Of a stretch of 64,000 nt of DNA, positions 1-64,000 are shown one piece after another. Source of the stretch: an uncultured Saprospiraceae bacterium. GTDB taxonomy: Bacteria > Bacteroidota > Bacteroidia > Chitinophagales > Saprospiraceae. Numbering within the stretch: the stretch's first letter is position 1; the number at the start of each line of letters is the position of its first letter. The translations under genes and the position numbers were made by a program. The notes beneath the pieces were generated by a model that was not told the origin of the DNA, searched no databases, and worked only from the letters and a program-made list of their open reading frames with translations. The stretch is taken from positions 1-64,000 of the forward strand of contig CALLFA010000050.1 of assembly GCA_937997635.1 (NCBI GenBank), written 5' to 3'.

Positions 1-1
1 T

Positions 2-817
2 CTTAGGTGGAATTATACTTCTGATCCATCTTATGAATGGAATACTGTTGGGGCACTAGAGCAAAAAGGGTTTGCTCAACATTTGGATTTGATGTCATTT
101 AGGATGTGTGATAGAAGTACAGGTAGATTTATAAATGTCGATCCGCTGGCAGATCATCCAAATCAAGTAGATAAATCGCCTTACGCCTATGCTTGGAATA
201 ATCCTATTAAGTTTATTGATCCAGATGGGAGAATGCCTCAATGGCCACCAGCAAATTTTTCTGGTGATTTTTGGGAAGACGAAAATGGTACTTTTACAAG
301 AAATTCAAGTTCGGACCCATGGGAAGTAACTGATTGCAGTGGCGTTTGCCAAGGCGTGTTAAATGATAGTTCATCCTTACCCGCCTCTGGTGTTGCAGAA
401 TCAACAGGGTTTCTTGATGCTGGTTCTACCATGGTTAGCGGACTATTATTTGAAGGAGGTAAGGCATTAGGATTGAATAGTGAGAATGCTTCATTAGCAG
501 CAACAACTGTTTTAATTTTAAATGACGCAAAAAGCCTACGGGTCGATAAAGTAATTAAGAACGTTGATGATCTTGTTGAAGCAGCTGGGAAGTTTGGCAA
601 AAGAAAAACAAAGGTTGGTGAAAATACGATACAGGGTAATGTTAATGATGTATTTGAGACTATTTCTGAAGGTGGAGAAATTCTTGAAAGTGGTGCTGTT
701 AAAATGAGTGACGGCAGAATTATTAATAAACATATATCTTCATCAACACGTCAATCCACCATATCGATAAATCAAGAAGGTCAAAGATTAAAGAAAATAA
801 GATTTGAAGATCAATGA
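2..817 (+). CDS. Rhs-family polymorphic toxin, C-terminal part (5' end outside window)
   Basis: The reading frame is open from the first bases of the window, so the gene is the 3' end of a longer one. The visible part begins with the end of an Rhs core: a motif of the form FRMCDRSTGRF-DPLADH, then SPYAYAWNNPIKFIDPDGR, which is the conserved junction before the variable toxin tip. About 190 residues follow the DPDG junction. The last ~80 residues (from GENTIQGNV to KKIRF) look like a small globular nuclease-type tip with a GRIINKHISSST motif, but I cannot assign a toxin family; a BECR-fold RNase is only a guess. The stop codon overlaps the next gene by ATGA, as expected for toxin followed by immunity protein. 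Family knowledge: such tips are delivered to neighbouring cells or act inside kin-discrimination systems. Confidence 0.75.
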   Translation, partial: LRWNYTSDPSYEWNTVGALEQKGFAQHLDLMSFRMCDRSTGRFINVDPLADHPNQVDKSPYAYAWNNPIKFIDPDGRMPQWPPANFSGDFWEDENGTFTRNSSSDPWEVTDCSGVCQGVLNDSSSLPASGVAESTGFLDAGSTMVSGLLFEGGKALGLNSENASLAATTVLILNDAKSLRVDKVIKNVDDLVEAAGKFGKRKTKVGENTIQGNVNDVFETISEGGEILESGAVKMSDGRIINKHISSSTRQSTISINQEGQRLKKIRFEDQ

Positions 818-1326
818 GAATAAACAATCAAATATTTGAATCAAAAGAACCATTTGGATTTACTGTTGGTGAGTTAATTATTGATAGTAGTTTTGAAATT
901 GAGTTACTGATAGAAGCCAAACTATTTGAATCTGAAATTCGACCCGCTTTTGTAAAAGATAGCTTTGTAGACAACGGCGACAAACAAGGTTATCTCAAAG
1001 GACTTTTTTGTTCTGATGAATTATCAGATTCTGATTTTAAACGTATTCCTGAAAATGGAATCTATTGTTACTTAGAGGGATTTAGTGAGTCTGAAGAGGA
1101 ATGGGGAGATGATAAATTGATGTTCAAAAATCTTTTAGAATCTTTTAAGCAAAAAACGAAAGACACTTTGGGGAGTTGCTACCTAATTAATAAAGAGTGG
1201 TTTAGTGAAGGAAGCAAAAAAGTTCGTAGTAGAGAATTTACCTTGTATGATTTTTATTTTATAATCATTTGGATTGATAAAAATGATAATTCCAAGGTGT
1301 ATCTGTCAGAATGGTTCAGTGATTAG
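814..1326 (+). CDS. Candidate immunity protein of the Rhs toxin
   Basis: A 170-residue acidic cytosolic protein without signal peptide or membrane segment. I do not recognise a named family. The assignment rests on position: its ATG overlaps the TGA of the Rhs toxin by four bases, giving translational coupling, and it is the last gene before a strong terminator. Immunity proteins of polymorphic toxins are typically small, acidic and encoded immediately after the toxin. It is rich in Asp/Glu/Ser with aromatic clusters (FYFIIIWID near the C-terminus), compatible with a SUKH- or Imm-type fold, but this is not shown by any motif. Confidence 0.6.
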   Translation: MRINNQIFESKEPFGFTVGELIIDSSFEIELLIEAKLFESEIRPAFVKDSFVDNGDKQGYLKGLFCSDELSDSDFKRIPENGIYCYLEGFSESEEEWGDDKLMFKNLLESFKQKTKDTLGSCYLINKEWFSEGSKKVRSREFTLYDFYFIIIWIDKNDNSKVYLSEWFSD

Positions 1327-1353
1327 ATTACAGAATAAAACATAGTTTAGTAG

Positions 1354-1379
1354 AGCCTCTGAGAAATCAGGGGCTTTTT
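1354..1379 (+). terminator. Rho-independent terminator after toxin/immunity pair
   Basis: Nine-base-pair stem (1354-1362 with 1367-1375, one G-U pair) closed by a GAAA tetraloop and followed by five T. It ends the plus-strand transcript and lies directly against the 3' end of the convergent XRE gene. Confidence 0.85.
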
Positions 1380-1382
1380 AGT

Positions 1383-1751
1383 TTACAGAGCAGCGATATT
1401 TTTCTGAAAGAAATCTTTAAACTTCTTTTTTGTCAAGAAGGTATCAATCATTTTAAAGACCATAGATTTTTCTTCCTCTTCGAGTTGAGCGATTAGTTTG
1501 ACTTGTTCTAATAGGCTTTTATCTTCTACGGTTATTTCTTCAGGCATGTTGCCATCGAAGTTGACGAGCTGGTCAATCGTCATTCCAAAATACTGAGCAA
1601 TCTTATTGACAGAATCTAAAGACAGATCTCGTTCGCCCTTCTCTACTTTAGAATAGTTAGAACGGTGCATGTGTACCAGTTCGGCAACTTGTTGTTGAGT
1701 CAAGCCCTTTTCTTCTCTAAGCGTCTTTATTGTAGTTCCTATATGCTGCAT
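1383..1751 (-). CDS. XRE-family helix-turn-helix transcriptional regulator
   Basis: A 122-residue DNA-binding protein. Residues ~5-62 form an HTH_3 domain (IKTLREEKGLTQQQVAELV, then RSNYSKVEKGERDLSLDSVNKIAQYFGM). The C-terminal ~55 residues form an acidic helical tail (EEEEKSMVFKMIDTFLTKKKFKDF) of the type found in many Bacteroidota XRE regulators next to accessory genes. The start overlaps the end of the upstream XRE remnant by 13 bases. A role in controlling nearby accessory genes is inference. Confidence 0.85.
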   Translation of the reverse strand: MQHIGTTIKTLREEKGLTQQQVAELVHMHRSNYSKVEKGERDLSLDSVNKIAQYFGMTIDQLVNFDGNMPEEITVEDKSLLEQVKLIAQLEEEEKSMVFKMIDTFLTKKKFKDFFQKNIAAL

Positions 1752-2023
1752 AACTGATACAATTTAGCTTCAAAGTTATCAAAAAGACCCCTGAATAACA
1801 ATATTGAGAGAGCATAAGCCGCTTTAGCCTTAAAATCTCTAATAGACATATCAATAAAGAAATAGAGCTTCTCTCTGACATCGGAGGGAAGCTTTTGTAG
1901 TTCTACAACTCTGTGCAGTGTTTTGGCATCAATTTCAGTATCTATTGTTCCAACTAGATAATCAAGCGAGAATTCTTGGATATGAGCAAGTTCAATAAAA
2001 ATGGTATACGTTAAATCATTCAT
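1739..2023 (-). pseudogene. Remnant of a second XRE regulator (HTH lost)
   Basis: A 94-residue reading frame whose sequence from residue ~18 on (FSLDYLVG, then KTLHRVVELQKLPSDVREKLYFFIDMSIRDFKAKAAYA) is what normally follows the HTH in XRE regulators of this group: the last recognition-domain helix, then the dimerisation tail. The HTH helices that should precede it are absent and replaced by ~17 unrelated residues. I read it as a 5'-truncated paralogue of the downstream XRE gene. It could still be expressed as a dimerisation-only partner, because the two frames overlap and read in the same direction. Confidence 0.6.
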
Positions 2024-2056
2024 ATTTTTAGGTTATACAAGTATATCGTTCTCTTT

Positions 2057-2953
2057 TCAATATTCAATCCTCCCATAATTTTTCAGCACATTCAATACCC
2101 ATAACGTTTGAATGCCCGCCCATTCTAGTTTTGTTCCTTCACTAATGCCATACCAAGTATCCCAGCGACCATCATCTTTTTGTATGCCAATTAAGTTTTT
2201 GATGTCAGCTTCGATCGTCTCCTGGGTGAAAAGCGAGTGAAGCATGCTTTCGGGAGAAGGGGCAAAATTTAAACTGTGTGGTTTTCCATATAGACACCAG
2301 CCGTCATCTGCCTTGTCCTCACAAATGATTCCATTGTTGGATATCCACTTTTTTAACTCATTGATTTTTTTCTCCGCCTTATTTTGACTTTTAGTATGCT
2401 TTAAAAATGTCAACCATCTTGGCACACATAAATAGCAAAATACATGTGTGTCCTGTATCCGTTCGAATTCGCTCCAGACAAACGCTTCTGCTTTTCTCAT
2501 CCAAGGAATATCAACTTTGTGTTTTTCCAACATTCCAAGTAGCGGAGCAGTAGTGCTCAAAGCAGCCCATTCCTTAACGCTCTTAAAATGTTCTTCACAA
2601 GGATAAGTGCTTGTGGGTCTAAACATCCACGGGATACCACCTTTCTCGGTAGTTATGCTTTCGAAATATGGCATGAAGTCTTCAAGGAGTATTTTTTTAT
2701 TCAGATAACCAACTTCGTCGAGTATTTCCAGCGCCATAATGCTAAACAGAGGTTGACTTTCTGGAGATGCCGTATCTGGTTCCATGCCGTGGCCGTATCC
2801 GCCATCGGGATTACGATAGGCATATACGGCATGATAAACACCATTCATATCTCCGTCTGCAAAATGAAATTCGAATAGACGTCTCTCAATCATTCTTGCA
2901 TTGGTCAAGATGAAATCTCTTGCTTTTAGATATTTATTTTTTGATAACATCAT
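2057..2953 (-). CDS. Alpha/alpha-toroid (terpene cyclase/prenyltransferase-like) protein of unknown function
   Basis: A 298-residue soluble protein. Repeats of the type YRNPDGGYGHGMEPD and IQKDDGRWDTWYG resemble the QW-like/prenyltransferase repeats of alpha/alpha-toroid folds, and the length fits small bacterial members annotated as prenyltransferase/squalene oxidase repeat proteins. No catalytic DxDD motif is visible, so cyclase activity is not supported. It lies upstream of the XRE pair on the same strand with a 33-base gap. A decayed copy of its middle part is found at 3356-3485. Confidence 0.7.
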   Translation of the reverse strand: MMLSKNKYLKARDFILTNARMIERRLFEFHFADGDMNGVYHAVYAYRNPDGGYGHGMEPDTASPESQPLFSIMALEILDEVGYLNKKILLEDFMPYFESITTEKGGIPWMFRPTSTYPCEEHFKSVKEWAALSTTAPLLGMLEKHKVDIPWMRKAEAFVWSEFERIQDTHVFCYLCVPRWLTFLKHTKSQNKAEKKINELKKWISNNGIICEDKADDGWCLYGKPHSLNFAPSPESMLHSLFTQETIEADIKNLIGIQKDDGRWDTWYGISEGTKLEWAGIQTLWVLNVLKNYGRIEY

Positions 2954-3085
2954 GTTGTTTTCAAGCTTGGTACCTTGAGGTACTTTTTTATTCGAGTGAA
3001 TATTTTTTTTAAAAAAAGCTTAGATTTATTATTTTATACCCTGTTGTTTTAAAAGACTGTAGAACTTTGATAATTTCACTTTCTG

Positions 3086-3328
3086 CTAATTGTTGTGTTG
3101 TGTTCTCCAATTTCGTTTTTCAATTTTCCTAAAGTTTTCACAATCCTTTATTGAAGATAAGTATTTTGAAAGCCTCAAGAGTTCATCATCTTCAACATCA
3201 CCTACATATGACTTAGGGTAAATGGCATTCCCGTAATTGGGGTTAATTTGAAAAGTAGTGATGAAGCTAGTCTCCAATTGTTGTCTCTTATCTCTTGAGT
3301 TTGACACCAAAACAAGATTCATCTTCAT
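3086..3328 (-). CDS. Hypothetical protein, 80 residues
   Basis: A short open frame coding for a Lys/Arg/Asn-rich protein with no recognised domain, signal peptide or membrane segment. It lies between the toroid-protein gene and a decayed duplicate of it, so it may itself be a product of rearrangement rather than a working gene. Supported only by an open frame of plausible composition. Confidence 0.3.
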   Translation of the reverse strand: MKMNLVLVSNSRDKRQQLETSFITTFQINPNYGNAIYPKSYVGDVEDDELLRLSKYLSSIKDCENFRKIEKRNWRTQHNN

Positions 3329-3355
3329 AGATCCCTGATAAAACCTAAGATTTTA

Positions 3356-3485
3356 CTTAACGCTTTGAAAATGTTCTTTACAAGGATAAGTGCTTGTGGG
3401 TCTAAAGGTAGTTATGCTTTCGAAATATGGCATGAAGTCTTCAAGGAGTATTCCTTTATTCAGATAACCAATATCGTCGAGTATT
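3356..3485 (-). pseudogene. Duplicated fragment of the toroid-protein gene
   Basis: These 130 bases align almost base for base with 2573-2726 inside the upstream toroid-protein gene, in the same orientation, except for one clean 24-base (in-frame) deletion and a few substitutions. No open frame remains around it. The rest of 3329-3644 holds no gene that I can recognise. It looks like the residue of a former tandem duplicate. Confidence 0.8.
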
Positions 3486-3644
3486 CTACTTGTAGTAAAC
3501 TAACGTGATCTACAGGATTAGAAATTAGTAAAAATTAGGTTACAATCAAATCAGACATTCTTTAATCAAAGTTGAGAAATGTATAAAATGTACATTAAAT
3601 AAGTAATTTGACAAAACTTACATAATCTAGAATGAGCAACGATT

Positions 3645-5162
3645 CTATTCTTTCTCACAACCATAAGTAACAATTTGAAATTGTGCTCCTGATTTAACTT
3701 CAAATCCACTTAAAAGAGCAACACCTAATTTTGCATCATATGTCAATTGAATATCTGGCAATATTATTTGCTCCGACTCTATTGAATGATCCGTATCGTA
3801 AAATTTAGATTGATGAACCGAGTTTACCAATCTATTTTCATTAATAAATTGAGTCAAACAATTGGCTTCGATATTGTATTGACAACCGGTTGAATATGCT
3901 AATGCATCAGAAAAATTGATCACAGAATTATTGTAGACTTTATTAAAAAGATTTAATCTATGACTACCACTTTCTATAATTTCGCATTTTATCCGTTTTA
4001 TATATAAAATCTCATCTTCATCTTCTGTTTCCTCTGAATTGAATGGTACTGTATGGGTTGCTTTAATACAAGCAATAGCGCTTACTAATGCAGCAGCTTG
4101 AGATGTACCACTGTGGTAAACAATATCTTGTTGCAATCCTGGCCCTGCTACTCCTTCCGCAAAAATAGCTACATCAACAGATTTGCTGCCATAATTACTA
4201 AAGTGGCTCAGTTCATATTGGTCATCCAAAGCTGCAACAGATAGAATATTGGTAGACGGAAATGATGACGGTAATGAGGTATTAGTATAGTCATCGTTAT
4301 CTAAAGAATTATTGCCCGCTGATGTAATGATAAGAACACCTTTCTTTCTAGCGTATTCTATTGCATTTTGTAACGGATAAAACAGTGTATCGCTATACGT
4401 ATCTGTAAGACTAAAACTCATATTTATAATCGATGCGTCTTCATCCACGGCATCTAACAATGCAAATACAACATTTGACATAAATGCAAATCCTTCAGAA
4501 TCATGGGTTTTCCGAATATCAAATTTTACTTTACTAGAATTGGGAGTATTCTTGTGAACATGGTGATAAATTATACCTGCTATATGACTACCATGACCAT
4601 GCGTATCTTCGGGCAATGGGTCATTATCAACATAATCAAATCCTGTGTAATTAGTTAAATTAAAATTGTATTCGGAAGTAGAGTTATCGGCAATATTGGA
4701 TATACCTGTATCTATAATAGAAATAGTAACTTCACGTTCACCATGTATAAAAGAATGATCAAAGCTCACATCATGTATGTTTGGATTAACTAGCTGATCA
4801 TTGCCAATATAATGGTTTATGTTAAAGGATGATTCATCTATTTCTGTTTTTGATTTGGCGCCCGCAATTGTTCCATCAATATCAAATATTGTGACACCAT
4901 TTTGATCTACATATGGAAAATGCGATACTTGCCATAAAGCAAGATTAATGTCCTCATTTTCCCAAATCTCGATGGAGTTTAATTCAGCAAGCAATTGGTC
5001 TTTTTCAATTTCTGAAACAGACTCATCTATTTGAACGAAATATTGGTGCGGATGATAAGGGACGGGATCATCAACTATAACATTGTTGCAGAAACCGTAA
5101 TGACAGACCACTAGGTACAAACATACGGTGAGTAAAAGGTTCTTAATCTTAGTACAATCCAT
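3645..5162 (-). CDS. Secreted subtilisin-like serine protease (S8) with C-terminal 3-coathanger-like domain
   Basis: A 505-residue protein with an N-terminal signal peptide (hydrophobic residues ~8-24). The S8 triad is complete: Asp151 in SIIDTGIS, His190 in HGHGSHIAG, Ser354 in HSGTSQAAA, with oxyanion Asn284 in SAGNNS. The last ~40 residues (LLSGFEVKSGAQFQIVTYGC) match the short beta repeat seen at the C-terminus of many secreted Bacteroidota proteins; the M14 carboxypeptidase at 15030-17375 ends the same way. It is divergent from the sigma factor/CHAT operon (157-base gap), which suggests functional coupling. Role: extracellular or periplasmic proteolysis; the substrate is unknown. Confidence 0.9.
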   Translation of the reverse strand: MDCTKIKNLLLTVCLYLVVCHYGFCNNVIVDDPVPYHPHQYFVQIDESVSEIEKDQLLAELNSIEIWENEDINLALWQVSHFPYVDQNGVTIFDIDGTIAGAKSKTEIDESSFNINHYIGNDQLVNPNIHDVSFDHSFIHGEREVTISIIDTGISNIADNSTSEYNFNLTNYTGFDYVDNDPLPEDTHGHGSHIAGIIYHHVHKNTPNSSKVKFDIRKTHDSEGFAFMSNVVFALLDAVDEDASIINMSFSLTDTYSDTLFYPLQNAIEYARKKGVLIITSAGNNSLDNDDYTNTSLPSSFPSTNILSVAALDDQYELSHFSNYGSKSVDVAIFAEGVAGPGLQQDIVYHSGTSQAAALVSAIACIKATHTVPFNSEETEDEDEILYIKRIKCEIIESGSHRLNLFNKVYNNSVINFSDALAYSTGCQYNIEANCLTQFINENRLVNSVHQSKFYDTDHSIESEQIILPDIQLTYDAKLGVALLSGFEVKSGAQFQIVTYGCEKE

Positions 5163-5255
5163 AATACGGGCTTAGATGTCAACTTAACAATAAAATAATT
5201 AAAAAGCCAATTTGTGCCTATATTTCAAAAATAAATTAGATAAAATCGGCACATT

Positions 5256-5301
5256 TAGTAGATCTTCTCCTTTCTAAATTGTAAATACAAGTAGTAGATC
5301 T
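5256..5301. promoter_or_regulatory. Direct repeat TAGTAGATCT (two copies) in divergent promoter region
   Basis: Two identical ten-mers at 5256-5265 and 5292-5301, 36 bases apart, just upstream of the sigma factor gene and between it and the divergent subtilisin gene. The spacing and position suit a regulatory site, but no known operator matches. Confidence 0.3.
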
Positions 5302-5319
5302 AACATCTTTGTTTTTTTA

Positions 5320-5877
5320 ATGAGTAAAAACTTCAATCTCACATTACATGAGTATGAAACTCTTGTAAATAGCTTGCGCCATGGAGACGAACAATTGTTT
5401 GAGAAGATCTTTCTTCAACACTTCAAAGTTGTTGTACATCAGTTACAAGCAAAGTACAGGTGTTCACAGAGTGAGGCATACGATGCGACCATGGATGCTA
5501 TTTTAGAATTACGATTGAAGATTATTGATGGTAAAATAAAATATGGCAATCTTGATTATCTGTTTTTTTTAATGGCATCACAAGTTCTGATGCGAAATTT
5601 GAAAAAATTTAGACTATCAGACTTTGATGAAAATCTACTGAACCATGAAGACTCGATGTTCTCAGATGAAGATATCGATAATTTAAATAAAGCATGGTCA
5701 GATTTAAGTAAAGAATGTCAAGGTCTTCTTTCTAGAAATGTCTTCAGTGGGATCAAACTTAAAGACATAGCACATGAAGATGGCCGAACTCATCTAGCAG
5801 TAAGAAAACACAAAAAAAGATGCCTAGATAAATTATTAATGTTTTTTAAAAAATATTCAGTTCCTAATTTGCAGTGA
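5320..5877 (+). CDS. ECF-like sigma-70 family RNA polymerase sigma factor
   Basis: A 185-residue protein with sigma region 2 (residues ~15-95, GDEQLFEKIFLQHF and a YLFFLMASQVLMRNLKK segment) and region 4 (residues ~125-180, LSKECQGLLSRNVFSGIKLKDIA then a second helix AVRKHKKRCLDKLL). It starts the plus-strand operon sigma / membrane TPR protein / CHAT protein. Its stop codon overlaps the GTG of the next gene (GTGA), so the two are translationally coupled, the usual arrangement for a sigma factor and the membrane protein that controls it. Likely targets are its own operon and perhaps the divergent protease; this is inference. Confidence 0.85.
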   Translation: MSKNFNLTLHEYETLVNSLRHGDEQLFEKIFLQHFKVVVHQLQAKYRCSQSEAYDATMDAILELRLKIIDGKIKYGNLDYLFFLMASQVLMRNLKKFRLSDFDENLLNHEDSMFSDEDIDNLNKAWSDLSKECQGLLSRNVFSGIKLKDIAHEDGRTHLAVRKHKKRCLDKLLMFFKKYSVPNLQ

Positions 5878-6545
5878 AAAAATTTCTCGATAAATATAAT
5901 GCTATGACCACAACAGAAAATAAGGTCGAATTACTTCAGTCTTTCGTAAAGCAAATGCTAAATAATAGGAAGAAGAATGAATACATGAAGAAGTTAGAAA
6001 GTGAATTCGGAGTCAGAAGAGATAGCCCTAAAAAAGTTCAACTGCCTCTCAAAAGGAGTAGCATAGTTTATATATCAGGTATAGCTGCCTCACTTGCTAT
6101 TTTAGTCATTAGTATTGCAGTATTTGGTTTATTCGATTCTAATACGAGATTAGCAAGTCAACTTATAGAAAATGACTATTTCATTCATCCTGGAATCGAA
6201 AAAGGCATATCGTTACCAGATAGTGAATTAAGAACATTAGCTATTGCAGCTTATGGTGATCGAAATTTTAAGGAAGCAGCCCAATTGTTCAGTTCTATAA
6301 AATCTAAGTCTGCGGATGATCAATTTTTCTCGGCATTATCATTCCTATACGATGGTCAATACGAAGAGTCGATTGAACGTTTTGAAGTGTCGAATCAGGT
6401 GTTTAGAGAAGAGGTAAACTGGTATTTAAGTCTCTCGTATATACTACATGGAGATACAGATAAAGCTCTTAAAATCTTGTATGAGATTAAACCTAAGGAG
6501 TGGAATTATATGAAAGCTCAAAAGCTGATATCGGAATATAAATAA
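5874..6545 (+). CDS. Single-pass membrane protein with TPR-like C-terminal domain; putative sigma-factor partner
   Basis: A 223-residue protein starting at GTG that overlaps the sigma-factor stop codon (first in-frame ATG is codon 11). Residues ~1-60 are a charged cytosolic part, ~65-87 one transmembrane helix (SIVYISGIAASLAILVISIA), and ~110-220 tetratricopeptide-like helices (RNFKEAAQLFSSIKSK, GQYEESIERFEVS, DTDKALKILYEI). The topology (short cytosolic domain, one helix, outside domain) and coupling to the sigma gene suggest an anti-sigma-like role, although no zinc-binding anti-sigma motif is present. Confidence 0.7.
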   Translation: MKKFLDKYNAMTTTENKVELLQSFVKQMLNNRKKNEYMKKLESEFGVRRDSPKKVQLPLKRSSIVYISGIAASLAILVISIAVFGLFDSNTRLASQLIENDYFIHPGIEKGISLPDSELRTLAIAAYGDRNFKEAAQLFSSIKSKSADDQFFSALSFLYDGQYEESIERFEVSNQVFREEVNWYLSLSYILHGDTDKALKILYEIKPKEWNYMKAQKLISEYK

Positions 6546-6620
6546 TTGTCATGACTAGTACTTTCCAAATTTACTCATTTTGAATTGGTACTTCATGTAA
6601 TAATAGTTGAGAATTAGCTT

Positions 6621-6628
6621 TATACTTG
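6621..6628 (+). promoter_or_regulatory. Putative -7 element (TATACTTG) before the CHAT gene
   Basis: One mismatch to the Bacteroidota TAnnTTTG element. It lies only three bases before the first ATG (6632). If it is used, transcription would begin at about 6635 and translation would have to start at the in-frame ATG at 6650, which also gives the better signal peptide. No clear -33 element. Confidence 0.35.
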
Positions 6629-6631
6629 TAA

Positions 6632-9427
6632 ATGTCTAAGCACATTTGCATGAGAATCATATGTAGTTTATCCTTGATTTCATGGCTATGTTTTACGCTA
6701 TGCACGCCCTTGTATGCAGCCAAATTTATTGAACCACATTCTATTTATGAAATAATAAACGAAAATAAAGATGCTGGTTTATATAATGAGACAATAGAGT
6801 TTTTAGACTCCATTATACTTCATGAGTCTTTTCAAGATTTATCCTGTTATGACAAAGGAAAGATATATCACGCATTAGCCACTAGTCACTACTTTCTGGA
6901 CAACGAACTTAAGGCAATTAATACATATAAAGATAAAACTCTGCAGGAATGGGAGGATTGTGCAGCTGTGTCTGCCAACGAAAAAGCAAATACAATTTAT
7001 AATATTGGTGTTTGCTATCAGTATATTAGTGAGCCTGAGTTAGCTGCTGAATACATGAACTCAGCGCTAGCAATATTACAAAACCTTGAGACAGTAGACT
7101 CAATAAGCCTAGCTAAGAAATATCAAGGTGCTGGAAATTATTATGCTGATATAAAAGACTATGAACGGGCAACAAGCGCCTACGAATTGGCCATCAGCAT
7201 TTGGAATTCAATGGGTGGTGGAGAACTAAATATAGTTAAGATACTCAACAGATCTTTACTATTAAATATTGAATTAGGTGAATATCAAATTGCAAGTGAT
7301 TATTTTTCTTCAGCTATTCAAATATTAGAAAGTAGTACAATACCGTCCTATGAAACTTCGCTCCTATATTTGAATGGGGCACATTGTTATGTCAAGCTTG
7401 AAAAATATCAACTAGCTAAAAAGTATGCTAATATTGCATTAACATTAATTGATCGACATAGTAATATGCGGGAATACTCAATAGCAATGGAGATTCTTGG
7501 AGCTATCCATTTATCAGAAAAAAATTACGCAAAAGCAAAACACTACTTTGACGAGACTCTTAAAATACGTGCCCAGTTAGAATCAACTGCAACAAATGAT
7601 TTTAACATGGCTTTGGCACACGAAAATTTAAGTGAGTATTATCTACTTACTGCAAATCTAAGTGAGGCAAACGCAGAAATTAATAACGCAATTCGAAAAC
7701 TTCATGCACATTTACCTATCGACAGTACATTCAATCTGACTTTGGGCAACAGGTATATAAATCACCCTCTTGATTTACTAAGGATGTTAAAATTGAAAAG
7801 TCAAATATTATTTGAAACTAACTCAATTTCAAATCAAAATAAAATTGAGAGTATTCTTACTAAAATGGATACAATATTAGTCAAAACCATTTCAAGTTCT
7901 CATCTTGAACTTTCTAAGCTTCAAATGTATAATGCAGTTTATGAATATATGGGAACTGCGGTTGAGTATTGTCTTACATTTAACAGCAACAAAGACCTAT
8001 CATTATCATACAAGTACGCTTCCTCTGCAAAAGCAATGATATTTAATTCATATCAAAATATTCGAAAATTTGTTTTAGCCATTAAAGATGAGACTGTACA
8101 ATCTAAAGAAAATAGGATCATTAGTGAGATAAATACGACTAAACAGTTGATAAATTATTCGGAAGCAAACAATGATTCCCTATTAACCAGATATGTACAG
8201 CTCCAATATGAATTAGAAAACTTCTATGATTCTATTGGCGTATCTAAAAACCTAGAAGATCAATTTTTGAGAAATGGATACTTGACGAAAGATCAAGTTC
8301 AGACTAAACTGAATCAGGATGAAGTGTTGATAGAATTTTTTCAATCTAGTAGCAATCTGTATGCCTTTTTAATTACTAAGTCCAGCATAGATATTCACAA
8401 ATTCAATAAAAAAGAACTCAATCCAATTATCCAAGTATTTATTAATCATATTAGGCATCCAGATGTCTCACTTAACGCATCTGATAAAAAACGTCTTTGG
8501 TCACACTTTGTAGGTCCACTCTTTGATGGCATCGATAATAAAAATAATATCATTATTATCCCAGATGGTTTAATACATCAAATACCATTTGAAAGTCTTT
8601 ACCAAGAAGACGGCAGTTTTTTGATTGAAAAATTTTCTTTCCAATACATCCTAGCCAATTACTTTTTAAATACAGATACGCCATTGATATCAAAATCAAA
8701 ATCGTTTCTCGGGTTTGGCACCAACTACAGTGAAGATCTCAACAACAAATTAGAACTATCTGGAAAAATATCGCATGACTACAAACTCTCCACATTAAGA
8801 TCTTCAGAACATGAGATTACTGATCTAAGTCAATCATACGATGCATCTGTTTTTACTGGCACCAAGGCAACACTATCTAATTTTTTAACAGCAGATTTAA
8901 CATCTGATATACTTCACTTATCCCTGCATGGGATTGTTAATCACCAAGATCCATATGCCAGTTATATTGTTTTTGACACAAATGAAGACGATTTTTTGCT
9001 TTCAAGTGCTCAAATCTCAAACTTACAAATGTCACCAAACCTTGTGGTCTTAAGTAGTTGTAACTCTGCTACAGGAAAAATCACTGAAGGTGAAGGAACC
9101 TATAGCCTCAGTAGGGCCTTTTTACAGGCTGGAGCAAAAAATATCGTATCTAGCTTATGGCCTGCATCCGAGAATAGTTCTTATTCAATACTATCAAACT
9201 TCATCAAGACAAGCCAGAAAATGGAGAGTTACACACAAAGTTTACGCAACTCCAAAATTCAGCACCTAGAGAACAGTAGCCCAAGATATCAACATCCATA
9301 TTTCTGGGCAAATTACATTCTAACAGGAAGGACCATTAATGCAAGAAATACTACAGCTATTTATATTATTATCTGCATCATTGTGTTATTCTCCTTAATT
9401 ATTTTGAAAAAAAAAGTATCAACTTAG
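6632..9427 (+). CDS. TPR-CHAT protein (caspase-like peptidase), secreted and membrane anchored
   Basis: A 931-residue protein. A signal peptide occupies the first ~30 residues (an in-frame ATG at 6650 would make it shorter and more typical). Residues ~35-390 contain tetratricopeptide repeats (GVCYQYISEPELAAEYMNSAL and similar), then a helical linker, and residues ~600-895 form a CHAT domain. The predicted catalytic dyad is present: His766 in LSLHGIVN and Cys810 in VVLSSCNSATG. A C-terminal transmembrane helix (~907-924) is followed by Lys residues. Family knowledge: CHAT domains are caspase/separase-fold peptidases often switched on by partner proteins. Third gene after the sigma factor and TPR membrane protein, 86 bases downstream, and near a divergent subtilisin. 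Confidence 0.9.
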   Translation: MSKHICMRIICSLSLISWLCFTLCTPLYAAKFIEPHSIYEIINENKDAGLYNETIEFLDSIILHESFQDLSCYDKGKIYHALATSHYFLDNELKAINTYKDKTLQEWEDCAAVSANEKANTIYNIGVCYQYISEPELAAEYMNSALAILQNLETVDSISLAKKYQGAGNYYADIKDYERATSAYELAISIWNSMGGGELNIVKILNRSLLLNIELGEYQIASDYFSSAIQILESSTIPSYETSLLYLNGAHCYVKLEKYQLAKKYANIALTLIDRHSNMREYSIAMEILGAIHLSEKNYAKAKHYFDETLKIRAQLESTATNDFNMALAHENLSEYYLLTANLSEANAEINNAIRKLHAHLPIDSTFNLTLGNRYINHPLDLLRMLKLKSQILFETNSISNQNKIESILTKMDTILVKTISSSHLELSKLQMYNAVYEYMGTAVEYCLTFNSNKDLSLSYKYASSAKAMIFNSYQNIRKFVLAIKDETVQSKENRIISEINTTKQLINYSEANNDSLLTRYVQLQYELENFYDSIGVSKNLEDQFLRNGYLTKDQVQTKLNQDEVLIEFFQSSSNLYAFLITKSSIDIHKFNKKELNPIIQVFINHIRHPDVSLNASDKKRLWSHFVGPLFDGIDNKNNIIIIPDGLIHQIPFESLYQEDGSFLIEKFSFQYILANYFLNTDTPLISKSKSFLGFGTNYSEDLNNKLELSGKISHDYKLSTLRSSEHEITDLSQSYDASVFTGTKATLSNFLTADLTSDILHLSLHGIVNHQDPYASYIVFDTNEDDFLLSSAQISNLQMSPNLVVLSSCNSATGKITEGEGTYSLSRAFLQAGAKNIVSSLWPASENSSYSILSNFIKTSQKMESYTQSLRNSKIQHLENSSPRYQHPYFWANYILTGRTINARNTTAIYIIICIIVLFSLIILKKKVST

Positions 9428-9776
9428 GCACAAAACCTTAGTTCCTTCCTTTATCTACTTGAATATATATGTATACCTAGTAAATGTATTTTACATGTAC
9501 TTAATGCTCATCCAAACTTAGTATGAATTTTGGTAATGGTTTATTTGCTGACCGGGATCCAGCAAGTAAATCATTGGCCAACTAACTAGTTGCATTCTAA
9601 AAGCGCTATTCAAATGAAATACATTCTAGTATTGCTCACCACACAGTAGGGCAAAAGGTTAATGATTACAATACGTTATCATAAAAAAGCTTGTCCTAGA
9701 TTAATCTAAGCATACAGATGCTTCGGCTTTATCTATACCGTATGACAAGATATTATTTCATTTAATCATTTTTATT
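9428..9776 (+). other. Gene-free region with structured leader upstream of the peptide gene
   Basis: No credible gene in 349 bases. Dyads seen: 9484-9496 (ATGTA-TTT-TACAT), 9545-9550 with 9560-9565, the perfect 12-base palindrome 9697-9708 (TAGATTAATCTA), and long-range arms 9690-9695 with 9744-9749 and 9711-9715 with 9740-9744. The last three nest into one branched structure just before the peptide gene, so the transcript probably has a folded 5' leader. No promoter motif could be assigned with confidence. Confidence 0.4.
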
Positions 9777-9944
9777 ATGTTTACTTTAAAGTCAATCTTA
9801 GAAGATTTGTCAACAGACCAAATTAACAAAATTGTTGCAAAAGGCGTTCGCGGCGGAAGCGATGACACTACATCAGCTAGCGAATCTAGTGAGTCTTTAA
9901 GTAGTGAGTCTATGAGTGAAGAGTCACTATCAACATCTGCTTAA
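9777..9944 (+). CDS. Double-glycine leader peptide with Ser-rich acidic core; candidate RiPP precursor
   Basis: A 55-residue peptide. The leader (residues 1-27) has the bacteriocin-type pattern of double-glycine leaders: LEDLSTDQINKIVAKGVRGG, with Leu11-Ser12, Ile16, Ile19 and Gly26-Gly27. C39 peptidases cut after such a Gly-Gly. The 28-residue core contains 13 Ser, 3 Thr, 5 Glu and 2 Asp, with no Cys, Lys, Arg or aromatic residue. Several Ser lie in S-x-E settings (Ser37, Ser42, Ser47). It is followed, on the same strand, by a kinase with a peptide-recognition domain, a C39/ABC exporter and a membrane-fusion protein, so it is very likely their substrate. Without Cys it cannot form lanthionine rings or thiazoles. 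Confidence 0.85.
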   Translation: MFTLKSILEDLSTDQINKIVAKGVRGGSDDTTSASESSESLSSESMSEESLSTSA

Positions 9945-9958
9945 TTTAGTCTAACATG

Positions 9959-10009
9959 GAGTCAGGTCATGACAGCATTACAAAAATAATGTGGTACATG
10001 ATCTGACTT
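9959..10009 (+). terminator. Strong intergenic hairpin between peptide and kinase genes (attenuator/partial terminator)
   Basis: Thirteen base pairs (9959-9971 with 9997-10009, two G-U pairs) plus an inner helix 9976-9980 with 9987-9991. It is followed by a moderately T-rich stretch rather than a clean T-run. Position suggests that it limits read-through or protects the short transcript, keeping precursor in excess over enzyme and exporter. Confidence 0.65.
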
Positions 10010-10040
10010 CTTTCTACAAAACAATTTAGTCAATACTGCA

Positions 10041-11291
10041 ATGGATAAATATATACTTTCGAAAAAATGTAGAATAGTAGATGTAAATACAATTAAAGTA
10101 AAAGATTCAATATTTCATAAAGACATTTTGAAGTTAGAAGAGAAAGGAGCATTCCTCTTAGAAAAGAATAAAAAACATTTTACGATTAATCAAACCATTA
10201 AAATATTTTTGGAATATTTCTATCAACCAATATCGCTTGATACGACGATTGACAAAATCAGCTCTACAGTACAATGTAAAAGAGAAGTAATAGAAAACCA
10301 GATAACAGTATTTTTCAATCAAATGGTTAAAAATGAATTTCTAATTCCGGAAGATGACTATAAAAAGCAATTGCTCACTTCTGATTCTGATAATCCATCT
10401 GTTGAAGCAGGTACAATAATTAAAGGCTATAAATTTATTGAACGAATATTCACTAATTCTAAGATCGAGATCTATAAAGTCACTAATATTAAAAACAACA
10501 ATAAATATGCAGCAAAAATTCTAAAAAAGAGTAAGTTAAATAACAGAATGCTTAAGATCTTTTTTCAAGAATTTGAACTCATGCAAATCATGGGTAGTCA
10601 TGATCATATATGTAAAGCCATTGAGATTATTGAAACCAGTGATATAATCTTTGGGCTTTCAGAATTTATAGATGGACTATCAGCTAGAAAATACATCACC
10701 AAAGGAGAACCAAGTCCCTCATTGCTAAATAGACTCAATTTACTAACACAATTTTTTGATGCTATGGCTTTTATACATAAACAATCCATTACGCATGGGG
10801 ATTTACATCTCAGTAATGTCTTAATTGACAAGAATAATATTTTAAAGATCATAGATTTCAATATGTCAAACAGATCAGTGCCGTTAGAAAATGAGGTTGT
10901 ACATGAAGGAGGAGTTTATCAATATATTTCTCCAGAAAAAGTAAATAGCGGATTATTCAAGATTGTAAATGGTCCAGCAAGCTTTGCATCTGAAGTATAC
11001 CAAATGGGTATAATTTCATATTTCTTTCTGTACGAAACAATGCCATTTAATGGTTTTACCTGGGTTGATTTAGTATATGAGATTAAGAATAAGAAACCAA
11101 TATTTTTAACTCACACACCCAATGGCGAGTTAATTCCAATTGCGGTCATAAGATTTGTAAAAAGAATGATGTCAAAAACTCCTGAAAATAGATTTGATAA
11201 TGCTGTTAAGGTATTTAAATCTTGGAAAACGAAGCAATGTGATACAATAGCTTGTGAAGATTATCACCTTGATTTACAAACAACTTCATAA
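10041..11291 (+). CDS. Protein kinase with N-terminal PqqD-like (RRE) domain; predicted RiPP-modifying kinase
   Basis: A 416-residue cytosolic protein. Residues ~25-105 follow the PqqD/RiPP recognition element pattern: GAFLLEKNKKHFTINQTIKIFLEYF, then a helix, then QITVFFNQMVKNEFLI. Residues ~128-400 are a eukaryotic-type kinase domain with the key residues present: Lys159 (YAAKI), Glu177 in helix C, HGDLHLSN with Asp254 and Asn259, and Asp272 in DFN (Gly of DFG replaced by Asn), then ISPEK in place of APE. I infer an active kinase that binds the leader of the Ser-rich peptide and phosphorylates its core. There is no lyase or cyclase domain as in LanKC/LanL, so dehydration is not predicted. 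Its stop codon abuts the next start. Confidence 0.85.
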   Translation: MDKYILSKKCRIVDVNTIKVKDSIFHKDILKLEEKGAFLLEKNKKHFTINQTIKIFLEYFYQPISLDTTIDKISSTVQCKREVIENQITVFFNQMVKNEFLIPEDDYKKQLLTSDSDNPSVEAGTIIKGYKFIERIFTNSKIEIYKVTNIKNNNKYAAKILKKSKLNNRMLKIFFQEFELMQIMGSHDHICKAIEIIETSDIIFGLSEFIDGLSARKYITKGEPSPSLLNRLNLLTQFFDAMAFIHKQSITHGDLHLSNVLIDKNNILKIIDFNMSNRSVPLENEVVHEGGVYQYISPEKVNSGLFKIVNGPASFASEVYQMGIISYFFLYETMPFNGFTWVDLVYEIKNKKPIFLTHTPNGELIPIAVIRFVKRMMSKTPENRFDNAVKVFKSWKTKQCDTIACEDYHLDLQTTS

Positions 11292-13691
11292 ATGAAAGTA
11301 GATCAACAGCTCAGAAGAAATGATTGTGGGATAAGTGCAGTAAAAACAGTATGTAATATACTGGATGTTGATGTCCCAAGAAGCTATATAGAAGAGCATT
11401 TACAAATCGATCAAGAAGGAATTAGTTTAGAATCAATTCATCGTTTTTTTGAAGATCATGGTTTTGAATCCAAATTCCACATATTAGATATCAATGATTT
11501 CGAAAACGAGGTTTCATTTATTAAGTCACAATTTCCTTGTCTAACTCCGATAAAATCAAGAAGAGGGTTACATTATGTTGTACTAAATAATTATAAAAAA
11601 AGAGCCTTTGAGGTCTTTGACCCAGCAAAAGGCAAGACGTATAAAATGTCACTTGATGAGTTCAGAAAAACAGCTTATTACGCGTCTTCAAATTTGGGTG
11701 CAGAAGGCACTTTGGATTTGTTATTTTTCAAAATTAGAGAAGAATTAAAAGAATATTCAATAAATATTCCAAAGCGCCTATCAAAAAAAGAGCAGATTGA
11801 TTGGTTTAACAAATTGTGTTATTTCAACTATCATAAAGAGAACTATGGTTTTAGAAGTGAAGAAGATGCACAAAGATTTTTAAACGATGTATTGTTCTTT
11901 CAAGAAATTAATTCTATTCCGCAAAACTTTCAAAATTTTGTTTTAGATACACGAAAACAAGTTGTACTAAAATCACCCATTGTCCTCTCTGTTCAAAATG
12001 GAGAATTATTAGGTCTTATTGAAGGAAGTGAAGAACAAAGCATTTACTGGCGCTTATATAGTAGCATTAAAGGAATTCGCCCTTTATGGTTTATGTTTAT
12101 TTCTACCACTCTTATTGCAGGACTAATCACATATTTAGCAGTATTTATAAATCAAATATTAATTGATCACATATTACCGTCTTATCAACTAGGCATATTA
12201 TTTCTGTTTGCAATTGGAGTAGGAATATTCTATATCTTCGACTTAGCATTCTCAACATTTAAAAGGTATATTTCAATACATCTTGGTAACGCTCTAGATC
12301 GTTATTTCCTAACTGTGTTTGACAAAAAACTGAATCAATATTCTATTCAATTTTTACATAGCTTTAGAAGAGGTGATTTGACTGAAAGATTAAAAGACTC
12401 CACCAAAATCAAATCATTCTTCATCACTTTCTTTTCAAAAATATTTATAAATGTCTTTATAGCACTATTCTCAATAATGATATTACTTGCTATCAATTGG
12501 CAATTATCCATATTCGTTTTTGGTGTATTACTTATATTTGGCATTATGTTTTGGGGATTGACTCCAATAATCAAACGCCTTGAGCAACAACGCTTCGCTG
12601 TTAAAGCTGATTTCTATTCTAGATTTATCGAAAAGATTGATGGAATTCAAGTCATAAAAACCTTACAACTTGAAAACTATTCGTCTAGTGAAATAAATAA
12701 TAAGATCGATGAACTGATTAAAGTAAGAACTAAATCAAAATACATTAGCTTATTCAATTCTGCTGTATCATCAATTATTGTTTCTTTTGCTACGTTATTT
12801 ATCATTCTTTTCACATCTCGCCAAATGATTATTGATAACTCCATTACGCTGGGTATGATCATTACATTTGTTGCCTTATCTGGGAAAATATTTAAAGCCT
12901 TTCGATCCTTGCTGGATTATAATCTAACGATTCAAGAGCACACCGTTATACTAAAAAGATTTTTTGACTTTGAAGAAAAAGGCAATAAAGCTTCGATTCA
13001 CAATTCACATGAAAAAATTAACAATCTTCACATATCAAAATATAGCTTAAAGAATGTGCAATTTTCTTATGCTGGAAATAAGCCCGTATTAAAGGATTTA
13101 AATTTTGAAATAGGTAAAAATGAAAGAATTTGGATCAAAGGAAAAAATGGAAGTGGTAAATCTACCTTATGTAAAGTGCTCGGGTTACTCTATCCCCCTA
13201 CGGAAGGAGATGTGTTGATTAACGGTATTGACCACAGCCTTTATAATGAAGAACTCTTAAGAAGTAAAATCGCATTAGTGTCTAATGAGGACATATTATT
13301 TAATGACAAGTTACTCTTTAACATTACATTTGGAAGAAAAGTTGATATTAGAAAACTAGTATATTATACAAAGGCATTAGATTTTTATGACTTCATCCAA
13401 GATCATCCTGATAAATTTGATATGATGATTCATGAAAATGCTAGAAACCTATCTACTGGGCAGCGTAAGAAAGTATTGCTTCTACGAGCATTGATGTCTA
13501 ATGCTGAATTAATCATTTTAGATGAAATATTTAATGGGATAGACGTTGAATCAAAGTTATTAGCAGAACAATTAATAAATGAGCTACCTGACAAAAGCTT
13601 TTTAATTATCTCACACTTACCTGTTGATGAAATAAATTTCACCAAAAAGTATATATTGAAAAATGGAAGACTATACTATAAGAGCGCCTAA
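11292..13691 (+). CDS. Peptidase C39 domain-containing ABC exporter (double-glycine peptide processing and export)
   Basis: A 799-residue inner-membrane protein. Residues 1-~130 are a C39 peptidase with Cys12 (RRNDCGIS), His94 (GLHYVVLNN) and Asp110 (VFDPAKG). An unusual segment of ~110 residues (~145-260) without membrane helices comes next. Residues ~265-560 hold about six transmembrane helices, and ~575-799 an ABC ATPase with Walker A at 617-624 (GKNGSGKS), signature LSTGQ and Walker B LIILDEIF. Predicted job: remove the leader after Gly27 and export the core. It starts one base after the kinase stop and overlaps the membrane-fusion gene by 29 bases. Standard exporters of this class are ~700-730 residues; the extra length is the inserted segment. 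Confidence 0.93.
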   Translation: MKVDQQLRRNDCGISAVKTVCNILDVDVPRSYIEEHLQIDQEGISLESIHRFFEDHGFESKFHILDINDFENEVSFIKSQFPCLTPIKSRRGLHYVVLNNYKKRAFEVFDPAKGKTYKMSLDEFRKTAYYASSNLGAEGTLDLLFFKIREELKEYSINIPKRLSKKEQIDWFNKLCYFNYHKENYGFRSEEDAQRFLNDVLFFQEINSIPQNFQNFVLDTRKQVVLKSPIVLSVQNGELLGLIEGSEEQSIYWRLYSSIKGIRPLWFMFISTTLIAGLITYLAVFINQILIDHILPSYQLGILFLFAIGVGIFYIFDLAFSTFKRYISIHLGNALDRYFLTVFDKKLNQYSIQFLHSFRRGDLTERLKDSTKIKSFFITFFSKIFINVFIALFSIMILLAINWQLSIFVFGVLLIFGIMFWGLTPIIKRLEQQRFAVKADFYSRFIEKIDGIQVIKTLQLENYSSSEINNKIDELIKVRTKSKYISLFNSAVSSIIVSFATLFIILFTSRQMIIDNSITLGMIITFVALSGKIFKAFRSLLDYNLTIQEHTVILKRFFDFEEKGNKASIHNSHEKINNLHISKYSLKNVQFSYAGNKPVLKDLNFEIGKNERIWIKGKNGSGKSTLCKVLGLLYPPTEGDVLINGIDHSLYNEELLRSKIALVSNEDILFNDKLLFNITFGRKVDIRKLVYYTKALDFYDFIQDHPDKFDMMIHENARNLSTGQRKKVLLLRALMSNAELIILDEIFNGIDVESKLLAEQLINELPDKSFLIISHLPVDEINFTKKYILKNGRLYYKSA

Positions 13692-14883
13692 GATCCATAC
13701 ATTTGTCAGTATAATATTTGGCTTATTATCATTCGTCACGGTATCTATACTCGCGCTCCTATTTCTTTTAGAAATTAATGACGTAGTCAAAGCGTCGGAT
13801 GGTGAAATCTACTCTCTAAACACTCCCGTTGAGTACAACTCCTATCTAGATGGAGAAGTCAAAAAAGTATTGATAAAGGAAGGCGACAAAGTCCTTAAAG
13901 GTGATACACTAGTAATAGTAGAAAACGAACAACTGAATACTGATTATGAGAACACTATGGCAAATTATTTATTAGAAAATAATAATCTTAAGTTGAATAA
14001 AAAGGAATTGACCATCCTTTATGACAAAATATCAACTCTAGACCGACAAGATGACCTAATTGATGCAAATAAGAAACACGCCAATTCAATTGCAAACATT
14101 GAAATTCAATCCTTAGAATCTAAAATGGAAGCAATAAGGCAAAAGACAGCGCTTTCAAAAGAAAGGTTGAAAAATGATCAAAGTTTATTGGATGATGGGA
14201 TTATTAGTACTGAAGAATTTGAAAAAAAGTATAGAGAGAATATTGATGAGATGAATACCCTAAGGGATATTAATAAAGAATATGAACTCAAAAAATCCTC
14301 TAGAATAGGAAACAACAATATATTCCTCGATAAAATTCAGAATTTAGAACTTAATAAAATAGACCTTGCAAAAGAAATTGTCGATAAAGAAAAAATTATT
14401 TTTCAGCAGGAAACAGCTATTCAATCCTTGGGTGGACATTTGGAGTTATTGCAGCGTGAAAAAGATAAAATGGTAACTATAGCAGAATCCGATGGAATCG
14501 TTGTATCAGCTTTTGATGAAAATCGTAAAATCAGATTTATTTCAAAAGGCACCTCATTGTTAACTGTACGACCAATCCAACAGCAGGAGTTTTCTGCTCG
14601 ACTTCAAATTTCACAACATTCCATAGCAAAAGTTCATCCTGGTCAAGAAATTAATTTGAAACTTGATGCTTATAACTACTATCAATATGGAATTTTAAAA
14701 GGGAAGATCAACAGTGTTACCCCAAAAGATACAACAAATCAATTTTATTTGTTTGTAGAAATACCAGAAGTTCCTCCAGTTTTCGATTTGAAATCGGGAT
14801 ATCTAGTCACAGGAGATATCATTCTGGAAAAAATGAAGTTATACGAGTTTATTCTAGACAGATTGTTTGGTAAACTACGCTAA
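13663..14883 (+). CDS. HlyD-family membrane-fusion protein of the peptide exporter
   Basis: A 406-residue protein with a short cytosolic N-terminus, one transmembrane helix (~14-38), a split lipoyl-like hairpin domain (residues ~50-85, SYLDGEVKKVLIKEGDKVLKGDTLVIVEN) and a long coiled coil (~95-265), followed by a second beta-barrel half (SARLQISQHSIAKVHPGQEINL). It overlaps the exporter gene by 29 bases and is the last gene of the peptide operon. It should link the ABC exporter to a TolC-like outer-membrane channel, which is not encoded here and must come from elsewhere. Confidence 0.9.
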   Translation: MEDYTIRAPKIHTFVSIIFGLLSFVTVSILALLFLLEINDVVKASDGEIYSLNTPVEYNSYLDGEVKKVLIKEGDKVLKGDTLVIVENEQLNTDYENTMANYLLENNNLKLNKKELTILYDKISTLDRQDDLIDANKKHANSIANIEIQSLESKMEAIRQKTALSKERLKNDQSLLDDGIISTEEFEKKYRENIDEMNTLRDINKEYELKKSSRIGNNNIFLDKIQNLELNKIDLAKEIVDKEKIIFQQETAIQSLGGHLELLQREKDKMVTIAESDGIVVSAFDENRKIRFISKGTSLLTVRPIQQQEFSARLQISQHSIAKVHPGQEINLKLDAYNYYQYGILKGKINSVTPKDTTNQFYLFVEIPEVPPVFDLKSGYLVTGDIILEKMKLYEFILDRLFGKLR

Positions 14884-15029
14884 ATCTATATTCAGAATTT
14901 TTTCTTTTAATCAGAGAATTCATTTTTTAAAAGCCTATACGTTGACTTTTAGATTTCGGACCCCGGCTGCTCATATGGAGTCTTTTAAAAGTAAAAAGAT
15001 TTTCCCTACTAGGAGTCTATCCTCTAAAA

Positions 15030-17375
15030 TTACAAACATTCCGCAATATAAAAATGTACCACCGATCCTTGTTCTATGCTAAAATTAGGATTCAAAATAA
15101 TCTCATTTCCTGCTGACAAAGACACATTGGTATTGTCTGATATCGACGAGCTATTTGGGTCAGAACGAATGACAACATCATAGTGAGCGGATAGGTTATT
15201 GGTCAAATGATTTATCATAAATTCATCAGCAGCACATGGACAAGCTGGACATGAACTGCCACCGCAATCTATACCAGTTTCTTCACCATTTTGAATATCG
15301 TCTGAACATGATGATGATTCACCAATATCCAAAATCGTAAAGTCATCAAAATAAAATCCATCACTTGCCAAGAATCCATCTGTTTGTAATACAAATCGGA
15401 AACCCACCTTGTCACTATTTTTATGTGGACTGAGATCATAGCAAAATTGAGACCAGCTGTGATTAGCTGAGAATGTTTGAAGCTTGGACCAATTGTCACC
15501 TCCTGTTGTCGTCAATTCTAAAACCACTTCGTCAAGACTATCTTCCAAAGACCATTTGGCAAAGAAACACAATTTAGGGTTTATCGTGCTTGTCAAATCT
15601 ATTGTCTGATTGAGCGATAATTCATTGGCTGTATTGTTGTCAGAATTTCCCCCTTCAGAATCACAAAAGGATAAAACGCCAGTATAAAAATCATCCGTAC
15701 AAGTACTCCACGAGTGTCCATTTCCTGTAGCCGTCCAATTCGATAATCCACCTTCAGCTCCGTCGAAAAACAAGACATCTTTGCTACCGAGACAAATTGT
15801 GACTGACTTTCTGGAAGTCTCTGCGCCTCCTTGAGTACTAATGATGTCAAGTCGCAATTCACTGCTTGTATACGTCGACGGTACACTGATTTCAAATGGG
15901 GAAGCATTGTTAGCTGCAAAAGATTGTGTTGGAATTCCTCCGTATTGAATTGGACCACTGACTTGTATGGTTGCATCTGAAGGCACAACGGTTACCTCAA
16001 CATCAAACGCTGATTGATTAAGGCCTTTATTTCGAAGGTGTACGATTAAATCAAAACTACTTCCCGGAAATGCGTCAGTTTTTTGTTCGATTGATTGAAT
16101 ACTGGCAAAAGCACCTGAAATCCAAGCTTGATAAACTAGTGGATAAATCATGCCATCCACTAAATCAAAAATCTCTGATTGGGCTGGCCAAAATCCAGAG
16201 CCATCTACCTCAGGAGTCCAACTGTAAATGCCTTCATGGTTGTGGAAACTGATGGCACCACCGCATGCTGAATATCCAAGCATTTCCGGTACTGTCCCAA
16301 ATGGATATTCATTGTCGTCGAGAAAATCTATACTCCAATCCGAGTACAAATCAAAGTCTAAAACATCTGGGAGCTCCGTTGTCGGTAAAATAAAATTACC
16401 AGCAGTTGAATGTATCGATGACAATACAGACGGATTTATATCATCTAAAAAATCTCTAACTGCGACGGATTCTGGTTCAGAAAATGCTGATGCGCCTCTA
16501 TAAACGTCACTACAAATGTTAGTACTTGAACAAGATGTTGTCGCCCCATTTACCCACAGATATTCATAATTACGATTCAGGTCTACGCCAATGCAACTCC
16601 CTCCTGCATTTACTCTTCTGTTTTTTCGCCACAATCCACCTCCGTTTGGATGAGTTAAACGATTGTATTCATAACCATCGGGGTTGACGACAGGGACAAA
16701 ATACAATTGCCGTTCATTGATGATGTACGTCGCTGCTGGATCTGTTCCATAATTTTCCAATAACCAGTACATATAATTAATCGTACTTGCCATACTGAGT
16801 GGTTCTCTAGCATGATGAAGGGCATCATAATAGACGACTGGTTCTGATTCTCGCACATCTGGATTGTCAGATATTTTGACTGACCAAATTGGTCTGCCTT
16901 CATTGGAGTTGCCTATCGATGTTTTTGCAGTGATCAGATTGGGATACATGGATTTCATCAAATCTAGTTGTTCTTCGACTTCTGCCAATGTGTAAAACCC
17001 ACCCATGCTACCAAAACCAAAATTTGCCGTAGTGTTTTTCTTTTTGGTGATCGTACTAAGTTTTGCCTGTTCTTTTAGTTGTCTTTTTTTATAGAAATCA
17101 TAAAAATCATCTATAAGTATTTTAAAAGCTAAACCGCTAGATTCTAAAACATCTAACTCTTCATGTTTGACATAAAATTGAATGGCTTTTTTAGGATCGC
17201 CAGAATAATGATCTAGGACCAATCCTAAATCTGCCAAATGCTGAATATCTTCTACTTGATTTATAGCCACTTCTACTTTCGCATATGACGTCGCAAGTTG
17301 TCCAACAACAGTGCTTAAAAAAAGCAAGTTACATAAGGATAGAGCAAACAAATGCCAAATACGTGATGGTGCCAT
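15030..17375 (-). CDS. Secreted zinc carboxypeptidase (M14) with jelly-roll and 3-coathanger-like domains
   Basis: A 781-residue protein with a signal peptide (~1-26). The M14 domain spans ~125-430 and carries the zinc ligands His188 and Glu191 (HHAREP), the substrate-binding NRR motif and a third His in SSIHSTAG; the catalytic Glu probably lies in SWTPEVDG. C-terminal modules: a CARDB-like region, a concanavalin-like region (ALCFFAKWSLEDS type), a Cys-rich motif (NGEETGIDCGGSSCPACPC) common in this phylum, and a final beta repeat (ILNPNFSIEQGSVVHFYIAEC) that matches the end of the S8 protease. Likely role: extracellular peptide degradation. It lies 40 bases downstream of the M16 peptidase gene on the same strand. 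Confidence 0.93.
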   Translation of the reverse strand: MAPSRIWHLFALSLCNLLFLSTVVGQLATSYAKVEVAINQVEDIQHLADLGLVLDHYSGDPKKAIQFYVKHEELDVLESSGLAFKILIDDFYDFYKKRQLKEQAKLSTITKKKNTTANFGFGSMGGFYTLAEVEEQLDLMKSMYPNLITAKTSIGNSNEGRPIWSVKISDNPDVRESEPVVYYDALHHAREPLSMASTINYMYWLLENYGTDPAATYIINERQLYFVPVVNPDGYEYNRLTHPNGGGLWRKNRRVNAGGSCIGVDLNRNYEYLWVNGATTSCSSTNICSDVYRGASAFSEPESVAVRDFLDDINPSVLSSIHSTAGNFILPTTELPDVLDFDLYSDWSIDFLDDNEYPFGTVPEMLGYSACGGAISFHNHEGIYSWTPEVDGSGFWPAQSEIFDLVDGMIYPLVYQAWISGAFASIQSIEQKTDAFPGSSFDLIVHLRNKGLNQSAFDVEVTVVPSDATIQVSGPIQYGGIPTQSFAANNASPFEISVPSTYTSSELRLDIISTQGGAETSRKSVTICLGSKDVLFFDGAEGGLSNWTATGNGHSWSTCTDDFYTGVLSFCDSEGGNSDNNTANELSLNQTIDLTSTINPKLCFFAKWSLEDSLDEVVLELTTTGGDNWSKLQTFSANHSWSQFCYDLSPHKNSDKVGFRFVLQTDGFLASDGFYFDDFTILDIGESSSCSDDIQNGEETGIDCGGSSCPACPCAADEFMINHLTNNLSAHYDVVIRSDPNSSSISDNTNVSLSAGNEIILNPNFSIEQGSVVHFYIAECL

Positions 17376-17415
17376 AACATTAGAAGGTGCAAGATGAATG
17401 CCAAGGTATTCAAAA

Positions 17416-18663
17416 CTAACTTACAGCTTCAAGCTTTTTATAGATCAACTCGATACAATTGTCTTCTGTAAATAATGTATTTGCTAAAAGTTGAATGTCA
17501 TCGGCAGTGACTTGCTCATATTTCTCCATTTGATGATTGATCATTTCTGCTTGATCAAGCCATTCAAAAAAGGCAAGACTCATGGCGCGATTCAGGATAT
17601 TGATTTCTGAAAAATATAAGCTGCTCTCAATCTTATTTTTGACTTTAGACAGTTCTTCTTTGGTAATGCCTTGTTGTTTGATATCATTCAATTCCATCCA
17701 AATGGCATCTAAACATTCCTCAAGTGTGCGATCGTTACCAACTTTCCCATCAATTAAAAATAAGCCTGGATCTGCAGTTCCACTGATGTAGGCATCTATC
17801 CGAGTGAATAAGTTTTTTCCTTTGTATAATCTCTGATAGAAGCGGGATGATCTACCATTTCCAAGAACATCTGACAATATATCTGCCGTGTAATAATCAG
17901 GGTCTAATCTGCCGCCACAGTGGAATCCAAGGTAAATGGCATCGGCTGGAACAGCGGCTTCTACAACTGCTGAAGCCTTCTCCTTTTGTGGAGGCTCTAT
18001 GGGCAACTTTCTTTCTGTTGTTTCTTTTGCAGGAATGTCATTAAACCACTTTTCGACAAGGCTTTTTGCTTTATCAAATTGCACATTCCCCGCAAGGACA
18101 AGAATCGCATTATTTGGTGCGTAATGTTTACTATAGAATTCCTTAGCGTCAGCCAAAGTAGAGTCTGCAATGTGAGCGGGAATTTTGCCTATGGTGGGCC
18201 ATTGATACGGATGTTTTTTATAGGCAAGCGAGGACAATTGATGCCAGACTTCACCGTATGGGACATTGAGACAAGTCTCTTTGAATTCTTCAACGACAAC
18301 TTTCTTTTGCACCTCGAAGCCTTTTTGATCAAAAGCCAGATTCTTCATCCTGTCTGATTCCAACCACAGGCCCATCTCTATATTTTCGGCTGGTAGAATA
18401 TCATAAAAATTAGTAATGTCGCTATTTGTAAAGGCGTTGTTTTCACCTCCTGCATTTTGCAAAGGAGTATCGAAGTCGGCAATATTCTCAGAACCTGAAA
18501 ACATCAAATGTTCGAACAAATGAGCAAAACCAGTCTTATCCGGATGCTCATCTCTGGATCCCACATTATACAAGACATTGATTGCTACCAAAGGAGTCTG
18601 TGTATCCTCATGTACGATGACCTTTAGCCCATTCTCTAACTCAAATCTTTGAAAGCTTATCAT
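17416..18663 (-). CDS. M16 family zinc peptidase (single-unit, PqqL/processing-peptidase type)
   Basis: A 415-residue cytosolic or peripheral protein with the inverted zinc motif His48-x-x-Glu51-His52 (HLFEHLMF) and the downstream acidic ligand region (VVVEEFKET). The length corresponds to one pair of M16 domains, so the active enzyme is probably a dimer. No signal peptide is seen. It is co-directional with the M14 gene and divergent from the Rieske oxygenase. A larger paralogue with two units lies at 23869-26769. Confidence 0.93.
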   Translation of the reverse strand: MISFQRFELENGLKVIVHEDTQTPLVAINVLYNVGSRDEHPDKTGFAHLFEHLMFSGSENIADFDTPLQNAGGENNAFTNSDITNFYDILPAENIEMGLWLESDRMKNLAFDQKGFEVQKKVVVEEFKETCLNVPYGEVWHQLSSLAYKKHPYQWPTIGKIPAHIADSTLADAKEFYSKHYAPNNAILVLAGNVQFDKAKSLVEKWFNDIPAKETTERKLPIEPPQKEKASAVVEAAVPADAIYLGFHCGGRLDPDYYTADILSDVLGNGRSSRFYQRLYKGKNLFTRIDAYISGTADPGLFLIDGKVGNDRTLEECLDAIWMELNDIKQQGITKEELSKVKNKIESSLYFSEINILNRAMSLAFFEWLDQAEMINHQMEKYEQVTADDIQLLANTLFTEDNCIELIYKKLEAVS

Positions 18664-18710
18664 ATATTACCCACAAAAGTATACTTTTAAGTCCGTTATA
18701 AACAGTGCGT

Positions 18711-19787
18711 ATGAACTTTAAAATCAACAGTAAAATTGCTACAGCTGAGACGATACATACTGACTTTTATATGTCAGCAGAAATTTTCGAGAAATCGAAA
18801 GAATCCATATTTGCAAAATCTTGGTTATATGCTGCTGATGCTTCTGTCATCAAAGACAATGGCTTGATCCATCCAACGACCTTATTGAAGCACGTGTTGG
18901 ACGAGCCCATTGTGCTTACGAGAGACAAGTCAGGGGACGCACATTGTCTGTCTAATGTGTGCACGCATAGAGGAAATTTAGTTGCTCAAGAATCGGGAAG
19001 CAAGCAAATGTTGAGTTGTGGCTATCACGGCAGATGCTTTCATTTGGATGGCAAGTACAAAAGTATGCCAGGGTTTGAGGGAGTAGAAAATTTTCCAAGG
19101 CCAGAAGATAATCTCCATCAAATCGCATTGGAAGAAGCTTTGGGCTTGTTGTTTGTCAATTTGGATCCTTCTATCTCTTTTGCAGAAATCATAAAACCAA
19201 TCACCAAACGATTATCATGGTTGCCATTTGATACAATGCAGTATGTCGAAGAGAAGTCAACAGATTATGTTGTGAATGGGCATTGGGCCTTGTATTGCGA
19301 TAATTACTTAGAAGGATTTCATGTGCCATTTGTCCATGCTGGGCTGAACGAAGCACTTGCTTTTGATGAGTATGATTATGAAATTTACCCACATTGCAAT
19401 CTGCAATTAGGCGTTGCCAAAGAAGGAGAGCCATGTTTTGATATCCCCAATTCTCATTCGGATTATGGTAAAAATATCTATGCCTATTACTATTGGGTAT
19501 GGCCGAATATGATGTTCAATATATATCCGTGGGGGCTGTCACTTAATCTCATTGAACCCTTAGGTCTAGATTTAACTTTAGTCAGATTCAGGACCTATCA
19601 ATTTGAAGGAACGGAATTTGATTGGACAGCAAATCAAATAGACATTACAGAATTGGAAGATGAGGCCGTCGTAGAAAGTGTCCAAGAAGGCATCAAATCA
19701 AGGTTTTATACTAAAGGAAGGTATTCTGCATCTATGGAGAAATGTGTACACCATTTTCATCAATTGTTAGCTAAGGCGATAACTTAA
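18711..19787 (+). CDS. Rieske non-heme iron oxygenase, alpha subunit type
   Basis: A 358-residue protein with a Rieske [2Fe-2S] cluster motif Cys84-x-His86 ... Cys103-x2-His106 (numbered from the chosen start) and a mononuclear-iron motif (DNYLEGFHVPFVHAGL) in the catalytic half. Family: aromatic ring-hydroxylating dioxygenases, including choline- and carnitine-monooxygenase-like enzymes; the substrate cannot be told. I chose the ATG at 18711; a GTG at 18705 is in frame but adds only two residues. A TATACTTT element at 18680-18687 is a possible -7 box. The gene is alone, without reductase or ferredoxin beside it. Confidence 0.9.
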   Translation: MNFKINSKIATAETIHTDFYMSAEIFEKSKESIFAKSWLYAADASVIKDNGLIHPTTLLKHVLDEPIVLTRDKSGDAHCLSNVCTHRGNLVAQESGSKQMLSCGYHGRCFHLDGKYKSMPGFEGVENFPRPEDNLHQIALEEALGLLFVNLDPSISFAEIIKPITKRLSWLPFDTMQYVEEKSTDYVVNGHWALYCDNYLEGFHVPFVHAGLNEALAFDEYDYEIYPHCNLQLGVAKEGEPCFDIPNSHSDYGKNIYAYYYWVWPNMMFNIYPWGLSLNLIEPLGLDLTLVRFRTYQFEGTEFDWTANQIDITELEDEAVVESVQEGIKSRFYTKGRYSASMEKCVHHFHQLLAKAIT

Positions 19788-19794
19788 TCTTTTA

Positions 19795-20748
19795 TTATTT
19801 CTTAACCAAAGCCGCTTTCTTGACAGTTTGCAAAGCCCTTTCGGTGGAATAATCTTTGCCAACACTTTTTAATTTGATTCCTGCTTCTTGAATCATTCTA
19901 TTGTTCATTTCGTAGGTACCTACCTTTGATCTTACTTCGTTTATGGTATCATTTAATGTCAGTATTTGATTTTTCATTATGATCAAATATTCAAGGCTTT
20001 TTGGACTTAGGTTATGAGCATCGTTCTTTAAAACCAAATGTGACAAGCTGTTAATCACTCTAATGGATGTTTTGAATTCATGTGCCGTAAATTGTTCTAT
20101 TTCTTTAAAATCATTGTACTGCTGGGTCAGCAATTTCAATTTAATGTAATTGCGTCTTGCATCAACATCTAATCCGTATGTAATGATAAGCGAAAGTAAT
20201 GGGAGGAACACGGCAGTTGCAATGCTCAAGAAAATGGCACTTGTGTCTGCAATCCCCCAAAAGTGTATCAGGCAAATGATTACCAACAAGTTCAAGACGG
20301 CCATCATCACTTTTTTCCTGAAATTGATGAGTAAAAATGAATTCCCCCAAGAAAAAAGAATGGCTGATGCTATCGCGTAATACAATATAGACTCATCATG
20401 GGCCCAAGCAAAGACAATATGACCAAGCTGTCCCGTCAAAATTACAATTATCAACATAGCCTCAGTCAGCTTAGTATTGTGGAAGAAATATTCTTTATAA
20501 ATAAACCACATACCAAACAATGAAAATCCCCCCATAGCGATGACTCTCATATTGAAAAATAACAGTATTCGTTCTGGAGTTAATTTGAAGTCTATCACAG
20601 TAAACAACATGTACATGACAGTCCCAATGATAGCTAACCTAAGAATTGAATCCTTGTTTTCCTTAAGGATGAATTCTCGGTAACTAAATTCCAGATCAGA
20701 TCCAAAGACTAGATTTTGAGGACAATATCTAAAAACAGAATTGAACAT
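19795..20748 (-). CDS. Six-helix membrane protein with histidine phosphoacceptor (DHp) helix but no ATPase domain
   Basis: A 317-residue protein: about six transmembrane helices between residues ~33 and 190, then a cytosolic helical part. Residues ~205-280 (EQFTAHEFKTSIRVINSLSHLV, His223) look like the H-box of HisKA histidine kinases. The protein ends ~40 residues after the helical hairpin, where the N, G1 and G2 boxes of a HATPase domain should begin; none are present. The 3' end is clean with no frameshifted ATPase downstream, since the convergent oxygenase gene ends eight bases away. It could be phosphorylated in trans or act as a dominant partner of another kinase. Confidence 0.7.
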   Translation of the reverse strand: MFNSVFRYCPQNLVFGSDLEFSYREFILKENKDSILRLAIIGTVMYMLFTVIDFKLTPERILLFFNMRVIAMGGFSLFGMWFIYKEYFFHNTKLTEAMLIIVILTGQLGHIVFAWAHDESILYYAIASAILFSWGNSFLLINFRKKVMMAVLNLLVIICLIHFWGIADTSAIFLSIATAVFLPLLSLIITYGLDVDARRNYIKLKLLTQQYNDFKEIEQFTAHEFKTSIRVINSLSHLVLKNDAHNLSPKSLEYLIIMKNQILTLNDTINEVRSKVGTYEMNNRMIQEAGIKLKSVGKDYSTERALQTVKKAALVKK

Positions 20749-20932
20749 TGTTTTGACTCGTTTCTATTAGTAATCGCTAGGTGTTAATAAAAACGTGGAA
20801 GATTGTTTTTAGTTATTTCAGGAAAATTACTAGATTTTTACGAAAAAAACAACTCCTAATATTTCATGGAGACATGTTTTTTTTCACAAAACATTAATAG
20901 TTTACCCTGAACATTAGTGCGATATTTGTGCT

Positions 20933-20940
20933 TATACTTG
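20933..20940 (+). promoter_or_regulatory. Putative -7 element (TATACTTG) of the yceI-like gene
   Basis: One mismatch to TAnnTTTG, 23 bases before the start codon, which is a usual leader length. No convincing -33 element was found. Confidence 0.4.
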
Positions 20941-20963
20941 TATCTAATAATTAATCACAAAAA

Positions 20964-21527
20964 ATGAAACAAATATTTTTATTTCTTTTTGCCATGGCAA
21001 CATTCTCATTTGCTCAGGCACAAACAGTCAATCTTGAATCTAGTACAGTGGAATGGGTTGGTAAAAAAATAACTGGTAAACATTCTGGAACGATCTCATT
21101 GCAATCAGCTGACCTCACGGTTGACAATGGCATGATCAAAGGCGGCACATTTGTGATGGATATGAACTCCATTGTGTGTACAGATTTATCCGGCGGAGGC
21201 GCTGCAAAACTCGAAGGCCATTTAAAATCTGATGACTTTTTTGGTGTAGAAGCACATCCAACAGCAACACTAGTTATCACTGATGTAAATAAAGCAGGTC
21301 TTAAAAATGAATTAACGGTCACTGGTGACTTGACACTTAAAGGTCAAACACAAACCATCAACTTTCCAGCATCAGTTACTGGCAACAAAGCAGAAGCAAC
21401 CATTTTTATTGATCGTACAAAATTCGGCATCAAGTATGGTTCTGGATCTTTCTTCGATAATTTAGGAGACAAAGCTATTGACAATATGTTTGAATTAAGA
21501 GTAGCTCTTGATTTGACTCCAGCATAA
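20964..21527 (+). CDS. YceI family periplasmic lipid-binding-like protein
   Basis: A 187-residue protein with a signal peptide (residues 1-~20, cut after FAQA). The mature part follows the YceI lipocalin-like pattern: SSTVEWVGKKITGKHSGTI, then a GGTFVMDMNSI strand, LKSDDFFGVEAHPTATL, and LTLKGQTQTINFPA. Family knowledge: YceI proteins bind long-chain amphiphiles such as polyprenols. It is a single gene followed by a strong terminator. Confidence 0.93.
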   Translation: MKQIFLFLFAMATFSFAQAQTVNLESSTVEWVGKKITGKHSGTISLQSADLTVDNGMIKGGTFVMDMNSIVCTDLSGGGAAKLEGHLKSDDFFGVEAHPTATLVITDVNKAGLKNELTVTGDLTLKGQTQTINFPASVTGNKAEATIFIDRTKFGIKYGSGSFFDNLGDKAIDNMFELRVALDLTPA

Positions 21528-21550
21528 ATCATCCATATATAGAATGATTA

Positions 21551-21582
21551 AAAGAGGGTAAGCTTGCTTATCCTCTTTTTTT
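21551..21582 (+). terminator. Rho-independent terminator after the yceI-like gene
   Basis: Long stem (21551-21562 with 21567-21577, one G-U pair, CTTG loop) followed by a run of seven T. Confidence 0.9.
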
Positions 21583-21645
21583 GTTTGCTCCAATTTTAGT
21601 TTTATAATCTATAGCCTCTTTATATTCGCCATACAATTTGTTCCA

Positions 21646-22095
21646 ATGATAGAAATTAAAGAAGCTACAGTTGAAGATGTCAATACACTAGCTCCATTGT
21701 TTGATGCGTATCGAGTGTTTTATGAACAGCAGAGTGATGTGGAGGGAGCAAAGCAATTTTTGAAAGATCGACTCATCAATCAAGAATCATATATTTTGCT
21801 GGCGCTGGAAAATGATAGTGGCATTGGTTTCACACAGATCTATCCGTTGTTCTCTTCCGTCTCCATGCAACAATTACATGTATTGAATGATCTTTTTGTC
21901 CTAGCAGAGAGTAGAGGAAAAGGCGTAGCTGGACAATTGTTAGAGAAGGCAAAAGACTATGCCATCCAACACGGATCAAAAGGACTTTCTTTAGAAACAC
22001 ATAAGGATAATCCTGCGCAGAACTTGTATGAAAGGCTAGGATGGGAAAAAGATGAAGAGTACTTACATTACTTTTGGTCATCAAAAACCGCATAG
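21646..22095 (+). CDS. GNAT family N-acetyltransferase
   Basis: A 149-residue cytosolic protein with the acetyl-CoA binding motif (AESRGKGVAGQLLEKAKDYA) and the C-terminal NPAQNLYERLGW motif of GNAT enzymes. Length matches the single-domain family. The acceptor is unknown. It is followed 61 bases later by a co-directional DUF1295 membrane protein. Confidence 0.92.
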   Translation: MIEIKEATVEDVNTLAPLFDAYRVFYEQQSDVEGAKQFLKDRLINQESYILLALENDSGIGFTQIYPLFSSVSMQQLHVLNDLFVLAESRGKGVAGQLLEKAKDYAIQHGSKGLSLETHKDNPAQNLYERLGWEKDEEYLHYFWSSKTA

Positions 22096-22156
22096 AATAG
22101 AACTAAGATTATAAGACTCGCATGAACGATATCGTTATATTGATGTTTAAAAAACA

Positions 22157-22927
22157 ATGTCCCCTATTGTCATAGCATTACTACTCATTTTGATTCTCAA
22201 CTATGCGGTTTTTTTACTCGCATATAAACAGCAGACAGATCATTACACAGACATTACCTATGCCTTTTCATTTGTATTGGTTGCTGCGTATTTCTACTTT
22301 GTAAATCAAGAGTTTACACTTGCCAAAACCTTTTTATTTGTCATGGTTGCTCTATGGGGCATTCGTCTAGGCGTCTTCTTACGATCGCGTGTTGGCAAAA
22401 TGGGCGAGGATAAGCGATTTGTACACATTAGGCCAAATTTTTGGCGATTCTTTCGATTCTTCACCATCCAAGGAACCGCCATTTGTTTGATTAGTTTGCC
22501 ATTTATCATTGGGTTTCATAAGCCATTGTATCAAGATGGATTGCAGTCCCCATTCTTTTGGTTAGGAGCAGTCCTCATGATTTTCGGATTTTTAATAGAA
22601 GCAGTGTCAGATCACCAGAAAAATGCATTTAAAAATAAAGGAGGTAATGGAGGTAAATCCTTTCAACAAGGTCTGTATACCTACATCCGTCATCCCAATT
22701 ATCTGGGTGAAATCATGTTTTGGACTGGAGTCTTTATTTACGTTATGCCTTACTTGACAGGTATAGAATACGGGAGCGTGATCAGTCCAATTTTCATTAT
22801 CCTCTTGCTCAATTTTGTCAGTGGCATTAATCTTTTGGAGAAAAGTGCGAAAAAGCGATATGGAGATTTGCCTGAATACCAGGCTTATTTCAAACGGACA
22901 TGGCGATTGATTCCATTTATATACTGA
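22157..22927 (+). CDS. DUF1295 / steroid 5-alpha-reductase-like integral membrane protein
   Basis: A 256-residue protein with about seven hydrophobic segments and the conserved C-terminal motif YIRHPNYLGEIMFWTG, which in the ICMT/5-alpha-reductase fold family binds the cofactor. The YQAYFKRTWRLIPFIY ending is also typical. Family members reduce or methylate lipid-like substrates; the actual reaction here is not known. Confidence 0.88.
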   Translation: MSPIVIALLLILILNYAVFLLAYKQQTDHYTDITYAFSFVLVAAYFYFVNQEFTLAKTFLFVMVALWGIRLGVFLRSRVGKMGEDKRFVHIRPNFWRFFRFFTIQGTAICLISLPFIIGFHKPLYQDGLQSPFFWLGAVLMIFGFLIEAVSDHQKNAFKNKGGNGGKSFQQGLYTYIRHPNYLGEIMFWTGVFIYVMPYLTGIEYGSVISPIFIILLLNFVSGINLLEKSAKKRYGDLPEYQAYFKRTWRLIPFIY

Positions 22928-22995
22928 TAACGTTAAATGCCAAGACAGTGACAAGTTATTTGGTCTTGATCCCACCACGGCTACTTTAACTAATT

Positions 22996-23033
22996 CGACA
23001 TTTGTCTCCGTAGCGTCTCCGTACCCAATGTCG
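22996..23033. repeat. Hairpin with an internal direct repeat in the intergenic region
   Basis: Seven-base arms 22996-23002 and 23027-23033 (CGACATT/AATGTCG) enclose two copies of GTCTCCGTA eleven bases apart. No T-run follows, so it is not a simple terminator. Function unknown. Confidence 0.45.
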
Positions 23034-23146
23034 TTAAGTAAGGATTAAATCACACTGAATTACTAAATTTGCCTTTTTCTGAAATAGAAGAACTATATCA
23101 ACAGTTTATTAGTAATAAGAAGTAAATACAGATACATTGAGTGACA

Positions 23147-23755
23147 ATGAAAGTCCGTAAAGCAGTCATATTAGCCCTATTCTTTTTCTTGTACTATGCA
23201 TTATCTTATGCACAGACAACCGCATATCAAGTAACAAAATCAGAAAGCGATCTCTACACTGGCCACTATGAACTATCTGAGTTACGAGTACTTAAAATTT
23301 CAGAACGAGATGGTAGATTTTATGGTAAAGTGACCGGTGCCAGCGAATTAGAATTGACGCCGTCTGGTCCTGCAAAGTTTTACTTCATTGATATCGATGC
23401 TCGCGTAGATTTTAATGGCACCAAAGACAAAATACACTCATTAACCATGCATCGAAGTACAGTAGAAGATGCTCCAAAATTGGATATCACTAATGCCAAA
23501 GTAAAGAAAAGGCGCGCTTCTCAATATGTAGGAAATTATGACCTGGGATCAGACAATTTAGTTGAAGTCTATTACGATAATAATCAGCTAAGAGCAAAGC
23601 AATATGGAGAATTGTTGTCCCTCATTCCATTAGAAGATGATCTATTTTACATTCCTGAAAGAGTGACAAAATTAGGATTCAATAAGAACAGCAAAGGCAA
23701 AATTGCAAGTCTGACTTTTTACACAAACAACAAAGTAGAAATACCGAAAATTTGA
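23147..23755 (+). CDS. Secreted protein with two DUF3471-like domains
   Basis: A 202-residue protein with a signal peptide (KAVILALFFFLYYALSYAQ). I chose the ATG at 23147; an in-frame GTG at 23141 adds two residues. The mature protein has two repeats of the lipocalin-like domain usually found behind beta-lactamase-type hydrolases: YTGHYELSELRVLKISERDG with KFYFIDIDARVDF, and YVGNYDLGSDNLVEVYYDNN. Here they stand alone, without a catalytic domain. Function unknown. Confidence 0.6.
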   Translation: MKVRKAVILALFFFLYYALSYAQTTAYQVTKSESDLYTGHYELSELRVLKISERDGRFYGKVTGASELELTPSGPAKFYFIDIDARVDFNGTKDKIHSLTMHRSTVEDAPKLDITNAKVKKRRASQYVGNYDLGSDNLVEVYYDNNQLRAKQYGELLSLIPLEDDLFYIPERVTKLGFNKNSKGKIASLTFYTNNKVEIPKI

Positions 23756-23868
23756 TTTTTGCGCCTGAAGCAATGTACAGACTAAAATCATTATCAGTTT
23801 GTTAACAAACATTCGATATAAAAGGCAATTAATTTTTCTCACTTTAGTGCTAAGAATAAACACTGTAT

Positions 23869-26769
23869 ATGAAAATCTCCTCTAAACTCTTCGGTCTATG
23901 TGTTTTAGCTTTTGGGTTGTGTCATGGCTGTTCAAGCTCCAAACAACAAATCACGCAGACAGAACCGATCCAAGATGTAGCAGAAATGGTAAAGGAAGTC
24001 ATGGACCCAAAACCTAGCTTTGACATTCCTTACGAAAAATTCACTTTGGATAATGGGCTGGAAGTTATCCTGCATGAAGACCATTCAGATCCAATTGTAG
24101 CAGTAGCTTCAATCATTCACGTCGGGTCGAATAGAGAGAAACCAGGCCGAACAGGCTTTGCCCATTTCTTCGAGCACATGTCTTTCAATGATTCTGAAAA
24201 TGTGCCTAGAGGCTGGAACAGAAAAGCCATTCCCGAGTGGGGCGGCACAAGAAACGGCGCTACTTGGACAGATGGCACCATTTATTTTGAAGTCGTACCG
24301 AAAGATGCTTTTGATAAAATCCTTTGGATAGATTCTGACAGACTCGGTTATATAATCAAAACAGTAACCGAGGAAGCCTTAGAAAGAGAAAAGCAAGTAG
24401 TCAAAAATGAAAAGCGCGAACGTGTAGACAATCAACCTTATGGGTATACGCAAGAGATTATTCTCACTAACCTCTACCCTCCTGACCATCCATACAGTTG
24501 GACTGTCATTGGTGCACTACCAGATTTGCAAGCTGCGACTTTGGAAGATGTCAGTCAATTTTATGCAGATTTTTACGGTGCAAGTAATGCTTCACTTGTT
24601 ATTGCTGGAGATATAGATGTCGAAGAAACGAAACAGAAAGTAGAACAATGGTTTGGAGAAATACCTAAAGGCAATGAAGTAGAAGCAATGGCTCCTCGTC
24701 CTGCTGTGTTGACAGAAAACAAATCACTTTATTTTGAAGACGACTTTGCAAAACTACCAGAACTCAGATTGACATTCCCTACCGTTGAAATGTATCATGA
24801 AGACAGTTATGCACTTCAAGTATTAGGCGAAGTATTGAGTGGCAGTAGAAAATCAATTTTATATAAAGAGATTGTAGAAAACGAAAAACTTGCCCCTAAT
24901 GCTAGTAGCTTTCAACGGAGTTCGGAGATTGCCGGCACGTTTACTATAAGAATTAGGGCAAACGACGGGGTTGATCTGGATGATGTCAAGCAAGTCATTG
25001 ATGCAGGCTTACAAAGCTTTGATGTAGAATCGTTCGATGATACAGAACTCGTGCGTATTAAAACAGAATTAGAAACAAATGTCTATTCTGGTATAGAAAC
25101 GATTTTAAATAAAGCCCGTCAGCTTGTCTTTGACAACGAATTTAAGGGTGATCCAACCTACTTAATTAAGAATGCGGAAAAGACAGCGGCTGTTACCAAG
25201 GAAGATGTTATGCGCGTTTTCCGAAAATATATTTTGGATAAACATTATGTCATGACGAGTGTCGTCCCTAAAGGCAGTATCGACCTTGCAGTATCAGATT
25301 CAAAACTTGCCACAGTATGGAAAGAAGAAATAAAAAGTGATGTTGCCGAAGAAGAAGTCACTCAAGGAGGAGAAGCTGTTTTTGAAAAAACACCAACAAA
25401 GTTTGATAGATCTGAACCACCGTTTGGAGAAACACCATTATTTCAAATGCCAGAAATTTGGGATGGAGAACTCGCCAATGGTATGAAAGCAATCGGAACG
25501 GTCAATGACGAAGTACCCTTGGTTACATTTAGCTTAACCATAGATGGTGGTCATTATTTGGACCCAATTGATAAGCCCGGTGTCGCTAATTTATTATCAG
25601 AATTGATGATGGAAGGAACAGCTAATAAAACAGCAGCGGAGTTAGAAGAAGCCATTGGATTGATTGGCGCATCCATACAAACGTCTTATGCCAATGATGA
25701 TATAAGCATTACGGGGAGATGTCTGACCAAGAATTTTGATGAAGCCATAAGTTTGGTAGAAGAGATATTATTAGAGCCAAATTGGAGTCAGGAAAATTTT
25801 GACAAAATCAAAGGAGAATTAAAAACTCGTTTAACAGATAGAGAGACTAGGCCACGGACAATTGCTTTCGCTAACTTGAGTAAACTCCTTTATGGTGACA
25901 ATCACATTTTAAGTACATCAGGTTTTGGCAGTACTCAAACAGTCGACAACATCACTTTAGAAGATTTGAAAGAATTGTATGGTAAGTTGTCTCCAAAACA
26001 ATCAACTTTTCATGTTGTAGGAGCCATTAGCGAAACGGATGTGATGGATAGACTTAGCGAATTCAGTCCAAAATGGTTAAAGGCAGAAATCGCAGAAATT
26101 CCGTCCTTTACAATTCCTTCGAACGATGCTTACAAAGGCAAAATATATTTCATTGATATCCCTAATTCTAAACAGTCAACGATTTATGCAGGAAGAATGA
26201 CGATACCAAGTTCGGATGCTGATTATCAAAAAATAGAATACGCTAATGAAGTATTGGGTGGAGGCATCAGTGGAAAACTGGCGCAAGTCTTAAGAATTGA
26301 AAAAGGCTATACCTATGGAGCTGGATCATTTTTAAGGGCTTCCAAAGAACCATCGCTATTTGCTTTAGCTACAAGTGTCAGAGCAAATGCAACACTGCCG
26401 TCATTGCAAGAGATCGAAAAGATATTTAAACATTATGGACCTGAGTTTTCTGAGCTAGAGAAAGAAATCACGCAGAATAAAATAGTCAAAGAAAGTACAC
26501 GGACATATGAAAGTGCTTTTGCCAAATTGTCTCTCTTACGCAACATATCAAAATTTGGCCGATCCAAACGTTACATTGAAGAAGATCAGCAAACGCTTTT
26601 ATCTATGGAGGTCAATGACTTTAAAGAAGTAATTGAAAAATACATGAATGTGGATGATCTCGTATTTGTTGTTGTCGGTGATGCAGCGACACAATTAGAA
26701 GAGGTCAATAAATTTGGCAGAGGTGATGCTATTTTATTGGACATTTATGGGAATGAGATTTCAGAATAA
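23869..26769 (+). CDS. M16 family zinc peptidase, two-unit lipoprotein
   Basis: A 966-residue protein. The N-terminus is a lipoprotein signal (Cys21 after FGLCHG), so it is probably anchored in the outer membrane facing the periplasm. The first M16 unit has the zinc motif His99-x-x-Glu102-His103 (HFFEHMSF) with the acidic ligand about 75 residues later (KNEKRERVDN region). The second unit (~535-960) has no HxxEH, as usual for the inactive half. Likely degrades peptides in the periplasm. It is larger than, and clearly a paralogue of, the 17416-18663 peptidase. Confidence 0.93.
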   Translation: MKISSKLFGLCVLAFGLCHGCSSSKQQITQTEPIQDVAEMVKEVMDPKPSFDIPYEKFTLDNGLEVILHEDHSDPIVAVASIIHVGSNREKPGRTGFAHFFEHMSFNDSENVPRGWNRKAIPEWGGTRNGATWTDGTIYFEVVPKDAFDKILWIDSDRLGYIIKTVTEEALEREKQVVKNEKRERVDNQPYGYTQEIILTNLYPPDHPYSWTVIGALPDLQAATLEDVSQFYADFYGASNASLVIAGDIDVEETKQKVEQWFGEIPKGNEVEAMAPRPAVLTENKSLYFEDDFAKLPELRLTFPTVEMYHEDSYALQVLGEVLSGSRKSILYKEIVENEKLAPNASSFQRSSEIAGTFTIRIRANDGVDLDDVKQVIDAGLQSFDVESFDDTELVRIKTELETNVYSGIETILNKARQLVFDNEFKGDPTYLIKNAEKTAAVTKEDVMRVFRKYILDKHYVMTSVVPKGSIDLAVSDSKLATVWKEEIKSDVAEEEVTQGGEAVFEKTPTKFDRSEPPFGETPLFQMPEIWDGELANGMKAIGTVNDEVPLVTFSLTIDGGHYLDPIDKPGVANLLSELMMEGTANKTAAELEEAIGLIGASIQTSYANDDISITGRCLTKNFDEAISLVEEILLEPNWSQENFDKIKGELKTRLTDRETRPRTIAFANLSKLLYGDNHILSTSGFGSTQTVDNITLEDLKELYGKLSPKQSTFHVVGAISETDVMDRLSEFSPKWLKAEIAEIPSFTIPSNDAYKGKIYFIDIPNSKQSTIYAGRMTIPSSDADYQKIEYANEVLGGGISGKLAQVLRIEKGYTYGAGSFLRASKEPSLFALATSVRANATLPSLQEIEKIFKHYGPEFSELEKEITQNKIVKESTRTYESAFAKLSLLRNISKFGRSKRYIEEDQQTLLSMEVNDFKEVIEKYMNVDDLVFVVVGDAATQLEEVNKFGRGDAILLDIYGNEISE

Positions 26770-26784
26770 AAGAAGACGTTAAAT

Positions 26785-27555
26785 CTAAAATTCTTCTAAG
26801 TTGCCAAGTATATCCAACAATTCGTCTTTACGTCGCCGACTAATTGGAAGTATACTTCCATCTTTTAGGACGACGTCAAATCCGCCATCTTCAGATTCTA
26901 TTTTCTGTATAGAATTGATATTGACGGTGTAAGATCTGTGTATGCGAATAAAGGTTTCTTTGTCTAGCATATTCTCAAGTGCATGTAATGACTTTGTCAC
27001 CAACATTCTATTCCCATCCTTGGTATACACATTGCAATAATTAGAATCTGCTTTTAAATAATTAATATCAACTTGGTTAACAATCTCTATGGCATTTTTT
27101 GTGTGCAACAGAATGCGTTTTGCTTTGAGAGGCTTATCCATTTCAGCAAGTAAGCCATTTAATCTTTCTTGGTTGAACTGCGATGTTTGTTCATTTATCC
27201 TCGCAACACAATTAATCAAGTCATCTTTGTCTACTGGCTTTAACAGATAATCCTGAGCCTTTACTTTAAATGCTCGTATTGCATACTGGTCATAAGCGGT
27301 AACAAAAACTACTTCAAACTCGATACTGTCGCCTAAACAATTCAACATTTCGAAACCATTCATCCACGGCATTTCGATATCAAGAAATACTAAATTGGGT
27401 TTATGCTTATTGATTGATTGCAGACCCTCTTTTGCAGATTTGCATACATCAAGGACTTCCACTTGAGGGCAGTACATTTCAAGCTTAATCTTAAGTGTGT
27501 CAAGAGCAGCTGGTTCGTCATCTATGATTATTGCTCTAATGGAAGTTATAGACAT
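26785..27555 (-). CDS. LytTR family response regulator
   Basis: A 256-residue protein: a receiver domain (1-~120, acidic pocket IIDDEP, phosphoacceptor Asp59 in LVFLDIEMP, Lys in KAQDYLLKPVD) and a LytTR DNA-binding domain (~150-250, with FIRIHRSYTVNINSI and LPISRRRKDELL). It follows the large propeller kinase gene on the same strand with a 90-base gap and must be its partner. Target promoters are not known. Confidence 0.93.
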   Translation of the reverse strand: MSITSIRAIIIDDEPAALDTLKIKLEMYCPQVEVLDVCKSAKEGLQSINKHKPNLVFLDIEMPWMNGFEMLNCLGDSIEFEVVFVTAYDQYAIRAFKVKAQDYLLKPVDKDDLINCVARINEQTSQFNQERLNGLLAEMDKPLKAKRILLHTKNAIEIVNQVDINYLKADSNYCNVYTKDGNRMLVTKSLHALENMLDKETFIRIHRSYTVNINSIQKIESEDGGFDVVLKDGSILPISRRRKDELLDILGNLEEF

Positions 27556-27645
27556 TTGTCTGTTGTTGTTTATTGTTTGAATTTGGTAACATATAAGATA
27601 AGCAATTTTATCCTAAAACCATCTATGATTTTATTTGCGTTATTT

Positions 27646-30600
27646 TCATACGTTTAATGGAAATGTAATTTCAATTCTTGTGCCTGCTGCATTCCCATTT
27701 TCATATTTTTTGTCATCTACATTAACTAATCCTCCAACATTATTTAGATTATTATTTAGCGATAGACGCTTCTCTGTAATACGCATACCATATGATTTAT
27801 GTTTGGTAGCCGATTTAGTATTGATTTCTTCCGCTCGTTTACGGCCAATACCGTTATCATCAATCACACATGTAACAGTGTTCCCATTTTTACTGATATC
27901 GATATTCAGTTTGCCACCTTCTTCAAGATGCATTAATCCATGCCAGATGGCATTTTCAACAAATGGTTGTAAGATCAGAGGCGGCACTTTAATCGAGGCT
28001 GTATTGACATCCGTGTGGATATTGATGTTGTATTCAAATCTCTCCTGAAATCGAAGTTGTTCCATACTGATGTACAATTCAAGTGTGTCCAATTCCTGTG
28101 AAAGCGATATAGTGCCTTGTTCAGAATAATCTAATATCTGGCGCATGAGTTTAGAAAATTTTGACAAATAATCTGATGCTTTGATCTTTTCATTTTTCAG
28201 GATATAATTATCTACCGCATTGAGACTGTTGAATAAAAAATGAGGATTCATCTGTAGCTTCAACGCCTTAGCTTCTACTTCAATTAATTGTTCTTTGAGT
28301 GCAGACGTCCGTTTCAATTCATTGACCCTAAGATGGTACAGCGACCATAGGGTAGCAAGAATGGTAAAAATACATAACAGTCTAAACCACATTGTTTGCC
28401 AGAATGCAGGAATAATTTTGATCGAAAATCTAACAGGTTCATCGCTCCAAACACCATCGGAGTTTGTGGCATTAATGAGTAAGGTATAGTCTCCTGGAGG
28501 AATGTTAGAGAAACTGATGAGTTGATTCTCGTCATTGTTTATCCATTCATCATTGATGTTCTCTAGTTTGTATTTATATTTTGGTTTGGCGGTACTGTAT
28601 GACTGCGCTACATATTTGATTTGAAAATTTTTATCCTTATGGTTTAATTCAATCTCATTTAGGTTGGAAATGTGTTTTACTTTTTGACCATCTCTATTTG
28701 TTGTAATTAAATCTAAAAGTATGATGTCAACAGCCTCAAAATTTTTCAGAATTTGATTAGGATCAAACCAATTGACACCACTGATTCCACCAAAATACAT
28801 GATGCCGTTCTTGTCTAAATAGGAGGCACCGGTATTAAATTCATTGGAGACTAATCCATTATCAATTGTAAGGTGTTGGTTGACGATTTTCGATTTGCCG
28901 TCAATGGCTTTTTGTTTATCAATCTGACAGATGCCAACATTGGTACTTATCCAAAGATACTTTTCATTTTGTGGTAACATGCTATACACCACATTGTTGG
29001 GAAGACCGTTTGTCTTATTGACCAATTGATACTTGTTGGTTTCTAAATCATAGATCATGATGCCAGATTGATGAGTGCCTACCCAAAGTTTGTTATTGTC
29101 ATAATAAAGAGATTTTACAGGGCCTAGTATGCCATCAATGTGTTCAAGTTTTTTTGGTGTGTGTGTACTGTCAATAACATAGATATTTCCTTCTTGTGAG
29201 CCAACAAAAAAGGAACTGTTCGGACCAGATATGATTGTACTTATATTACTTGATATGGCATCTGTTAATCCCTCCGTATCACGAATTGCTTTCCAGTCCC
29301 TCGTTTGTTTATTGAACAAGATTAATCCGTTTCTTCGACAGCATAGCCACAAGTTGTTCTCATCTGCTGGATGAATATCCCAAATAGTCTGACAAGGGAA
29401 ATCGTTTTCTATATTTTCGAATGTGTTACTTCCTCTTGCTTTTACTTGTAGTCCTCCTTTTTGTGTGCCTATCCATAAATCATCATCTTCATCATGATAC
29501 AAACTCACAACTCTATTACTCGATAAAGTAGCATTAGTTAATGAATCAGTGTGGAAATGATTCACATCATTAAGGTCTGCATCTACCGCAGTCAATCCTT
29601 TACCGGAAGTACCAATCCATAATTTGCCATTAGAATCTTTACTGATTGCTCTGGGGACATCTACTGGAATGTTATTTGGCATGTCACTATTCGACAAGGT
29701 GTATATTGGTCTTCTGGCATTCAATAAATAACTCAATCCACCTCCATCAGTACCAAACCAAATGTTGCCTTTTTCATCCTGATAAATCGAAAGAACATCA
29801 TCATAATTTAAAGACTTGTTGTCTAGTCCATTCAATTTAAACTGTGTAGAATGGTCATTTTCAATTAAAAAGACACCGTGACCATAACTCGCTATCCAAA
29901 TTCTTTTTTTATCATCAATAAGAACATCTTGAATAATGACCTCTTTAGGTATTTCTGAAACTGGATGTACCGTGCTGAAATCAGTTGACTTGTACAAACC
30001 ATTGCCAAGAGTAGCGATTATCCAGTTGTTATCTTCATCTTGTTCAACATCACTGATGTCTTTCAAATTAGACAATAACAGGTCAGTACTATTTGTGTCT
30101 GTATTAAATCTAACAATGCCTTTCTTTGAAATCAACAAGAGATCGTTGCCATAAGAAGTGATTTTGCTGATTGACACATCTTGAAGTACATGCTCAACTG
30201 AAAATCCTTGGTCATTCTCAATAAGCTTATACAGGCCATCATTAAAACTAGATATCCAGATAACTTGTTGATCGTCCTCATAGACGTAGCTCGCTTTGTG
30301 AATACCATCTATAGGAGTAAACTTTTCGGTAGAAAGCTCAGAGAATTGTACGCTTCCATTGAGTGTGGTCATCCATATGCGACCTTTCGAGTCCACCTTT
30401 ATTTTACCTAACTGATTGACTTCTTTATTTGTCTCGTCTTGAAAGAAGACTTCGTATTTTACAAAATTAGAACCGTCGTATTTATTGAGTCCATCTTGTG
30501 TAGCAAACCACAAAAAGCCTAAAGAATCTTGGGCGATACTGACAACAGAATTTTGAGACAGTCCATCATCTGTAGTGATGTGTTCAAATTTTATTTGTTG

Positions 30601-30666
30601 GCCAACAGCTATTGTTGAAAGCCACGAGTAACTAAGAAGTAGTAGTAATGTTTTCCAGCAATTCAC
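27646..30666 (-). CDS. Propeller-domain sensor histidine kinase, LytS type
   Basis: A 1006-residue membrane protein: signal peptide, two seven-bladed propellers built from reg_prop repeats (SVVSIAQDSLGFLWFATQDGL, NVVYSMLPQNEKYLWISTNV and similar, ~30-650), a Y_Y_Y domain (~700-765, ending ISFSNIPPGDYTLLINATN), one transmembrane helix (~772-795) and a His_kinase domain with His809 in MNPHFLFNSLNAVDNYIL and a HATPase part (ENAIWHGLMH, DDNGIGRKRAEE). Periplasmic sensing of an unknown ligand, phosphotransfer to the LytTR regulator encoded next. Confidence 0.94.
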   Translation of the reverse strand: MNCWKTLLLLLSYSWLSTIAVGQQIKFEHITTDDGLSQNSVVSIAQDSLGFLWFATQDGLNKYDGSNFVKYEVFFQDETNKEVNQLGKIKVDSKGRIWMTTLNGSVQFSELSTEKFTPIDGIHKASYVYEDDQQVIWISSFNDGLYKLIENDQGFSVEHVLQDVSISKITSYGNDLLLISKKGIVRFNTDTNSTDLLLSNLKDISDVEQDEDNNWIIATLGNGLYKSTDFSTVHPVSEIPKEVIIQDVLIDDKKRIWIASYGHGVFLIENDHSTQFKLNGLDNKSLNYDDVLSIYQDEKGNIWFGTDGGGLSYLLNARRPIYTLSNSDMPNNIPVDVPRAISKDSNGKLWIGTSGKGLTAVDADLNDVNHFHTDSLTNATLSSNRVVSLYHDEDDDLWIGTQKGGLQVKARGSNTFENIENDFPCQTIWDIHPADENNLWLCCRRNGLILFNKQTRDWKAIRDTEGLTDAISSNISTIISGPNSSFFVGSQEGNIYVIDSTHTPKKLEHIDGILGPVKSLYYDNNKLWVGTHQSGIMIYDLETNKYQLVNKTNGLPNNVVYSMLPQNEKYLWISTNVGICQIDKQKAIDGKSKIVNQHLTIDNGLVSNEFNTGASYLDKNGIMYFGGISGVNWFDPNQILKNFEAVDIILLDLITTNRDGQKVKHISNLNEIELNHKDKNFQIKYVAQSYSTAKPKYKYKLENINDEWINNDENQLISFSNIPPGDYTLLINATNSDGVWSDEPVRFSIKIIPAFWQTMWFRLLCIFTILATLWSLYHLRVNELKRTSALKEQLIEVEAKALKLQMNPHFLFNSLNAVDNYILKNEKIKASDYLSKFSKLMRQILDYSEQGTISLSQELDTLELYISMEQLRFQERFEYNINIHTDVNTASIKVPPLILQPFVENAIWHGLMHLEEGGKLNIDISKNGNTVTCVIDDNGIGRKRAEEINTKSATKHKSYGMRITEKRLSLNNNLNNVGGLVNVDDKKYENGNAAGTRIEITFPLNV

Positions 30667-30760
30667 TCGCCTAAAATGTTGTTTTCTAGTTTAACAGCTA
30701 TTGATATTTACTAATATTACAACATGCTCGTATTTATTGCTAAATATCAAGGTAATTATT

Positions 30761-31006
30761 TTAGGAAGCCTGCATTAAAATTGGATCTACTGATAAGATT
30801 CTTTTTTCAAAGGATTTACGCACAAGCCCAGCTGTGTTGCGAACATTCATTTTTTGCAAGAGATGCCGACGGTGGGTCTTGACGGTTTCTACACTGATGT
30901 ATAGTTCTTTCGCAATTTCTGGTATAGTATGCTCAAAAGCTATTAGTTTGAGCACTTGTAATTCTCTCTTGGTTGGATATATAAAATTTGCAGTTGAAGT
31001 GGCCAT
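30761..31006 (-). CDS. Stand-alone LuxR-type helix-turn-helix protein
   Basis: An 81-residue protein made almost only of a GerE/LuxR HTH (LTKRE-type start PTKRELQVLKLIAFEHTIPEIAKELYISVETVKTHRRHLL) with a short C-terminal tail. There is no receiver or ligand domain. It lies directly upstream of a propeller kinase gene on the same strand. A second such protein (53348-53563) is next to another propeller kinase, so the pairing recurs. A role as small DNA-binding regulator or as a competitor of full-length LuxR regulators is inferred. Confidence 0.85.
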   Translation of the reverse strand: MATSTANFIYPTKRELQVLKLIAFEHTIPEIAKELYISVETVKTHRRHLLQKMNVRNTAGLVRKSFEKRILSVDPILMQAS

Positions 31007-31171
31007 ATTATAAATGTATGATTTACACTAATCTATAAACAAAGTCACTTATAAACAGGCTGATTTATGTGAATGGTAGGTTTAAGTTAGTAAATGGTAT
31101 GGATTGATGTTTTAGCGGTATGCGTTTATGTACTCTTTTTTCAAATTCTACTTTAGACAGACGTTATCTGA

Positions 31172-31837
31172 CTACACATAGACAATCATGAAAGCCAGAA
31201 TTTGACTTACAACGCCGACAAATGCCCCTCCATAAATATCTTGATCATGATATTTATAGTAACGTTTTGCTGCATATGCCAGTGTTCCTGTCAATAAAAT
31301 GGCGATGATTAGAAATAAACTAATGTCAATTTCAAATACACCTATTGATGGCAGTTCAACTTGACATTGGTGAATAGGAAAAACCACCATGAAAATGGCA
31401 ATCACCATTACAAGGCTTCCCATCCCGACACTATGCAGATGAATTTTAGAAAAATTGTTAATAAAGAAAGCAATGAAAATGGCTAAAGTCGCACCTAGCA
31501 CAATAGAACTAAAAATCTCTGGCACATAGGTATTACTTCTAATGTTGATGTACAACCATAAGTAAAACATTGCAGCGATTATCAAAGGAACAATCCGCTC
31601 TTGTTTGGCTGTCATCTCCATCCCCTTTGTAATGTCTAGAAAATGCATCGAAGCCAAAGCAATTAACGGAAACCCTAGACTCAGCATGCCAATCAACATG
31701 AAAATAATGACCTTTTCCTTCTCATTCTCAATGATGAATTCATACGGATTAAATAACTGTAAAAGCAAAAGACTATAAAGGACTATCGTCAAGGGATGAA
31801 ACAATACAGCAAGTAATTGAGAAAATATTTTCACCAT
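31172..31837 (-). CDS. Seven-helix integral membrane protein of unknown function
   Basis: A 221-residue, very hydrophobic protein with about seven transmembrane segments. An N-terminal HPLTIVLYSLLL segment and a NFSKIHLHSVGMGSLVMV motif recall PAP2-phosphatase-like membrane proteins of Bacteroidota, but the phosphatase motifs are incomplete, so I give no activity. The gene stands alone. Confidence 0.75.
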   Translation of the reverse strand: MVKIFSQLLAVLFHPLTIVLYSLLLLQLFNPYEFIIENEKEKVIIFMLIGMLSLGFPLIALASMHFLDITKGMEMTAKQERIVPLIIAAMFYLWLYINIRSNTYVPEIFSSIVLGATLAIFIAFFINNFSKIHLHSVGMGSLVMVIAIFMVVFPIHQCQVELPSIGVFEIDISLFLIIAILLTGTLAYAAKRYYKYHDQDIYGGAFVGVVSQILAFMIVYV

Positions 31838-31966
31838 TTGAGTTATGATGCAAAGGTAGTTTATTTTAGTCCAAGAGTTTGTAATGCTAAATGATTAGTG
31901 TTGAATGTTTAATGATAGTGGGAAAGGGAACAAAACTACGAGATATGCTTAATGCTAATGTTGAAT

Positions 31967-32078
31967 GCTTAGTGTTGAATGCTTAGTGTTGAATGTTTAG
32001 TGTTGAATGTTTAGTGTTGAATGTTTAGTGTTGAATGTTTAGTGTTGAATGTTTAGTGTTGAATGTTTAGTGTTGAAT
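31967..32078. repeat. 14-bp tandem repeat, eight exact or near-exact units
   Basis: Eight consecutive copies of GYTTAGTGTTGAAT (first two with C, the other six with T at position 2), with degenerate copies to the left (about 31880-31966). Non-coding; lies between the membrane protein gene and a long palindrome in a 499-base gene-free gap. Confidence 0.95.
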
Positions 32079-32088
32079 GTTTAATTAC

Positions 32089-32130
32089 TGTCAATGCCTG
32101 ATATAGGTTGACCTATATCAGGCATTGACA
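32089..32130. repeat. 42-bp perfect palindrome (20-bp arms, 2-base centre)
   Basis: Arms 32089-32108 and 32111-32130 are perfectly complementary. It lies 10 bases after the tandem repeat. To its right, AT-rich sequence containing AACATTAAACATTAA resembles the repeat unit in reverse orientation, so the whole block is roughly symmetrical. No T-run follows. Probably a non-coding mobile or structural element. Nothing else is seen up to 32336 apart from a short shared repeat at 32284-32301. Confidence 0.9.
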
Positions 32131-32283
32131 TTCATTCATCATTAAAAATTTAACATTAAACATTAATAAAAGTTATGGTAACCAATGTCTTTTACCCATT
32201 GTCGGATTCATTCTTTGGAATGATGTAAATCAACAATGCTGGATCGCAATAATTAGCTATTTTCTATTTATATTTCGATGTAG

Positions 32284-32301
32284 CGTCGAATTTATTCGAT
32301 G
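32284..32301. repeat. 18-bp dispersed repeat (copy 1)
   Basis: CGTCGAATTTATTCGATG occurs here and again at 57643-57660. Its core is nearly self-complementary (CGAAT-TT-ATTCG). A related inverted piece (ATTCGTCGAATAAA) follows at about 32313-32326. Confidence 0.6.
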
Positions 32302-32336
32302 TAACAATATCAATTCGTCGAATAAAATCAAGAGTC

Positions 32337-32798
32337 ATGAAATACCAACAATCCATAATCATAAACAAACCCGTCGATGAAGTCTCCGAAAAGGTCGACA
32401 GCTTTGATAACATGAAATACTGGCAAGATGGCTTTCAAGGATATACACATTTGAGTGGCACAGCTGGCGAGGTTGGGGCTGAGACAATGTTACACTACGA
32501 TTTTAATGGAAGACCGCTCGACTTGAAAGAAACAATCATAGAAAGTAATCTCCCCACCATATTTAAAGCAAAGTATGAATGTGATCCAATGGATAATTTT
32601 ATGACGGTCCGTTTGATTCCAAATGGAGACGGCACGACGACTTACCAATGCGAAGTGGAATATACCCGCTTCAAAGGCATCATGATGAAATTGATCGCTA
32701 AGCTATATCCGTCCATGTTTAAAAAGCAAGGCCAAAAATGGTACCGTCAACTAAAAGCCTTTATCGAAACTGGTGAAACATTTAATGATAATAATTAA
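32337..32798 (+). CDS. SRPBCC (START-like) family protein
   Basis: A 153-residue cytosolic protein with the polyketide-cyclase/START pattern: N-terminal IIINKPVDEVSEKVDSFDNMKYWQDG, a beta-sheet core (TTTYQCEVEYTRFKG) and a long C-terminal helix (KQGQKWYRQLKAFIETG). The family binds hydrophobic ligands; the ligand here is unknown. Single gene. Confidence 0.88.
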   Translation: MKYQQSIIINKPVDEVSEKVDSFDNMKYWQDGFQGYTHLSGTAGEVGAETMLHYDFNGRPLDLKETIIESNLPTIFKAKYECDPMDNFMTVRLIPNGDGTTTYQCEVEYTRFKGIMMKLIAKLYPSMFKKQGQKWYRQLKAFIETGETFNDNN

Positions 32799-32914
32799 AG
32801 AAGTGTTTTTGAACTGCGCCACAAAAGTCCAAAGAAGTGACATTTTCATTAACAATGAGTTTTAACCCATCCTAGTCTTATGTAACTCACACAGATTTTT
32901 CGCATCTTTATAAC

Positions 32915-33823
32915 ATGGGTTTTAAATCTAGATTGGCTAATAAGGGGCCAGAATTATCCAAAGTAATTGCCGGCGTCATGAAATGGGGTCAATGGGGAGC
33001 CAAGTTAGATACGTCTGACATGGCTCGCTTGATCGAGCAGTGCGTAGAAAACGAAATTACCAGTTTTGACCACGCAGATATCTATGGTGGCTATACCACA
33101 GAAGCAGAATTTGGTAAAGCATTTGCTGAGACGTCATTGAAGAGAGATCAAGTGCAGTTGATTACGAAATGTGGCATTTGTTATCCTTGTGACGAACGAC
33201 CAGAATTTGGCATTAAGTCTTACAACACGACAAAGCAGTACATCATAGATGCTGTGGATAAGTCTTTAGAAAACCTAAAGACAAAGTACATCGATGTGTT
33301 GCTGATTCACAGACCGAGTCCATTGATGGATTTACATGAAATTGCAGAAGCCTTTGGAACATTAAAAGCAGCGGGTAAAGTTTGGTACTTTGGTGTGTCT
33401 AATTTTTCAACAACCCAATTTGATAATCTTCATTCGCATGTGCCATTAGTCACCAACCAAATAGAGGCTTCTCTCCTTCAATTAGATGCGTTTACAAACG
33501 GTACGCTTGATCAATGTCAGCGCTATCATTTCAAACCAATGATTTGGTCGCCAATGGGAGGAGGTAAGTTGTTTGAAGAATCAGATGATTTTGAGTTTGT
33601 CCAACGAAGAGGAAGACTCAAAGAGGTTGCTGACAAATATGGTTGGGCACTAGATGAGATGGCATATTTGTTTTTGCTCCATCACCCAATTCGCATGTTT
33701 CCAGTTACGGGTTCATCCAAATTGGAAAGGATTATGTTAGCAAAAGAAGCCTTTGAAAAACAAATTACAAATGAACAATGGTTCGAAATTTGGACAGCCA
33801 GCACAGGTCAACGAGTCCCTTGA
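32915..33823 (+). CDS. Aldo/keto reductase (YdhF-like)
   Basis: A 302-residue NADPH-dependent oxidoreductase with a TIM barrel. Visible tetrad region: Asp and Tyr in SFDHADIYGGY, Lys in LITKCG, His in VLLIHRPSP; the C-terminal cofactor segment is VTGSSKLERI. The N-terminal SKVIAGVMKWGQWG is typical of the YdhF group. Substrate unknown. It is separated from the permease gene by 15 bases. Confidence 0.93.
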   Translation: MGFKSRLANKGPELSKVIAGVMKWGQWGAKLDTSDMARLIEQCVENEITSFDHADIYGGYTTEAEFGKAFAETSLKRDQVQLITKCGICYPCDERPEFGIKSYNTTKQYIIDAVDKSLENLKTKYIDVLLIHRPSPLMDLHEIAEAFGTLKAAGKVWYFGVSNFSTTQFDNLHSHVPLVTNQIEASLLQLDAFTNGTLDQCQRYHFKPMIWSPMGGGKLFEESDDFEFVQRRGRLKEVADKYGWALDEMAYLFLLHHPIRMFPVTGSSKLERIMLAKEAFEKQITNEQWFEIWTASTGQRVP

Positions 33824-33838
33824 TGTCGTTAGAATAAT

Positions 33839-35056
33839 ATGAATGTATTCACAGATATTGCGCGGAGGTATCTTTTTAGTAAAAAATCTACCAATGCAAT
33901 CAACATAATCACAAGTATATCTGTGTTGGGTATCTCTATAGGTACGGCTGCAATGATTTTGATTTTATCAGTCTTCAATGGCTTTGAATCTTTGATTAAA
34001 GAAGTCGTTGATGACTTTAATCCAGACATCAAATTGGAATTGGCTGAAGGCAAGCGATTTGAAATGGATGATGACTTGATGAGCAAAATTAGGAACATCG
34101 AAGGAATCGAAGCGATGAGCAAGACCATTGAAGAAGTTGCTCTATTTGAATACGATGGCATACAAGAAGCAGGGATCATTAAAGGAGTTGATGAGATGTT
34201 TCCTATAGTTACAGCTATTGATTCTACTCTCGATGATGGTAATTATGTTGTGGAAGATGGGGATGCCTATTATGCCGTTACTGGTTATGGTCTGGCCAGG
34301 AAATTATCAATGAACATTGACGATTTTACCACTGCTCTCATCATATATTTACCAAAAAGGAAAAAGCGTAATGCACTAGAAAAGGACTTCATTACAAAAG
34401 AGTTATTACCATCAGGCTTTTTTTCTATCGAGAATGAAAAAGACCACCAATACATACTGACATCATTGAAACTCATAGAGAGTATGTTGAAAACAAAAGG
34501 ACAAATCAATGCTTTAGAATTAAAACTAGACGCTTCAGCAGATGAAGGATTGATCCGATCAGAGATTGAACAATTGATGGGACCTAAATTTGTAACTAAA
34601 AACAGATATGAGCAAGAAGAGACCTATTTCAAGGTAATGAATATAGAAAAGTACATGAGTCTGTTGATCGGTACACTGACGATATTGCTAATCGCCTTCA
34701 ATCTTGTTGGTTCGCTGTGGATGATCGTTTTGGAAAAGAAAAAAGACATTGCCATATTGAAGTCTATGGGAAGTACACGACAGAACATTTTGGGCTTATT
34801 CCTTAAAGAAGGAGTGTTGATTACTACATTAGGCGTCATTTTAGGCATCATTTTGTCTGTAATCATCTATTATATTCAAATCAAGTATGGCATTATTGCG
34901 ATGGCAGGCAGTCATATTGTTCAAGCCTACCCAATAGAGCTTAGAATTAGTGATATTTTGCTCGTTATGTTCATCGTTAGCCTAATTGGAGTCCTTGCAG
35001 CAGTATTACCTGCGAAAAAAGCTGCCGAAATACCTGCATTGATCCGCGAAGAATAG
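33839..35056 (+). CDS. LolC/LolE-type ABC transporter permease (FtsX family)
   Basis: A 405-residue inner-membrane protein: one N-terminal helix (ISVLGISIGTAAMILILSVF, ~25-45), a periplasmic MacB-like domain (~50-265) and three C-terminal helices, with the FtsX motif KKKDIAILKSMGSTRQNILGLF. Family knowledge: releases lipoproteins from the inner membrane with a LolD ATPase, which is not encoded here. The downstream lipoprotein genes agree with a role in envelope biogenesis. Confidence 0.9.
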   Translation: MNVFTDIARRYLFSKKSTNAINIITSISVLGISIGTAAMILILSVFNGFESLIKEVVDDFNPDIKLELAEGKRFEMDDDLMSKIRNIEGIEAMSKTIEEVALFEYDGIQEAGIIKGVDEMFPIVTAIDSTLDDGNYVVEDGDAYYAVTGYGLARKLSMNIDDFTTALIIYLPKRKKRNALEKDFITKELLPSGFFSIENEKDHQYILTSLKLIESMLKTKGQINALELKLDASADEGLIRSEIEQLMGPKFVTKNRYEQEETYFKVMNIEKYMSLLIGTLTILLIAFNLVGSLWMIVLEKKKDIAILKSMGSTRQNILGLFLKEGVLITTLGVILGIILSVIIYYIQIKYGIIAMAGSHIVQAYPIELRISDILLVMFIVSLIGVLAAVLPAKKAAEIPALIREE

Positions 35057-35064
35057 TAGTTTTG
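35039..35064 (+). promoter_or_regulatory. Bacteroidota-type promoter before the 122-residue gene
   Basis: TAGTTTTG at 35057-35064 is a perfect TAnnTTTG element, ten bases before the start codon, with TTG at 35039-35041 (15-base spacer). The promoter overlaps the end of the permease gene. Confidence 0.55.
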
Positions 35065-35074
35065 CGGCTTCATA

Positions 35075-35443
35075 ATGGAAGACTGGGAAATAGACTTTTA
35101 TTGGTTGAAAGTGCAGCACTACGTGCAAGAATCTTTAGATAAAAATTCTTTGCCTGATCTTCAAGCTGTGCTATTTTTACTTGGCGTGCAAGAATCCGGC
35201 ATCGTAAAAGAATCCTATACCAAAGAAGAAAAAGAAGACCTGATGCATGTTGCTGTTTGTAGCTTGCTGGAAAGAGAGGGTTATTTTGAGTTTACTGGTA
35301 ATGATCAGGACGGTTGGCCTCACTTCAAACAAATACGAGGAATGGACGTTGAGGGAGTGAAAAATCAAGAAATATTACTAAAACAAAAAGTCATTCAATA
35401 CTTTATAGAAAATCATTTTATCGATGAAACAGAGTCTAATTAA
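35075..35443 (+). CDS. Conserved hypothetical protein, 122 residues
   Basis: A small acidic, helical cytosolic protein (WEIDFYWLKVQHYVQESL, then DLQAVLFLLGVQESG). I recognise it only as a type often seen in Bacteroidota near cyclophilin genes, with no function. Its 3' end overlaps the first cyclophilin gene by 20 bases, indicating an operon. Confidence 0.75.
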   Translation: MEDWEIDFYWLKVQHYVQESLDKNSLPDLQAVLFLLGVQESGIVKESYTKEEKEDLMHVAVCSLLEREGYFEFTGNDQDGWPHFKQIRGMDVEGVKNQEILLKQKVIQYFIENHFIDETESN

Positions 35444-36083
35444 ATTTACCTACATCGCCTTTATTTGTTCTTTACTCATGTCTTGTGGCGGTGAGAAAAA
35501 ACATTACGTGACAATCGAAACAGATTACGGCACGATGAAAGCGGAGTTATATAACTCAACACCATTGCACAGAGATAATTTTCTAAAACTAGTAAAGGAA
35601 AATTTCTACGATGATTTATTGTTTCATAGAATCATCAATGGGTTTATGATACAAGGAGGAGATCCTCAATCCAAAGACGCTGCACCAGGTGCACGATTGG
35701 GAATGGGTGGTCCTGGCTATCTGATAGATGCAGAAATAGGCGCACCACACTTCAAAGGTACCTTGGCTGCAGCTCGTACAGGAGGTGCATCTAATCCAGA
35801 TAAGAAAAGTAGTGGTTCGCAATTTTATGTGGTTCATGGAACACTTCAAACGGACGCAACACTTGATAGACTCCAAGCTCAAAAAGGTATTGAGTACAAT
35901 GAGGCTCAAAGAGAGAAATATAAAACCTTAGGCGGGACACCAATGCTAGATCAAGATTATACTGTTTTTGGTGAATTGGTATCTGGAATGGATGTTCTGG
36001 ATGAGATAGCCAAGGTGCAAAAGGATGGTTCAGACAGACCATTGGAAGATGTGAAAATGAAAATTAAATTATCATCCAAATAG
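35424..36083 (+). CDS. Cyclophilin-type peptidyl-prolyl isomerase, lipoprotein
   Basis: A 219-residue protein with a lipoprotein signal (LLMSCGG). The cyclophilin domain (~28-215) has HRDNFLKLVKENFYD, LLFHRIINGFMIQGGDP, KSSGSQFYVVHG and FGELVSGMDVLDEIA. The active-site Arg and Phe/Gln (FHRIINGFMIQGG) are intact. It helps protein folding in the periplasm. The next gene is a paralogue nine bases downstream. Confidence 0.95.
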   Translation: MKQSLIKFTYIAFICSLLMSCGGEKKHYVTIETDYGTMKAELYNSTPLHRDNFLKLVKENFYDDLLFHRIINGFMIQGGDPQSKDAAPGARLGMGGPGYLIDAEIGAPHFKGTLAAARTGGASNPDKKSSGSQFYVVHGTLQTDATLDRLQAQKGIEYNEAQREKYKTLGGTPMLDQDYTVFGELVSGMDVLDEIAKVQKDGSDRPLEDVKMKIKLSSK

Positions 36084-36091
36084 CAAGTGAT

Positions 36092-36973
36092 ATGAAACAG
36101 CTCTTTTATTTACTTTTATTGACATCTGTGTTGAGTTCATGTTCGAAATTGTTCTCAGACTTTGCCATTCAGCAGACTGACACAGTTGTACCCGCTGAAG
36201 CAGTTTTTGCTGTGGAAGTAGAAGATGCAGATCAGGTCATCTGGGAGATAGATGGCAATCAGTATACAGACAAGACTACAGCACATAGATTTATAAAGTC
36301 AGGAAAACATGAAGTTACCTTGACTGTACAAAAAGGAAAAAAGACAACAACTAAATCCAAAGACATATTCTTTACAGCACCTGAAGCGTGTTTGGTTGAA
36401 TTGTCCACTCCTCAAGGAAATATGCTGATAGAACTTTATGAAGAGACACCAATTCATCGAGATAATTTTGTAAAGCTTGCGGAAGAGTCATTTTATGATG
36501 GCTTATTGTTTCATCGAGTTATTAATGGATTTATGATACAAGGAGGAGATCCAAAATCCAAAGAAGCAGGACAGAATGTACAACTTGGTGGCGGTGGTCC
36601 TGGTTATCAATTAGAAGCTGAATTCGATGAACGCTTTGCTCATGTCAAAGGAGCACTTGCAGCAGCTCGGACAGGTGATCAGGTGAATCCAGAAAAGAAA
36701 AGTTCAGGCAGTCAATTTTATATCGTTCATGGCAAATCTGTAACGGACAGCCAACTAAAACGTATGGAAAACTCTAAAGGCATTACCTATACTGAGGCAG
36801 TAAAAGAAACATATTTAGAAGATGGAGGAACACCCTTTCTGGATGGAGACTATACTGTCTTTGGAAGAGTTATAGAAGGTTTGGATGTCATTGATAAAAT
36901 TGCAAATGTGAAGACAGGAAGAAGTGATAGACCTAGTGAAGATGTAAAAATGAACATAGTTGTTATAAAATAA
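36092..36973 (+). CDS. Cyclophilin-type isomerase lipoprotein with N-terminal PKD-like domain
   Basis: A 293-residue protein: lipoprotein signal (LSSCSK), an immunoglobulin/PKD-like segment (~28-92, DADQVIWEIDGNQYTDKTTAHRF) and a cyclophilin domain (~95-290) with an intact LLFHRVINGFMIQGGDP active site. The two adjacent cyclophilins share most motifs, so they arose by tandem duplication; the second gained or kept an extra domain. Confidence 0.94.
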   Translation: MKQLFYLLLLTSVLSSCSKLFSDFAIQQTDTVVPAEAVFAVEVEDADQVIWEIDGNQYTDKTTAHRFIKSGKHEVTLTVQKGKKTTTKSKDIFFTAPEACLVELSTPQGNMLIELYEETPIHRDNFVKLAEESFYDGLLFHRVINGFMIQGGDPKSKEAGQNVQLGGGGPGYQLEAEFDERFAHVKGALAAARTGDQVNPEKKSSGSQFYIVHGKSVTDSQLKRMENSKGITYTEAVKETYLEDGGTPFLDGDYTVFGRVIEGLDVIDKIANVKTGRSDRPSEDVKMNIVVIK

Positions 36974-36974
36974 A

Positions 36975-37727
36975 ATGAGTCAAAAAGTACTAGGCATAGA
37001 CGTAGGAGGAACAGGAATTAAAGGAGCTGTTGTTGATATTTCAACAGGTGAATTTGCAACCGAAAAAATCAAATATAAAACGCCTAAAGATTCCAATCCA
37101 GAAGCAGTATTAGCAGTAATTAAGGCACTTATATCTGATTTTGAATGGAGTGATAAACCAATAGCTTTTGGGTTTCCAGCCATAATAAAAAATGGGGTAG
37201 CAAAGTCTGCTGCAAACATTCACAAAGACTGGATAAATTTTGACATCATTACCTACCTATCTCAGAAGCTCAACGTTCAAAATGTAACAGTCGTTAATGA
37301 TGCAGATGCAGCTGGATTAGCAGAACTTACTTTTGGATCAGCTAAAGGCAAAAAAGGAACGGTTCTATTGTTAACACTAGGTACAGGTATAGGCTCTGCC
37401 CTAATGGTCGATGGGCAACTAGTACCAAATACAGAATTCGGACATTTAAAGTGGAAAAAGAGCATAACAGAACACTACGCCTCTAATCGCGCCAGAAAAG
37501 ACAAAAAACTAAAGTGGCCTGAATTTGGCTCTGAATTATCAGAAGTGCTCAAGCACATTGAACTTTTGCTATCACCTGATTGTATCATTATAGGCGGAGG
37601 CATCAGTAAAAGCTTCGAAGAGTATGGTCCATTATTAGATGTCAAAGCAGAAGTTATTCCTGCACAATTAAAAAATAATGCCGGCATTATAGGTGCGGCA
37701 TATTATAACCATTTAAATAGTAAATAA
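36975..37727 (+). CDS. ROK family glucokinase, polyphosphate glucokinase-like
   Basis: A 250-residue sugar kinase with the ATP/phosphate motif (GIDVGGTGIKGAVVD), substrate motif (NDADAAGLAE), second phosphate motif (LLTLGTGIGSALMVDG) and ELSEVLKHIELLLSPDCIIIGGG. Length and sequence agree with actinobacterial-type polyphosphate glucokinases. It begins two bases after the cyclophilin stop and its stop shares one base with the next start. Confidence 0.88.
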   Translation: MSQKVLGIDVGGTGIKGAVVDISTGEFATEKIKYKTPKDSNPEAVLAVIKALISDFEWSDKPIAFGFPAIIKNGVAKSAANIHKDWINFDIITYLSQKLNVQNVTVVNDADAAGLAELTFGSAKGKKGTVLLLTLGTGIGSALMVDGQLVPNTEFGHLKWKKSITEHYASNRARKDKKLKWPEFGSELSEVLKHIELLLSPDCIIIGGGISKSFEEYGPLLDVKAEVIPAQLKNNAGIIGAAYYNHLNSK

Positions 37728-38620
37728 TGAAACATCTTTTTCTCCTGATCCTTGCAACAATACAAATCTCACTCGTTGCACAAAGAGACTTTTCTGCAGT
37801 AGAAATTAAAGCTACTGAAGTCGCAGAAGGCATTCATATGCTTGAAGGATCCGGGGGGAATATTGCAGTATTTGAAGGAGAGGATGGTGCATTGATTATT
37901 GATACACAATTTGCTCCACTTTCAGAAAAAATAAAATCCGCGATTTCAGAACTTACAGACCACGACCTTACTTATGTGTTAAATACGCATTGGCATGGAG
38001 ATCATACTGGTGGAAATGAAAACTTTGGCAATGATGGAGCGATTATCATTTCACATGAAAATGTATTGGAACGCTTAAGTAAAGATCAGATCATGAAGGC
38101 GTTTAATCGCGAGGTGAAAGCATCTCCAAAAGCAGCATGGCCTCAAATTACCTTTAAAGAATCGATGCAATTGCATTTGAACGGTGAACCTTTGCAGATG
38201 ATTCATGTCCACAATGCACATACAGATGGAGATGCCTTTGTTTATTTTCCCGAAAGCAATGTGATTCATCTAGGAGATTGTTTTTTTGCTGGCAGATTTC
38301 CCTTTATAGATCTTGGATCTGGAGGCTCAATAGATGGAGCTATAAATGCCATAGAAGTGGCTTTAATGCTTACCAACAGCAGCACCAAAATTATTCCTGG
38401 ACATGGAAGCATATCTAAAAAATCTGATCTGTTGCAATACTATACGATGTTACAGACCATGAAAGGAAGAGTCCTTGGTGCAATGCAAGAAGGTAAATCA
38501 CTGGAAGATATGAAAGCAGGAAATTTGGGAGAAGGATATGAAGAATGGGGAACTGGCTTTATAAATTTAGAAAGATTCTTGGATGTCATCTGGACCGATT
38601 TCAATAGAGAAGAAGAATAG
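37727..38620 (+). CDS. Secreted metallo-beta-lactamase fold hydrolase
   Basis: A 297-residue protein with signal peptide (LLILATIQISLVAQ). The metal motif HxHxDH is complete (NTHWHGDHTGG), with later His (VHNAHTDGD), Asp/Gly (HLGDCFF) and C-terminal IPGHGS. The best match in style is the cyclase/SoxH-like group of Bacteroidota. The one-base overlap with the ROK gene shows it is in the same operon. Substrate unknown. Confidence 0.93.
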   Translation: MKHLFLLILATIQISLVAQRDFSAVEIKATEVAEGIHMLEGSGGNIAVFEGEDGALIIDTQFAPLSEKIKSAISELTDHDLTYVLNTHWHGDHTGGNENFGNDGAIIISHENVLERLSKDQIMKAFNREVKASPKAAWPQITFKESMQLHLNGEPLQMIHVHNAHTDGDAFVYFPESNVIHLGDCFFAGRFPFIDLGSGGSIDGAINAIEVALMLTNSSTKIIPGHGSISKKSDLLQYYTMLQTMKGRVLGAMQEGKSLEDMKAGNLGEGYEEWGTGFINLERFLDVIWTDFNREEE

Positions 38621-38715
38621 GACTTACTCCTTACACTAGATTGTACATAAGTTAATTTGCTGTCTTTTATATACTTATAGTGAATTATCTTAGTGAGAAA
38701 AGTTAGATTCACTTC

Positions 38716-41634
38716 TTGAATTCAAAGATTTATCCTTTGTTTTTTACAACTACAAAAACGGACGTACTAAAATACATCTCAGGCTCTTGTCTACAGATAT
38801 GCTTAATTATTACCTTCTTAGGCACACAAATCACTTTACAAGCCCAATTAGAAAGAAGCTATTATAATTTTAATTCTAAGGATGGACTAAATGCATTACA
38901 TGTGTATGGGATCGTCCAAGACAGAAAGGGGTTTATCTGGATAGGCACATCTACAGGCTTAGTACAATTCGACGGTGTAACATTTAAGACAATAGATTTA
39001 CCAGGACTTAGGAATCCCGAAATTTTACAATTGAGGATTGATGAAGATGACAACCTTTGGTTTATAAATTTATTTAATCAGCTCTGTCGGTATTCTCCAG
39101 ACCATAATCTGGACATTATAGAAATAGATGTACAGCGATCATTTGTTAATATATGGATTAAAGGAGATAATGTCGGCGTCTATAATGAAATTGATGACGG
39201 CATAATTTTTAATAGGAATACTCTAGAAAGATTAACGGGAGCCGGAAGTGAATTTAAAATTCCGTGTATGAATTGTGATTTAGACATTTTTATAGAATCT
39301 GGAGTATTATATATTAGAAAAAATGGTGAAAAAAAGAAAATAAAACTAGTAGAGGCGCAAAGAAATCCATTTAGGACCCTATTTAAATTTGGAGAGGGAC
39401 TCTATTCAACATCTAAATTAACAATATACAGGTTCGTTGAAAAAGATGACCATTATCTTATTGAAGACATACATGATGAACAACCTCTATATATAAATAG
39501 TATATCGGAACTAACAGACTCCACAATACACATAAATACTAGAAATGGTATTCAGATTTACAATCTGGATTTTAAGAGTATACGTCAATTAGAGTTTCCC
39601 AATTCGAATGTTTCTGAGTCAATAGTAGATAATGAAAACAATTTATGGTTGAGCACAATAGACATAGGATTAGTATTTTCAAATTATTCAAATATTTTAA
39701 GTAAGCAACCACTCAATGATTTATCTATAACAGAAATTCTCAAATCCAAAGAGTCTATATTTATCGGAACAGTTGAAGGAAAAATTTTTTTATCTAATGA
39801 AGATGGAATAGAATTAATACATGAAGATAATGGTAATTATATACGTTTTCTACTTGAGGTTAATAATAAGATACTCATAGGTAATAATTCATATATAATA
39901 GTGTATGAAAATGGAAAAAAGAGTAAAATTGATGTAAACATAAAGTGTTTTAAAGGAGCAACAAAAATTGATGATTCAAGGATTGTTGTAGGTTCTTGTA
40001 CAGGTTATAGAATTATTGAGTTTCATGAAGAATCAGGGTTCGAAGTATTACAAAATAAAGAGTCTAGTAGAATTTTTTGCTTATTCTATCTTAAAAATAA
40101 AAATAGCGTGCTATTAAGTACAATATCTGGGATACACAGCTTAAACCCTGATACAGGTGAATTAACCTTAGATGTACACCCAAATCTAAAAGAATATAAT
40201 ATTATCGATATAGAAGAGGGAACCAACGGTTTGTGGTTAGCAACGAGTAATTCTGGTGTACTTTTATATAAAGATGGTATTATAGCGCAACAGTATTCGA
40301 CAAGTAATAAATTGAACTCAAATTTTGTAAATGATATTTATTTGGACAGAGAGGATCAGCTTTGGATAAGTACCGCTTCAGGGATTAATATCATTGACCT
40401 AGAGTCACAAGAAGTAAATTATGTGACATCAAAAGACGGCTTAAATTCAAATATTGTTCAAACAGTATATGTAGATAAGGACGATGTTTATGTAGGAACG
40501 GCTAGTGGATTAAACACCTATAACAAAAATAATCGCTTTGCGAATATAAGTGCACCGCCGATCTACATCAACAGTATTACAGTAGATGGAGATCCAGCTA
40601 AGTTGAATAATTTGCAAGGTCAAGAAAACACGTTTAGATTTAATTATCAAGGTATAAATTATAGTTCTTTAGGTAAATTTACTTATAAGTATAGACTAAA
40701 AGGATTGACTAATAACTGGGAGACAGTACCCAGTTCAATAAGTGAAGCCGTATATAATAGAATCCCTCCTGGCGATTATACATTTGAAGTATACGCTGTA
40801 AATGAAGATGGTGTACAAAGTCTTGAGCCAGCACATGTCTCGTTTACAATGCCTCAACCTATATATTCTAGATGGTGGTTTATCCTTATTTCTTTATGTG
40901 TCTTATTTGGATTGATGAATTGGATTTTCAAAAAGAGGGTTGATCAAATAAATAAAGAAAGTGAATTAGAGTTAAATGTTCTTTCGCAGCAATTAATTGC
41001 ATTAAAAGCACAGATGAAGCCACACTTTATTTCAAATATTTTAAATAGCATCCAGTCTCACAGTATGCTTCGGGATCCTATTAAAGTCAATCAATATATA
41101 ACTAGACTGTCTAGATTTGTCAGAAGTGTGTTAAAAATGTCTGATTCTAAGGTTGTGTCTTTAGAAGATGAACTTGATGTTATAGAAACATATATTGAAT
41201 TGGAACAAATGAGAGCTGATCAATCTTTTGACTACGAGCTTAAAGTAGAAGATTCAATTAACACTAAGCGATTTTTTATTCCACCAATGTTGATACAACC
41301 TTATTTAGAGAATGCAATCAAACACGGTGTTTCTAGTGTAGAGGATGGGTACATTCACATCAATGTAAAAGAAGGAAAGGATGATTCTATTGTTATATCT
41401 ATTCAGGACAATGGGATAGGTATAGAGGACAGTTTAAAACGCAAAGATCTTAGTAAAGGTCATATATCTGTAGGAACAGAAAAGAATAATAGTAGATTAG
41501 AACTATTAAATACCATTTATAATAAAAAATTTGGCGTAGAAATATCTTCATTATCTGGTGACAAACTAGGACCAACTGGCACTAGAGTAAATTTATCTAT
41601 CGCCAACATGTCTGAAATTGCTAACGAGTCCTAA
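38716..41634 (+). CDS. Propeller-domain sensor histidine kinase, LytS type (second copy)
   Basis: A 972-residue protein: signal segment (CLQICLIITFLGTQITLQAQ), propeller repeats (~45-640, GIVQDRKGFIWIGTSTGLVQFDG, DIYLDREDQLWISTASGINII), Y_Y_Y domain (~650-715, RIPPGDYTFEVYAVNEDG), transmembrane helix (~720-740) and His_kinase domain with His770 in MKPHFISNILNSIQ (Asn-Pro-His changed to Lys-Pro-His) and HATPase part (LENAIKHGVSSV, DNGIGIED). The only start that keeps the signal segment is the TTG at 38716: a stop lies in frame at 38704. Partner of the LytTR regulator downstream. Confidence 0.92.
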   Translation: MNSKIYPLFFTTTKTDVLKYISGSCLQICLIITFLGTQITLQAQLERSYYNFNSKDGLNALHVYGIVQDRKGFIWIGTSTGLVQFDGVTFKTIDLPGLRNPEILQLRIDEDDNLWFINLFNQLCRYSPDHNLDIIEIDVQRSFVNIWIKGDNVGVYNEIDDGIIFNRNTLERLTGAGSEFKIPCMNCDLDIFIESGVLYIRKNGEKKKIKLVEAQRNPFRTLFKFGEGLYSTSKLTIYRFVEKDDHYLIEDIHDEQPLYINSISELTDSTIHINTRNGIQIYNLDFKSIRQLEFPNSNVSESIVDNENNLWLSTIDIGLVFSNYSNILSKQPLNDLSITEILKSKESIFIGTVEGKIFLSNEDGIELIHEDNGNYIRFLLEVNNKILIGNNSYIIVYENGKKSKIDVNIKCFKGATKIDDSRIVVGSCTGYRIIEFHEESGFEVLQNKESSRIFCLFYLKNKNSVLLSTISGIHSLNPDTGELTLDVHPNLKEYNIIDIEEGTNGLWLATSNSGVLLYKDGIIAQQYSTSNKLNSNFVNDIYLDREDQLWISTASGINIIDLESQEVNYVTSKDGLNSNIVQTVYVDKDDVYVGTASGLNTYNKNNRFANISAPPIYINSITVDGDPAKLNNLQGQENTFRFNYQGINYSSLGKFTYKYRLKGLTNNWETVPSSISEAVYNRIPPGDYTFEVYAVNEDGVQSLEPAHVSFTMPQPIYSRWWFILISLCVLFGLMNWIFKKRVDQINKESELELNVLSQQLIALKAQMKPHFISNILNSIQSHSMLRDPIKVNQYITRLSRFVRSVLKMSDSKVVSLEDELDVIETYIELEQMRADQSFDYELKVEDSINTKRFFIPPMLIQPYLENAIKHGVSSVEDGYIHINVKEGKDDSIVISIQDNGIGIEDSLKRKDLSKGHISVGTEKNNSRLELLNTIYNKKFGVEISSLSGDKLGPTGTRVNLSIANMSEIANES

Positions 41635-41713
41635 GAATTATGTTTTCAACATACATTAATGTGACAACTAAATTTGTACTATTTTAGCAACCCTAGTAGA
41701 ATGTTAACCGCTT

Positions 41714-42427
41714 ATGCTAAAAGTGCTAATTATAGATGACGAAAAAGCTGCAAGAGATTTACTTGTTCATTATTTTCAAACGTACTTTCCCAAGGTAAAG
41801 GATATTCAAACTACAGATGGTATTTTTAAAGCAATACCGATCATTGAACAGCACCAACCAGATGTTATATTTTTAGACATACAAATGCCGACTGCTAGTG
41901 GTATGGATTTGTTCAATCTACTAAAGGATAAAAAGCCATCAGTAATCATTACAACTGCTTTTGAAAATTATGCCATTAAAGCAATCAAGCATGATGTTCA
42001 TGATTATTTGCTAAAGCCAATTGACATTCAAGAATTCATCAGCTCAGTGAATAAGATTTTGTCATCCAAAGATGCACCTACGACATCTGGTACTGCAAAA
42101 AATAGCACTAAACGGATCGCATTACACGGCCAGAAAGAAATAAATTATGTGGAAGAAAACACCATCAAATACATTATTTCTGATCGGGCATATTCAACTG
42201 TTTATATTGAGGATAACAAAAGCTATGTCGTTACAAAGTCTCTGGGGAAGTTTGAAGAGATATTAGATAAGAACATCTTCTATAGAATACATAGATCGTA
42301 TATCGTCAACCTTAAAAAGATAGCTAAAATTGTCAAAAAAGACGGTGGATTGGTACATATGGAGGACGATAAAACATTCAAGATCGCTAGTCAAAAACGA
42401 AATATTTTGATTTCCAAGATGAATTAG
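41714..42427 (+). CDS. LytTR family response regulator
   Basis: A 237-residue protein with a receiver domain (IIDDEK, phosphoacceptor Asp55 in VIFLDIQMP, Lys in HDYLLKPID) and a C-terminal LytTR domain (~135-235, with FYRIHRSYIVNLKKI and FKIASQKRNILI). It follows the propeller kinase by 79 bases on the same strand. Two TTTCGGAAAA repeats just after its stop (42444-42453, 42465-42474) are of unknown meaning. Confidence 0.93.
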   Translation: MLKVLIIDDEKAARDLLVHYFQTYFPKVKDIQTTDGIFKAIPIIEQHQPDVIFLDIQMPTASGMDLFNLLKDKKPSVIITTAFENYAIKAIKHDVHDYLLKPIDIQEFISSVNKILSSKDAPTTSGTAKNSTKRIALHGQKEINYVEENTIKYIISDRAYSTVYIEDNKSYVVTKSLGKFEEILDKNIFYRIHRSYIVNLKKIAKIVKKDGGLVHMEDDKTFKIASQKRNILISKMN

Positions 42428-42645
42428 AGATAAAAACCAACACTTTCGGAAAACATAACTAGGTTTTCGGAAAAGCAACTTTATTTATTTAAACCATAAT
42501 TAGAATTATGAAGTAAACAGTAATAGTTTTATCGCAAGCCCCCAATTAGAAGGAATTTTGACAAAGAATGATTTCCTTTCTATTCACTGCCTTTATTGTG
42601 TTTTACTATACTGCGTAAGAGGTAAGGAAAAAGGCATTTGCTTAA

Positions 42646-43578
42646 TTAAAATTTGAAAGCACCTGTGGTGTTTATTTTAGAGATGAACACATCGTTTTCA
42701 ATTGACTTACTTTGCAAAAGAGCTTTGATTTTTTCTCCTACAGTTTCAGCAATCAGACTATTTTCGCACAGAGCGAATACACTTGGTCCTGCTCCACTAA
42801 TACTAAATCCTAAAGCATTGTTTGATAAGGCGATGTCTTTCATGTCGTAAAAGTGAGGAATTAATGTTGCCCGTTGTGGCTCTATGATCAAATCAGTTAA
42901 TGATCTGCGAATCATGTCAAAGTCAAGTCGATACAATGCAGCAACTAAATAAGCAAGATTTCCAGATTGAGCTATGTGTTGTTTTAAATCTACTTTATCA
43001 GAGAGCATAGCCCTAGAGTCCTTAGTTAGTACACTAATGTGCGGATAGACAACACAAGCAAAAAGACCGTCAGGTGCAGGCAACTTTACAAGGTCTAAAC
43101 TTTCATTATCTCTGATGAGTATGATTCCACCTAGCAACGAAGGTGCCACATTGTCTGCATGCCAAGCACCGTCAGCTATTTGCTCGCCTTGGACAGCAAA
43201 TTTTACTAAATCCCTTTTCCCGAGCGAACTTTTTAAAAATTCATTGACAGCAAACACACCCGCAACAGCACTCGCCGCACTAGACCCTAAGCCACTACCG
43301 AAAGGCATCTTTTTGTGAATCTCCATTTCGATTGGCATAGTCTCTTCGCCTAAGTGTTTCATCAATTTCAACGCCGCAAAGCCAGCAGTATTTTTCTCCA
43401 CCTCTAACGGCAATTTCTTCTTCGTCCCTGTTATTTGTTTGATTACTAAACCTGGGGATTTACCTGGCCGCACAATGATTTCATCACCAGGCCCATCAAT
43501 TGCAAATCCTAAAATGTCATAACCAACTGCCATGTTGGCTACTGAAGCTGGTGCAAATACTTTCAATCCAGAATTCAT
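42646..43578 (-). CDS. thrB: Homoserine kinase
   Basis: A 310-residue GHMP-family kinase: N-terminal VFAPASVANMAVGYDILGFA, ATP-binding MPFGSGLGSSAASAVAGV (~90-107) and C-terminal GFSISGAGPSVFAL. It phosphorylates homoserine on the way to threonine. It lies 40 bases after thrA in the operon metX-thrA-thrB. Threonine synthase, the next step, is not encoded in the visible region. Confidence 0.96.
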   Translation of the reverse strand: MNSGLKVFAPASVANMAVGYDILGFAIDGPGDEIIVRPGKSPGLVIKQITGTKKKLPLEVEKNTAGFAALKLMKHLGEETMPIEMEIHKKMPFGSGLGSSAASAVAGVFAVNEFLKSSLGKRDLVKFAVQGEQIADGAWHADNVAPSLLGGIILIRDNESLDLVKLPAPDGLFACVVYPHISVLTKDSRAMLSDKVDLKQHIAQSGNLAYLVAALYRLDFDMIRRSLTDLIIEPQRATLIPHFYDMKDIALSNNALGFSISGAGPSVFALCENSLIAETVGEKIKALLQSKSIENDVFISKINTTGAFKF

Positions 43579-43618
43579 ATCTCTTTATTCACCTTTTAAT
43601 GTCATCATTAGGGTCCTC

Positions 43619-46087
43619 CTAATTGTATCCAAAATGATTTTTATTTCCGATGCTTATTATTTCACTAAATACTCCTGCAGCAGTCACCTCTGCTCCTGCA
43701 CCTGGTCCTTTTACAACCAATGGCCGAGACGAATATCGACTTGTCGTGAAAACAATCATATTGTCAGATCCTTGTAAACCGTAAAATGGATTATCGGAAT
43801 CCACATACTGAACCTGAACTTTTGCTTTGCCGTTTTCCAAACTAGCGATATATCTAATGTCCTTATCTGTTCCCGCTTTCTCTATCAATGCTTCAAAGTG
43901 ATCTTTCTCTGTAGATAATGTATCTAGAAAATCTTCGACACTTGAGGCATTTATGGATGCCTCCGGAAGAATAGCTTCAACTTCTACGTCATTAGGCTCG
44001 ATCATGTAGCCCGCTTCTCTAGAAAGAATTAAAATTTTTCTTTTAATGTCCAATCCAGAAAGATCATCTCTCGGATCTGGTTCTGTATAGCCCAATTCTT
44101 TGGCTTGCAAAACGAGGTCTTTAAATGACTTCCCTTTTTTCCAATTATTAAAAATAAAAGAGACGGACCCACTTAATACCGCTTCTATCTTAACAATGCG
44201 GTCTCCACTTTCCATTAAAGAGCGAAGTGTAGATATCACTGGTAAACCGGCGCCTACCGTAGTCTCGTATAAGAAATCTACATTTTTGTGTCGGGCTAAT
44301 CGTTTTAATGTCGTGTACTGTGCGTAAGACGAAGAGTTTGCAACTTTATTTGGCGTACAAATGGAAATGTTATTATTGAGTACACTCTTATAAATGTCAG
44401 GCAAATCCTTATTTGCAGTATTATCGACAAAGACAGAATTAGGTAAATTCAATTGTGTCATATTTTCTACAAATCCAGCAATGCTACTATGAAGAGAAGA
44501 AGTATCCAACTCATTTTTCCAGTTTTGTAAATCAACTCCTTTATCATTGAAAATCATTTTCTTGGAATTGGCTAAACCTACAACATTTATCTGAAGCTTT
44601 TCTGTCTCGTTAAGGGATTGCTTTTGATCATTAATCTGTTTCAATAACGTCCCACCAATCAGTCCCACTCCAATCATAAACACATTGACTGTTTTGGCAT
44701 TTGAAAGAAAAAAAGAATCGTGTATTAAATTTAATGCCTTTATCTCGTCATCCGTTTTAATTGCAAAAGAAATATTTAGCTCTGAGGAGCCTTGAGCAAT
44801 GGCTGCAACATTCACACCTTCTTTTCCTAATGCTCCAAATAAGCGACCTGCTACCCCTGGAATTTTCCGCATATTTTGACCGACAACAGCAATGATAGTC
44901 AGATCATCAAATACAGAAACAGGCTCAACAAACGAGTTTTCAATTTCATTTTTAAATTCTTCTTCTATGGCGATAATTGCATCTTTCTTTAAATCTTTTT
45001 TAATTGCCACACAGATGGAATGCTCCGAAGAAGCTTGCGTAATCATGATCACATTTATCTTTTTTCTAGCCAGGGAGCTAAAAAATCGTGCAGCAATACC
45101 AGGAATCCCCATCATGCCCGAGCCTTGTAAAGTCAACAAGCAAATGCCAGACATGGAGCTCATTCCTTTTATGCGCGCATTTGATTCATCTGACTCTTTA
45201 CTGATTTTTGTCCCTTCAAAATCAGGATTAAACGTGTTGCGGATATAAATCGGAATACCTTTAGTCAATGCAGGTTGAATGGTCGGCGGGTAAATAACTT
45301 TTGCTCCAAAGTGAGACAATTCCATTGCTTCATTATAGCTGAGAGTGCCAACGGTATATGCTTTAGCAACTTTTCTTGGGTCGCAAGTTAACACCCCATC
45401 GACATCTGTCCAGATTTCCAATTTTTCAGTTTCTAATGCTGCTGCGAAAATGGCTGCTGTATAATCCGATCCTCCCCGCCCAAGGGTCGTTGTCAAGCCT
45501 CCGACATCAGATGCGACGAACCCAGTAATGACATTAAGGGTATTAGGGTTGTTTGTAAAATGTGTCTTGATGGCCTCATTTGTCATCGCAAAATTTACTC
45601 TTGCGGCACCAAAATTTTTATCTGTTTTAATGACTTTTCTCGCATCAAGAAAAGCAGCGTCAAGACCAATTTCTTTTAAATATTCAGCAATAATAAAACA
45701 GGAATTTCTTTCACCAAAACTGAGGATGTAATCCATGGTTCTTGGACTAACTTCTCTAACTAAATAGACACCTTTTAATAATTGTTTTAACGTGTCATGA
45801 TTTTCCGCTAAAATTTTATCTGCTTTAGTAAATGCATCTACAGATACCAATTCTTTTAGAGCGGCATCGTGTCTTTCGACGAACTGTTGATGTACACTTA
45901 AATAATCTTCATTCCCTTTTGCAGCAAGTTCACCCATCTCAATCAAACTGTCTGTAACTTTGCTAAATGCAGAACATACAATAGAAATATTTTCTCCTTG
46001 ATTGACACGGGAAGTTAATAACTCTCCAATGTGTTTTATTCTAGATGGTTCAGCAACTGATGTGCCACCAAATTTTAATATGTTCAT
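43619..46087 (-). CDS. thrA: Bifunctional aspartokinase / homoserine dehydrogenase
   Basis: An 822-residue fusion enzyme. Residues ~1-290 form the aspartokinase domain (KFGGTSVAEPSRIKHIG, SFGERNSCFIIAEYL, TTLGRGGSDYTAA), ~310-460 two ACT regulatory domains (for feedback by amino acids), and ~465-820 the homoserine dehydrogenase (NAD(P) motif MIGVGLIGGTLLKQI, TTVGAGLPVISTL, DPRDDLSGLDIKRK, GPGAGAEVTAAGVF). Order and length match ThrA/MetL. Its start overlaps the metX stop by four bases, so the two are coupled. Confidence 0.97.
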   Translation of the reverse strand: MNILKFGGTSVAEPSRIKHIGELLTSRVNQGENISIVCSAFSKVTDSLIEMGELAAKGNEDYLSVHQQFVERHDAALKELVSVDAFTKADKILAENHDTLKQLLKGVYLVREVSPRTMDYILSFGERNSCFIIAEYLKEIGLDAAFLDARKVIKTDKNFGAARVNFAMTNEAIKTHFTNNPNTLNVITGFVASDVGGLTTTLGRGGSDYTAAIFAAALETEKLEIWTDVDGVLTCDPRKVAKAYTVGTLSYNEAMELSHFGAKVIYPPTIQPALTKGIPIYIRNTFNPDFEGTKISKESDESNARIKGMSSMSGICLLTLQGSGMMGIPGIAARFFSSLARKKINVIMITQASSEHSICVAIKKDLKKDAIIAIEEEFKNEIENSFVEPVSVFDDLTIIAVVGQNMRKIPGVAGRLFGALGKEGVNVAAIAQGSSELNISFAIKTDDEIKALNLIHDSFFLSNAKTVNVFMIGVGLIGGTLLKQINDQKQSLNETEKLQINVVGLANSKKMIFNDKGVDLQNWKNELDTSSLHSSIAGFVENMTQLNLPNSVFVDNTANKDLPDIYKSVLNNNISICTPNKVANSSSYAQYTTLKRLARHKNVDFLYETTVGAGLPVISTLRSLMESGDRIVKIEAVLSGSVSFIFNNWKKGKSFKDLVLQAKELGYTEPDPRDDLSGLDIKRKILILSREAGYMIEPNDVEVEAILPEASINASSVEDFLDTLSTEKDHFEALIEKAGTDKDIRYIASLENGKAKVQVQYVDSDNPFYGLQGSDNMIVFTTSRYSSRPLVVKGPGAGAEVTAAGVFSEIISIGNKNHFGYN

Positions 46088-47112
46088 GGGTTGCTAAAAT
46101 GTTTGTGATAGAGTTCAGTCAATTTATCCGTTTCTACAAGGAATCCATCATGACCATAAACGGAATCAATACTTTCGTAAATGCCATTCGGAATGCCATC
46201 GGCTAATAATTTCTGCTCTACTTCTGGATATAATAAGTCTGTATTGATGTTTACAATAACTGTTTTTGCTTTTATTTTTGAAAGGGCTTCTGCTATGCCT
46301 CCTCGATCTCTCCCAACATTGTGCGTGTCCAGACTGTCTAATAGCTTGTAGTAGGAAAATGCGTTAAATCTATTTGCCAATTTCTCCCCTTGGTATCGTT
46401 GATAAGATGCCGCTCGAAATTCGGTCAACGTATCTTCATCGTCTGGTTGATATTCTTCATAACACAGATAATTTCTGTAAATCACCATGCCTATGGCCCT
46501 TGCTGCCTTCATGCCGGCAATACCTGCATCATCTCTTTTTTCTTTCCAACTTTGATCTCCTTCGATTGCCATTCTATGTGCCGTATGGATGGCTTTCCCC
46601 CATGAAGACTCTTTCGCTGAGCAAACGGACAAGTACATTTCTTTGAATAAGCTAGGTTCTAGAATCGCCCATTCTAAAGCATGACAGGCACCCATCGAAC
46701 CACCTACAGCAAGCTGAATATTACGTATTCCAAGATGATCTTTCAGTTTTTTGAAAAGCAAGACCTGATCTCTAATTGTTACTGTCGGAAAATCATGATA
46801 ATACTTTTCGCCAGTAACAGGATTGATGTCCAATGGACTCGTCGATCCATAACACGAACCAATAAGATTGACACAAATGACAAAATATTTATCACTGTTC
46901 AATATGCGATCCTCACCAAAAGAGCCGTCCCACCATTCTTCAATTTTTGAACTTGCTGTCAGCGCTTGAAATACCCAAATGACATTATCTCCCTGCTGGT
47001 TTAATGTTCCATAGGTATGATATGCCAACTTAAGTTGACTAAAGACACCTCCAAGCTCTAGCTGAGTCGGTTCGTCGATAGTGTAATATTGTATGTTATC
47101 TGTGTATGCCAC
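46084..47112 (-). CDS. metX: Homoserine O-acetyltransferase
   Basis: A 342-residue alpha/beta hydrolase-fold enzyme with the nucleophile Ser139 (AVGGSMGACHALEWA), Asp in VNINTDLLYP and His in YGHDGFLVET; LIGSCYGSTSP is also typical of MetX. It acetylates homoserine, the first step toward methionine. First gene of the metX-thrA-thrB operon, so homoserine made by ThrA can go to either methionine or threonine. A good TAnnTTTG promoter lies upstream. Confidence 0.95.
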   Translation of the reverse strand: MAYTDNIQYYTIDEPTQLELGGVFSQLKLAYHTYGTLNQQGDNVIWVFQALTASSKIEEWWDGSFGEDRILNSDKYFVICVNLIGSCYGSTSPLDINPVTGEKYYHDFPTVTIRDQVLLFKKLKDHLGIRNIQLAVGGSMGACHALEWAILEPSLFKEMYLSVCSAKESSWGKAIHTAHRMAIEGDQSWKEKRDDAGIAGMKAARAIGMVIYRNYLCYEEYQPDDEDTLTEFRAASYQRYQGEKLANRFNAFSYYKLLDSLDTHNVGRDRGGIAEALSKIKAKTVIVNINTDLLYPEVEQKLLADGIPNGIYESIDSVYGHDGFLVETDKLTELYHKHFSNP

Positions 47113-47127
47113 GGCGTTATTTAAACA

Positions 47128-47142
47128 ATCTGAATATCAGAT
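47128..47142 (-). promoter_or_regulatory. Small hairpin in the metX leader
   Basis: Perfect dyad ATCTGA-ATA-TCAGAT in the short leader between the metX promoter and its start codon. It could affect translation. No SAM riboswitch was recognised, and the leader (~40 bases) is too short for one. Confidence 0.35.
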
Positions 47143-47157
47143 GCAAAAATGAAGCCG

Positions 47158-47185
47158 CAAATATAGACGAAAAAGCAAACCGCAA
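47158..47185 (-). promoter_or_regulatory. Bacteroidota-type promoter of metX-thrA-thrB
   Basis: On the minus strand TATATTTG (47158-47165) is a perfect TAnnTTTG element, with TTG 17 bases upstream (47183-47185) and the start codon 46 bases downstream. Confidence 0.6.
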
Positions 47186-47245
47186 CTAATTTTTCAAGTG
47201 TATGGTGCATGGTGACCTAACGATTGTGCTGCCACCCTTCTATGG

Positions 47246-48169
47246 TTATTTGGTAGTTAAGCGAAATAGTGAAGAATCACCGGCCCCTTCATTCTCAGAA
47301 CTAATCCAAATTTCTCTAGACCCTCTATAAGAGATAGCCTCCGTTTGGCGTTCAATAGATAACGGAGTTCGATTGACATTCCCACTAAAAAAAGCATCAT
47401 TTTTCCAGTCACTAAGTATAATGATAAAGGAATAAAATTTTCTTTTGACAAAATCATTTCTGTAGCCGATAAGCGCAATTTCGTTTTGATCTTCTCGGAT
47501 ATCAGCGCCAGTAATCAAGCCCATTGTGTCAAACTCATCAACTTTTTTGGCAATATAATCTCCAGGTGTTTTGGGCAACTTGTACACCTTAGATTTTCTG
47601 TCTAACCAATTTTTGCTGAATATGTACAAATGGTCTTTGTAGCTTATTAAAGCTTCTGCATCAAAGTTGTGATTGTAGGCGTTATATAGAGTTATTTGAT
47701 CTTCGTAAGCGTATGTAATCGTTTGTGTAGGCACCAATTCTTCAGTTAACAAATCTTCTTTCAATCCCTTGAAAATTCTCAAGTTTTCTCTTTTGCCAAG
47801 ATTGTTACCAATATCCCCAACATAAAAATAAGTCTCATCAGCGGCAAGAGATTCCCAATCGACATTTGCAGGGACATCCAATTTTACTTGCTTAGATATT
47901 TCACCTCTATCATCCAATTGATACAAAATTTTGCCACCACCACTATCATTATTGGTCCACAAGTGATTAGAAATTTCAATTAGACCTGAAGTTTCTTTTA
48001 TACGAATGTCTGTAGAAGAATTGACAGCAATAGCGGTTAACGTATCTGTCATCATCAGTTCGGCAAGGGGTGAGCTATTTGGCAATATGGCTGGAGTCTT
48101 ACAAGAAGCTAAAAAGCTAATTATGACTATTAACTGAAAAAGTGGTAGGAGGAAAGAGTTTTGATTCAT
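47246..48169 (-). CDS. Lipoprotein with beta-propeller-like domain, unknown function
   Basis: A 307-residue protein. I chose the internal ATG at 48169 (the frame is open to an ATG at 48190) because it gives a clean lipoprotein signal: MNQNSFLLPLFQLIVIISF, then lipobox LASC. The mature part (ETSGLIEISNHLWTNNDSGGG, WESLAADETYFYVGDIGNN) resembles the SdiA-regulated/esterase-like propeller group. No catalytic residues can be assigned. Single gene. Confidence 0.75.
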   Translation of the reverse strand: MNQNSFLLPLFQLIVIISFLASCKTPAILPNSSPLAELMMTDTLTAIAVNSSTDIRIKETSGLIEISNHLWTNNDSGGGKILYQLDDRGEISKQVKLDVPANVDWESLAADETYFYVGDIGNNLGKRENLRIFKGLKEDLLTEELVPTQTITYAYEDQITLYNAYNHNFDAEALISYKDHLYIFSKNWLDRKSKVYKLPKTPGDYIAKKVDEFDTMGLITGADIREDQNEIALIGYRNDFVKRKFYSFIIILSDWKNDAFFSGNVNRTPLSIERQTEAISYRGSREIWISSENEGAGDSSLFRLTTK

Positions 48170-48269
48170 AGCACAAATGTAACAGAACAAAATTCAATAA
48201 TGACAGCTGTTCTAAAACTGCTGACAAATAAATTAGGATAGCCGTATAGAACACATTAATTTGTAGCAA

Positions 48270-49376
48270 ATGAAGCAATATTTATATCTACTTATTTCTA
48301 TTGTGCTCATCTCATGTGGAGGTGGTCCTGAGAAATTGTTCTCAGATGGTAATTATGAGAAAGCGTATAAGAAAGCATTGAAGGACATAAAATCAGGAGA
48401 AAAGAACAGAACACTTGATGCGATTTTGAATAATTCAATGATGGAATTAATTGCAGAAGCCAACAATGAAACGGAAGCGTTACTGAGATCTGATGTCGTA
48501 GAAGATTGGGAAGAAGCATACCAACTGAATGAGGAATTATTATCCCTTTACTACGATGGTAAAAGATACTTGGATTCTAATTTAAACGGAGATATTCAAC
48601 AAATTGAATTCAACAACAGTCAGTTAAAAGAGGATATAGTCTCAGCATTCGTCGGATTAGGAGATCGCAGTATGGAAGAGTATGGTGTTACTAGAAATAA
48701 ACAATCTGCACAGGAAGCGTATCTTTTGTATCAATCTGCTGCAGAATACAATACAGTTTTGACTGACAATAATTTGAGGAATAAATTGGAAGAGGCTTTA
48801 ATTGCAGGCACAGTTTTTATTGATGTTTCTGTTGGCGTATGGGACATAGGATACAAATATGAGATTGAGAGAAAATTTGAGGAGTTAGAAGATAATGACG
48901 ATCTTTTCTATGAAGTCACCTTTGATCAATTCAATGCAAATACAGATTGCCGATTGGACATAGAATTTGCAAGATTGAATGTAAGTACGAACAGTCAAAC
49001 ACGGACAGAACGATTTAGTGAACAAGTATTAGACGGTTACGACACGAAGATAGATACAACAGGAGCAAGAGTTCGAGTTCCAAAATATACACAGGTCACA
49101 GCAGAAGTCAGAATTACAGATGAAATAAGATTGTATACATGGAACATCAGAGTCGACGTTGATGACAGAAGCAACTATTGTGATTTCAGAGACAATCAAT
49201 TTCAAGTCTCACAAGAAGTTGTTGTTACAAATTATCAAACCCAAGGAGACGATAGGGCAATACCAGATACTTTCAGTAACAATACTGCTCAGACATTTTC
49301 AAATAATGACGAACGGAGATTGATAAATGATCTTATAGACCAATCGCTTTATGACATTGAGCGGTATTATTTTTGA
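48270..49376 (+). CDS. TPR-like lipoprotein, unknown function
   Basis: A 368-residue protein with lipobox LISCGGG directly after a short hydrophobic start. Residues ~20-170 look like TPR-type helices (LFSDGNYEKAYKKALKDIKSG, EDWEEAYQLNEELLSLYYDG). The C-terminal half is beta-rich and acidic (VTAEVRITDEIRLYTWNIRVD). I recognise no named family. Confidence 0.75.
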   Translation: MKQYLYLLISIVLISCGGGPEKLFSDGNYEKAYKKALKDIKSGEKNRTLDAILNNSMMELIAEANNETEALLRSDVVEDWEEAYQLNEELLSLYYDGKRYLDSNLNGDIQQIEFNNSQLKEDIVSAFVGLGDRSMEEYGVTRNKQSAQEAYLLYQSAAEYNTVLTDNNLRNKLEEALIAGTVFIDVSVGVWDIGYKYEIERKFEELEDNDDLFYEVTFDQFNANTDCRLDIEFARLNVSTNSQTRTERFSEQVLDGYDTKIDTTGARVRVPKYTQVTAEVRITDEIRLYTWNIRVDVDDRSNYCDFRDNQFQVSQEVVVTNYQTQGDDRAIPDTFSNNTAQTFSNNDERRLINDLIDQSLYDIERYYF

Positions 49377-49430
49377 TATCAATTAGAATACTATAATCTA
49401 AGGCTACTTATTTTCTTCTGAATCCTATAC

Positions 49431-50051
49431 TCAGTTCTTTAAATATTTTGCTACAGCTGCAGCTTTGTTATTTACATGTAAAATCTGATAAATACGTTTG
49501 ATGTGAGATCTGATGGTATCAATAGAGACATCCATTTGAGTTGCAATTTCTTTATAACTCAGTCCATCGACAAGGCCATTCATTACGTTAAGTTGTCTAG
49601 GTGTAAAGTTTGTATTCTTTTTTGTACTGCCCGATGCTAGGAATTCTGACAGCTTTCTGGCAATAGTTGGTGACATATACGAGCCGCCGTTAAACACAAT
49701 TCTTACTGTTTGAAAGATATTTTCTAGAGACGTGGATTTTGCCAAATAAGAACATGCGCCTGATTGCAAAGCTGTGAATATTTTTTCATGTTCATCAAAG
49801 GCAGTCAACATGATAATATCTAATTTTGGGTATTTTTCTTTAATCAATGGTAAAGCTTCAAGACCAGAAATGCCTGGAAGGCCAATATCCAAAATCATAA
49901 CATCAATGTTGGTACCACTTAGATCGCTTATCATAAAGTCCTCTACAGAAGAATAATCTGCGAGCACTTCAATTTCTTGTTGAAATCCACTAAAAGTCAC
50001 CAGATTGCGTCTGATGGTTTCATCATCTTCTATTATAATCAAATTCATCAC
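49431..50051 (-). CDS. NarL/FixJ family response regulator
   Basis: A 206-residue protein: receiver domain (1-~120; acidic IIEDDE, phosphoacceptor Asp55 in VMILDIGLPG, Lys in SYLAKSTSLEN) and LuxR-type HTH (~142-206; TPRQLNVMNGLVDGLSYKEIATQMDVSIDTIRSHIKRIYQIL). It follows the NarX-type propeller kinase gene on the same strand. A CAC-N8-GTG dyad lies in the 50-base gap between the two genes, suggesting separate control or autoregulation. Confidence 0.94.
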   Translation of the reverse strand: MMNLIIIEDDETIRRNLVTFSGFQQEIEVLADYSSVEDFMISDLSGTNIDVMILDIGLPGISGLEALPLIKEKYPKLDIIMLTAFDEHEKIFTALQSGACSYLAKSTSLENIFQTVRIVFNGGSYMSPTIARKLSEFLASGSTKKNTNFTPRQLNVMNGLVDGLSYKEIATQMDVSIDTIRSHIKRIYQILHVNNKAAAVAKYLKN

Positions 50052-50085
50052 AATTAAAGATATAACAACTTTAACACTTACTTGT

Positions 50086-50099
50086 CACATAAACATGTG
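50086..50099. promoter_or_regulatory. Operator-like dyad CACAT-N4-ATGTG (site 1)
   Basis: CACATAAACATGTG, identical to site 2, in the gap between the propeller kinase and its NarL regulator, 35 bases before the regulator start (minus strand). Confidence 0.7.
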
Positions 50100-50101
50100 G
50101 C

Positions 50102-53100
50102 TTATGTTATAGGAGAAACCAATGTTGTTTGGAATCCTAGACCGTTGTGTGTAAACCGATATTCTGCATTTATTTTTAGAGCTCGTTCTTTTAAATTCTT
50201 CAAACCTTGTCCAGAGGTTTTGATCGGTTTTTGATCTCCATAATCCTGGATGGTCAATTTAATGTGATTGTTGTGTTTAAGAAGTGAGATGTCCACCTTT
50301 GTTGTCGAAGAATGTTTGAGTATATTGTTAATAGATTCTTTAGCAATCAAATATATATTTTGCCTAACAACAGGATTGAGTTTTTGGCTAGTATTAGATT
50401 TGATGTTTGAGTCAAAAGTGTACGATAAGTCGCTTGTAGGCAAGACATCCTGAATATAGTCTAACAACCTATCTTTCAAATCCATGGAACTATCTTTTCT
50501 TGAGTCAATTGCCCACACTGTATCTCTCATCCTATGCATTGCCTCTCTACTTCTTTTAGAAATTCCACCCGCTAATTCTTTGACCTCTCCTGTCGCTACG
50601 GTTTCAATTAATTCTGACTGCATTGCTATTCCTGTTAACATGGTACCGACATCATCATGGAGATTTTTTGAAATACTAGACCTTAATAATTCAAATTTTA
50701 AAAGCTGCTTGTAACGCAACCAAAAAAGGAGAGCGCAGAAACTAATACTAAGTAAAAATACAAACATGCGAAACAAGGTCGTCTTATACCAAGCTTGGTT
50801 AATGGTAAAACTTATAATTTTATGACCCTTAGTAATTGTTTCTGGATTGACACCACTTTTCGCATATAATGTGTATAAACCAGGATCAAGGTTGGTAAAT
50901 CTGATTTCGGGAGATGATTGAATTGGAGACCACTCCTGGTCAAAACCGTCCAATAAAAAACTGTAATATGTACGTGCATCTCTGTCAAAATTTGGCTTGA
51001 CCATTTTAAAGTAGACCATTTTATCGTTGTGCTGAAAGCTTAACTTTTGGACAGCATCTATAGAAATCACTTTGGTTTCAAATTCGCTGGTATTTCCATT
51101 TAGATATTGTACTGATAGGAGTTGAATAGAGGTATCATATGGCTTTGGTGCGTTAGTCAGTTTATCAGCATCTAAAATGTAAACGCCATTTACTGAACCA
51201 AAATAGTAAGAACCGTCTGGATGTTTAAAGCAGGATTCTCTATTAAACTCCTCGTTAGCAATTTTGCCTGGCAAGTTTAATTTTTCAAAGCTGCCTTGAT
51301 TTTTATTAAAGCGGACTAAACCATTATTTGTACCATACATAATGGTACTGTCTTCGTCTATAGCAGAAAAAAAGTGGACATCACTCGTTGTTGGTAGAGT
51401 GTGGACGACCAGTGAATCTGTTTCATTATCACCATCGAGCAGTATGTCTAACACTTTGTTTTTAGAACCAATAAGCAATCGACTATCGTTATCAATTAAA
51501 TTATAGTGATTGGCATCATTATCACTTTTGATGGAGTCTTTTGTCAGCCGATTAAATGTTTTGGTTAACAAGTCATAGGCGTAAGTACCAGCACTATTCG
51601 TGCACAAAAACAGTTTTGTAAAATCTTGGCTAAGGACTAAGTCATTGATTTGACCAGAATTTCGCAATCGTTCTGGCAAGTCAATTTGGACCAGTGATTT
51701 TTCCTCCAGATTATATGAAAATAATCGCACTTGATTACCATTTTCAAAACAAGTTGACATCCAGATATCGTTAGGAGGCATGACAACATTAGTCACATGG
51801 CCATTCTGTTTACCAGGTATAAGTTCTTCCAAAGACTCACTTGTTACATGATAGAGAATGTCATTGACAACAATATAATCTTGTATTGTGTGCAATGAAT
51901 AAATTCCATTTGATGTAACAGATTTCAATGTATCAATTGCTAGAATTGTTGTCTCTTCTTTTTCAAAAACACCTGAGTATGAAGCTAACCACAGATTGTT
52001 ATTTACATCGATATCGATGCCCCTCATACTACAATATCCTTCGCAAAACCGAGAGTCACTTCGTAGTTCTATGCCATAAGAATTATCAGATTGATGCACC
52101 ATAACAAGTCCATAGCCTGAACTAAGCCAAATGACATTATAGCTATGTTCATTTATAGATGTAAAATGACTGATCAACGGAGGAGATTCCATTTTTTCAA
52201 AGGACTTAATCATTTCATGGAAATATTCCTTTGATTCCATGGTTTCTTTGGAGTACTCAACAAGAAGTTTGACACCAAACAACCAAAAAGAATTTTCGAC
52301 ACATTTAAATTTGTGGAATTTGCCTAATGCAATATCTAATGAGTGTGGAGTCCGATTGAATTTAGAACGATGTGCATCCCATTTTTTAAAATTACTTTCT
52401 GTCCTATCATTATTCTCAAATAACCATACGTCATCTTTATCTTTGGAGAGCAAGAGCGTAGAGCCTAATTTATTTATTTGATATGGAATGGATACTGCAA
52501 AGCTATTTTCAATATCAAGCGTGTAAATCTTTTCGGTATCGGAAATAAAAATAGTTGAGTCATTACATACCATACTCGTGATACCCTTCAATTTGATATC
52601 AGTAACAAAGGAGATGGATGAGCCATCTTCGGAGTGATAGAGTGCATACTCATTTCCAGTCTTCTTACGTATTAAGATGTAAAAGCCACCATAACTATCT
52701 GGAAGAAGGTAATTCTGTAAATAAAGCGAACCTGTTTCTTCATTACTAGAAATGGGGATTAAATCTTTTTGGTCGGTAGGAAGAAGTGCACAGACACTAA
52801 TCACTTTACGTTGAACGGGATCAAATGTATAAAATTGAAACTCTTTAGTTGCAATCAACAGATGACCCTTAATATTTTTATTGTACAACTGCACATTAGA
52901 AAAAGGGATAGGGTATTCTATGGATTGATGTGAAAATGGAATGAACGTTTGTCCATCATAGGCCACTAAAGAGTTAGGTGTAGCAAACCAAACCAAACCA
53001 GTAGAATCTTCATAAATGTTTTCTCGACAATTGATAAAGCTTCCATCTGAATAATCAATAAAGGAAAAGTCGTACTCCTGCTCTTGAGCGAAGACAAAAG

Positions 53101-53149
53101 AAATTGAAAATAAAAGAAAAATGAACGTAGGAAGAATTCGAAGATTCAA
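50102..53149 (-). CDS. Propeller-domain sensor histidine kinase, NarX/HisKA_3 type
   Basis: A 1015-residue protein: signal peptide (LPTFIFLLFSISFVFAQ), propeller repeats (~25-690), Y_Y_Y domain (~700-770; FTNLDPGLYTLYAKSGVNP), transmembrane helix (~790-810) and HisKA_3/HATPase kinase with His831 in ISKNLHDDVGTMLTGIAMQ and a C-terminal GQGLKNLKERALKINAE. Senses an unknown periplasmic signal and phosphorylates the NarL-type regulator encoded 50 bases downstream. Operator-like dyads (sites 2 and 3) lie just upstream. Confidence 0.94.
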   Translation of the reverse strand: MNLRILPTFIFLLFSISFVFAQEQEYDFSFIDYSDGSFINCRENIYEDSTGLVWFATPNSLVAYDGQTFIPFSHQSIEYPIPFSNVQLYNKNIKGHLLIATKEFQFYTFDPVQRKVISVCALLPTDQKDLIPISSNEETGSLYLQNYLLPDSYGGFYILIRKKTGNEYALYHSEDGSSISFVTDIKLKGITSMVCNDSTIFISDTEKIYTLDIENSFAVSIPYQINKLGSTLLLSKDKDDVWLFENNDRTESNFKKWDAHRSKFNRTPHSLDIALGKFHKFKCVENSFWLFGVKLLVEYSKETMESKEYFHEMIKSFEKMESPPLISHFTSINEHSYNVIWLSSGYGLVMVHQSDNSYGIELRSDSRFCEGYCSMRGIDIDVNNNLWLASYSGVFEKEETTILAIDTLKSVTSNGIYSLHTIQDYIVVNDILYHVTSESLEELIPGKQNGHVTNVVMPPNDIWMSTCFENGNQVRLFSYNLEEKSLVQIDLPERLRNSGQINDLVLSQDFTKLFLCTNSAGTYAYDLLTKTFNRLTKDSIKSDNDANHYNLIDNDSRLLIGSKNKVLDILLDGDNETDSLVVHTLPTTSDVHFFSAIDEDSTIMYGTNNGLVRFNKNQGSFEKLNLPGKIANEEFNRESCFKHPDGSYYFGSVNGVYILDADKLTNAPKPYDTSIQLLSVQYLNGNTSEFETKVISIDAVQKLSFQHNDKMVYFKMVKPNFDRDARTYYSFLLDGFDQEWSPIQSSPEIRFTNLDPGLYTLYAKSGVNPETITKGHKIISFTINQAWYKTTLFRMFVFLLSISFCALLFWLRYKQLLKFELLRSSISKNLHDDVGTMLTGIAMQSELIETVATGEVKELAGGISKRSREAMHRMRDTVWAIDSRKDSSMDLKDRLLDYIQDVLPTSDLSYTFDSNIKSNTSQKLNPVVRQNIYLIAKESINNILKHSSTTKVDISLLKHNNHIKLTIQDYGDQKPIKTSGQGLKNLKERALKINAEYRFTHNGLGFQTTLVSPIT

Positions 53150-53217
53150 TTTACATGCGCTATTAGTTAATTAGATAGAATGTTATGTTAAAATTGGAAG
53201 CCAAAAGTGGCATTTAC

Positions 53218-53231
53218 CACATAAACATGTG
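53218..53231. promoter_or_regulatory. Operator-like dyad CACAT-N4-ATGTG (site 2)
   Basis: CACATAAACATGTG, base-for-base identical to site 1, 69 bases upstream of the NarX-type kinase start and in the divergent region shared with the small LuxR gene. Confidence 0.7.
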
Positions 53232-53260
53232 ACAAGAATAGCAAAATTTAGGCTTTTTGT

Positions 53261-53274
53261 CACCCAAATATGTG
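53261..53274. promoter_or_regulatory. Operator-like dyad (site 3)
   Basis: CACCCAAATATGTG, 10 of 14 positions like sites 1 and 2, with flanking TGT and ATA. It ends 24 bases before the TATATTTG element of the small LuxR gene, thus close to its -33 region. Confidence 0.65.
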
Positions 53275-53298
53275 ATATGAGAAACAAAAATCTTAAAC

Positions 53299-53306
53299 TA
53301 TATTTG
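53299..53306 (+). promoter_or_regulatory. Putative -7 element (TATATTTG) of the small LuxR gene
   Basis: Perfect TAnnTTTG match, 41 bases before the start codon. No TTG at -33; an operator-like dyad lies there instead, which fits an activator-dependent promoter. Confidence 0.5.
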
Positions 53307-53347
53307 TCATATTAGCTAAAAGTTCCTAATATAAAATCAGACTTCCT

Positions 53348-53563
53348 ATGTATACTTCCTTTACTAGACAATTAAAACTATCTTATCGTGAGCAAGAGGT
53401 GCTCCAGTTGATATCCTATGAATACAGCACTAAAGAAATTGCACATTTACTACACATTTGTTATGAAACGGCTCATTCTCACCGCAAAAATTTATTGCGA
53501 AAACTGGATGCAAAAAATGCTGCTGGTATGATTAGAGTAGCTTTTGAGCGTAACATTTTATAA
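53348..53563 (+). CDS. Stand-alone LuxR-type helix-turn-helix protein
   Basis: A 71-residue protein consisting of a GerE/LuxR HTH (LSYREQEVLQLISYEYSTKEIAHLLHICYETAHSHRKNLL) and a short tail (AAGMIRVAFERNIL). It is a paralogue of 30761-31006 (same NAAG/NTAGLVRKSFEK tail type) and, like it, sits beside a propeller kinase. The gene is divergent from that kinase. Three operator-like dyads lie around it (two upstream, one downstream). Confidence 0.85.
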   Translation: MYTSFTRQLKLSYREQEVLQLISYEYSTKEIAHLLHICYETAHSHRKNLLRKLDAKNAAGMIRVAFERNIL

Positions 53564-53617
53564 AAAGGTGTGTTTAGGCTTTTTCATTTTCCATTGTCTT
53601 GCATTAGACAATGTTAT

Positions 53618-53631
53618 CACCCAAACAAGTG
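53618..53631. promoter_or_regulatory. Operator-like dyad (site 4)
   Basis: CACCCAAACAAGTG with flanking TAT and ATC, downstream of the small LuxR gene and upstream of its truncated copy and the secreted protein gene. A separate inverted repeat CATTGTC/GACAATG (53592-53598, 53607-53613) lies just before it. Confidence 0.6.
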
Positions 53632-53752
53632 ATCTATTTAATCAAAAACTTACTTTAGCATAACTTATAAATTCTAAAGAGAGAATGGTGATTTGACATA
53701 TAAAAAGCCAATTAATTAACAAATCCATTAAACACAAATAAACAAACTTCCA

Positions 53753-53878
53753 ATGCAAACTTCCATTTACCAACAAGCCAAGATTTCTAAGCGTGTACAC
53801 GAGGCACTTCATGTAATTGCCTATGAATACAGCATCAAAAAAAATAAATATAAGGCCCTCTCACTAAAATCTCTGTGA
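53753..53878 (+). pseudogene. Truncated copy of the small LuxR HTH gene
   Basis: A 41-residue frame (MQTSIYQQAKISKRVHEALHV at the start, then IAYEYSIKK). It aligns with the first half of the 53348-53563 protein (MYTSFTRQLKLSYREQEVLQL, ISYEYSTKE) and then runs into a Lys-rich tail ending at TGA, exactly where the HTH recognition helix should follow. I read it as a decayed tandem duplicate. The rest of 53564-53908 holds no gene, only the site 4 dyad. Confidence 0.65.
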
Positions 53879-53908
53879 CTTTAATTTTTTTTAATCAACT
53901 TCTAAACT

Positions 53909-55153
53909 ATGATCATGCAAAAACAACAGTTTTTTATTACAAGTATTATTTTATTCTTAGCACTTACAGTATCTGCACAATCTGAATCCGAATTGACACC
54001 TAATCAATTGTCGATTATTGATCCATCCACCCCTATGAAAGGAGCCATCTATGGATTAAATAGCTTTAGTATTCAAGATGATTTCAATTTTGTTTCAGGA
54101 CAAAATGGCCAACTAACTGCGGGCTCAGATTTGATGAATACCACTATTGGCACTAATGGCTTGTTTGTCCAACAATTTGCCCAAGATCCAGCACAATCGT
54201 CTACATTCGGCGTCAATAATTTATCCTTTAATTACAATGAAATAGGCAATAATTTTTCTGACCAGTGGACCATAAGCTCTTTTGATGAGCCTACACTCAC
54301 CAGTCGAAGATCCCTTGGTATTTATGAAAATTTTGGTGATGATTTTATCGTAGCTGAACCTGTCATGTACTTCAAAGCATCCGAGGTGTTGAACGGAGGT
54401 GCGAAGGTTGGTGTCGGTACAGAGACACCACAAGAAAAATTAGACGTCAATGGTAAGCTAATGGTTTCTGCAAATACGGATGATGAAATGGTAATTATCA
54501 ATGATCACGTTTATGCACATCCCCAATTCAATAATCCTCAAGATTTTGGAAACGGTGGCGGCTACTTTATGATGGCATCTAAGGAAGGTAATTTTGAATC
54601 CGCTGGAATCTTTGGAGACGGCGATGGCGTAACTATTTGGTCGCCTGGAGATGGTCAAAATGGGATGCAGGGATACCTATTTCTACTTGATGAAGACAGA
54701 TGGGGTGATGATACAAATCCGTATAATGATAATGGTGCTGCAACTTTCTCTAACGCCTTAATTGCTTACGTAGATGGAGATGGCAATTGGGTGGTCAATA
54801 CGCCACCACCAGCTTTTGCTAACGATATAAACACTGAGCAAAAAACTAGGAAAACCCGATTAAGTACGATCAACACACTTGAAACAATGAGCTATATGCC
54901 GACCAGAGATCTCAAAGAAAATGAGAAAAAGAGTCAGCTTGTTGATGTCGTCGACTCACCTGTGTTAGCTATTAATCCGATGAGTTTGGAGCAAAGCATT
55001 CCATCTGCGGTAACAAAATCACCAGAAGGTGGATATTATGTGAATTATAACCAGATAACAACAGCACTTGTGGATGCGGTACAAGCATTGACTGCCGAAA
55101 ATAATGACTTGAAAGAACGTATTAATCGGTTAGAAACCAAATTGGAAAAATAA
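53909..55153 (+). CDS. Secreted protein with tail-fibre-like and C-terminal coiled-coil regions
   Basis: A 414-residue protein with signal peptide (FFITSIILFLALTVSAQ; two possible ATG starts at 53909 and 53915). The central part has the motif KVGVGTETPQEKLDVNGKL, frequent in Bacteroidota surface and tail-fibre-like proteins. The C-terminal region resembles the peptidase S74 setting (YYVNYNQITTALVDAVQALT, then coiled coil NNDLKERINRLETKLEK) but lacks a recognisable catalytic motif. It lies downstream of operator-like site 4, so it may be the output gene of the adjacent two-component system. It ends at a strong terminator. Confidence 0.75.
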   Translation: MIMQKQQFFITSIILFLALTVSAQSESELTPNQLSIIDPSTPMKGAIYGLNSFSIQDDFNFVSGQNGQLTAGSDLMNTTIGTNGLFVQQFAQDPAQSSTFGVNNLSFNYNEIGNNFSDQWTISSFDEPTLTSRRSLGIYENFGDDFIVAEPVMYFKASEVLNGGAKVGVGTETPQEKLDVNGKLMVSANTDDEMVIINDHVYAHPQFNNPQDFGNGGGYFMMASKEGNFESAGIFGDGDGVTIWSPGDGQNGMQGYLFLLDEDRWGDDTNPYNDNGAATFSNALIAYVDGDGNWVVNTPPPAFANDINTEQKTRKTRLSTINTLETMSYMPTRDLKENEKKSQLVDVVDSPVLAINPMSLEQSIPSAVTKSPEGGYYVNYNQITTALVDAVQALTAENNDLKERINRLETKLEK

Positions 55154-55186
55154 TTTGTTAACAAGAGCTTAATACGATGTTTAAGA

Positions 55187-55217
55187 AAGGGCTTTGCTTG
55201 TTGAGCAAAGCCCTTTT
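55187..55217 (+). terminator. Rho-independent terminator after the secreted protein gene
   Basis: Twelve-base-pair stem (55187-55198 with 55204-55215) with TGTTG loop and a short T-run. Confidence 0.88.
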
Positions 55218-55346
55218 CAATAAACAGTGATTGATTGACCATTCAAGCAAATAAATGCATCAGTAGATAAAAAGAAAGAAGTCTATTAATTAAACTATAA
55301 TTTCAAGATTGCAACTTTTATACATGCCTGCTCGTTTTTTTGGTAT

Positions 55347-56057
55347 ATGAAGCTATTTTTACAAATATGCTTGTTGGTTTTGCCTATATGTATCTCTGCG
55401 CAGGGACAAGATTCTATCTTGTATGAAGAACCAGACACTTCTTTTACAATCACAGACGGCATTGACAATACTTCAGGGAAATCTGATTATACAGACTATG
55501 TCTCCATTAAAGGTAAAGTGTATCCTGTACTGATCGCCAACGGTGACACAATGGTACTTGCCAATATAGAAGATGTCAGCGTTACCTCTCCAAGAACATT
55601 TGACTCAGATGAGGATTATCGCAAGTACAGAAAATATAAATACTACGCTTCCAAAGTTTATCCGTACGCTGCTGAAGCGATTAAAATTTTCAGAAAAATG
55701 GAATATGCGACAAAGAACATGAAGAAGAGGAAGCGGAAAAAATACATCAAACAATTGTCTGAAGAATTGAAAGTTGAATTCGAACAACCATTGACCAAGC
55801 TTTCTAAAACCCAAGGCAAGATTTTAGTAAAAATGATCGAAAGAGAGTTAGACACACCGATGTATTCCTTAATCAAAGGTTTACAAGGTAGATTTAAAGC
55901 ATTTTATTGGAATCAGTCAAGTAAGTTGTATGGTTATCGCCTCAAAGACGGGTATACAGAAGGGGATAATCCTATCTTAGATGCCGTGTTGCAAGACCTC
56001 AATATTTCCTATGAGATAGACGAGGATTATGAAGACTTTGTCAATGAAAGAAAGTAA
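55347..56057 (+). CDS. DUF4294 domain-containing protein
   Basis: A 236-residue protein with signal peptide (ICLLVLPICISAQGQ). The domain pattern RKYRKYKYYASKVYPYAAEAIKIF and KLYGYRLKDGYTEGDNP is that of DUF4294, a Bacteroidota family of unknown role. Its end overlaps the next gene by 29 bases. Confidence 0.9.
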   Translation: MKLFLQICLLVLPICISAQGQDSILYEEPDTSFTITDGIDNTSGKSDYTDYVSIKGKVYPVLIANGDTMVLANIEDVSVTSPRTFDSDEDYRKYRKYKYYASKVYPYAAEAIKIFRKMEYATKNMKKRKRKKYIKQLSEELKVEFEQPLTKLSKTQGKILVKMIERELDTPMYSLIKGLQGRFKAFYWNQSSKLYGYRLKDGYTEGDNPILDAVLQDLNISYEIDEDYEDFVNERK

Positions 56058-57111
56058 GTTGAAGAAAGAAGCATCAAGAATAATTGGCTGGAGAAGCCCA
56101 TCCAACATAGCACTCGTTAAGTATTGGGGCAAACATGGCGATCAATTGCCAAACAACCCTTCCATCAGCTTCACCTTATCTAACGCATATACAGAGACCA
56201 TTGTCCAATATGATCCACTCGAATATACTCAAGATAAAATCAGCACAAATTTTTATTTCGACGGAAAACCAAATGAAGCTTTTCAACTGCGTATTGATTC
56301 CTTTATCAATAAACACTTAGCAGAATTTGACTTCTTAAGGAAGGTGCAGCTGAGTATTGAAAGCCGCAACTCCTTCCCGCATTCTAGCGGTATTGCTTCT
56401 AGTGCTTCATCTATGAGTGCTTTGGTATTATGTCTGTTGAGCTTGGAACAAAAAATAAAAGGAGAGACGAAAAATTTCTTACAACGGGCATCTCGCTTGT
56501 CAAGACTTGCAAGTGGAAGTGCCTCTCGATCTGTATTTCCTCATGTCGCATTATGGGGAAATTGTTCAATTGAAGGTTCTTCTAATGACTATGCTATTCC
56601 ATTACCATCAGTAGATTCTGTATTCAAAAGCTTTCATGATGACATTTTGATTGTCAGTGCTGAAGAAAAGGCGGTGTCCTCGTCAGCTGGACATCAATTG
56701 ATGGTAGACAATCCTTATGGAAACACTAGATACGAGAGAGCCAATAGACATATAATTGAAACTGAAGCACATCTGAAAAATGGAAACATTGATGCTCTTG
56801 GCGAAATAATAGAAAATGAAGCACTCGAATTACATGCCCTTATGATGTGTTCGAGACCATCCTATATTTTGATGGAACCGAATACTCTTGCCATCATAGC
56901 TGCGATAAGAAAATACAGAAAGCAAAATAAACAGCCGATATACTTCACTCTAGACGCAGGACCAAATGTCCATGTGTTGTATCCTGACGAAATTAAGAAC
57001 GAAGCAGAAACCTTTGTCAATGAATCATTGTTGCCTCTATGTATAGACAATAAAATTATCAGAGACAAAGTAGGAGAAGGTCCTCAAATGATAACAGAAT
57101 TTTCAATATGA
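56029..57111 (+). CDS. mvaD: Diphosphomevalonate decarboxylase-like enzyme
   Basis: A 360-residue GHMP-fold enzyme with N-terminal SNIALVKYWGKHGDQLPNNPS (typical of mevalonate diphosphate decarboxylases), the phosphate-binding SSGIASSASSMSALVL, a LSRLASGSASRS segment and C-terminal YFTLDAGPNVHVLY. It makes isopentenyl diphosphate in the mevalonate pathway, which Saprospiraceae and Flavobacteriia use. ATG at 56029 or 56044 may be used; the first overlaps DUF4294 by 29 bases. Its TGA overlaps the next ATG by four bases. Confidence 0.92.
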   Translation: MKTLSMKESKLKKEASRIIGWRSPSNIALVKYWGKHGDQLPNNPSISFTLSNAYTETIVQYDPLEYTQDKISTNFYFDGKPNEAFQLRIDSFINKHLAEFDFLRKVQLSIESRNSFPHSSGIASSASSMSALVLCLLSLEQKIKGETKNFLQRASRLSRLASGSASRSVFPHVALWGNCSIEGSSNDYAIPLPSVDSVFKSFHDDILIVSAEEKAVSSSAGHQLMVDNPYGNTRYERANRHIIETEAHLKNGNIDALGEIIENEALELHALMMCSRPSYILMEPNTLAIIAAIRKYRKQNKQPIYFTLDAGPNVHVLYPDEIKNEAETFVNESLLPLCIDNKIIRDKVGEGPQMITEFSI

Positions 57112-57620
57112 AACAGATTATATTATTTCTTGCATTTGTCATTGGCAGTACTGTCACTGCACAGAATGTCAGATCAACAAACCCTACGTTTGAGAAAAGA
57201 ATCGATTGGCTCTTATCAGAATCTGTTCCCTTTAAATATGTAAGTCAACTAAACGATGAATTACTAAAAGAGTTTGTTGTCTTAGACGCTCGCGAAAAAG
57301 AAGAATATGATATCAGTCACATTGAAGGTGCTCGTTACATTGGTTATGACCACCCAGAGTTTTCTTCCGTTTTTAATGTAGATAAGGATACGCCATTACT
57401 CGTTTATTGTTCCATCGGCTATCGCAGTGAAAAAGTCGGAGAGAAGCTGAGAAAACAAGGATTCAAAAATGTATACAATTTATACGGCAGCATTTTTGAG
57501 TGGGTGAATCAGGGTAAACCGATTGTGGACAGCAATGGAGAAAAAACAACCAACATTCACACGTACAATAAAAAATGGTCCAAATGGATGACAAATCCAG
57601 ACTATCAGAAGACGTATTGA
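57108..57620 (+). CDS. Secreted rhodanese-like protein
   Basis: A 170-residue protein with signal peptide (LFLAFVIGSTVTAQ) and a rhodanese domain (~45-140): VLDAREKEEYDISHIEGARYI and the Cys loop LVYCSIGYRSEKVGEKL. The catalytic Cys is present. Periplasmic sulfur transfer or a redox role is possible. Last gene of the operon DUF4294-mvaD-rhodanese. Confidence 0.93.
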   Translation: MKQIILFLAFVIGSTVTAQNVRSTNPTFEKRIDWLLSESVPFKYVSQLNDELLKEFVVLDAREKEEYDISHIEGARYIGYDHPEFSSVFNVDKDTPLLVYCSIGYRSEKVGEKLRKQGFKNVYNLYGSIFEWVNQGKPIVDSNGEKTTNIHTYNKKWSKWMTNPDYQKTY

Positions 57621-57642
57621 AAATTCAGTGCGGCCTGCGTAC

Positions 57643-57660
57643 CGTCGAATTTATTCGATG
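57643..57660. repeat. 18-bp dispersed repeat (copy 2)
   Basis: Same 18-mer as at 32284-32301 (CGTCGAATTTATTCGATG), again in an intergenic region and followed by an AT-rich stretch. Confidence 0.6.
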
Positions 57661-57801
57661 AACTGTTATTGTCTCTACACAATTAAAAGAACCATCCTTT
57701 GTCGTAAAACAAACTCACGACTGCACACTTTTTGTCTTAAGTAACAAAATCTACCTCTCTTTTCAACACACCCATTAGAACAGATACGTACCTTACATGC
57801 C

Positions 57802-58968
57802 GTGGAAAGCAAATTCAAATCATTCAAGAGAAAAGCTAAAGAGACGCTAGCCTTCAAAGCACTTGCCATAAAAGTCAAGCCTAAAAAGTCATTCAACAAT
57901 ACTCCTCAACCAGACCCTCCAGAATACAACAATTTGCAACATTGGGCAGCTCATCCTGACTTTCCCAACAACAGCAATGCCATACCAGAAGGGACACCTG
58001 AGCGACGATCCGAATTACCAGCTGATGTCTTTTATATCTATCCGACAGTCTTATTTAGCAACACCACTTGGAACGCCCCATTGGATCATGTACGGACCAA
58101 TGAGTTTGTCGACCACATGCTATTGCCAGGACAGGCGTCCGTTTACAATGGTACTTGTCGAGTGTTTGCACCGCGTTATCGTCAAGCAACATTCTATTCG
58201 TTTTTGAATGCCAGCGACAACAGCCATCAAGCTTTTGATCTTGCCTATAGCGATGTCAAAAAAGCATTCAATCATTATTTAGAGCATTGGAATCAAGGAA
58301 GACCATTTATAATCGCATCCCATAGCCAAGGGTCATTACATGGCATTCGGTTAATAGAAGAATGTGTGGAATCATCTCCGATTGTCGACCAGTTTATTGC
58401 AGCCTATCTGATTGGGTTTCAAATACCCGCTGATAAATTTGGGCGGACACTCCAGAACATCATCCCTGCAAAATCGGCGGATGATCTGCAATGCATCGTT
58501 GCCTTTGACAGTTTTGGAGAAAATGGTGGACCACTGCATGACAAAGACAATTGTCAACATTATTATCCAGATACGCAACAATGGGAATATCGCAAACATA
58601 AAAAAGTAGCAGCCATCAATCCACTAAATTGGACAACAGACACCACACGAGCTTCCAGCGATTTAAATATTGGCGCCTCAAGAATTCAATTAAATAAAGA
58701 AGCGCCATTTTCCGGCAAACAGTTTTTTTCTGACGAGCCAATGGGATTGGATTTTAAGAAATTATCTAAAACAATCCCCAATGAATGTTCTGCACAATTA
58801 GACGAAAACGGCATTCTCCATATTTCCAAACCAAAGACAAGAAGCTTTCGAGTCGGCCTGCTCCCAAATTGGAATTATCACATTTATGATTATGCGTTGT
58901 TTTATATGAACTTGAGAGAGAATGTGGAAAAACGGGTTTTCCGATTTTTGGGCTCTAGAAATTCCTAA
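57802..58968 (+). CDS. DUF3089 alpha/beta-hydrolase family protein
   Basis: A 388-residue protein. The DUF3089 pattern ELPADVFYIYPTVLFSNTTWNAP is followed by the nucleophile elbow PFIIASHSQGSLHGIRLIEE (Ser in S-H-S-Q-G) and NPLNWTTD. There is no signal peptide; the N-terminus is Lys-rich. The start is a GTG at 57802; the ATG at 57797 is out of frame. Likely a lipase/esterase-like enzyme of unknown substrate. Confidence 0.85.
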   Translation: MESKFKSFKRKAKETLAFKALAIKVKPKKSFNNTPQPDPPEYNNLQHWAAHPDFPNNSNAIPEGTPERRSELPADVFYIYPTVLFSNTTWNAPLDHVRTNEFVDHMLLPGQASVYNGTCRVFAPRYRQATFYSFLNASDNSHQAFDLAYSDVKKAFNHYLEHWNQGRPFIIASHSQGSLHGIRLIEECVESSPIVDQFIAAYLIGFQIPADKFGRTLQNIIPAKSADDLQCIVAFDSFGENGGPLHDKDNCQHYYPDTQQWEYRKHKKVAAINPLNWTTDTTRASSDLNIGASRIQLNKEAPFSGKQFFSDEPMGLDFKKLSKTIPNECSAQLDENGILHISKPKTRSFRVGLLPNWNYHIYDYALFYMNLRENVEKRVFRFLGSRNS

Positions 58969-59130
58969 TAGACCAATTACTCTGAAAAGAATACCGTGAG
59001 GTACAGTACCTATTTCGTTTAGTGAAGGACAGAAAGTGCGAAAGGCGATAGACAAGAGTCACAGAGACGGTATTAAGACCTTTGCCTCAGGTTTCGTACT
59101 CAAGCAATCCTTGGTTTAGTTAGCGTAATA

Positions 59131-59178
59131 CTGACCCTGAAGGGGCCCATAGCATATAGCCCGGGGTGAAACCCTGGG
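59131..59178. repeat. GC-rich REP-like palindromic element
   Basis: Two short stems in a row: CCCT-GA-AGGG at 59135-59144 and an eight-pair stem 59160-59167 with 59171-59178 (GAA loop). The style (CCTGAAGGGG followed by CCCGGGGTGAAACCCTGGG) is that of REP elements dispersed in many Bacteroidota and planctomycete genomes, and contrasts with the AT-rich surroundings. The gap 58969-59318 holds no gene; it also has GGTAC-A-GTACC at 59000-59010. Confidence 0.6.
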
Positions 59179-59318
59179 TGTGAATCGGAATGAGAATTCC
59201 ATTGGCGCGCGTTTTTGAATCAAAACCCGTGACAATGGTCTAATTAATTATTAGGACTATCAATATGTTGCGCGTGGCTTATTGTAAAACTCACAACCTG
59301 TCTATAATCTCTAGACTC

Positions 59319-59873
59319 TCATAAATAATGATCATACTGATCCAAATCAAACTGCTTAATCTTCTTGATCAACAACTGAGCATATTTCGGATTCGTCGCA
59401 TACCCACATTTTTTCAATCCATGTGCCCAATTGGTATAATCTGTTTTGTCGTAAGAAAACAACTCTTTATACCAAGGCGTATTCATCAGAAAATAAGAGT
59501 GGTCGACATAGGAATCGACAGCATTGTGGTAAGATCTAAAGCATGAATCAATGAGCTTGCCAGCTTTATTGTAGTCATCATCCTTGTGGTAGTAAGTCAT
59601 CCCTTTCCAATAGGATTTGCACTTTATACCAAAGTGATTATTGGCTTGAGTAGCAAGATCACTGGTACCGTATCGAGATTCAACCAATGCTTGTGCAAGG
59701 ATGATGCTTGCAGGGATGCCACTTCTGTGCATCTCTATCACCGCTAAATCACGATACTGCTCTATGTATTGCAGAGAAAGCTCAGTCGAATTATCTTCAG
59801 CGTGAGATGAAAAAAGAAAAAAACACAAAATTGCTCCAAAAGTCCAGTATACTTGTCTCATAGTCTTAAACAA
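59319..59873 (-). CDS. Glucosaminidase domain (GH73) muramidase-like protein
   Basis: A 184-residue protein with signal peptide (TFGAILCFFLFSSHAE). The GH73/FlgJ-like domain (~38-180) has the catalytic Glu in SIILAQALVESRYGTSDLA, NNHFGIKCKSYWKGMTYYH and a C-terminal YATNPKYAQLLIKKI. Hydrolyses N-acetylglucosaminyl bonds of peptidoglycan. The gene is divergent from the glycosylase gene (32-base gap). Confidence 0.95.
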   Translation of the reverse strand: MFKTMRQVYWTFGAILCFFLFSSHAEDNSTELSLQYIEQYRDLAVIEMHRSGIPASIILAQALVESRYGTSDLATQANNHFGIKCKSYWKGMTYYHKDDDYNKAGKLIDSCFRSYHNAVDSYVDHSYFLMNTPWYKELFSYDKTDYTNWAHGLKKCGYATNPKYAQLLIKKIKQFDLDQYDHYL

Positions 59874-59905
59874 CTTACAGTTGCTAAAATTATGCCATTA
59901 GCTCT

Positions 59906-60514
59906 ATGAATTCAAATACAAAAGCATTAAAACATCTTAAAAAAGATATAAAGTTGAAAAGGCTGATAGAAGCCACTTCTGCATACAAGTCCATTAAGTC
60001 CAATTCATGCTATGAAGCACTGGTAAAATCGATCGTATCCCAACAGCTATCAGTCAAGGCGGCAGCAAGTATCTATGGGCGCTTGACAACTCTGACTAAG
60101 AAGCCCATAACGAAACCAGCGATCTTGCGCTTGTCACATGATGCCTTGAGATCTGTTGGCCTATCCAATTCCAAAGCCAATTATGTGAAAAACGTAGCTC
60201 AATTTTTTACAGACAAAAACATAACGGATAAGCAATTGATGGCACTTACAGATGAAGGGATCATTTCATTGTTGACACAGATCAAAGGTGTTGGCGTTTG
60301 GACAGTGCAGATGATGTTGATGTTTCAGCTAGACCGCCCAGATGTATTTCCTGTTGGAGATTTAGAAATCAGAAAACAAGTCATTCGATTATACGACATC
60401 AAAGCAGAAGGCAAAAAACTCTATCCAGCCATCGAAGCAGCTGTCGAATCTTGGAGACCGTATCGAACAATTGCATGTAAATACCTATGGGCGTATTCTA
60501 ATCAACCAACATGA
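59906..60514 (+). CDS. DNA-3-methyladenine glycosylase II family protein (AlkA-like)
   Basis: A 202-residue HhH-GPD DNA repair enzyme. Residues ~110-165 show the helix-hairpin-helix LLTQIKGVGVWTVQMMLMFQL and the catalytic Asp in VFPVGDLEIRKQV. The N-terminal AlkA extension is missing, giving the short form common in Bacteroidota. Removes alkylated bases from DNA. Confidence 0.93.
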   Translation: MNSNTKALKHLKKDIKLKRLIEATSAYKSIKSNSCYEALVKSIVSQQLSVKAAASIYGRLTTLTKKPITKPAILRLSHDALRSVGLSNSKANYVKNVAQFFTDKNITDKQLMALTDEGIISLLTQIKGVGVWTVQMMLMFQLDRPDVFPVGDLEIRKQVIRLYDIKAEGKKLYPAIEAAVESWRPYRTIACKYLWAYSNQPT

Positions 60515-60567
60515 TATATCCATGAGTGATGATTCCTGATCTTAGCTGAAATTGAATGCTGCTAAAT

Positions 60568-61161
60568 TTAAATAGCTGCTATTTGGTCATACGCTGCTTT
60601 TAAACTAGCCTCTCCATCTGGTAAGGTTAGTCTTCCAGCTCCTACAATTTCTATATCAGTGACTCCGATAAATGAAAAGATGGTATGCATGTATTTGGAA
60701 GCCGTATCGTAATCTGAGCCAACTGGTACGCCACCTGTCGTGACAACAACGTAAGCTTTTTTACCTGGTGGAACGATACCTTTATAGCCATTTTCATCTT
60801 GTGAGAATGTGACACCCGCTCTGACACTAAGATCTACCCATGCTTTTACTGTTGCAGGAACATGAAAATTCCACATTGGAACACCGATGATAATGGTATC
60901 AGCGTCTATCAGCTCTTTAGTAGTTTGATCCGAATGTGCAACGGCTTTCTTTATTTCTTCTGAATGCTCAGCCGCTGGAGTCCAAAACCCTGCCAACACT
61001 TGGGCGTCAACAAAAGGGACTCCAGTAGAAAGATCTCTATAAGTAACTGTAGAATCTGGTTGTTTTGATTTTAATTGTTCAACGATTTTAGCCGTTAATT
61101 TTTTGCTCACAGAGTCTTCACCTCTTGGGCTGCTATCAATGTGTAATATGTGGTTTGACAT
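60568..61161 (-). CDS. azoR: FMN-dependent NADH-azoreductase / quinone reductase
   Basis: A 197-residue flavodoxin-like protein. Motifs: HIDSSPRGEDSVSKKLT (FMN phosphate binding), GVPMWNFHVPATVKAWVDL and VVVTTGGVPVGSDYDTAS. Length and order match AzoR. Reduces quinones and azo compounds with NADH. It is divergent from the MFS gene. Confidence 0.95.
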   Translation of the reverse strand: MSNHILHIDSSPRGEDSVSKKLTAKIVEQLKSKQPDSTVTYRDLSTGVPFVDAQVLAGFWTPAAEHSEEIKKAVAHSDQTTKELIDADTIIIGVPMWNFHVPATVKAWVDLSVRAGVTFSQDENGYKGIVPPGKKAYVVVTTGGVPVGSDYDTASKYMHTIFSFIGVTDIEIVGAGRLTLPDGEASLKAAYDQIAAI

Positions 61162-61528
61162 GTATATTGTTTAGGAAGCCAAGATACCTCAAACTCTTCA
61201 AACAAATCAGATATCAAATATTCTTGTTGTCATAAAATATACGTGTCGTCGTCTAGACTATACAAATCATGTCGTGATTCCAATTGAATACATTGGGCTA
61301 TTTCCTTTCAGAGAATGATAAATCTGATAGCAAAACCATTTATGACTAAGGAAGTTGCTTCTGAATGGAGAAAAGCTCGACACTTAAGAGAAGGTTTTAA
61401 TAAAGGCACATAGTGTAGATGTTACATTTACTTCCAAAAGTGTTGCTTTCTTTTTTTTATTGTGTAAATTAACTGTTGAAACAAAACCAAAAACTAGCCC
61501 TTCATGGGCTTTTTAAATTAATTGACAC
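61162..61528. other. Gene-free region between azoreductase and MFS genes
   Basis: Contains one 33-codon frame (61315-61413) that I do not accept as a gene. No hairpin, repeat or promoter motif stands out. Confidence 0.4.
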
Positions 61529-62749
61529 ATGGAAAACGCTATCAACAAAAAGGCACTCTTTTATGGGAGTTGCTTTGCACTCATCACTACAGCATTGTCT
61601 TTTAGCCTAAGAGCTGGAATATTGCCTCAACTTGAAGAGCAATTAGGTTTATCGGCAACACAGCTTGGACATATTAATTCCATGTGGTTCTTTGGCTTCC
61701 CAATCTCTATGGTCATAGGCGGGTTAATCTATCATTCAGTAGGAGGAAAAAGGATCATGCAATTTGCTTTTTTCGCTCATGCGATCGGGATTATTATGAC
61801 TATCTATGCTGACAGTTATATGGGCCTTATGATCTCAACCTTTTTGATCGGTCTTGGTAACGGTTGTACTGAAGCCGCTTGTAATCCAATGATTGCAGAT
61901 GCGTATGAAGGCAATATGATGAGCAAAATGATGAATCGATTCCATATGTGGTTTCCAGGAGGAATCGTGATCGGTGCATTGGTTTCTTATTTTATGACAG
62001 GTGCTGGTATGAGCTGGCAATCACAGATTTGGTTGATCATGATTCCAACTATCATTTACGCCTATCTTTTTTGGGGTAAGGAGTGGCCAGTGGCGAAGGT
62101 TGCAGAAGGTGGGACCTTGTCTGGAAACCTCGCAGCTATGATTTCGCCGCTGTTTATTTTTATGATGGTGTGTATGTGGTTTACAGCTCAGACAGAATTT
62201 GGGCCGACCCAATGGGTAGAGTTAATCTTAAAAAGTAGCGGTGCTCAACCAATGTTGGTATTAGCCCTCATTACTGGTACTATGGCTGTAGCCAGATATT
62301 TTGGAGGAGAAGTGGTGCATCGATTCAACACGACAGGTGTGTTGTTAGGTTCAGCTATACTTGCTTCATTAGGATTGTTTTTATTTACCCAGATTACAGG
62401 ACCTGCCGTTTATGGTATTGCGATTATTTTTGCTTTGGGTGTCGCCTATTTCTGGCCAAATATGATTGGATTTGTCGCAGATTATATTCCAAAAAGTGGT
62501 GCATTGGGAATGTCCATTGTTGGTGCAGTTGGCATGTTATCATCCTATTTTATGCAACCCATCATCGGTGGCTGGATTGATAGCAACAGAGTAAAAGGTA
62601 CAGCGCAAAATCTTACAGGCATGGATCTCGAATTATTCACAGGACAGCAGACACTGTCAACAATCATGTTCTTTCCAATTTTACTGATCGTGCTTTTTGC
62701 AATTTTGTATGTCTGGATGAGAGGCAGAACGCCAGCCTCACATGCTTAA
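61529..62749 (+). CDS. Major facilitator superfamily transporter
   Basis: A 406-residue membrane protein with about twelve hydrophobic helices. The N-terminal half contains the MFS loop 2-3 motif in a reduced form (GGLIYHSVGGKRIMQ) and GLGNGCTEAACNPMIADAY. The C-terminal helices end in a short charged tail. The style is that of FucP- or nucleoside-type permeases; the substrate cannot be given. It is followed by a terminator. Confidence 0.9.
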   Translation: MENAINKKALFYGSCFALITTALSFSLRAGILPQLEEQLGLSATQLGHINSMWFFGFPISMVIGGLIYHSVGGKRIMQFAFFAHAIGIIMTIYADSYMGLMISTFLIGLGNGCTEAACNPMIADAYEGNMMSKMMNRFHMWFPGGIVIGALVSYFMTGAGMSWQSQIWLIMIPTIIYAYLFWGKEWPVAKVAEGGTLSGNLAAMISPLFIFMMVCMWFTAQTEFGPTQWVELILKSSGAQPMLVLALITGTMAVARYFGGEVVHRFNTTGVLLGSAILASLGLFLFTQITGPAVYGIAIIFALGVAYFWPNMIGFVADYIPKSGALGMSIVGAVGMLSSYFMQPIIGGWIDSNRVKGTAQNLTGMDLELFTGQQTLSTIMFFPILLIVLFAILYVWMRGRTPASHA

Positions 62750-62781
62750 AATTAAAAACTGAAAACATTCTATTCGCGATT

Positions 62782-62819
62782 AAGTAGTCCCTTTTCACCG
62801 CAAGAGGGCTACTTTTTTT
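62782..62819 (+). terminator. Rho-independent terminator after the MFS gene
   Basis: Stem 62783-62791 with 62806-62813 (one bulged T) followed by seven T. Confidence 0.85.
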
Positions 62820-62985
62820 GTGTAATTAAAATCAGTTTTTCAACTTGCTTTTTTAAGCTTAATACGGTTTTAAGAAAGCATAAAAGTTGAGTTTGAATTC
62901 AGCTCCTAATTTTAAAGCAATTTGCTTCGTGATTTCAAAGATAACTATCCAATTCACACTCAGCGAATTCTTATCTTAGCACATC

Positions 62986-63897
62986 ATGAATAGAATCATC
63001 TGCGATTACAAAGGAGAAGAGGGACCACTATTAATCGTCTTTGGTGCCATGCATGGGAATGAACCTGCTGGTGTAGAGGCATTAAAAATGGTTCAGAAAA
63101 TGCTTGATGTCGAACCGATAACCAATCTGGAATTTCATTTCAAAGGAAGACTTGTAGGCCTTATTGGCAATCTAAAAGCATACGAACAAAAGCAACGGTA
63201 CATTGATAGAGACCTCAATCGTTGCTGGATACCTGAGTTAATCGAATCAACAGACAACAGCTTTTACGAGCAACACGAACTAAGAGAAAACCTGGCATGT
63301 GTACACAATCTGATAGAAGAGTATCAACCAACAGAAGTCATCATGCTTGACTTACATACCACTTCTTCTTACGGAGGCATTTTTACTATTGTCACTAATG
63401 ATCAAAAAAGTATCAACATTGCTAAAGCATTTCATGCGCCAGTCATCACAGGATTCATGGAGATATTGAAAGGCACAACCTTACACTATTTTTCAGATGT
63501 GACAATGAAGGTTCCTACAACAGCACTGACATTTGAATCTGGTCAGCATGATGAAACCTTATCCATCAACAGAGCCATTGCTGGTATTGTCAATTGCTTG
63601 AAAGTCGTAGGCATGGTCGAAGAAAAACATGTGGAAAATATTCACGATAAAATTCTCATTGATTACGCCAAAGATCTGCCGAAAGTTGTACACCTCATCG
63701 AATGTCACAGCATCGAACCTGCCGATCAGTTTGTTATGAAAGAGGGATATGTCAATTTTCAAAAAGTGCAAGAAGGAGAACATTTAGCCGATGACAAAAA
63801 TGGTCCAATTCATACAAAAGAAGATGCCTTAATCTTGATGCCCTTGTATCAGAAACAAGGGGAAGATGGTTTTTTTCTAGTGCGCGAAACGCGTTAA
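62986..63897 (+). CDS. Succinylglutamate desuccinylase/aspartoacylase family protein
   Basis: A 303-residue zinc hydrolase of the M14-like aspartoacylase group: His and Glu in GAMHGNEPAGVEAL, RDLNRCW, second zinc His in MLDLHTTSS and the catalytic Glu in LTFESGQHDE. No signal peptide. It cleaves an N-acyl amino acid; which one cannot be told. Nothing further is seen up to the end of the window (63898-64000). Confidence 0.93.
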   Translation: MNRIICDYKGEEGPLLIVFGAMHGNEPAGVEALKMVQKMLDVEPITNLEFHFKGRLVGLIGNLKAYEQKQRYIDRDLNRCWIPELIESTDNSFYEQHELRENLACVHNLIEEYQPTEVIMLDLHTTSSYGGIFTIVTNDQKSINIAKAFHAPVITGFMEILKGTTLHYFSDVTMKVPTTALTFESGQHDETLSINRAIAGIVNCLKVVGMVEEKHVENIHDKILIDYAKDLPKVVHLIECHSIEPADQFVMKEGYVNFQKVQEGEHLADDKNGPIHTKEDALILMPLYQKQGEDGFFLVRETR

Positions 63898-64000
63898 TTA
63901 TTGCTTTTCAGAAAACGCTTATGAAAAAGTGTTAATTTTTGTCCTATTTAAAGTAGGTGACAATTCGTTTAATAATACGCATGGGCTCATACGATTGAGA

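Follow-up and report, generated by a model that had tools for sequence, protein, structure and literature searches.

Why would a protein kinase be fused to a domain of the RRE type and encoded between a short double-glycine peptide and a peptide exporter? RREs occur on many kinds of RiPP enzyme, and this arrangement is found in the window, the whole stretch of 64,000 nucleotides from an uncultured Saprospiraceae bacterium analysed here. The original prediction was that the kinase alone modifies the core of the peptide, which would then be exported as a multiply phosphorylated product.

Organization of the cassette and its precursor peptide

Open reading frames and Pfam matches confirm the predicted gene order, all on the + strand: the peptide gene (9777-9944, 55 aa), a 416-aa RRE-kinase protein (10041-11291), a C39 peptidase/ABC exporter with C39, ABC-membrane and ABC-ATPase domains (11292..13691) and an HlyD-family membrane fusion protein (13663..14883; PF13437, E 6.8e-10). 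The spacing is as tight as had been described, with 96 nt between the peptide and kinase genes, an exporter frame that begins directly after the kinase stop and an overlap of 29 nt between exporter and HlyD.

The peptide comprises a 27-aa leader, MFTLKSILEDLSTDQINKIVAKGVRGG (9777..9857), with the conserved pattern LxxIxxLxxxxIxxIV and GG at its end, and a 28-aa core, SDDTTSASESSESLSSESMSEESLSTSA (9858..9941), the predicted substrate of phosphorylation; we infer cleavage after GG from the adjoining C39 exporter. The core holds 13 Ser, 3 Thr and 7 Asp/Glu, with no Cys, Lys or Arg, so the double-glycine peptide with a Ser-rich, Cys-free core is indeed present. Its Ser/Thr content (16/28 vs a background of 13.2%, binomial p 5.2e-8) exceeds the maximum among 805 pseudo-cores. 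When the 15 leaders known from 12 loci outside the window were made into an HMM, it ranked the peptide frame first among 1,725 six-frame segments (E 3.4e-9; the next, 5.7). The observation in the window is on both counts more than chance. A protein-database search with the window peptide matched only the peptide itself, so that the peptide family is visible only through its loci.

The predicted RRE and the kinase domain

Residues 1-112 of the 416-aa protein (10041..10376) had been called PqqD-like, and it is the predicted structure that bears this out. The model, a confident one (pLDDT 87.3), shows the winged-helix RRE fold, and in a Foldseek search against PDB its best 20 rows were all proteins known for their RREs, with E values never as low as 0.001; its structural matches include NisB, MibB and TruD. 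On this model the N-terminus adopts an RRE fold. The sequence did not reach the same result: it scored 14.1 bits against Pfam PqqD, under the cut-off of 23.4, and the top-ranked PDB matches of an N-terminal sequence profile were unrelated proteins. Across the family, 14/20 N-termini match PqqD at E <= 1 (best 1.2e-4).

The Ser/Thr protein kinase domain spans about residues 124-397 (10410..11231; PF00069, E 8.9e-31), and its closest solved structure is PknB. The VAIK Lys (K159), the alpha-C Glu (E177), the catalytic Asp (D254, in HGD) and the Mg-binding N259 and D272 are kept in 21/21 family members. The domain had been described as complete, which holds for the Pfam match and these five residues but not for the motifs around them: there are no glycines at the position of the Gly-rich loop (IFTNSKIEIYK), HGD stands for HRD and DFN for DFG. 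With five catalytic positions kept and a PknB-like fold, the kinase is active-looking as judged from sequence.

A family of loci with a common leader and variable cores

The family found numbers 22, and for 13 of these the surrounding genes could be read. All 13/13 have a small peptide gene upstream, separated from the kinase gene by 52-316 nt, so that a short precursor gene with a variable core stands beside a modifying enzyme, as is general for RiPP pathways. The exporter is a less constant neighbour: the order kinase-ABC-HlyD occurs in 9/13 loci (window included) and also in L032, but three of the 13 (L088, L109, L111) have no exporter adjoining the kinase and a fourth runs off its contig. 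A PF00149 phosphoesterase gene is found upstream in two loci, L108 and L110.

These loci, window included, gave 16 peptides for comparison. In leave-locus-out tests, leader HMMs recovered 13/16 leaders at E <= 7.2e-5, while L086a (E 0.29), L088 (0.71) and L111 (2.2) fell below significance; by sequence similarity the leader is shared between loci. Core types vary from Ser/Glu to Lys/Ser and Lys/Arg-Thr repeats, and the acidic cores carry Ser-x-Glu/Asp sites. Among 13 residue classes tested, Ser/Thr is the sole one found in 16/16 cores, with a minimum of 4 residues; set against the 805 pseudo-cores, the cores are richer in Ser/Thr (one-sided p 1.2e-6), individually so in 12/16 (p < 0.05, uncorrected). 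The Ser-rich, Cys-free character seen in the window does not extend to the whole family: L088, L110a, L110b and L111 are not enriched in Ser/Thr over background, and Cys occurs in 7/16 cores, notably in the L110 tails, the other 9, the window's among them, being Cys-free. A single clade of acidic-Ser cores found no support, as at least two changes are needed on the tree.

The wider searches delimit the family. Single-sequence searches matched signalling kinases in 50/395 genomes of the phylum draw and 29/395 of the class draw (own genome included in both); we rejected these as relatives since, own locus aside, no match begins before residue 89 and most begin at 110-150, and neither draw gave a further family member. 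Genome contigs gave no relative with the single protein and one, L032, with the alignment. Viral contigs gave no match, and the six plasmid records found matched the kinase domain only, none reaching 80% query coverage. L112 was left out of the family: it has a LanC-like domain and a weak HopA1-like neighbour (E 0.0066), and its N-terminal 110 aa are without a Pfam match.

The exporter

The C39 triad (C12, H94, D110) is kept in the window exporter, and Q6, C12, H94 and D110 are present in 10/10 cassette exporters, L032 included. The exporter is predicted to cut after GG and to export the core; with the cut as placed in this analysis, GG or AG ends the leader in 16/16 peptides. Homologues that include the C39 part occur in 3/328 genomes of the order (best 3 candidates per genome scored), all three of them kinase holders, while in the genomes of L088, L111 and L086 matches to the window exporter cover the ABC part only. 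The view of the window exporter as the genome's sole C39 transporter was dropped, since L140 carries another, different C39-ABC protein.

Proposed role of the kinase and fate of the phosphate

These observations suggest that the locus is a RiPP-type cassette in which the RRE-fused kinase likely phosphorylates a Ser/Thr-rich core at multiple positions, the C39 exporter then cutting the leader and secreting the phosphopeptide. The RRE would bind the cognate leader of the peptide, the kinase would repeatedly phosphorylate many core hydroxyls, and the exporter would remove the leader after the putative G(G) site during secretion. The charge around Ser/Thr is wholly different between loci, which points to leader-RRE contact, rather than a local motif, as the basis of substrate choice. 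CaoK, a RiPP kinase that phosphorylates its precursor iteratively, lends support (PMC9486802).

The phosphate would stay on the product because no lyase was found. Among the neighbouring genes of the window, Pfam (E <= 1) matched neither a lyase nor a LanC-like domain. The 44 genes that flank the other loci likewise showed neither of these nor any further type of RiPP enzyme, 24 of them having been scanned at E <= 0.01 or 0.001 only. A LanC-like gene was present in 2/12 kinase-bearing genomes (G000 and G815) and gave no match in the other ten, several of them incomplete; the G000 gene lies about 78 kb away, close to a transposase, and its frame is short, covering positions 4-208 of the 350 in the profile. 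To this extent the prediction of a kinase working alone agrees with the data. Lasso cyclase and B2 protease were absent by Pfam among the nine window proteins scanned (3645-17375). The one match with a cyclase name, HpiC1-like and in a gene two downstream of HlyD in L106, is weak and falls short of the cut-off (E 0.0019); it was not counted.

Phosphate could instead be an intermediate, with the kinase itself or a distant lyase yielding dehydroamino acids and hence a dehydrated or lanthionine-like peptide. The kinase active site of LanM also eliminates (PMC9486802); two of the genomes, G000 and G815, do have a LanC-like gene, some cores, above all the L110 tails, contain Cys, and weak lyases can miss the cut-offs used, the HopA1-like match in L112 having reached just E 0.0066. 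Against this stand the Cys-free majority of cores, the lack of a lyase or LanC-like domain among the neighbours scanned and the distribution of LanC-like genes given above, and we consider this course unlikely. The lanthipeptide reading was rejected, with no visible lyase or cyclase and Cys missing in 9/16 cores.

That the kinase is regulatory, its RRE sensing the precursor (e.g. when export is blocked) and its kinase signalling to other proteins while the peptide is no substrate, appears quite improbable. PknB-like kinases are usually signalling enzymes, and the phosphoesterases upstream in L108 and L110 would suit such a role, but at least 4 Ser/Thr are kept in every core while all else varies, Pfam shows no additional sensor domain in the 416-aa protein, and an RRE fused to a RiPP enzyme, as in NisB, MibB and TruD, normally delivers substrate. 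The loop without glycines and DFN for DFG, together with the altered HRD, leave room for another transfer on the core hydroxyls (AMP, glutamate or ring formation), and kinase-fold cyclases such as RosX are known in lanthipeptide pathways (PMC12291118). RosX-type cyclases are described there as being without catalytic and Mg-binding residues, whereas here five are invariant in 21/21; identity as a kinase-fold cyclase was rejected for this reason, and we regard other transfers as very unlikely.

Significance and comparison with known systems

If phosphorylation of the exported core is confirmed, phosphate would here be a final decoration and not a leaving group, and bacteria would have a pathway of their own for secreting phosphopeptides. 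Since its targets show no visible local motif, such a leader-directed kinase could also serve for phosphopeptide production in E. coli, and the loci offer 16 peptides of very different charge as ready substrates. For the product, our best guess, held with low confidence, is a cation-binding or matrix peptide. More broadly, it is conceivable, at a little short of even confidence, that this is an undescribed RiPP class in which an RRE-guided eukaryotic-type kinase makes polyphosphorylated Ser/Thr peptides that are secreted phosphorylated, a prokaryotic counterpart of silaffins, phosvitin or secretory calcium-binding phosphoproteins. Between polyanionic and zwitterionic, the charge of the core would then be adjusted to the binding of cations, mineral or matrix. 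In line with the novelty originally proposed, our literature searches listed no fusion of an RRE to a protein kinase.

Silaffins, phosvitin and caseins are eukaryotic secreted phosphoproteins, phosphorylated by secretory-pathway kinases and made with no RRE, double-glycine leader or C39 exporter; the likeness lies in Ser- or Lys/Ser-rich low-complexity chains and, here, in the Ser-x-Glu/Asp sites of acidic cores. NisB, MibB, TruD, ThcOx and TigE, structural matches of the N-terminal model, likewise carry an RRE in cis with a modifying enzyme, but the partners are dehydratases, cyclodehydratases, oxidases and other non-kinases, where ours is a protein kinase. Lasso-peptide kinases are HPr-type. 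Those of paeninodin (PadeK), ThcoK and SyanK also put phosphate, even polyphosphate, onto a precursor Ser, but they use a His-Lys-Asp-Asp motif, target a C-terminal Ser and tailor a lasso scaffold built by other enzymes (PMC9266682). In class V, the stand-alone kinases of the LanK/LanY pairs (CaoK/CaoY, RosK/RosY) phosphorylate the precursor as proposed here; they are APH-type, complexed with a HopA1-like lyase and with no identifiable RRE (PMC9486802, PMC12291118), whereas no such lyase was found beside our kinase. Among the class II-V lanthipeptide polypeptides, none has an identifiable RRE according to a paper on class III synthetases (PMC10604976). Finally, LanKC and LanL (class III/IV) are lyase-kinase-cyclase fusions that bind the leader without an RRE, where our protein joins an RRE to a kinase with no lyase or cyclase domain, but in both a Ser/Thr-kinase-like domain acts, here by prediction, on the Ser and Thr of a leader-bearing precursor.

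Organization of the window cassette

The original prediction placed genes for a double-glycine peptide, a kinase protein, a C39-ABC exporter and an HlyD partner together, and all four are found on one strand at 9777-14883: the 55-aa peptide (9777-9944), the 416-aa predicted RRE-kinase protein (10041-11291), the C39-ABC exporter (11292-13691) and the HlyD-family protein (13663-14883). The leader ends in GG and the 28-residue core, claimed to be Ser-rich and Cys-free, indeed holds 13 Ser, 3 Thr and 7 acidic residues, with no Cys and no Lys/Arg. Downstream of the cassette the next large gene is on the opposite strand. Upstream, 5320-9427 carries genes whose products are sigma-factor-like (a match under the model's cut-off), TPR-like and CHAT-TPR; homologues of the latter two also occur near the kinase of another locus, L089.

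The diverged kinase and its family

The full-length model of the window kinase protein (pLDDT 82.9, from 10 sequences) has PknB as its nearest structure (E 4.5e-18). K159, E177, H252-G253-D254, N259 and D272 are invariant in the alignment of 21 family members. In the window protein the usually Gly-rich loop reads IFTNSKIEIYK, HGD replaces HRD and DFN replaces DFG. Since the phosphotransfer residues are kept while the loop, HRD and DFG are altered, the sequence identifies the protein as a diverged kinase.

Twelve matches at E <= 1e-10 came from 5.8 billion proteins searched: 10 from the family (the window's own included) and 2 other kinases. With the alignment of those 10 as query, the same 10 were recovered along with 3 other kinases, the scoring covering the 7,997 candidates with the most shared words. 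Full-length-type matches were found in 6 genomes out of 396 from the order, in 8 out of 248 from the taxonomic family (9 loci) and in 1 of 20, 2 of 195 and 1 of 1 genomes of further draws; the draws overlap and count the window's genome wherever drawn. The phylum and class draws, of 395 genomes each, yielded no family member beyond the window's own. The family totals 22 members, 21 of them full-length: 13 loci with readable surroundings in 12 genomes (the window, L085-L089, L106-L111 and L118), the partial locus L032 from Bacteroidetes bacterium HyVt-532, which encodes P0010, and eight members known from protein sequences alone (P0002-P0009). P0006 closely resembles P0007 but is filed under a Candidatus Moranbacteria MAG, whereas Bacteroidetes is the other named source; mis-binning is possible. 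Two weaker, further-reaching matches, L112 and G1174:C415, were left out of the count. The latter (21239-22279) matches profile positions 64-400 within an 872-aa open frame, possibly an RRE-kinase inside a larger protein.

Most precursor peptides share a leader pattern, and the cores differ

In all 13 loci a small same-strand gene ends 52-316 nt ahead of the kinase, giving 16 peptides, with two precursors in L086 and three in L110. Most leaders follow a pattern like M-x-T-L-x-x-I-I-x-x-L-x-E-E-K-I-x-K-V-V-x-x-G. When each locus was left out in turn and an HMM of the other loci's leaders was run against 1,725 entries, the left-out leader, given as leader alone, ranked first in 15 of 16 cases and was significant in 13 (E <= 7.2e-5); L086a (E 0.29), L088 (E 0.71, equal in bits to the runner-up) and L111 (rank 2, E 2.2) were not significant. 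The window leader, tested on its real frame, reached E 3.4e-9. L085 and L106 belong to one genus; their leaders differ at 5 of 23 residues, whereas their cores are largely rewritten yet both Ser-rich.

The cores vary strongly. The window, L106 and L108 have Ser/Glu cores and L085 a mostly Ser core; in L087 Lys is followed by Ser, and in L089 and L118 Lys/Arg alternates with Thr. L107 is Asn-Ser-Gly, L088 and L111 are Gly-Lys-Ser with Cys, and L110c is Ser-Arg-His with a Cys tail. Ser/Thr is the only one of 13 classes tested that occurs in all 16 (minimum 4); six cores lack acidic residues, four Lys/Arg, nine Cys and six Tyr. Ser plus Thr ranges from 10% to 72% of core residues and exceeds the 13.2% background in 12 of 16 cores (p < 0.05, uncorrected), enrichment not being found in L088, L110a, L110b and L111; as a set, the cores surpass 805 pseudo-cores from small ORFs of the same loci (one-sided p 1.2e-6). 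The four acidic cores carry 3-5 Ser/Thr-x-Glu/Asp sites apiece, and the Lys/Ser cores have a silaffin-like look.

The three L110 precursors (oriented, 5604-6721) are paralogues sharing one leader, and two of them end in a similar Cys-rich tail, YCCNGxWY, unlike other loci. Two small adjacent ORFs of L086 (5997-6212 and 6414-6653) share the ending ISDxATF, the first having no leader.

The exporter accompanies the kinase in most loci

The claimed exporter and HlyD partner recur beyond the window: nine of the 13 loci, and L032 as well, show the order kinase, C39-ABC, HlyD. The contig of L086 ends just past the kinase, and its upstream side carries an HlyD-type gene and another, different ABC fragment; no exporter adjoins the kinase in L088, L109 and L111; in the genomes of L086, L088 and L111 matches to the window exporter cover the ABC part only. 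The C39 residues Q6, C12, H94 and D110 are retained in 10/10 exporters. Directly after HlyD, L085, L089, L106, L108 and L118 encode a TolC-type outer membrane protein (PF02321); in L107 it is 2.2 kb away. Among 328 order genomes (three best candidates per genome scored), five matched the exporter at E <= 1e-60; the match covers the C39 part in three (window, G738, G906), all of which hold the kinase, and the ABC part alone in the other two.

Search for a second modifying enzyme

Among the window neighbours and 44 flanking ORFs, Pfam scans found no RiPP enzyme, whether lyase, LanC-like, radical SAM, ATP-grasp or of another kind, in line with the proposal that the kinase acts alone. The 44 were all listed ORFs of at least 130 aa, up to two per side, from 12 loci and L032, scanned at E <= 0.01 (6), E <= 0.001 (20) or E <= 0.1 (the remaining 18 plus two repeats), so that 24 were covered at the stricter cut-offs only, where weak lyases could escape. 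Two of the 12 kinase-bearing genomes have a LanC-like gene; in the window's own genome it is a short frame (G000:C50:93168-93827) near a DDE transposase, ~78 kb away on the same contig, and ~9 kb beyond it lies a second, different C39-ABC exporter (L139/L140).

L112 (G1200:C218) encodes a 785-aa protein (2826-5183, minus strand) with kinase and LanC-like domains and no lyase domain. Its neighbours encode a phosphopantetheinyl transferase and a protein whose HopA1-like match is weak and below the cut-off (PF17914, E 0.0066); from its sequence, L112 resembles a rearranged class V-type lanthipeptide system. A divergent calcineurin-like phosphoesterase (PF00149) lies upstream of the precursors in L108 (4309-5361, minus) and L110 (7791-8849, plus), which may reflect kinase-phosphatase pairing or chance.

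Proposed pathway and comparison with known systems

As far as sequence and models reach, the analysis supports an RRE-guided kinase modifying an exported peptide. In the simplest reading, the RRE would hold the leader while the kinase domain would add phosphate repeatedly to the tethered, flexible core; the C39 peptidase would then cleave behind GG/AG, and the product would leave through the type I system. Leader-directed specificity would explain cores of opposite charge within one enzyme family. In L087 a 1,599-aa T9SS-tail protein with a lysyl-oxidase domain (11375-16174, minus; PF01186, E 1.7e-26) is encoded 213 nt upstream of the Lys/Ser-rich precursor, co-directionally; at this one locus, such a neighbour would be consistent with a product that acts in a matrix or in adhesion.

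No RRE-protein-kinase fusion is described in the titles and abstract openings of the matches listed from 5.39 million open-access papers, a scope outside which most subscription papers and preprints fall. By word look-up, "kinase" is absent from the main text of the RRE-mining papers PMC7470986 and PMC12710340; the mentions located in PMC10352776 and PMC8939145 concern histidine kinases, and a passage of PMC10604976 states that class II-V lanthipeptide enzymes have no identifiable RRE. Precedents, as described in PMC9486802 and PMC12291118, are the class V kinase CaoK, with demonstrated iterative phosphorylation of its precursor peptide, and RosK, with demonstrated two-fold phosphorylation. 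In those systems a lyase then takes the phosphate off, whereas no lyase was found in the window cassette, and therefore the phosphate should remain on the product.
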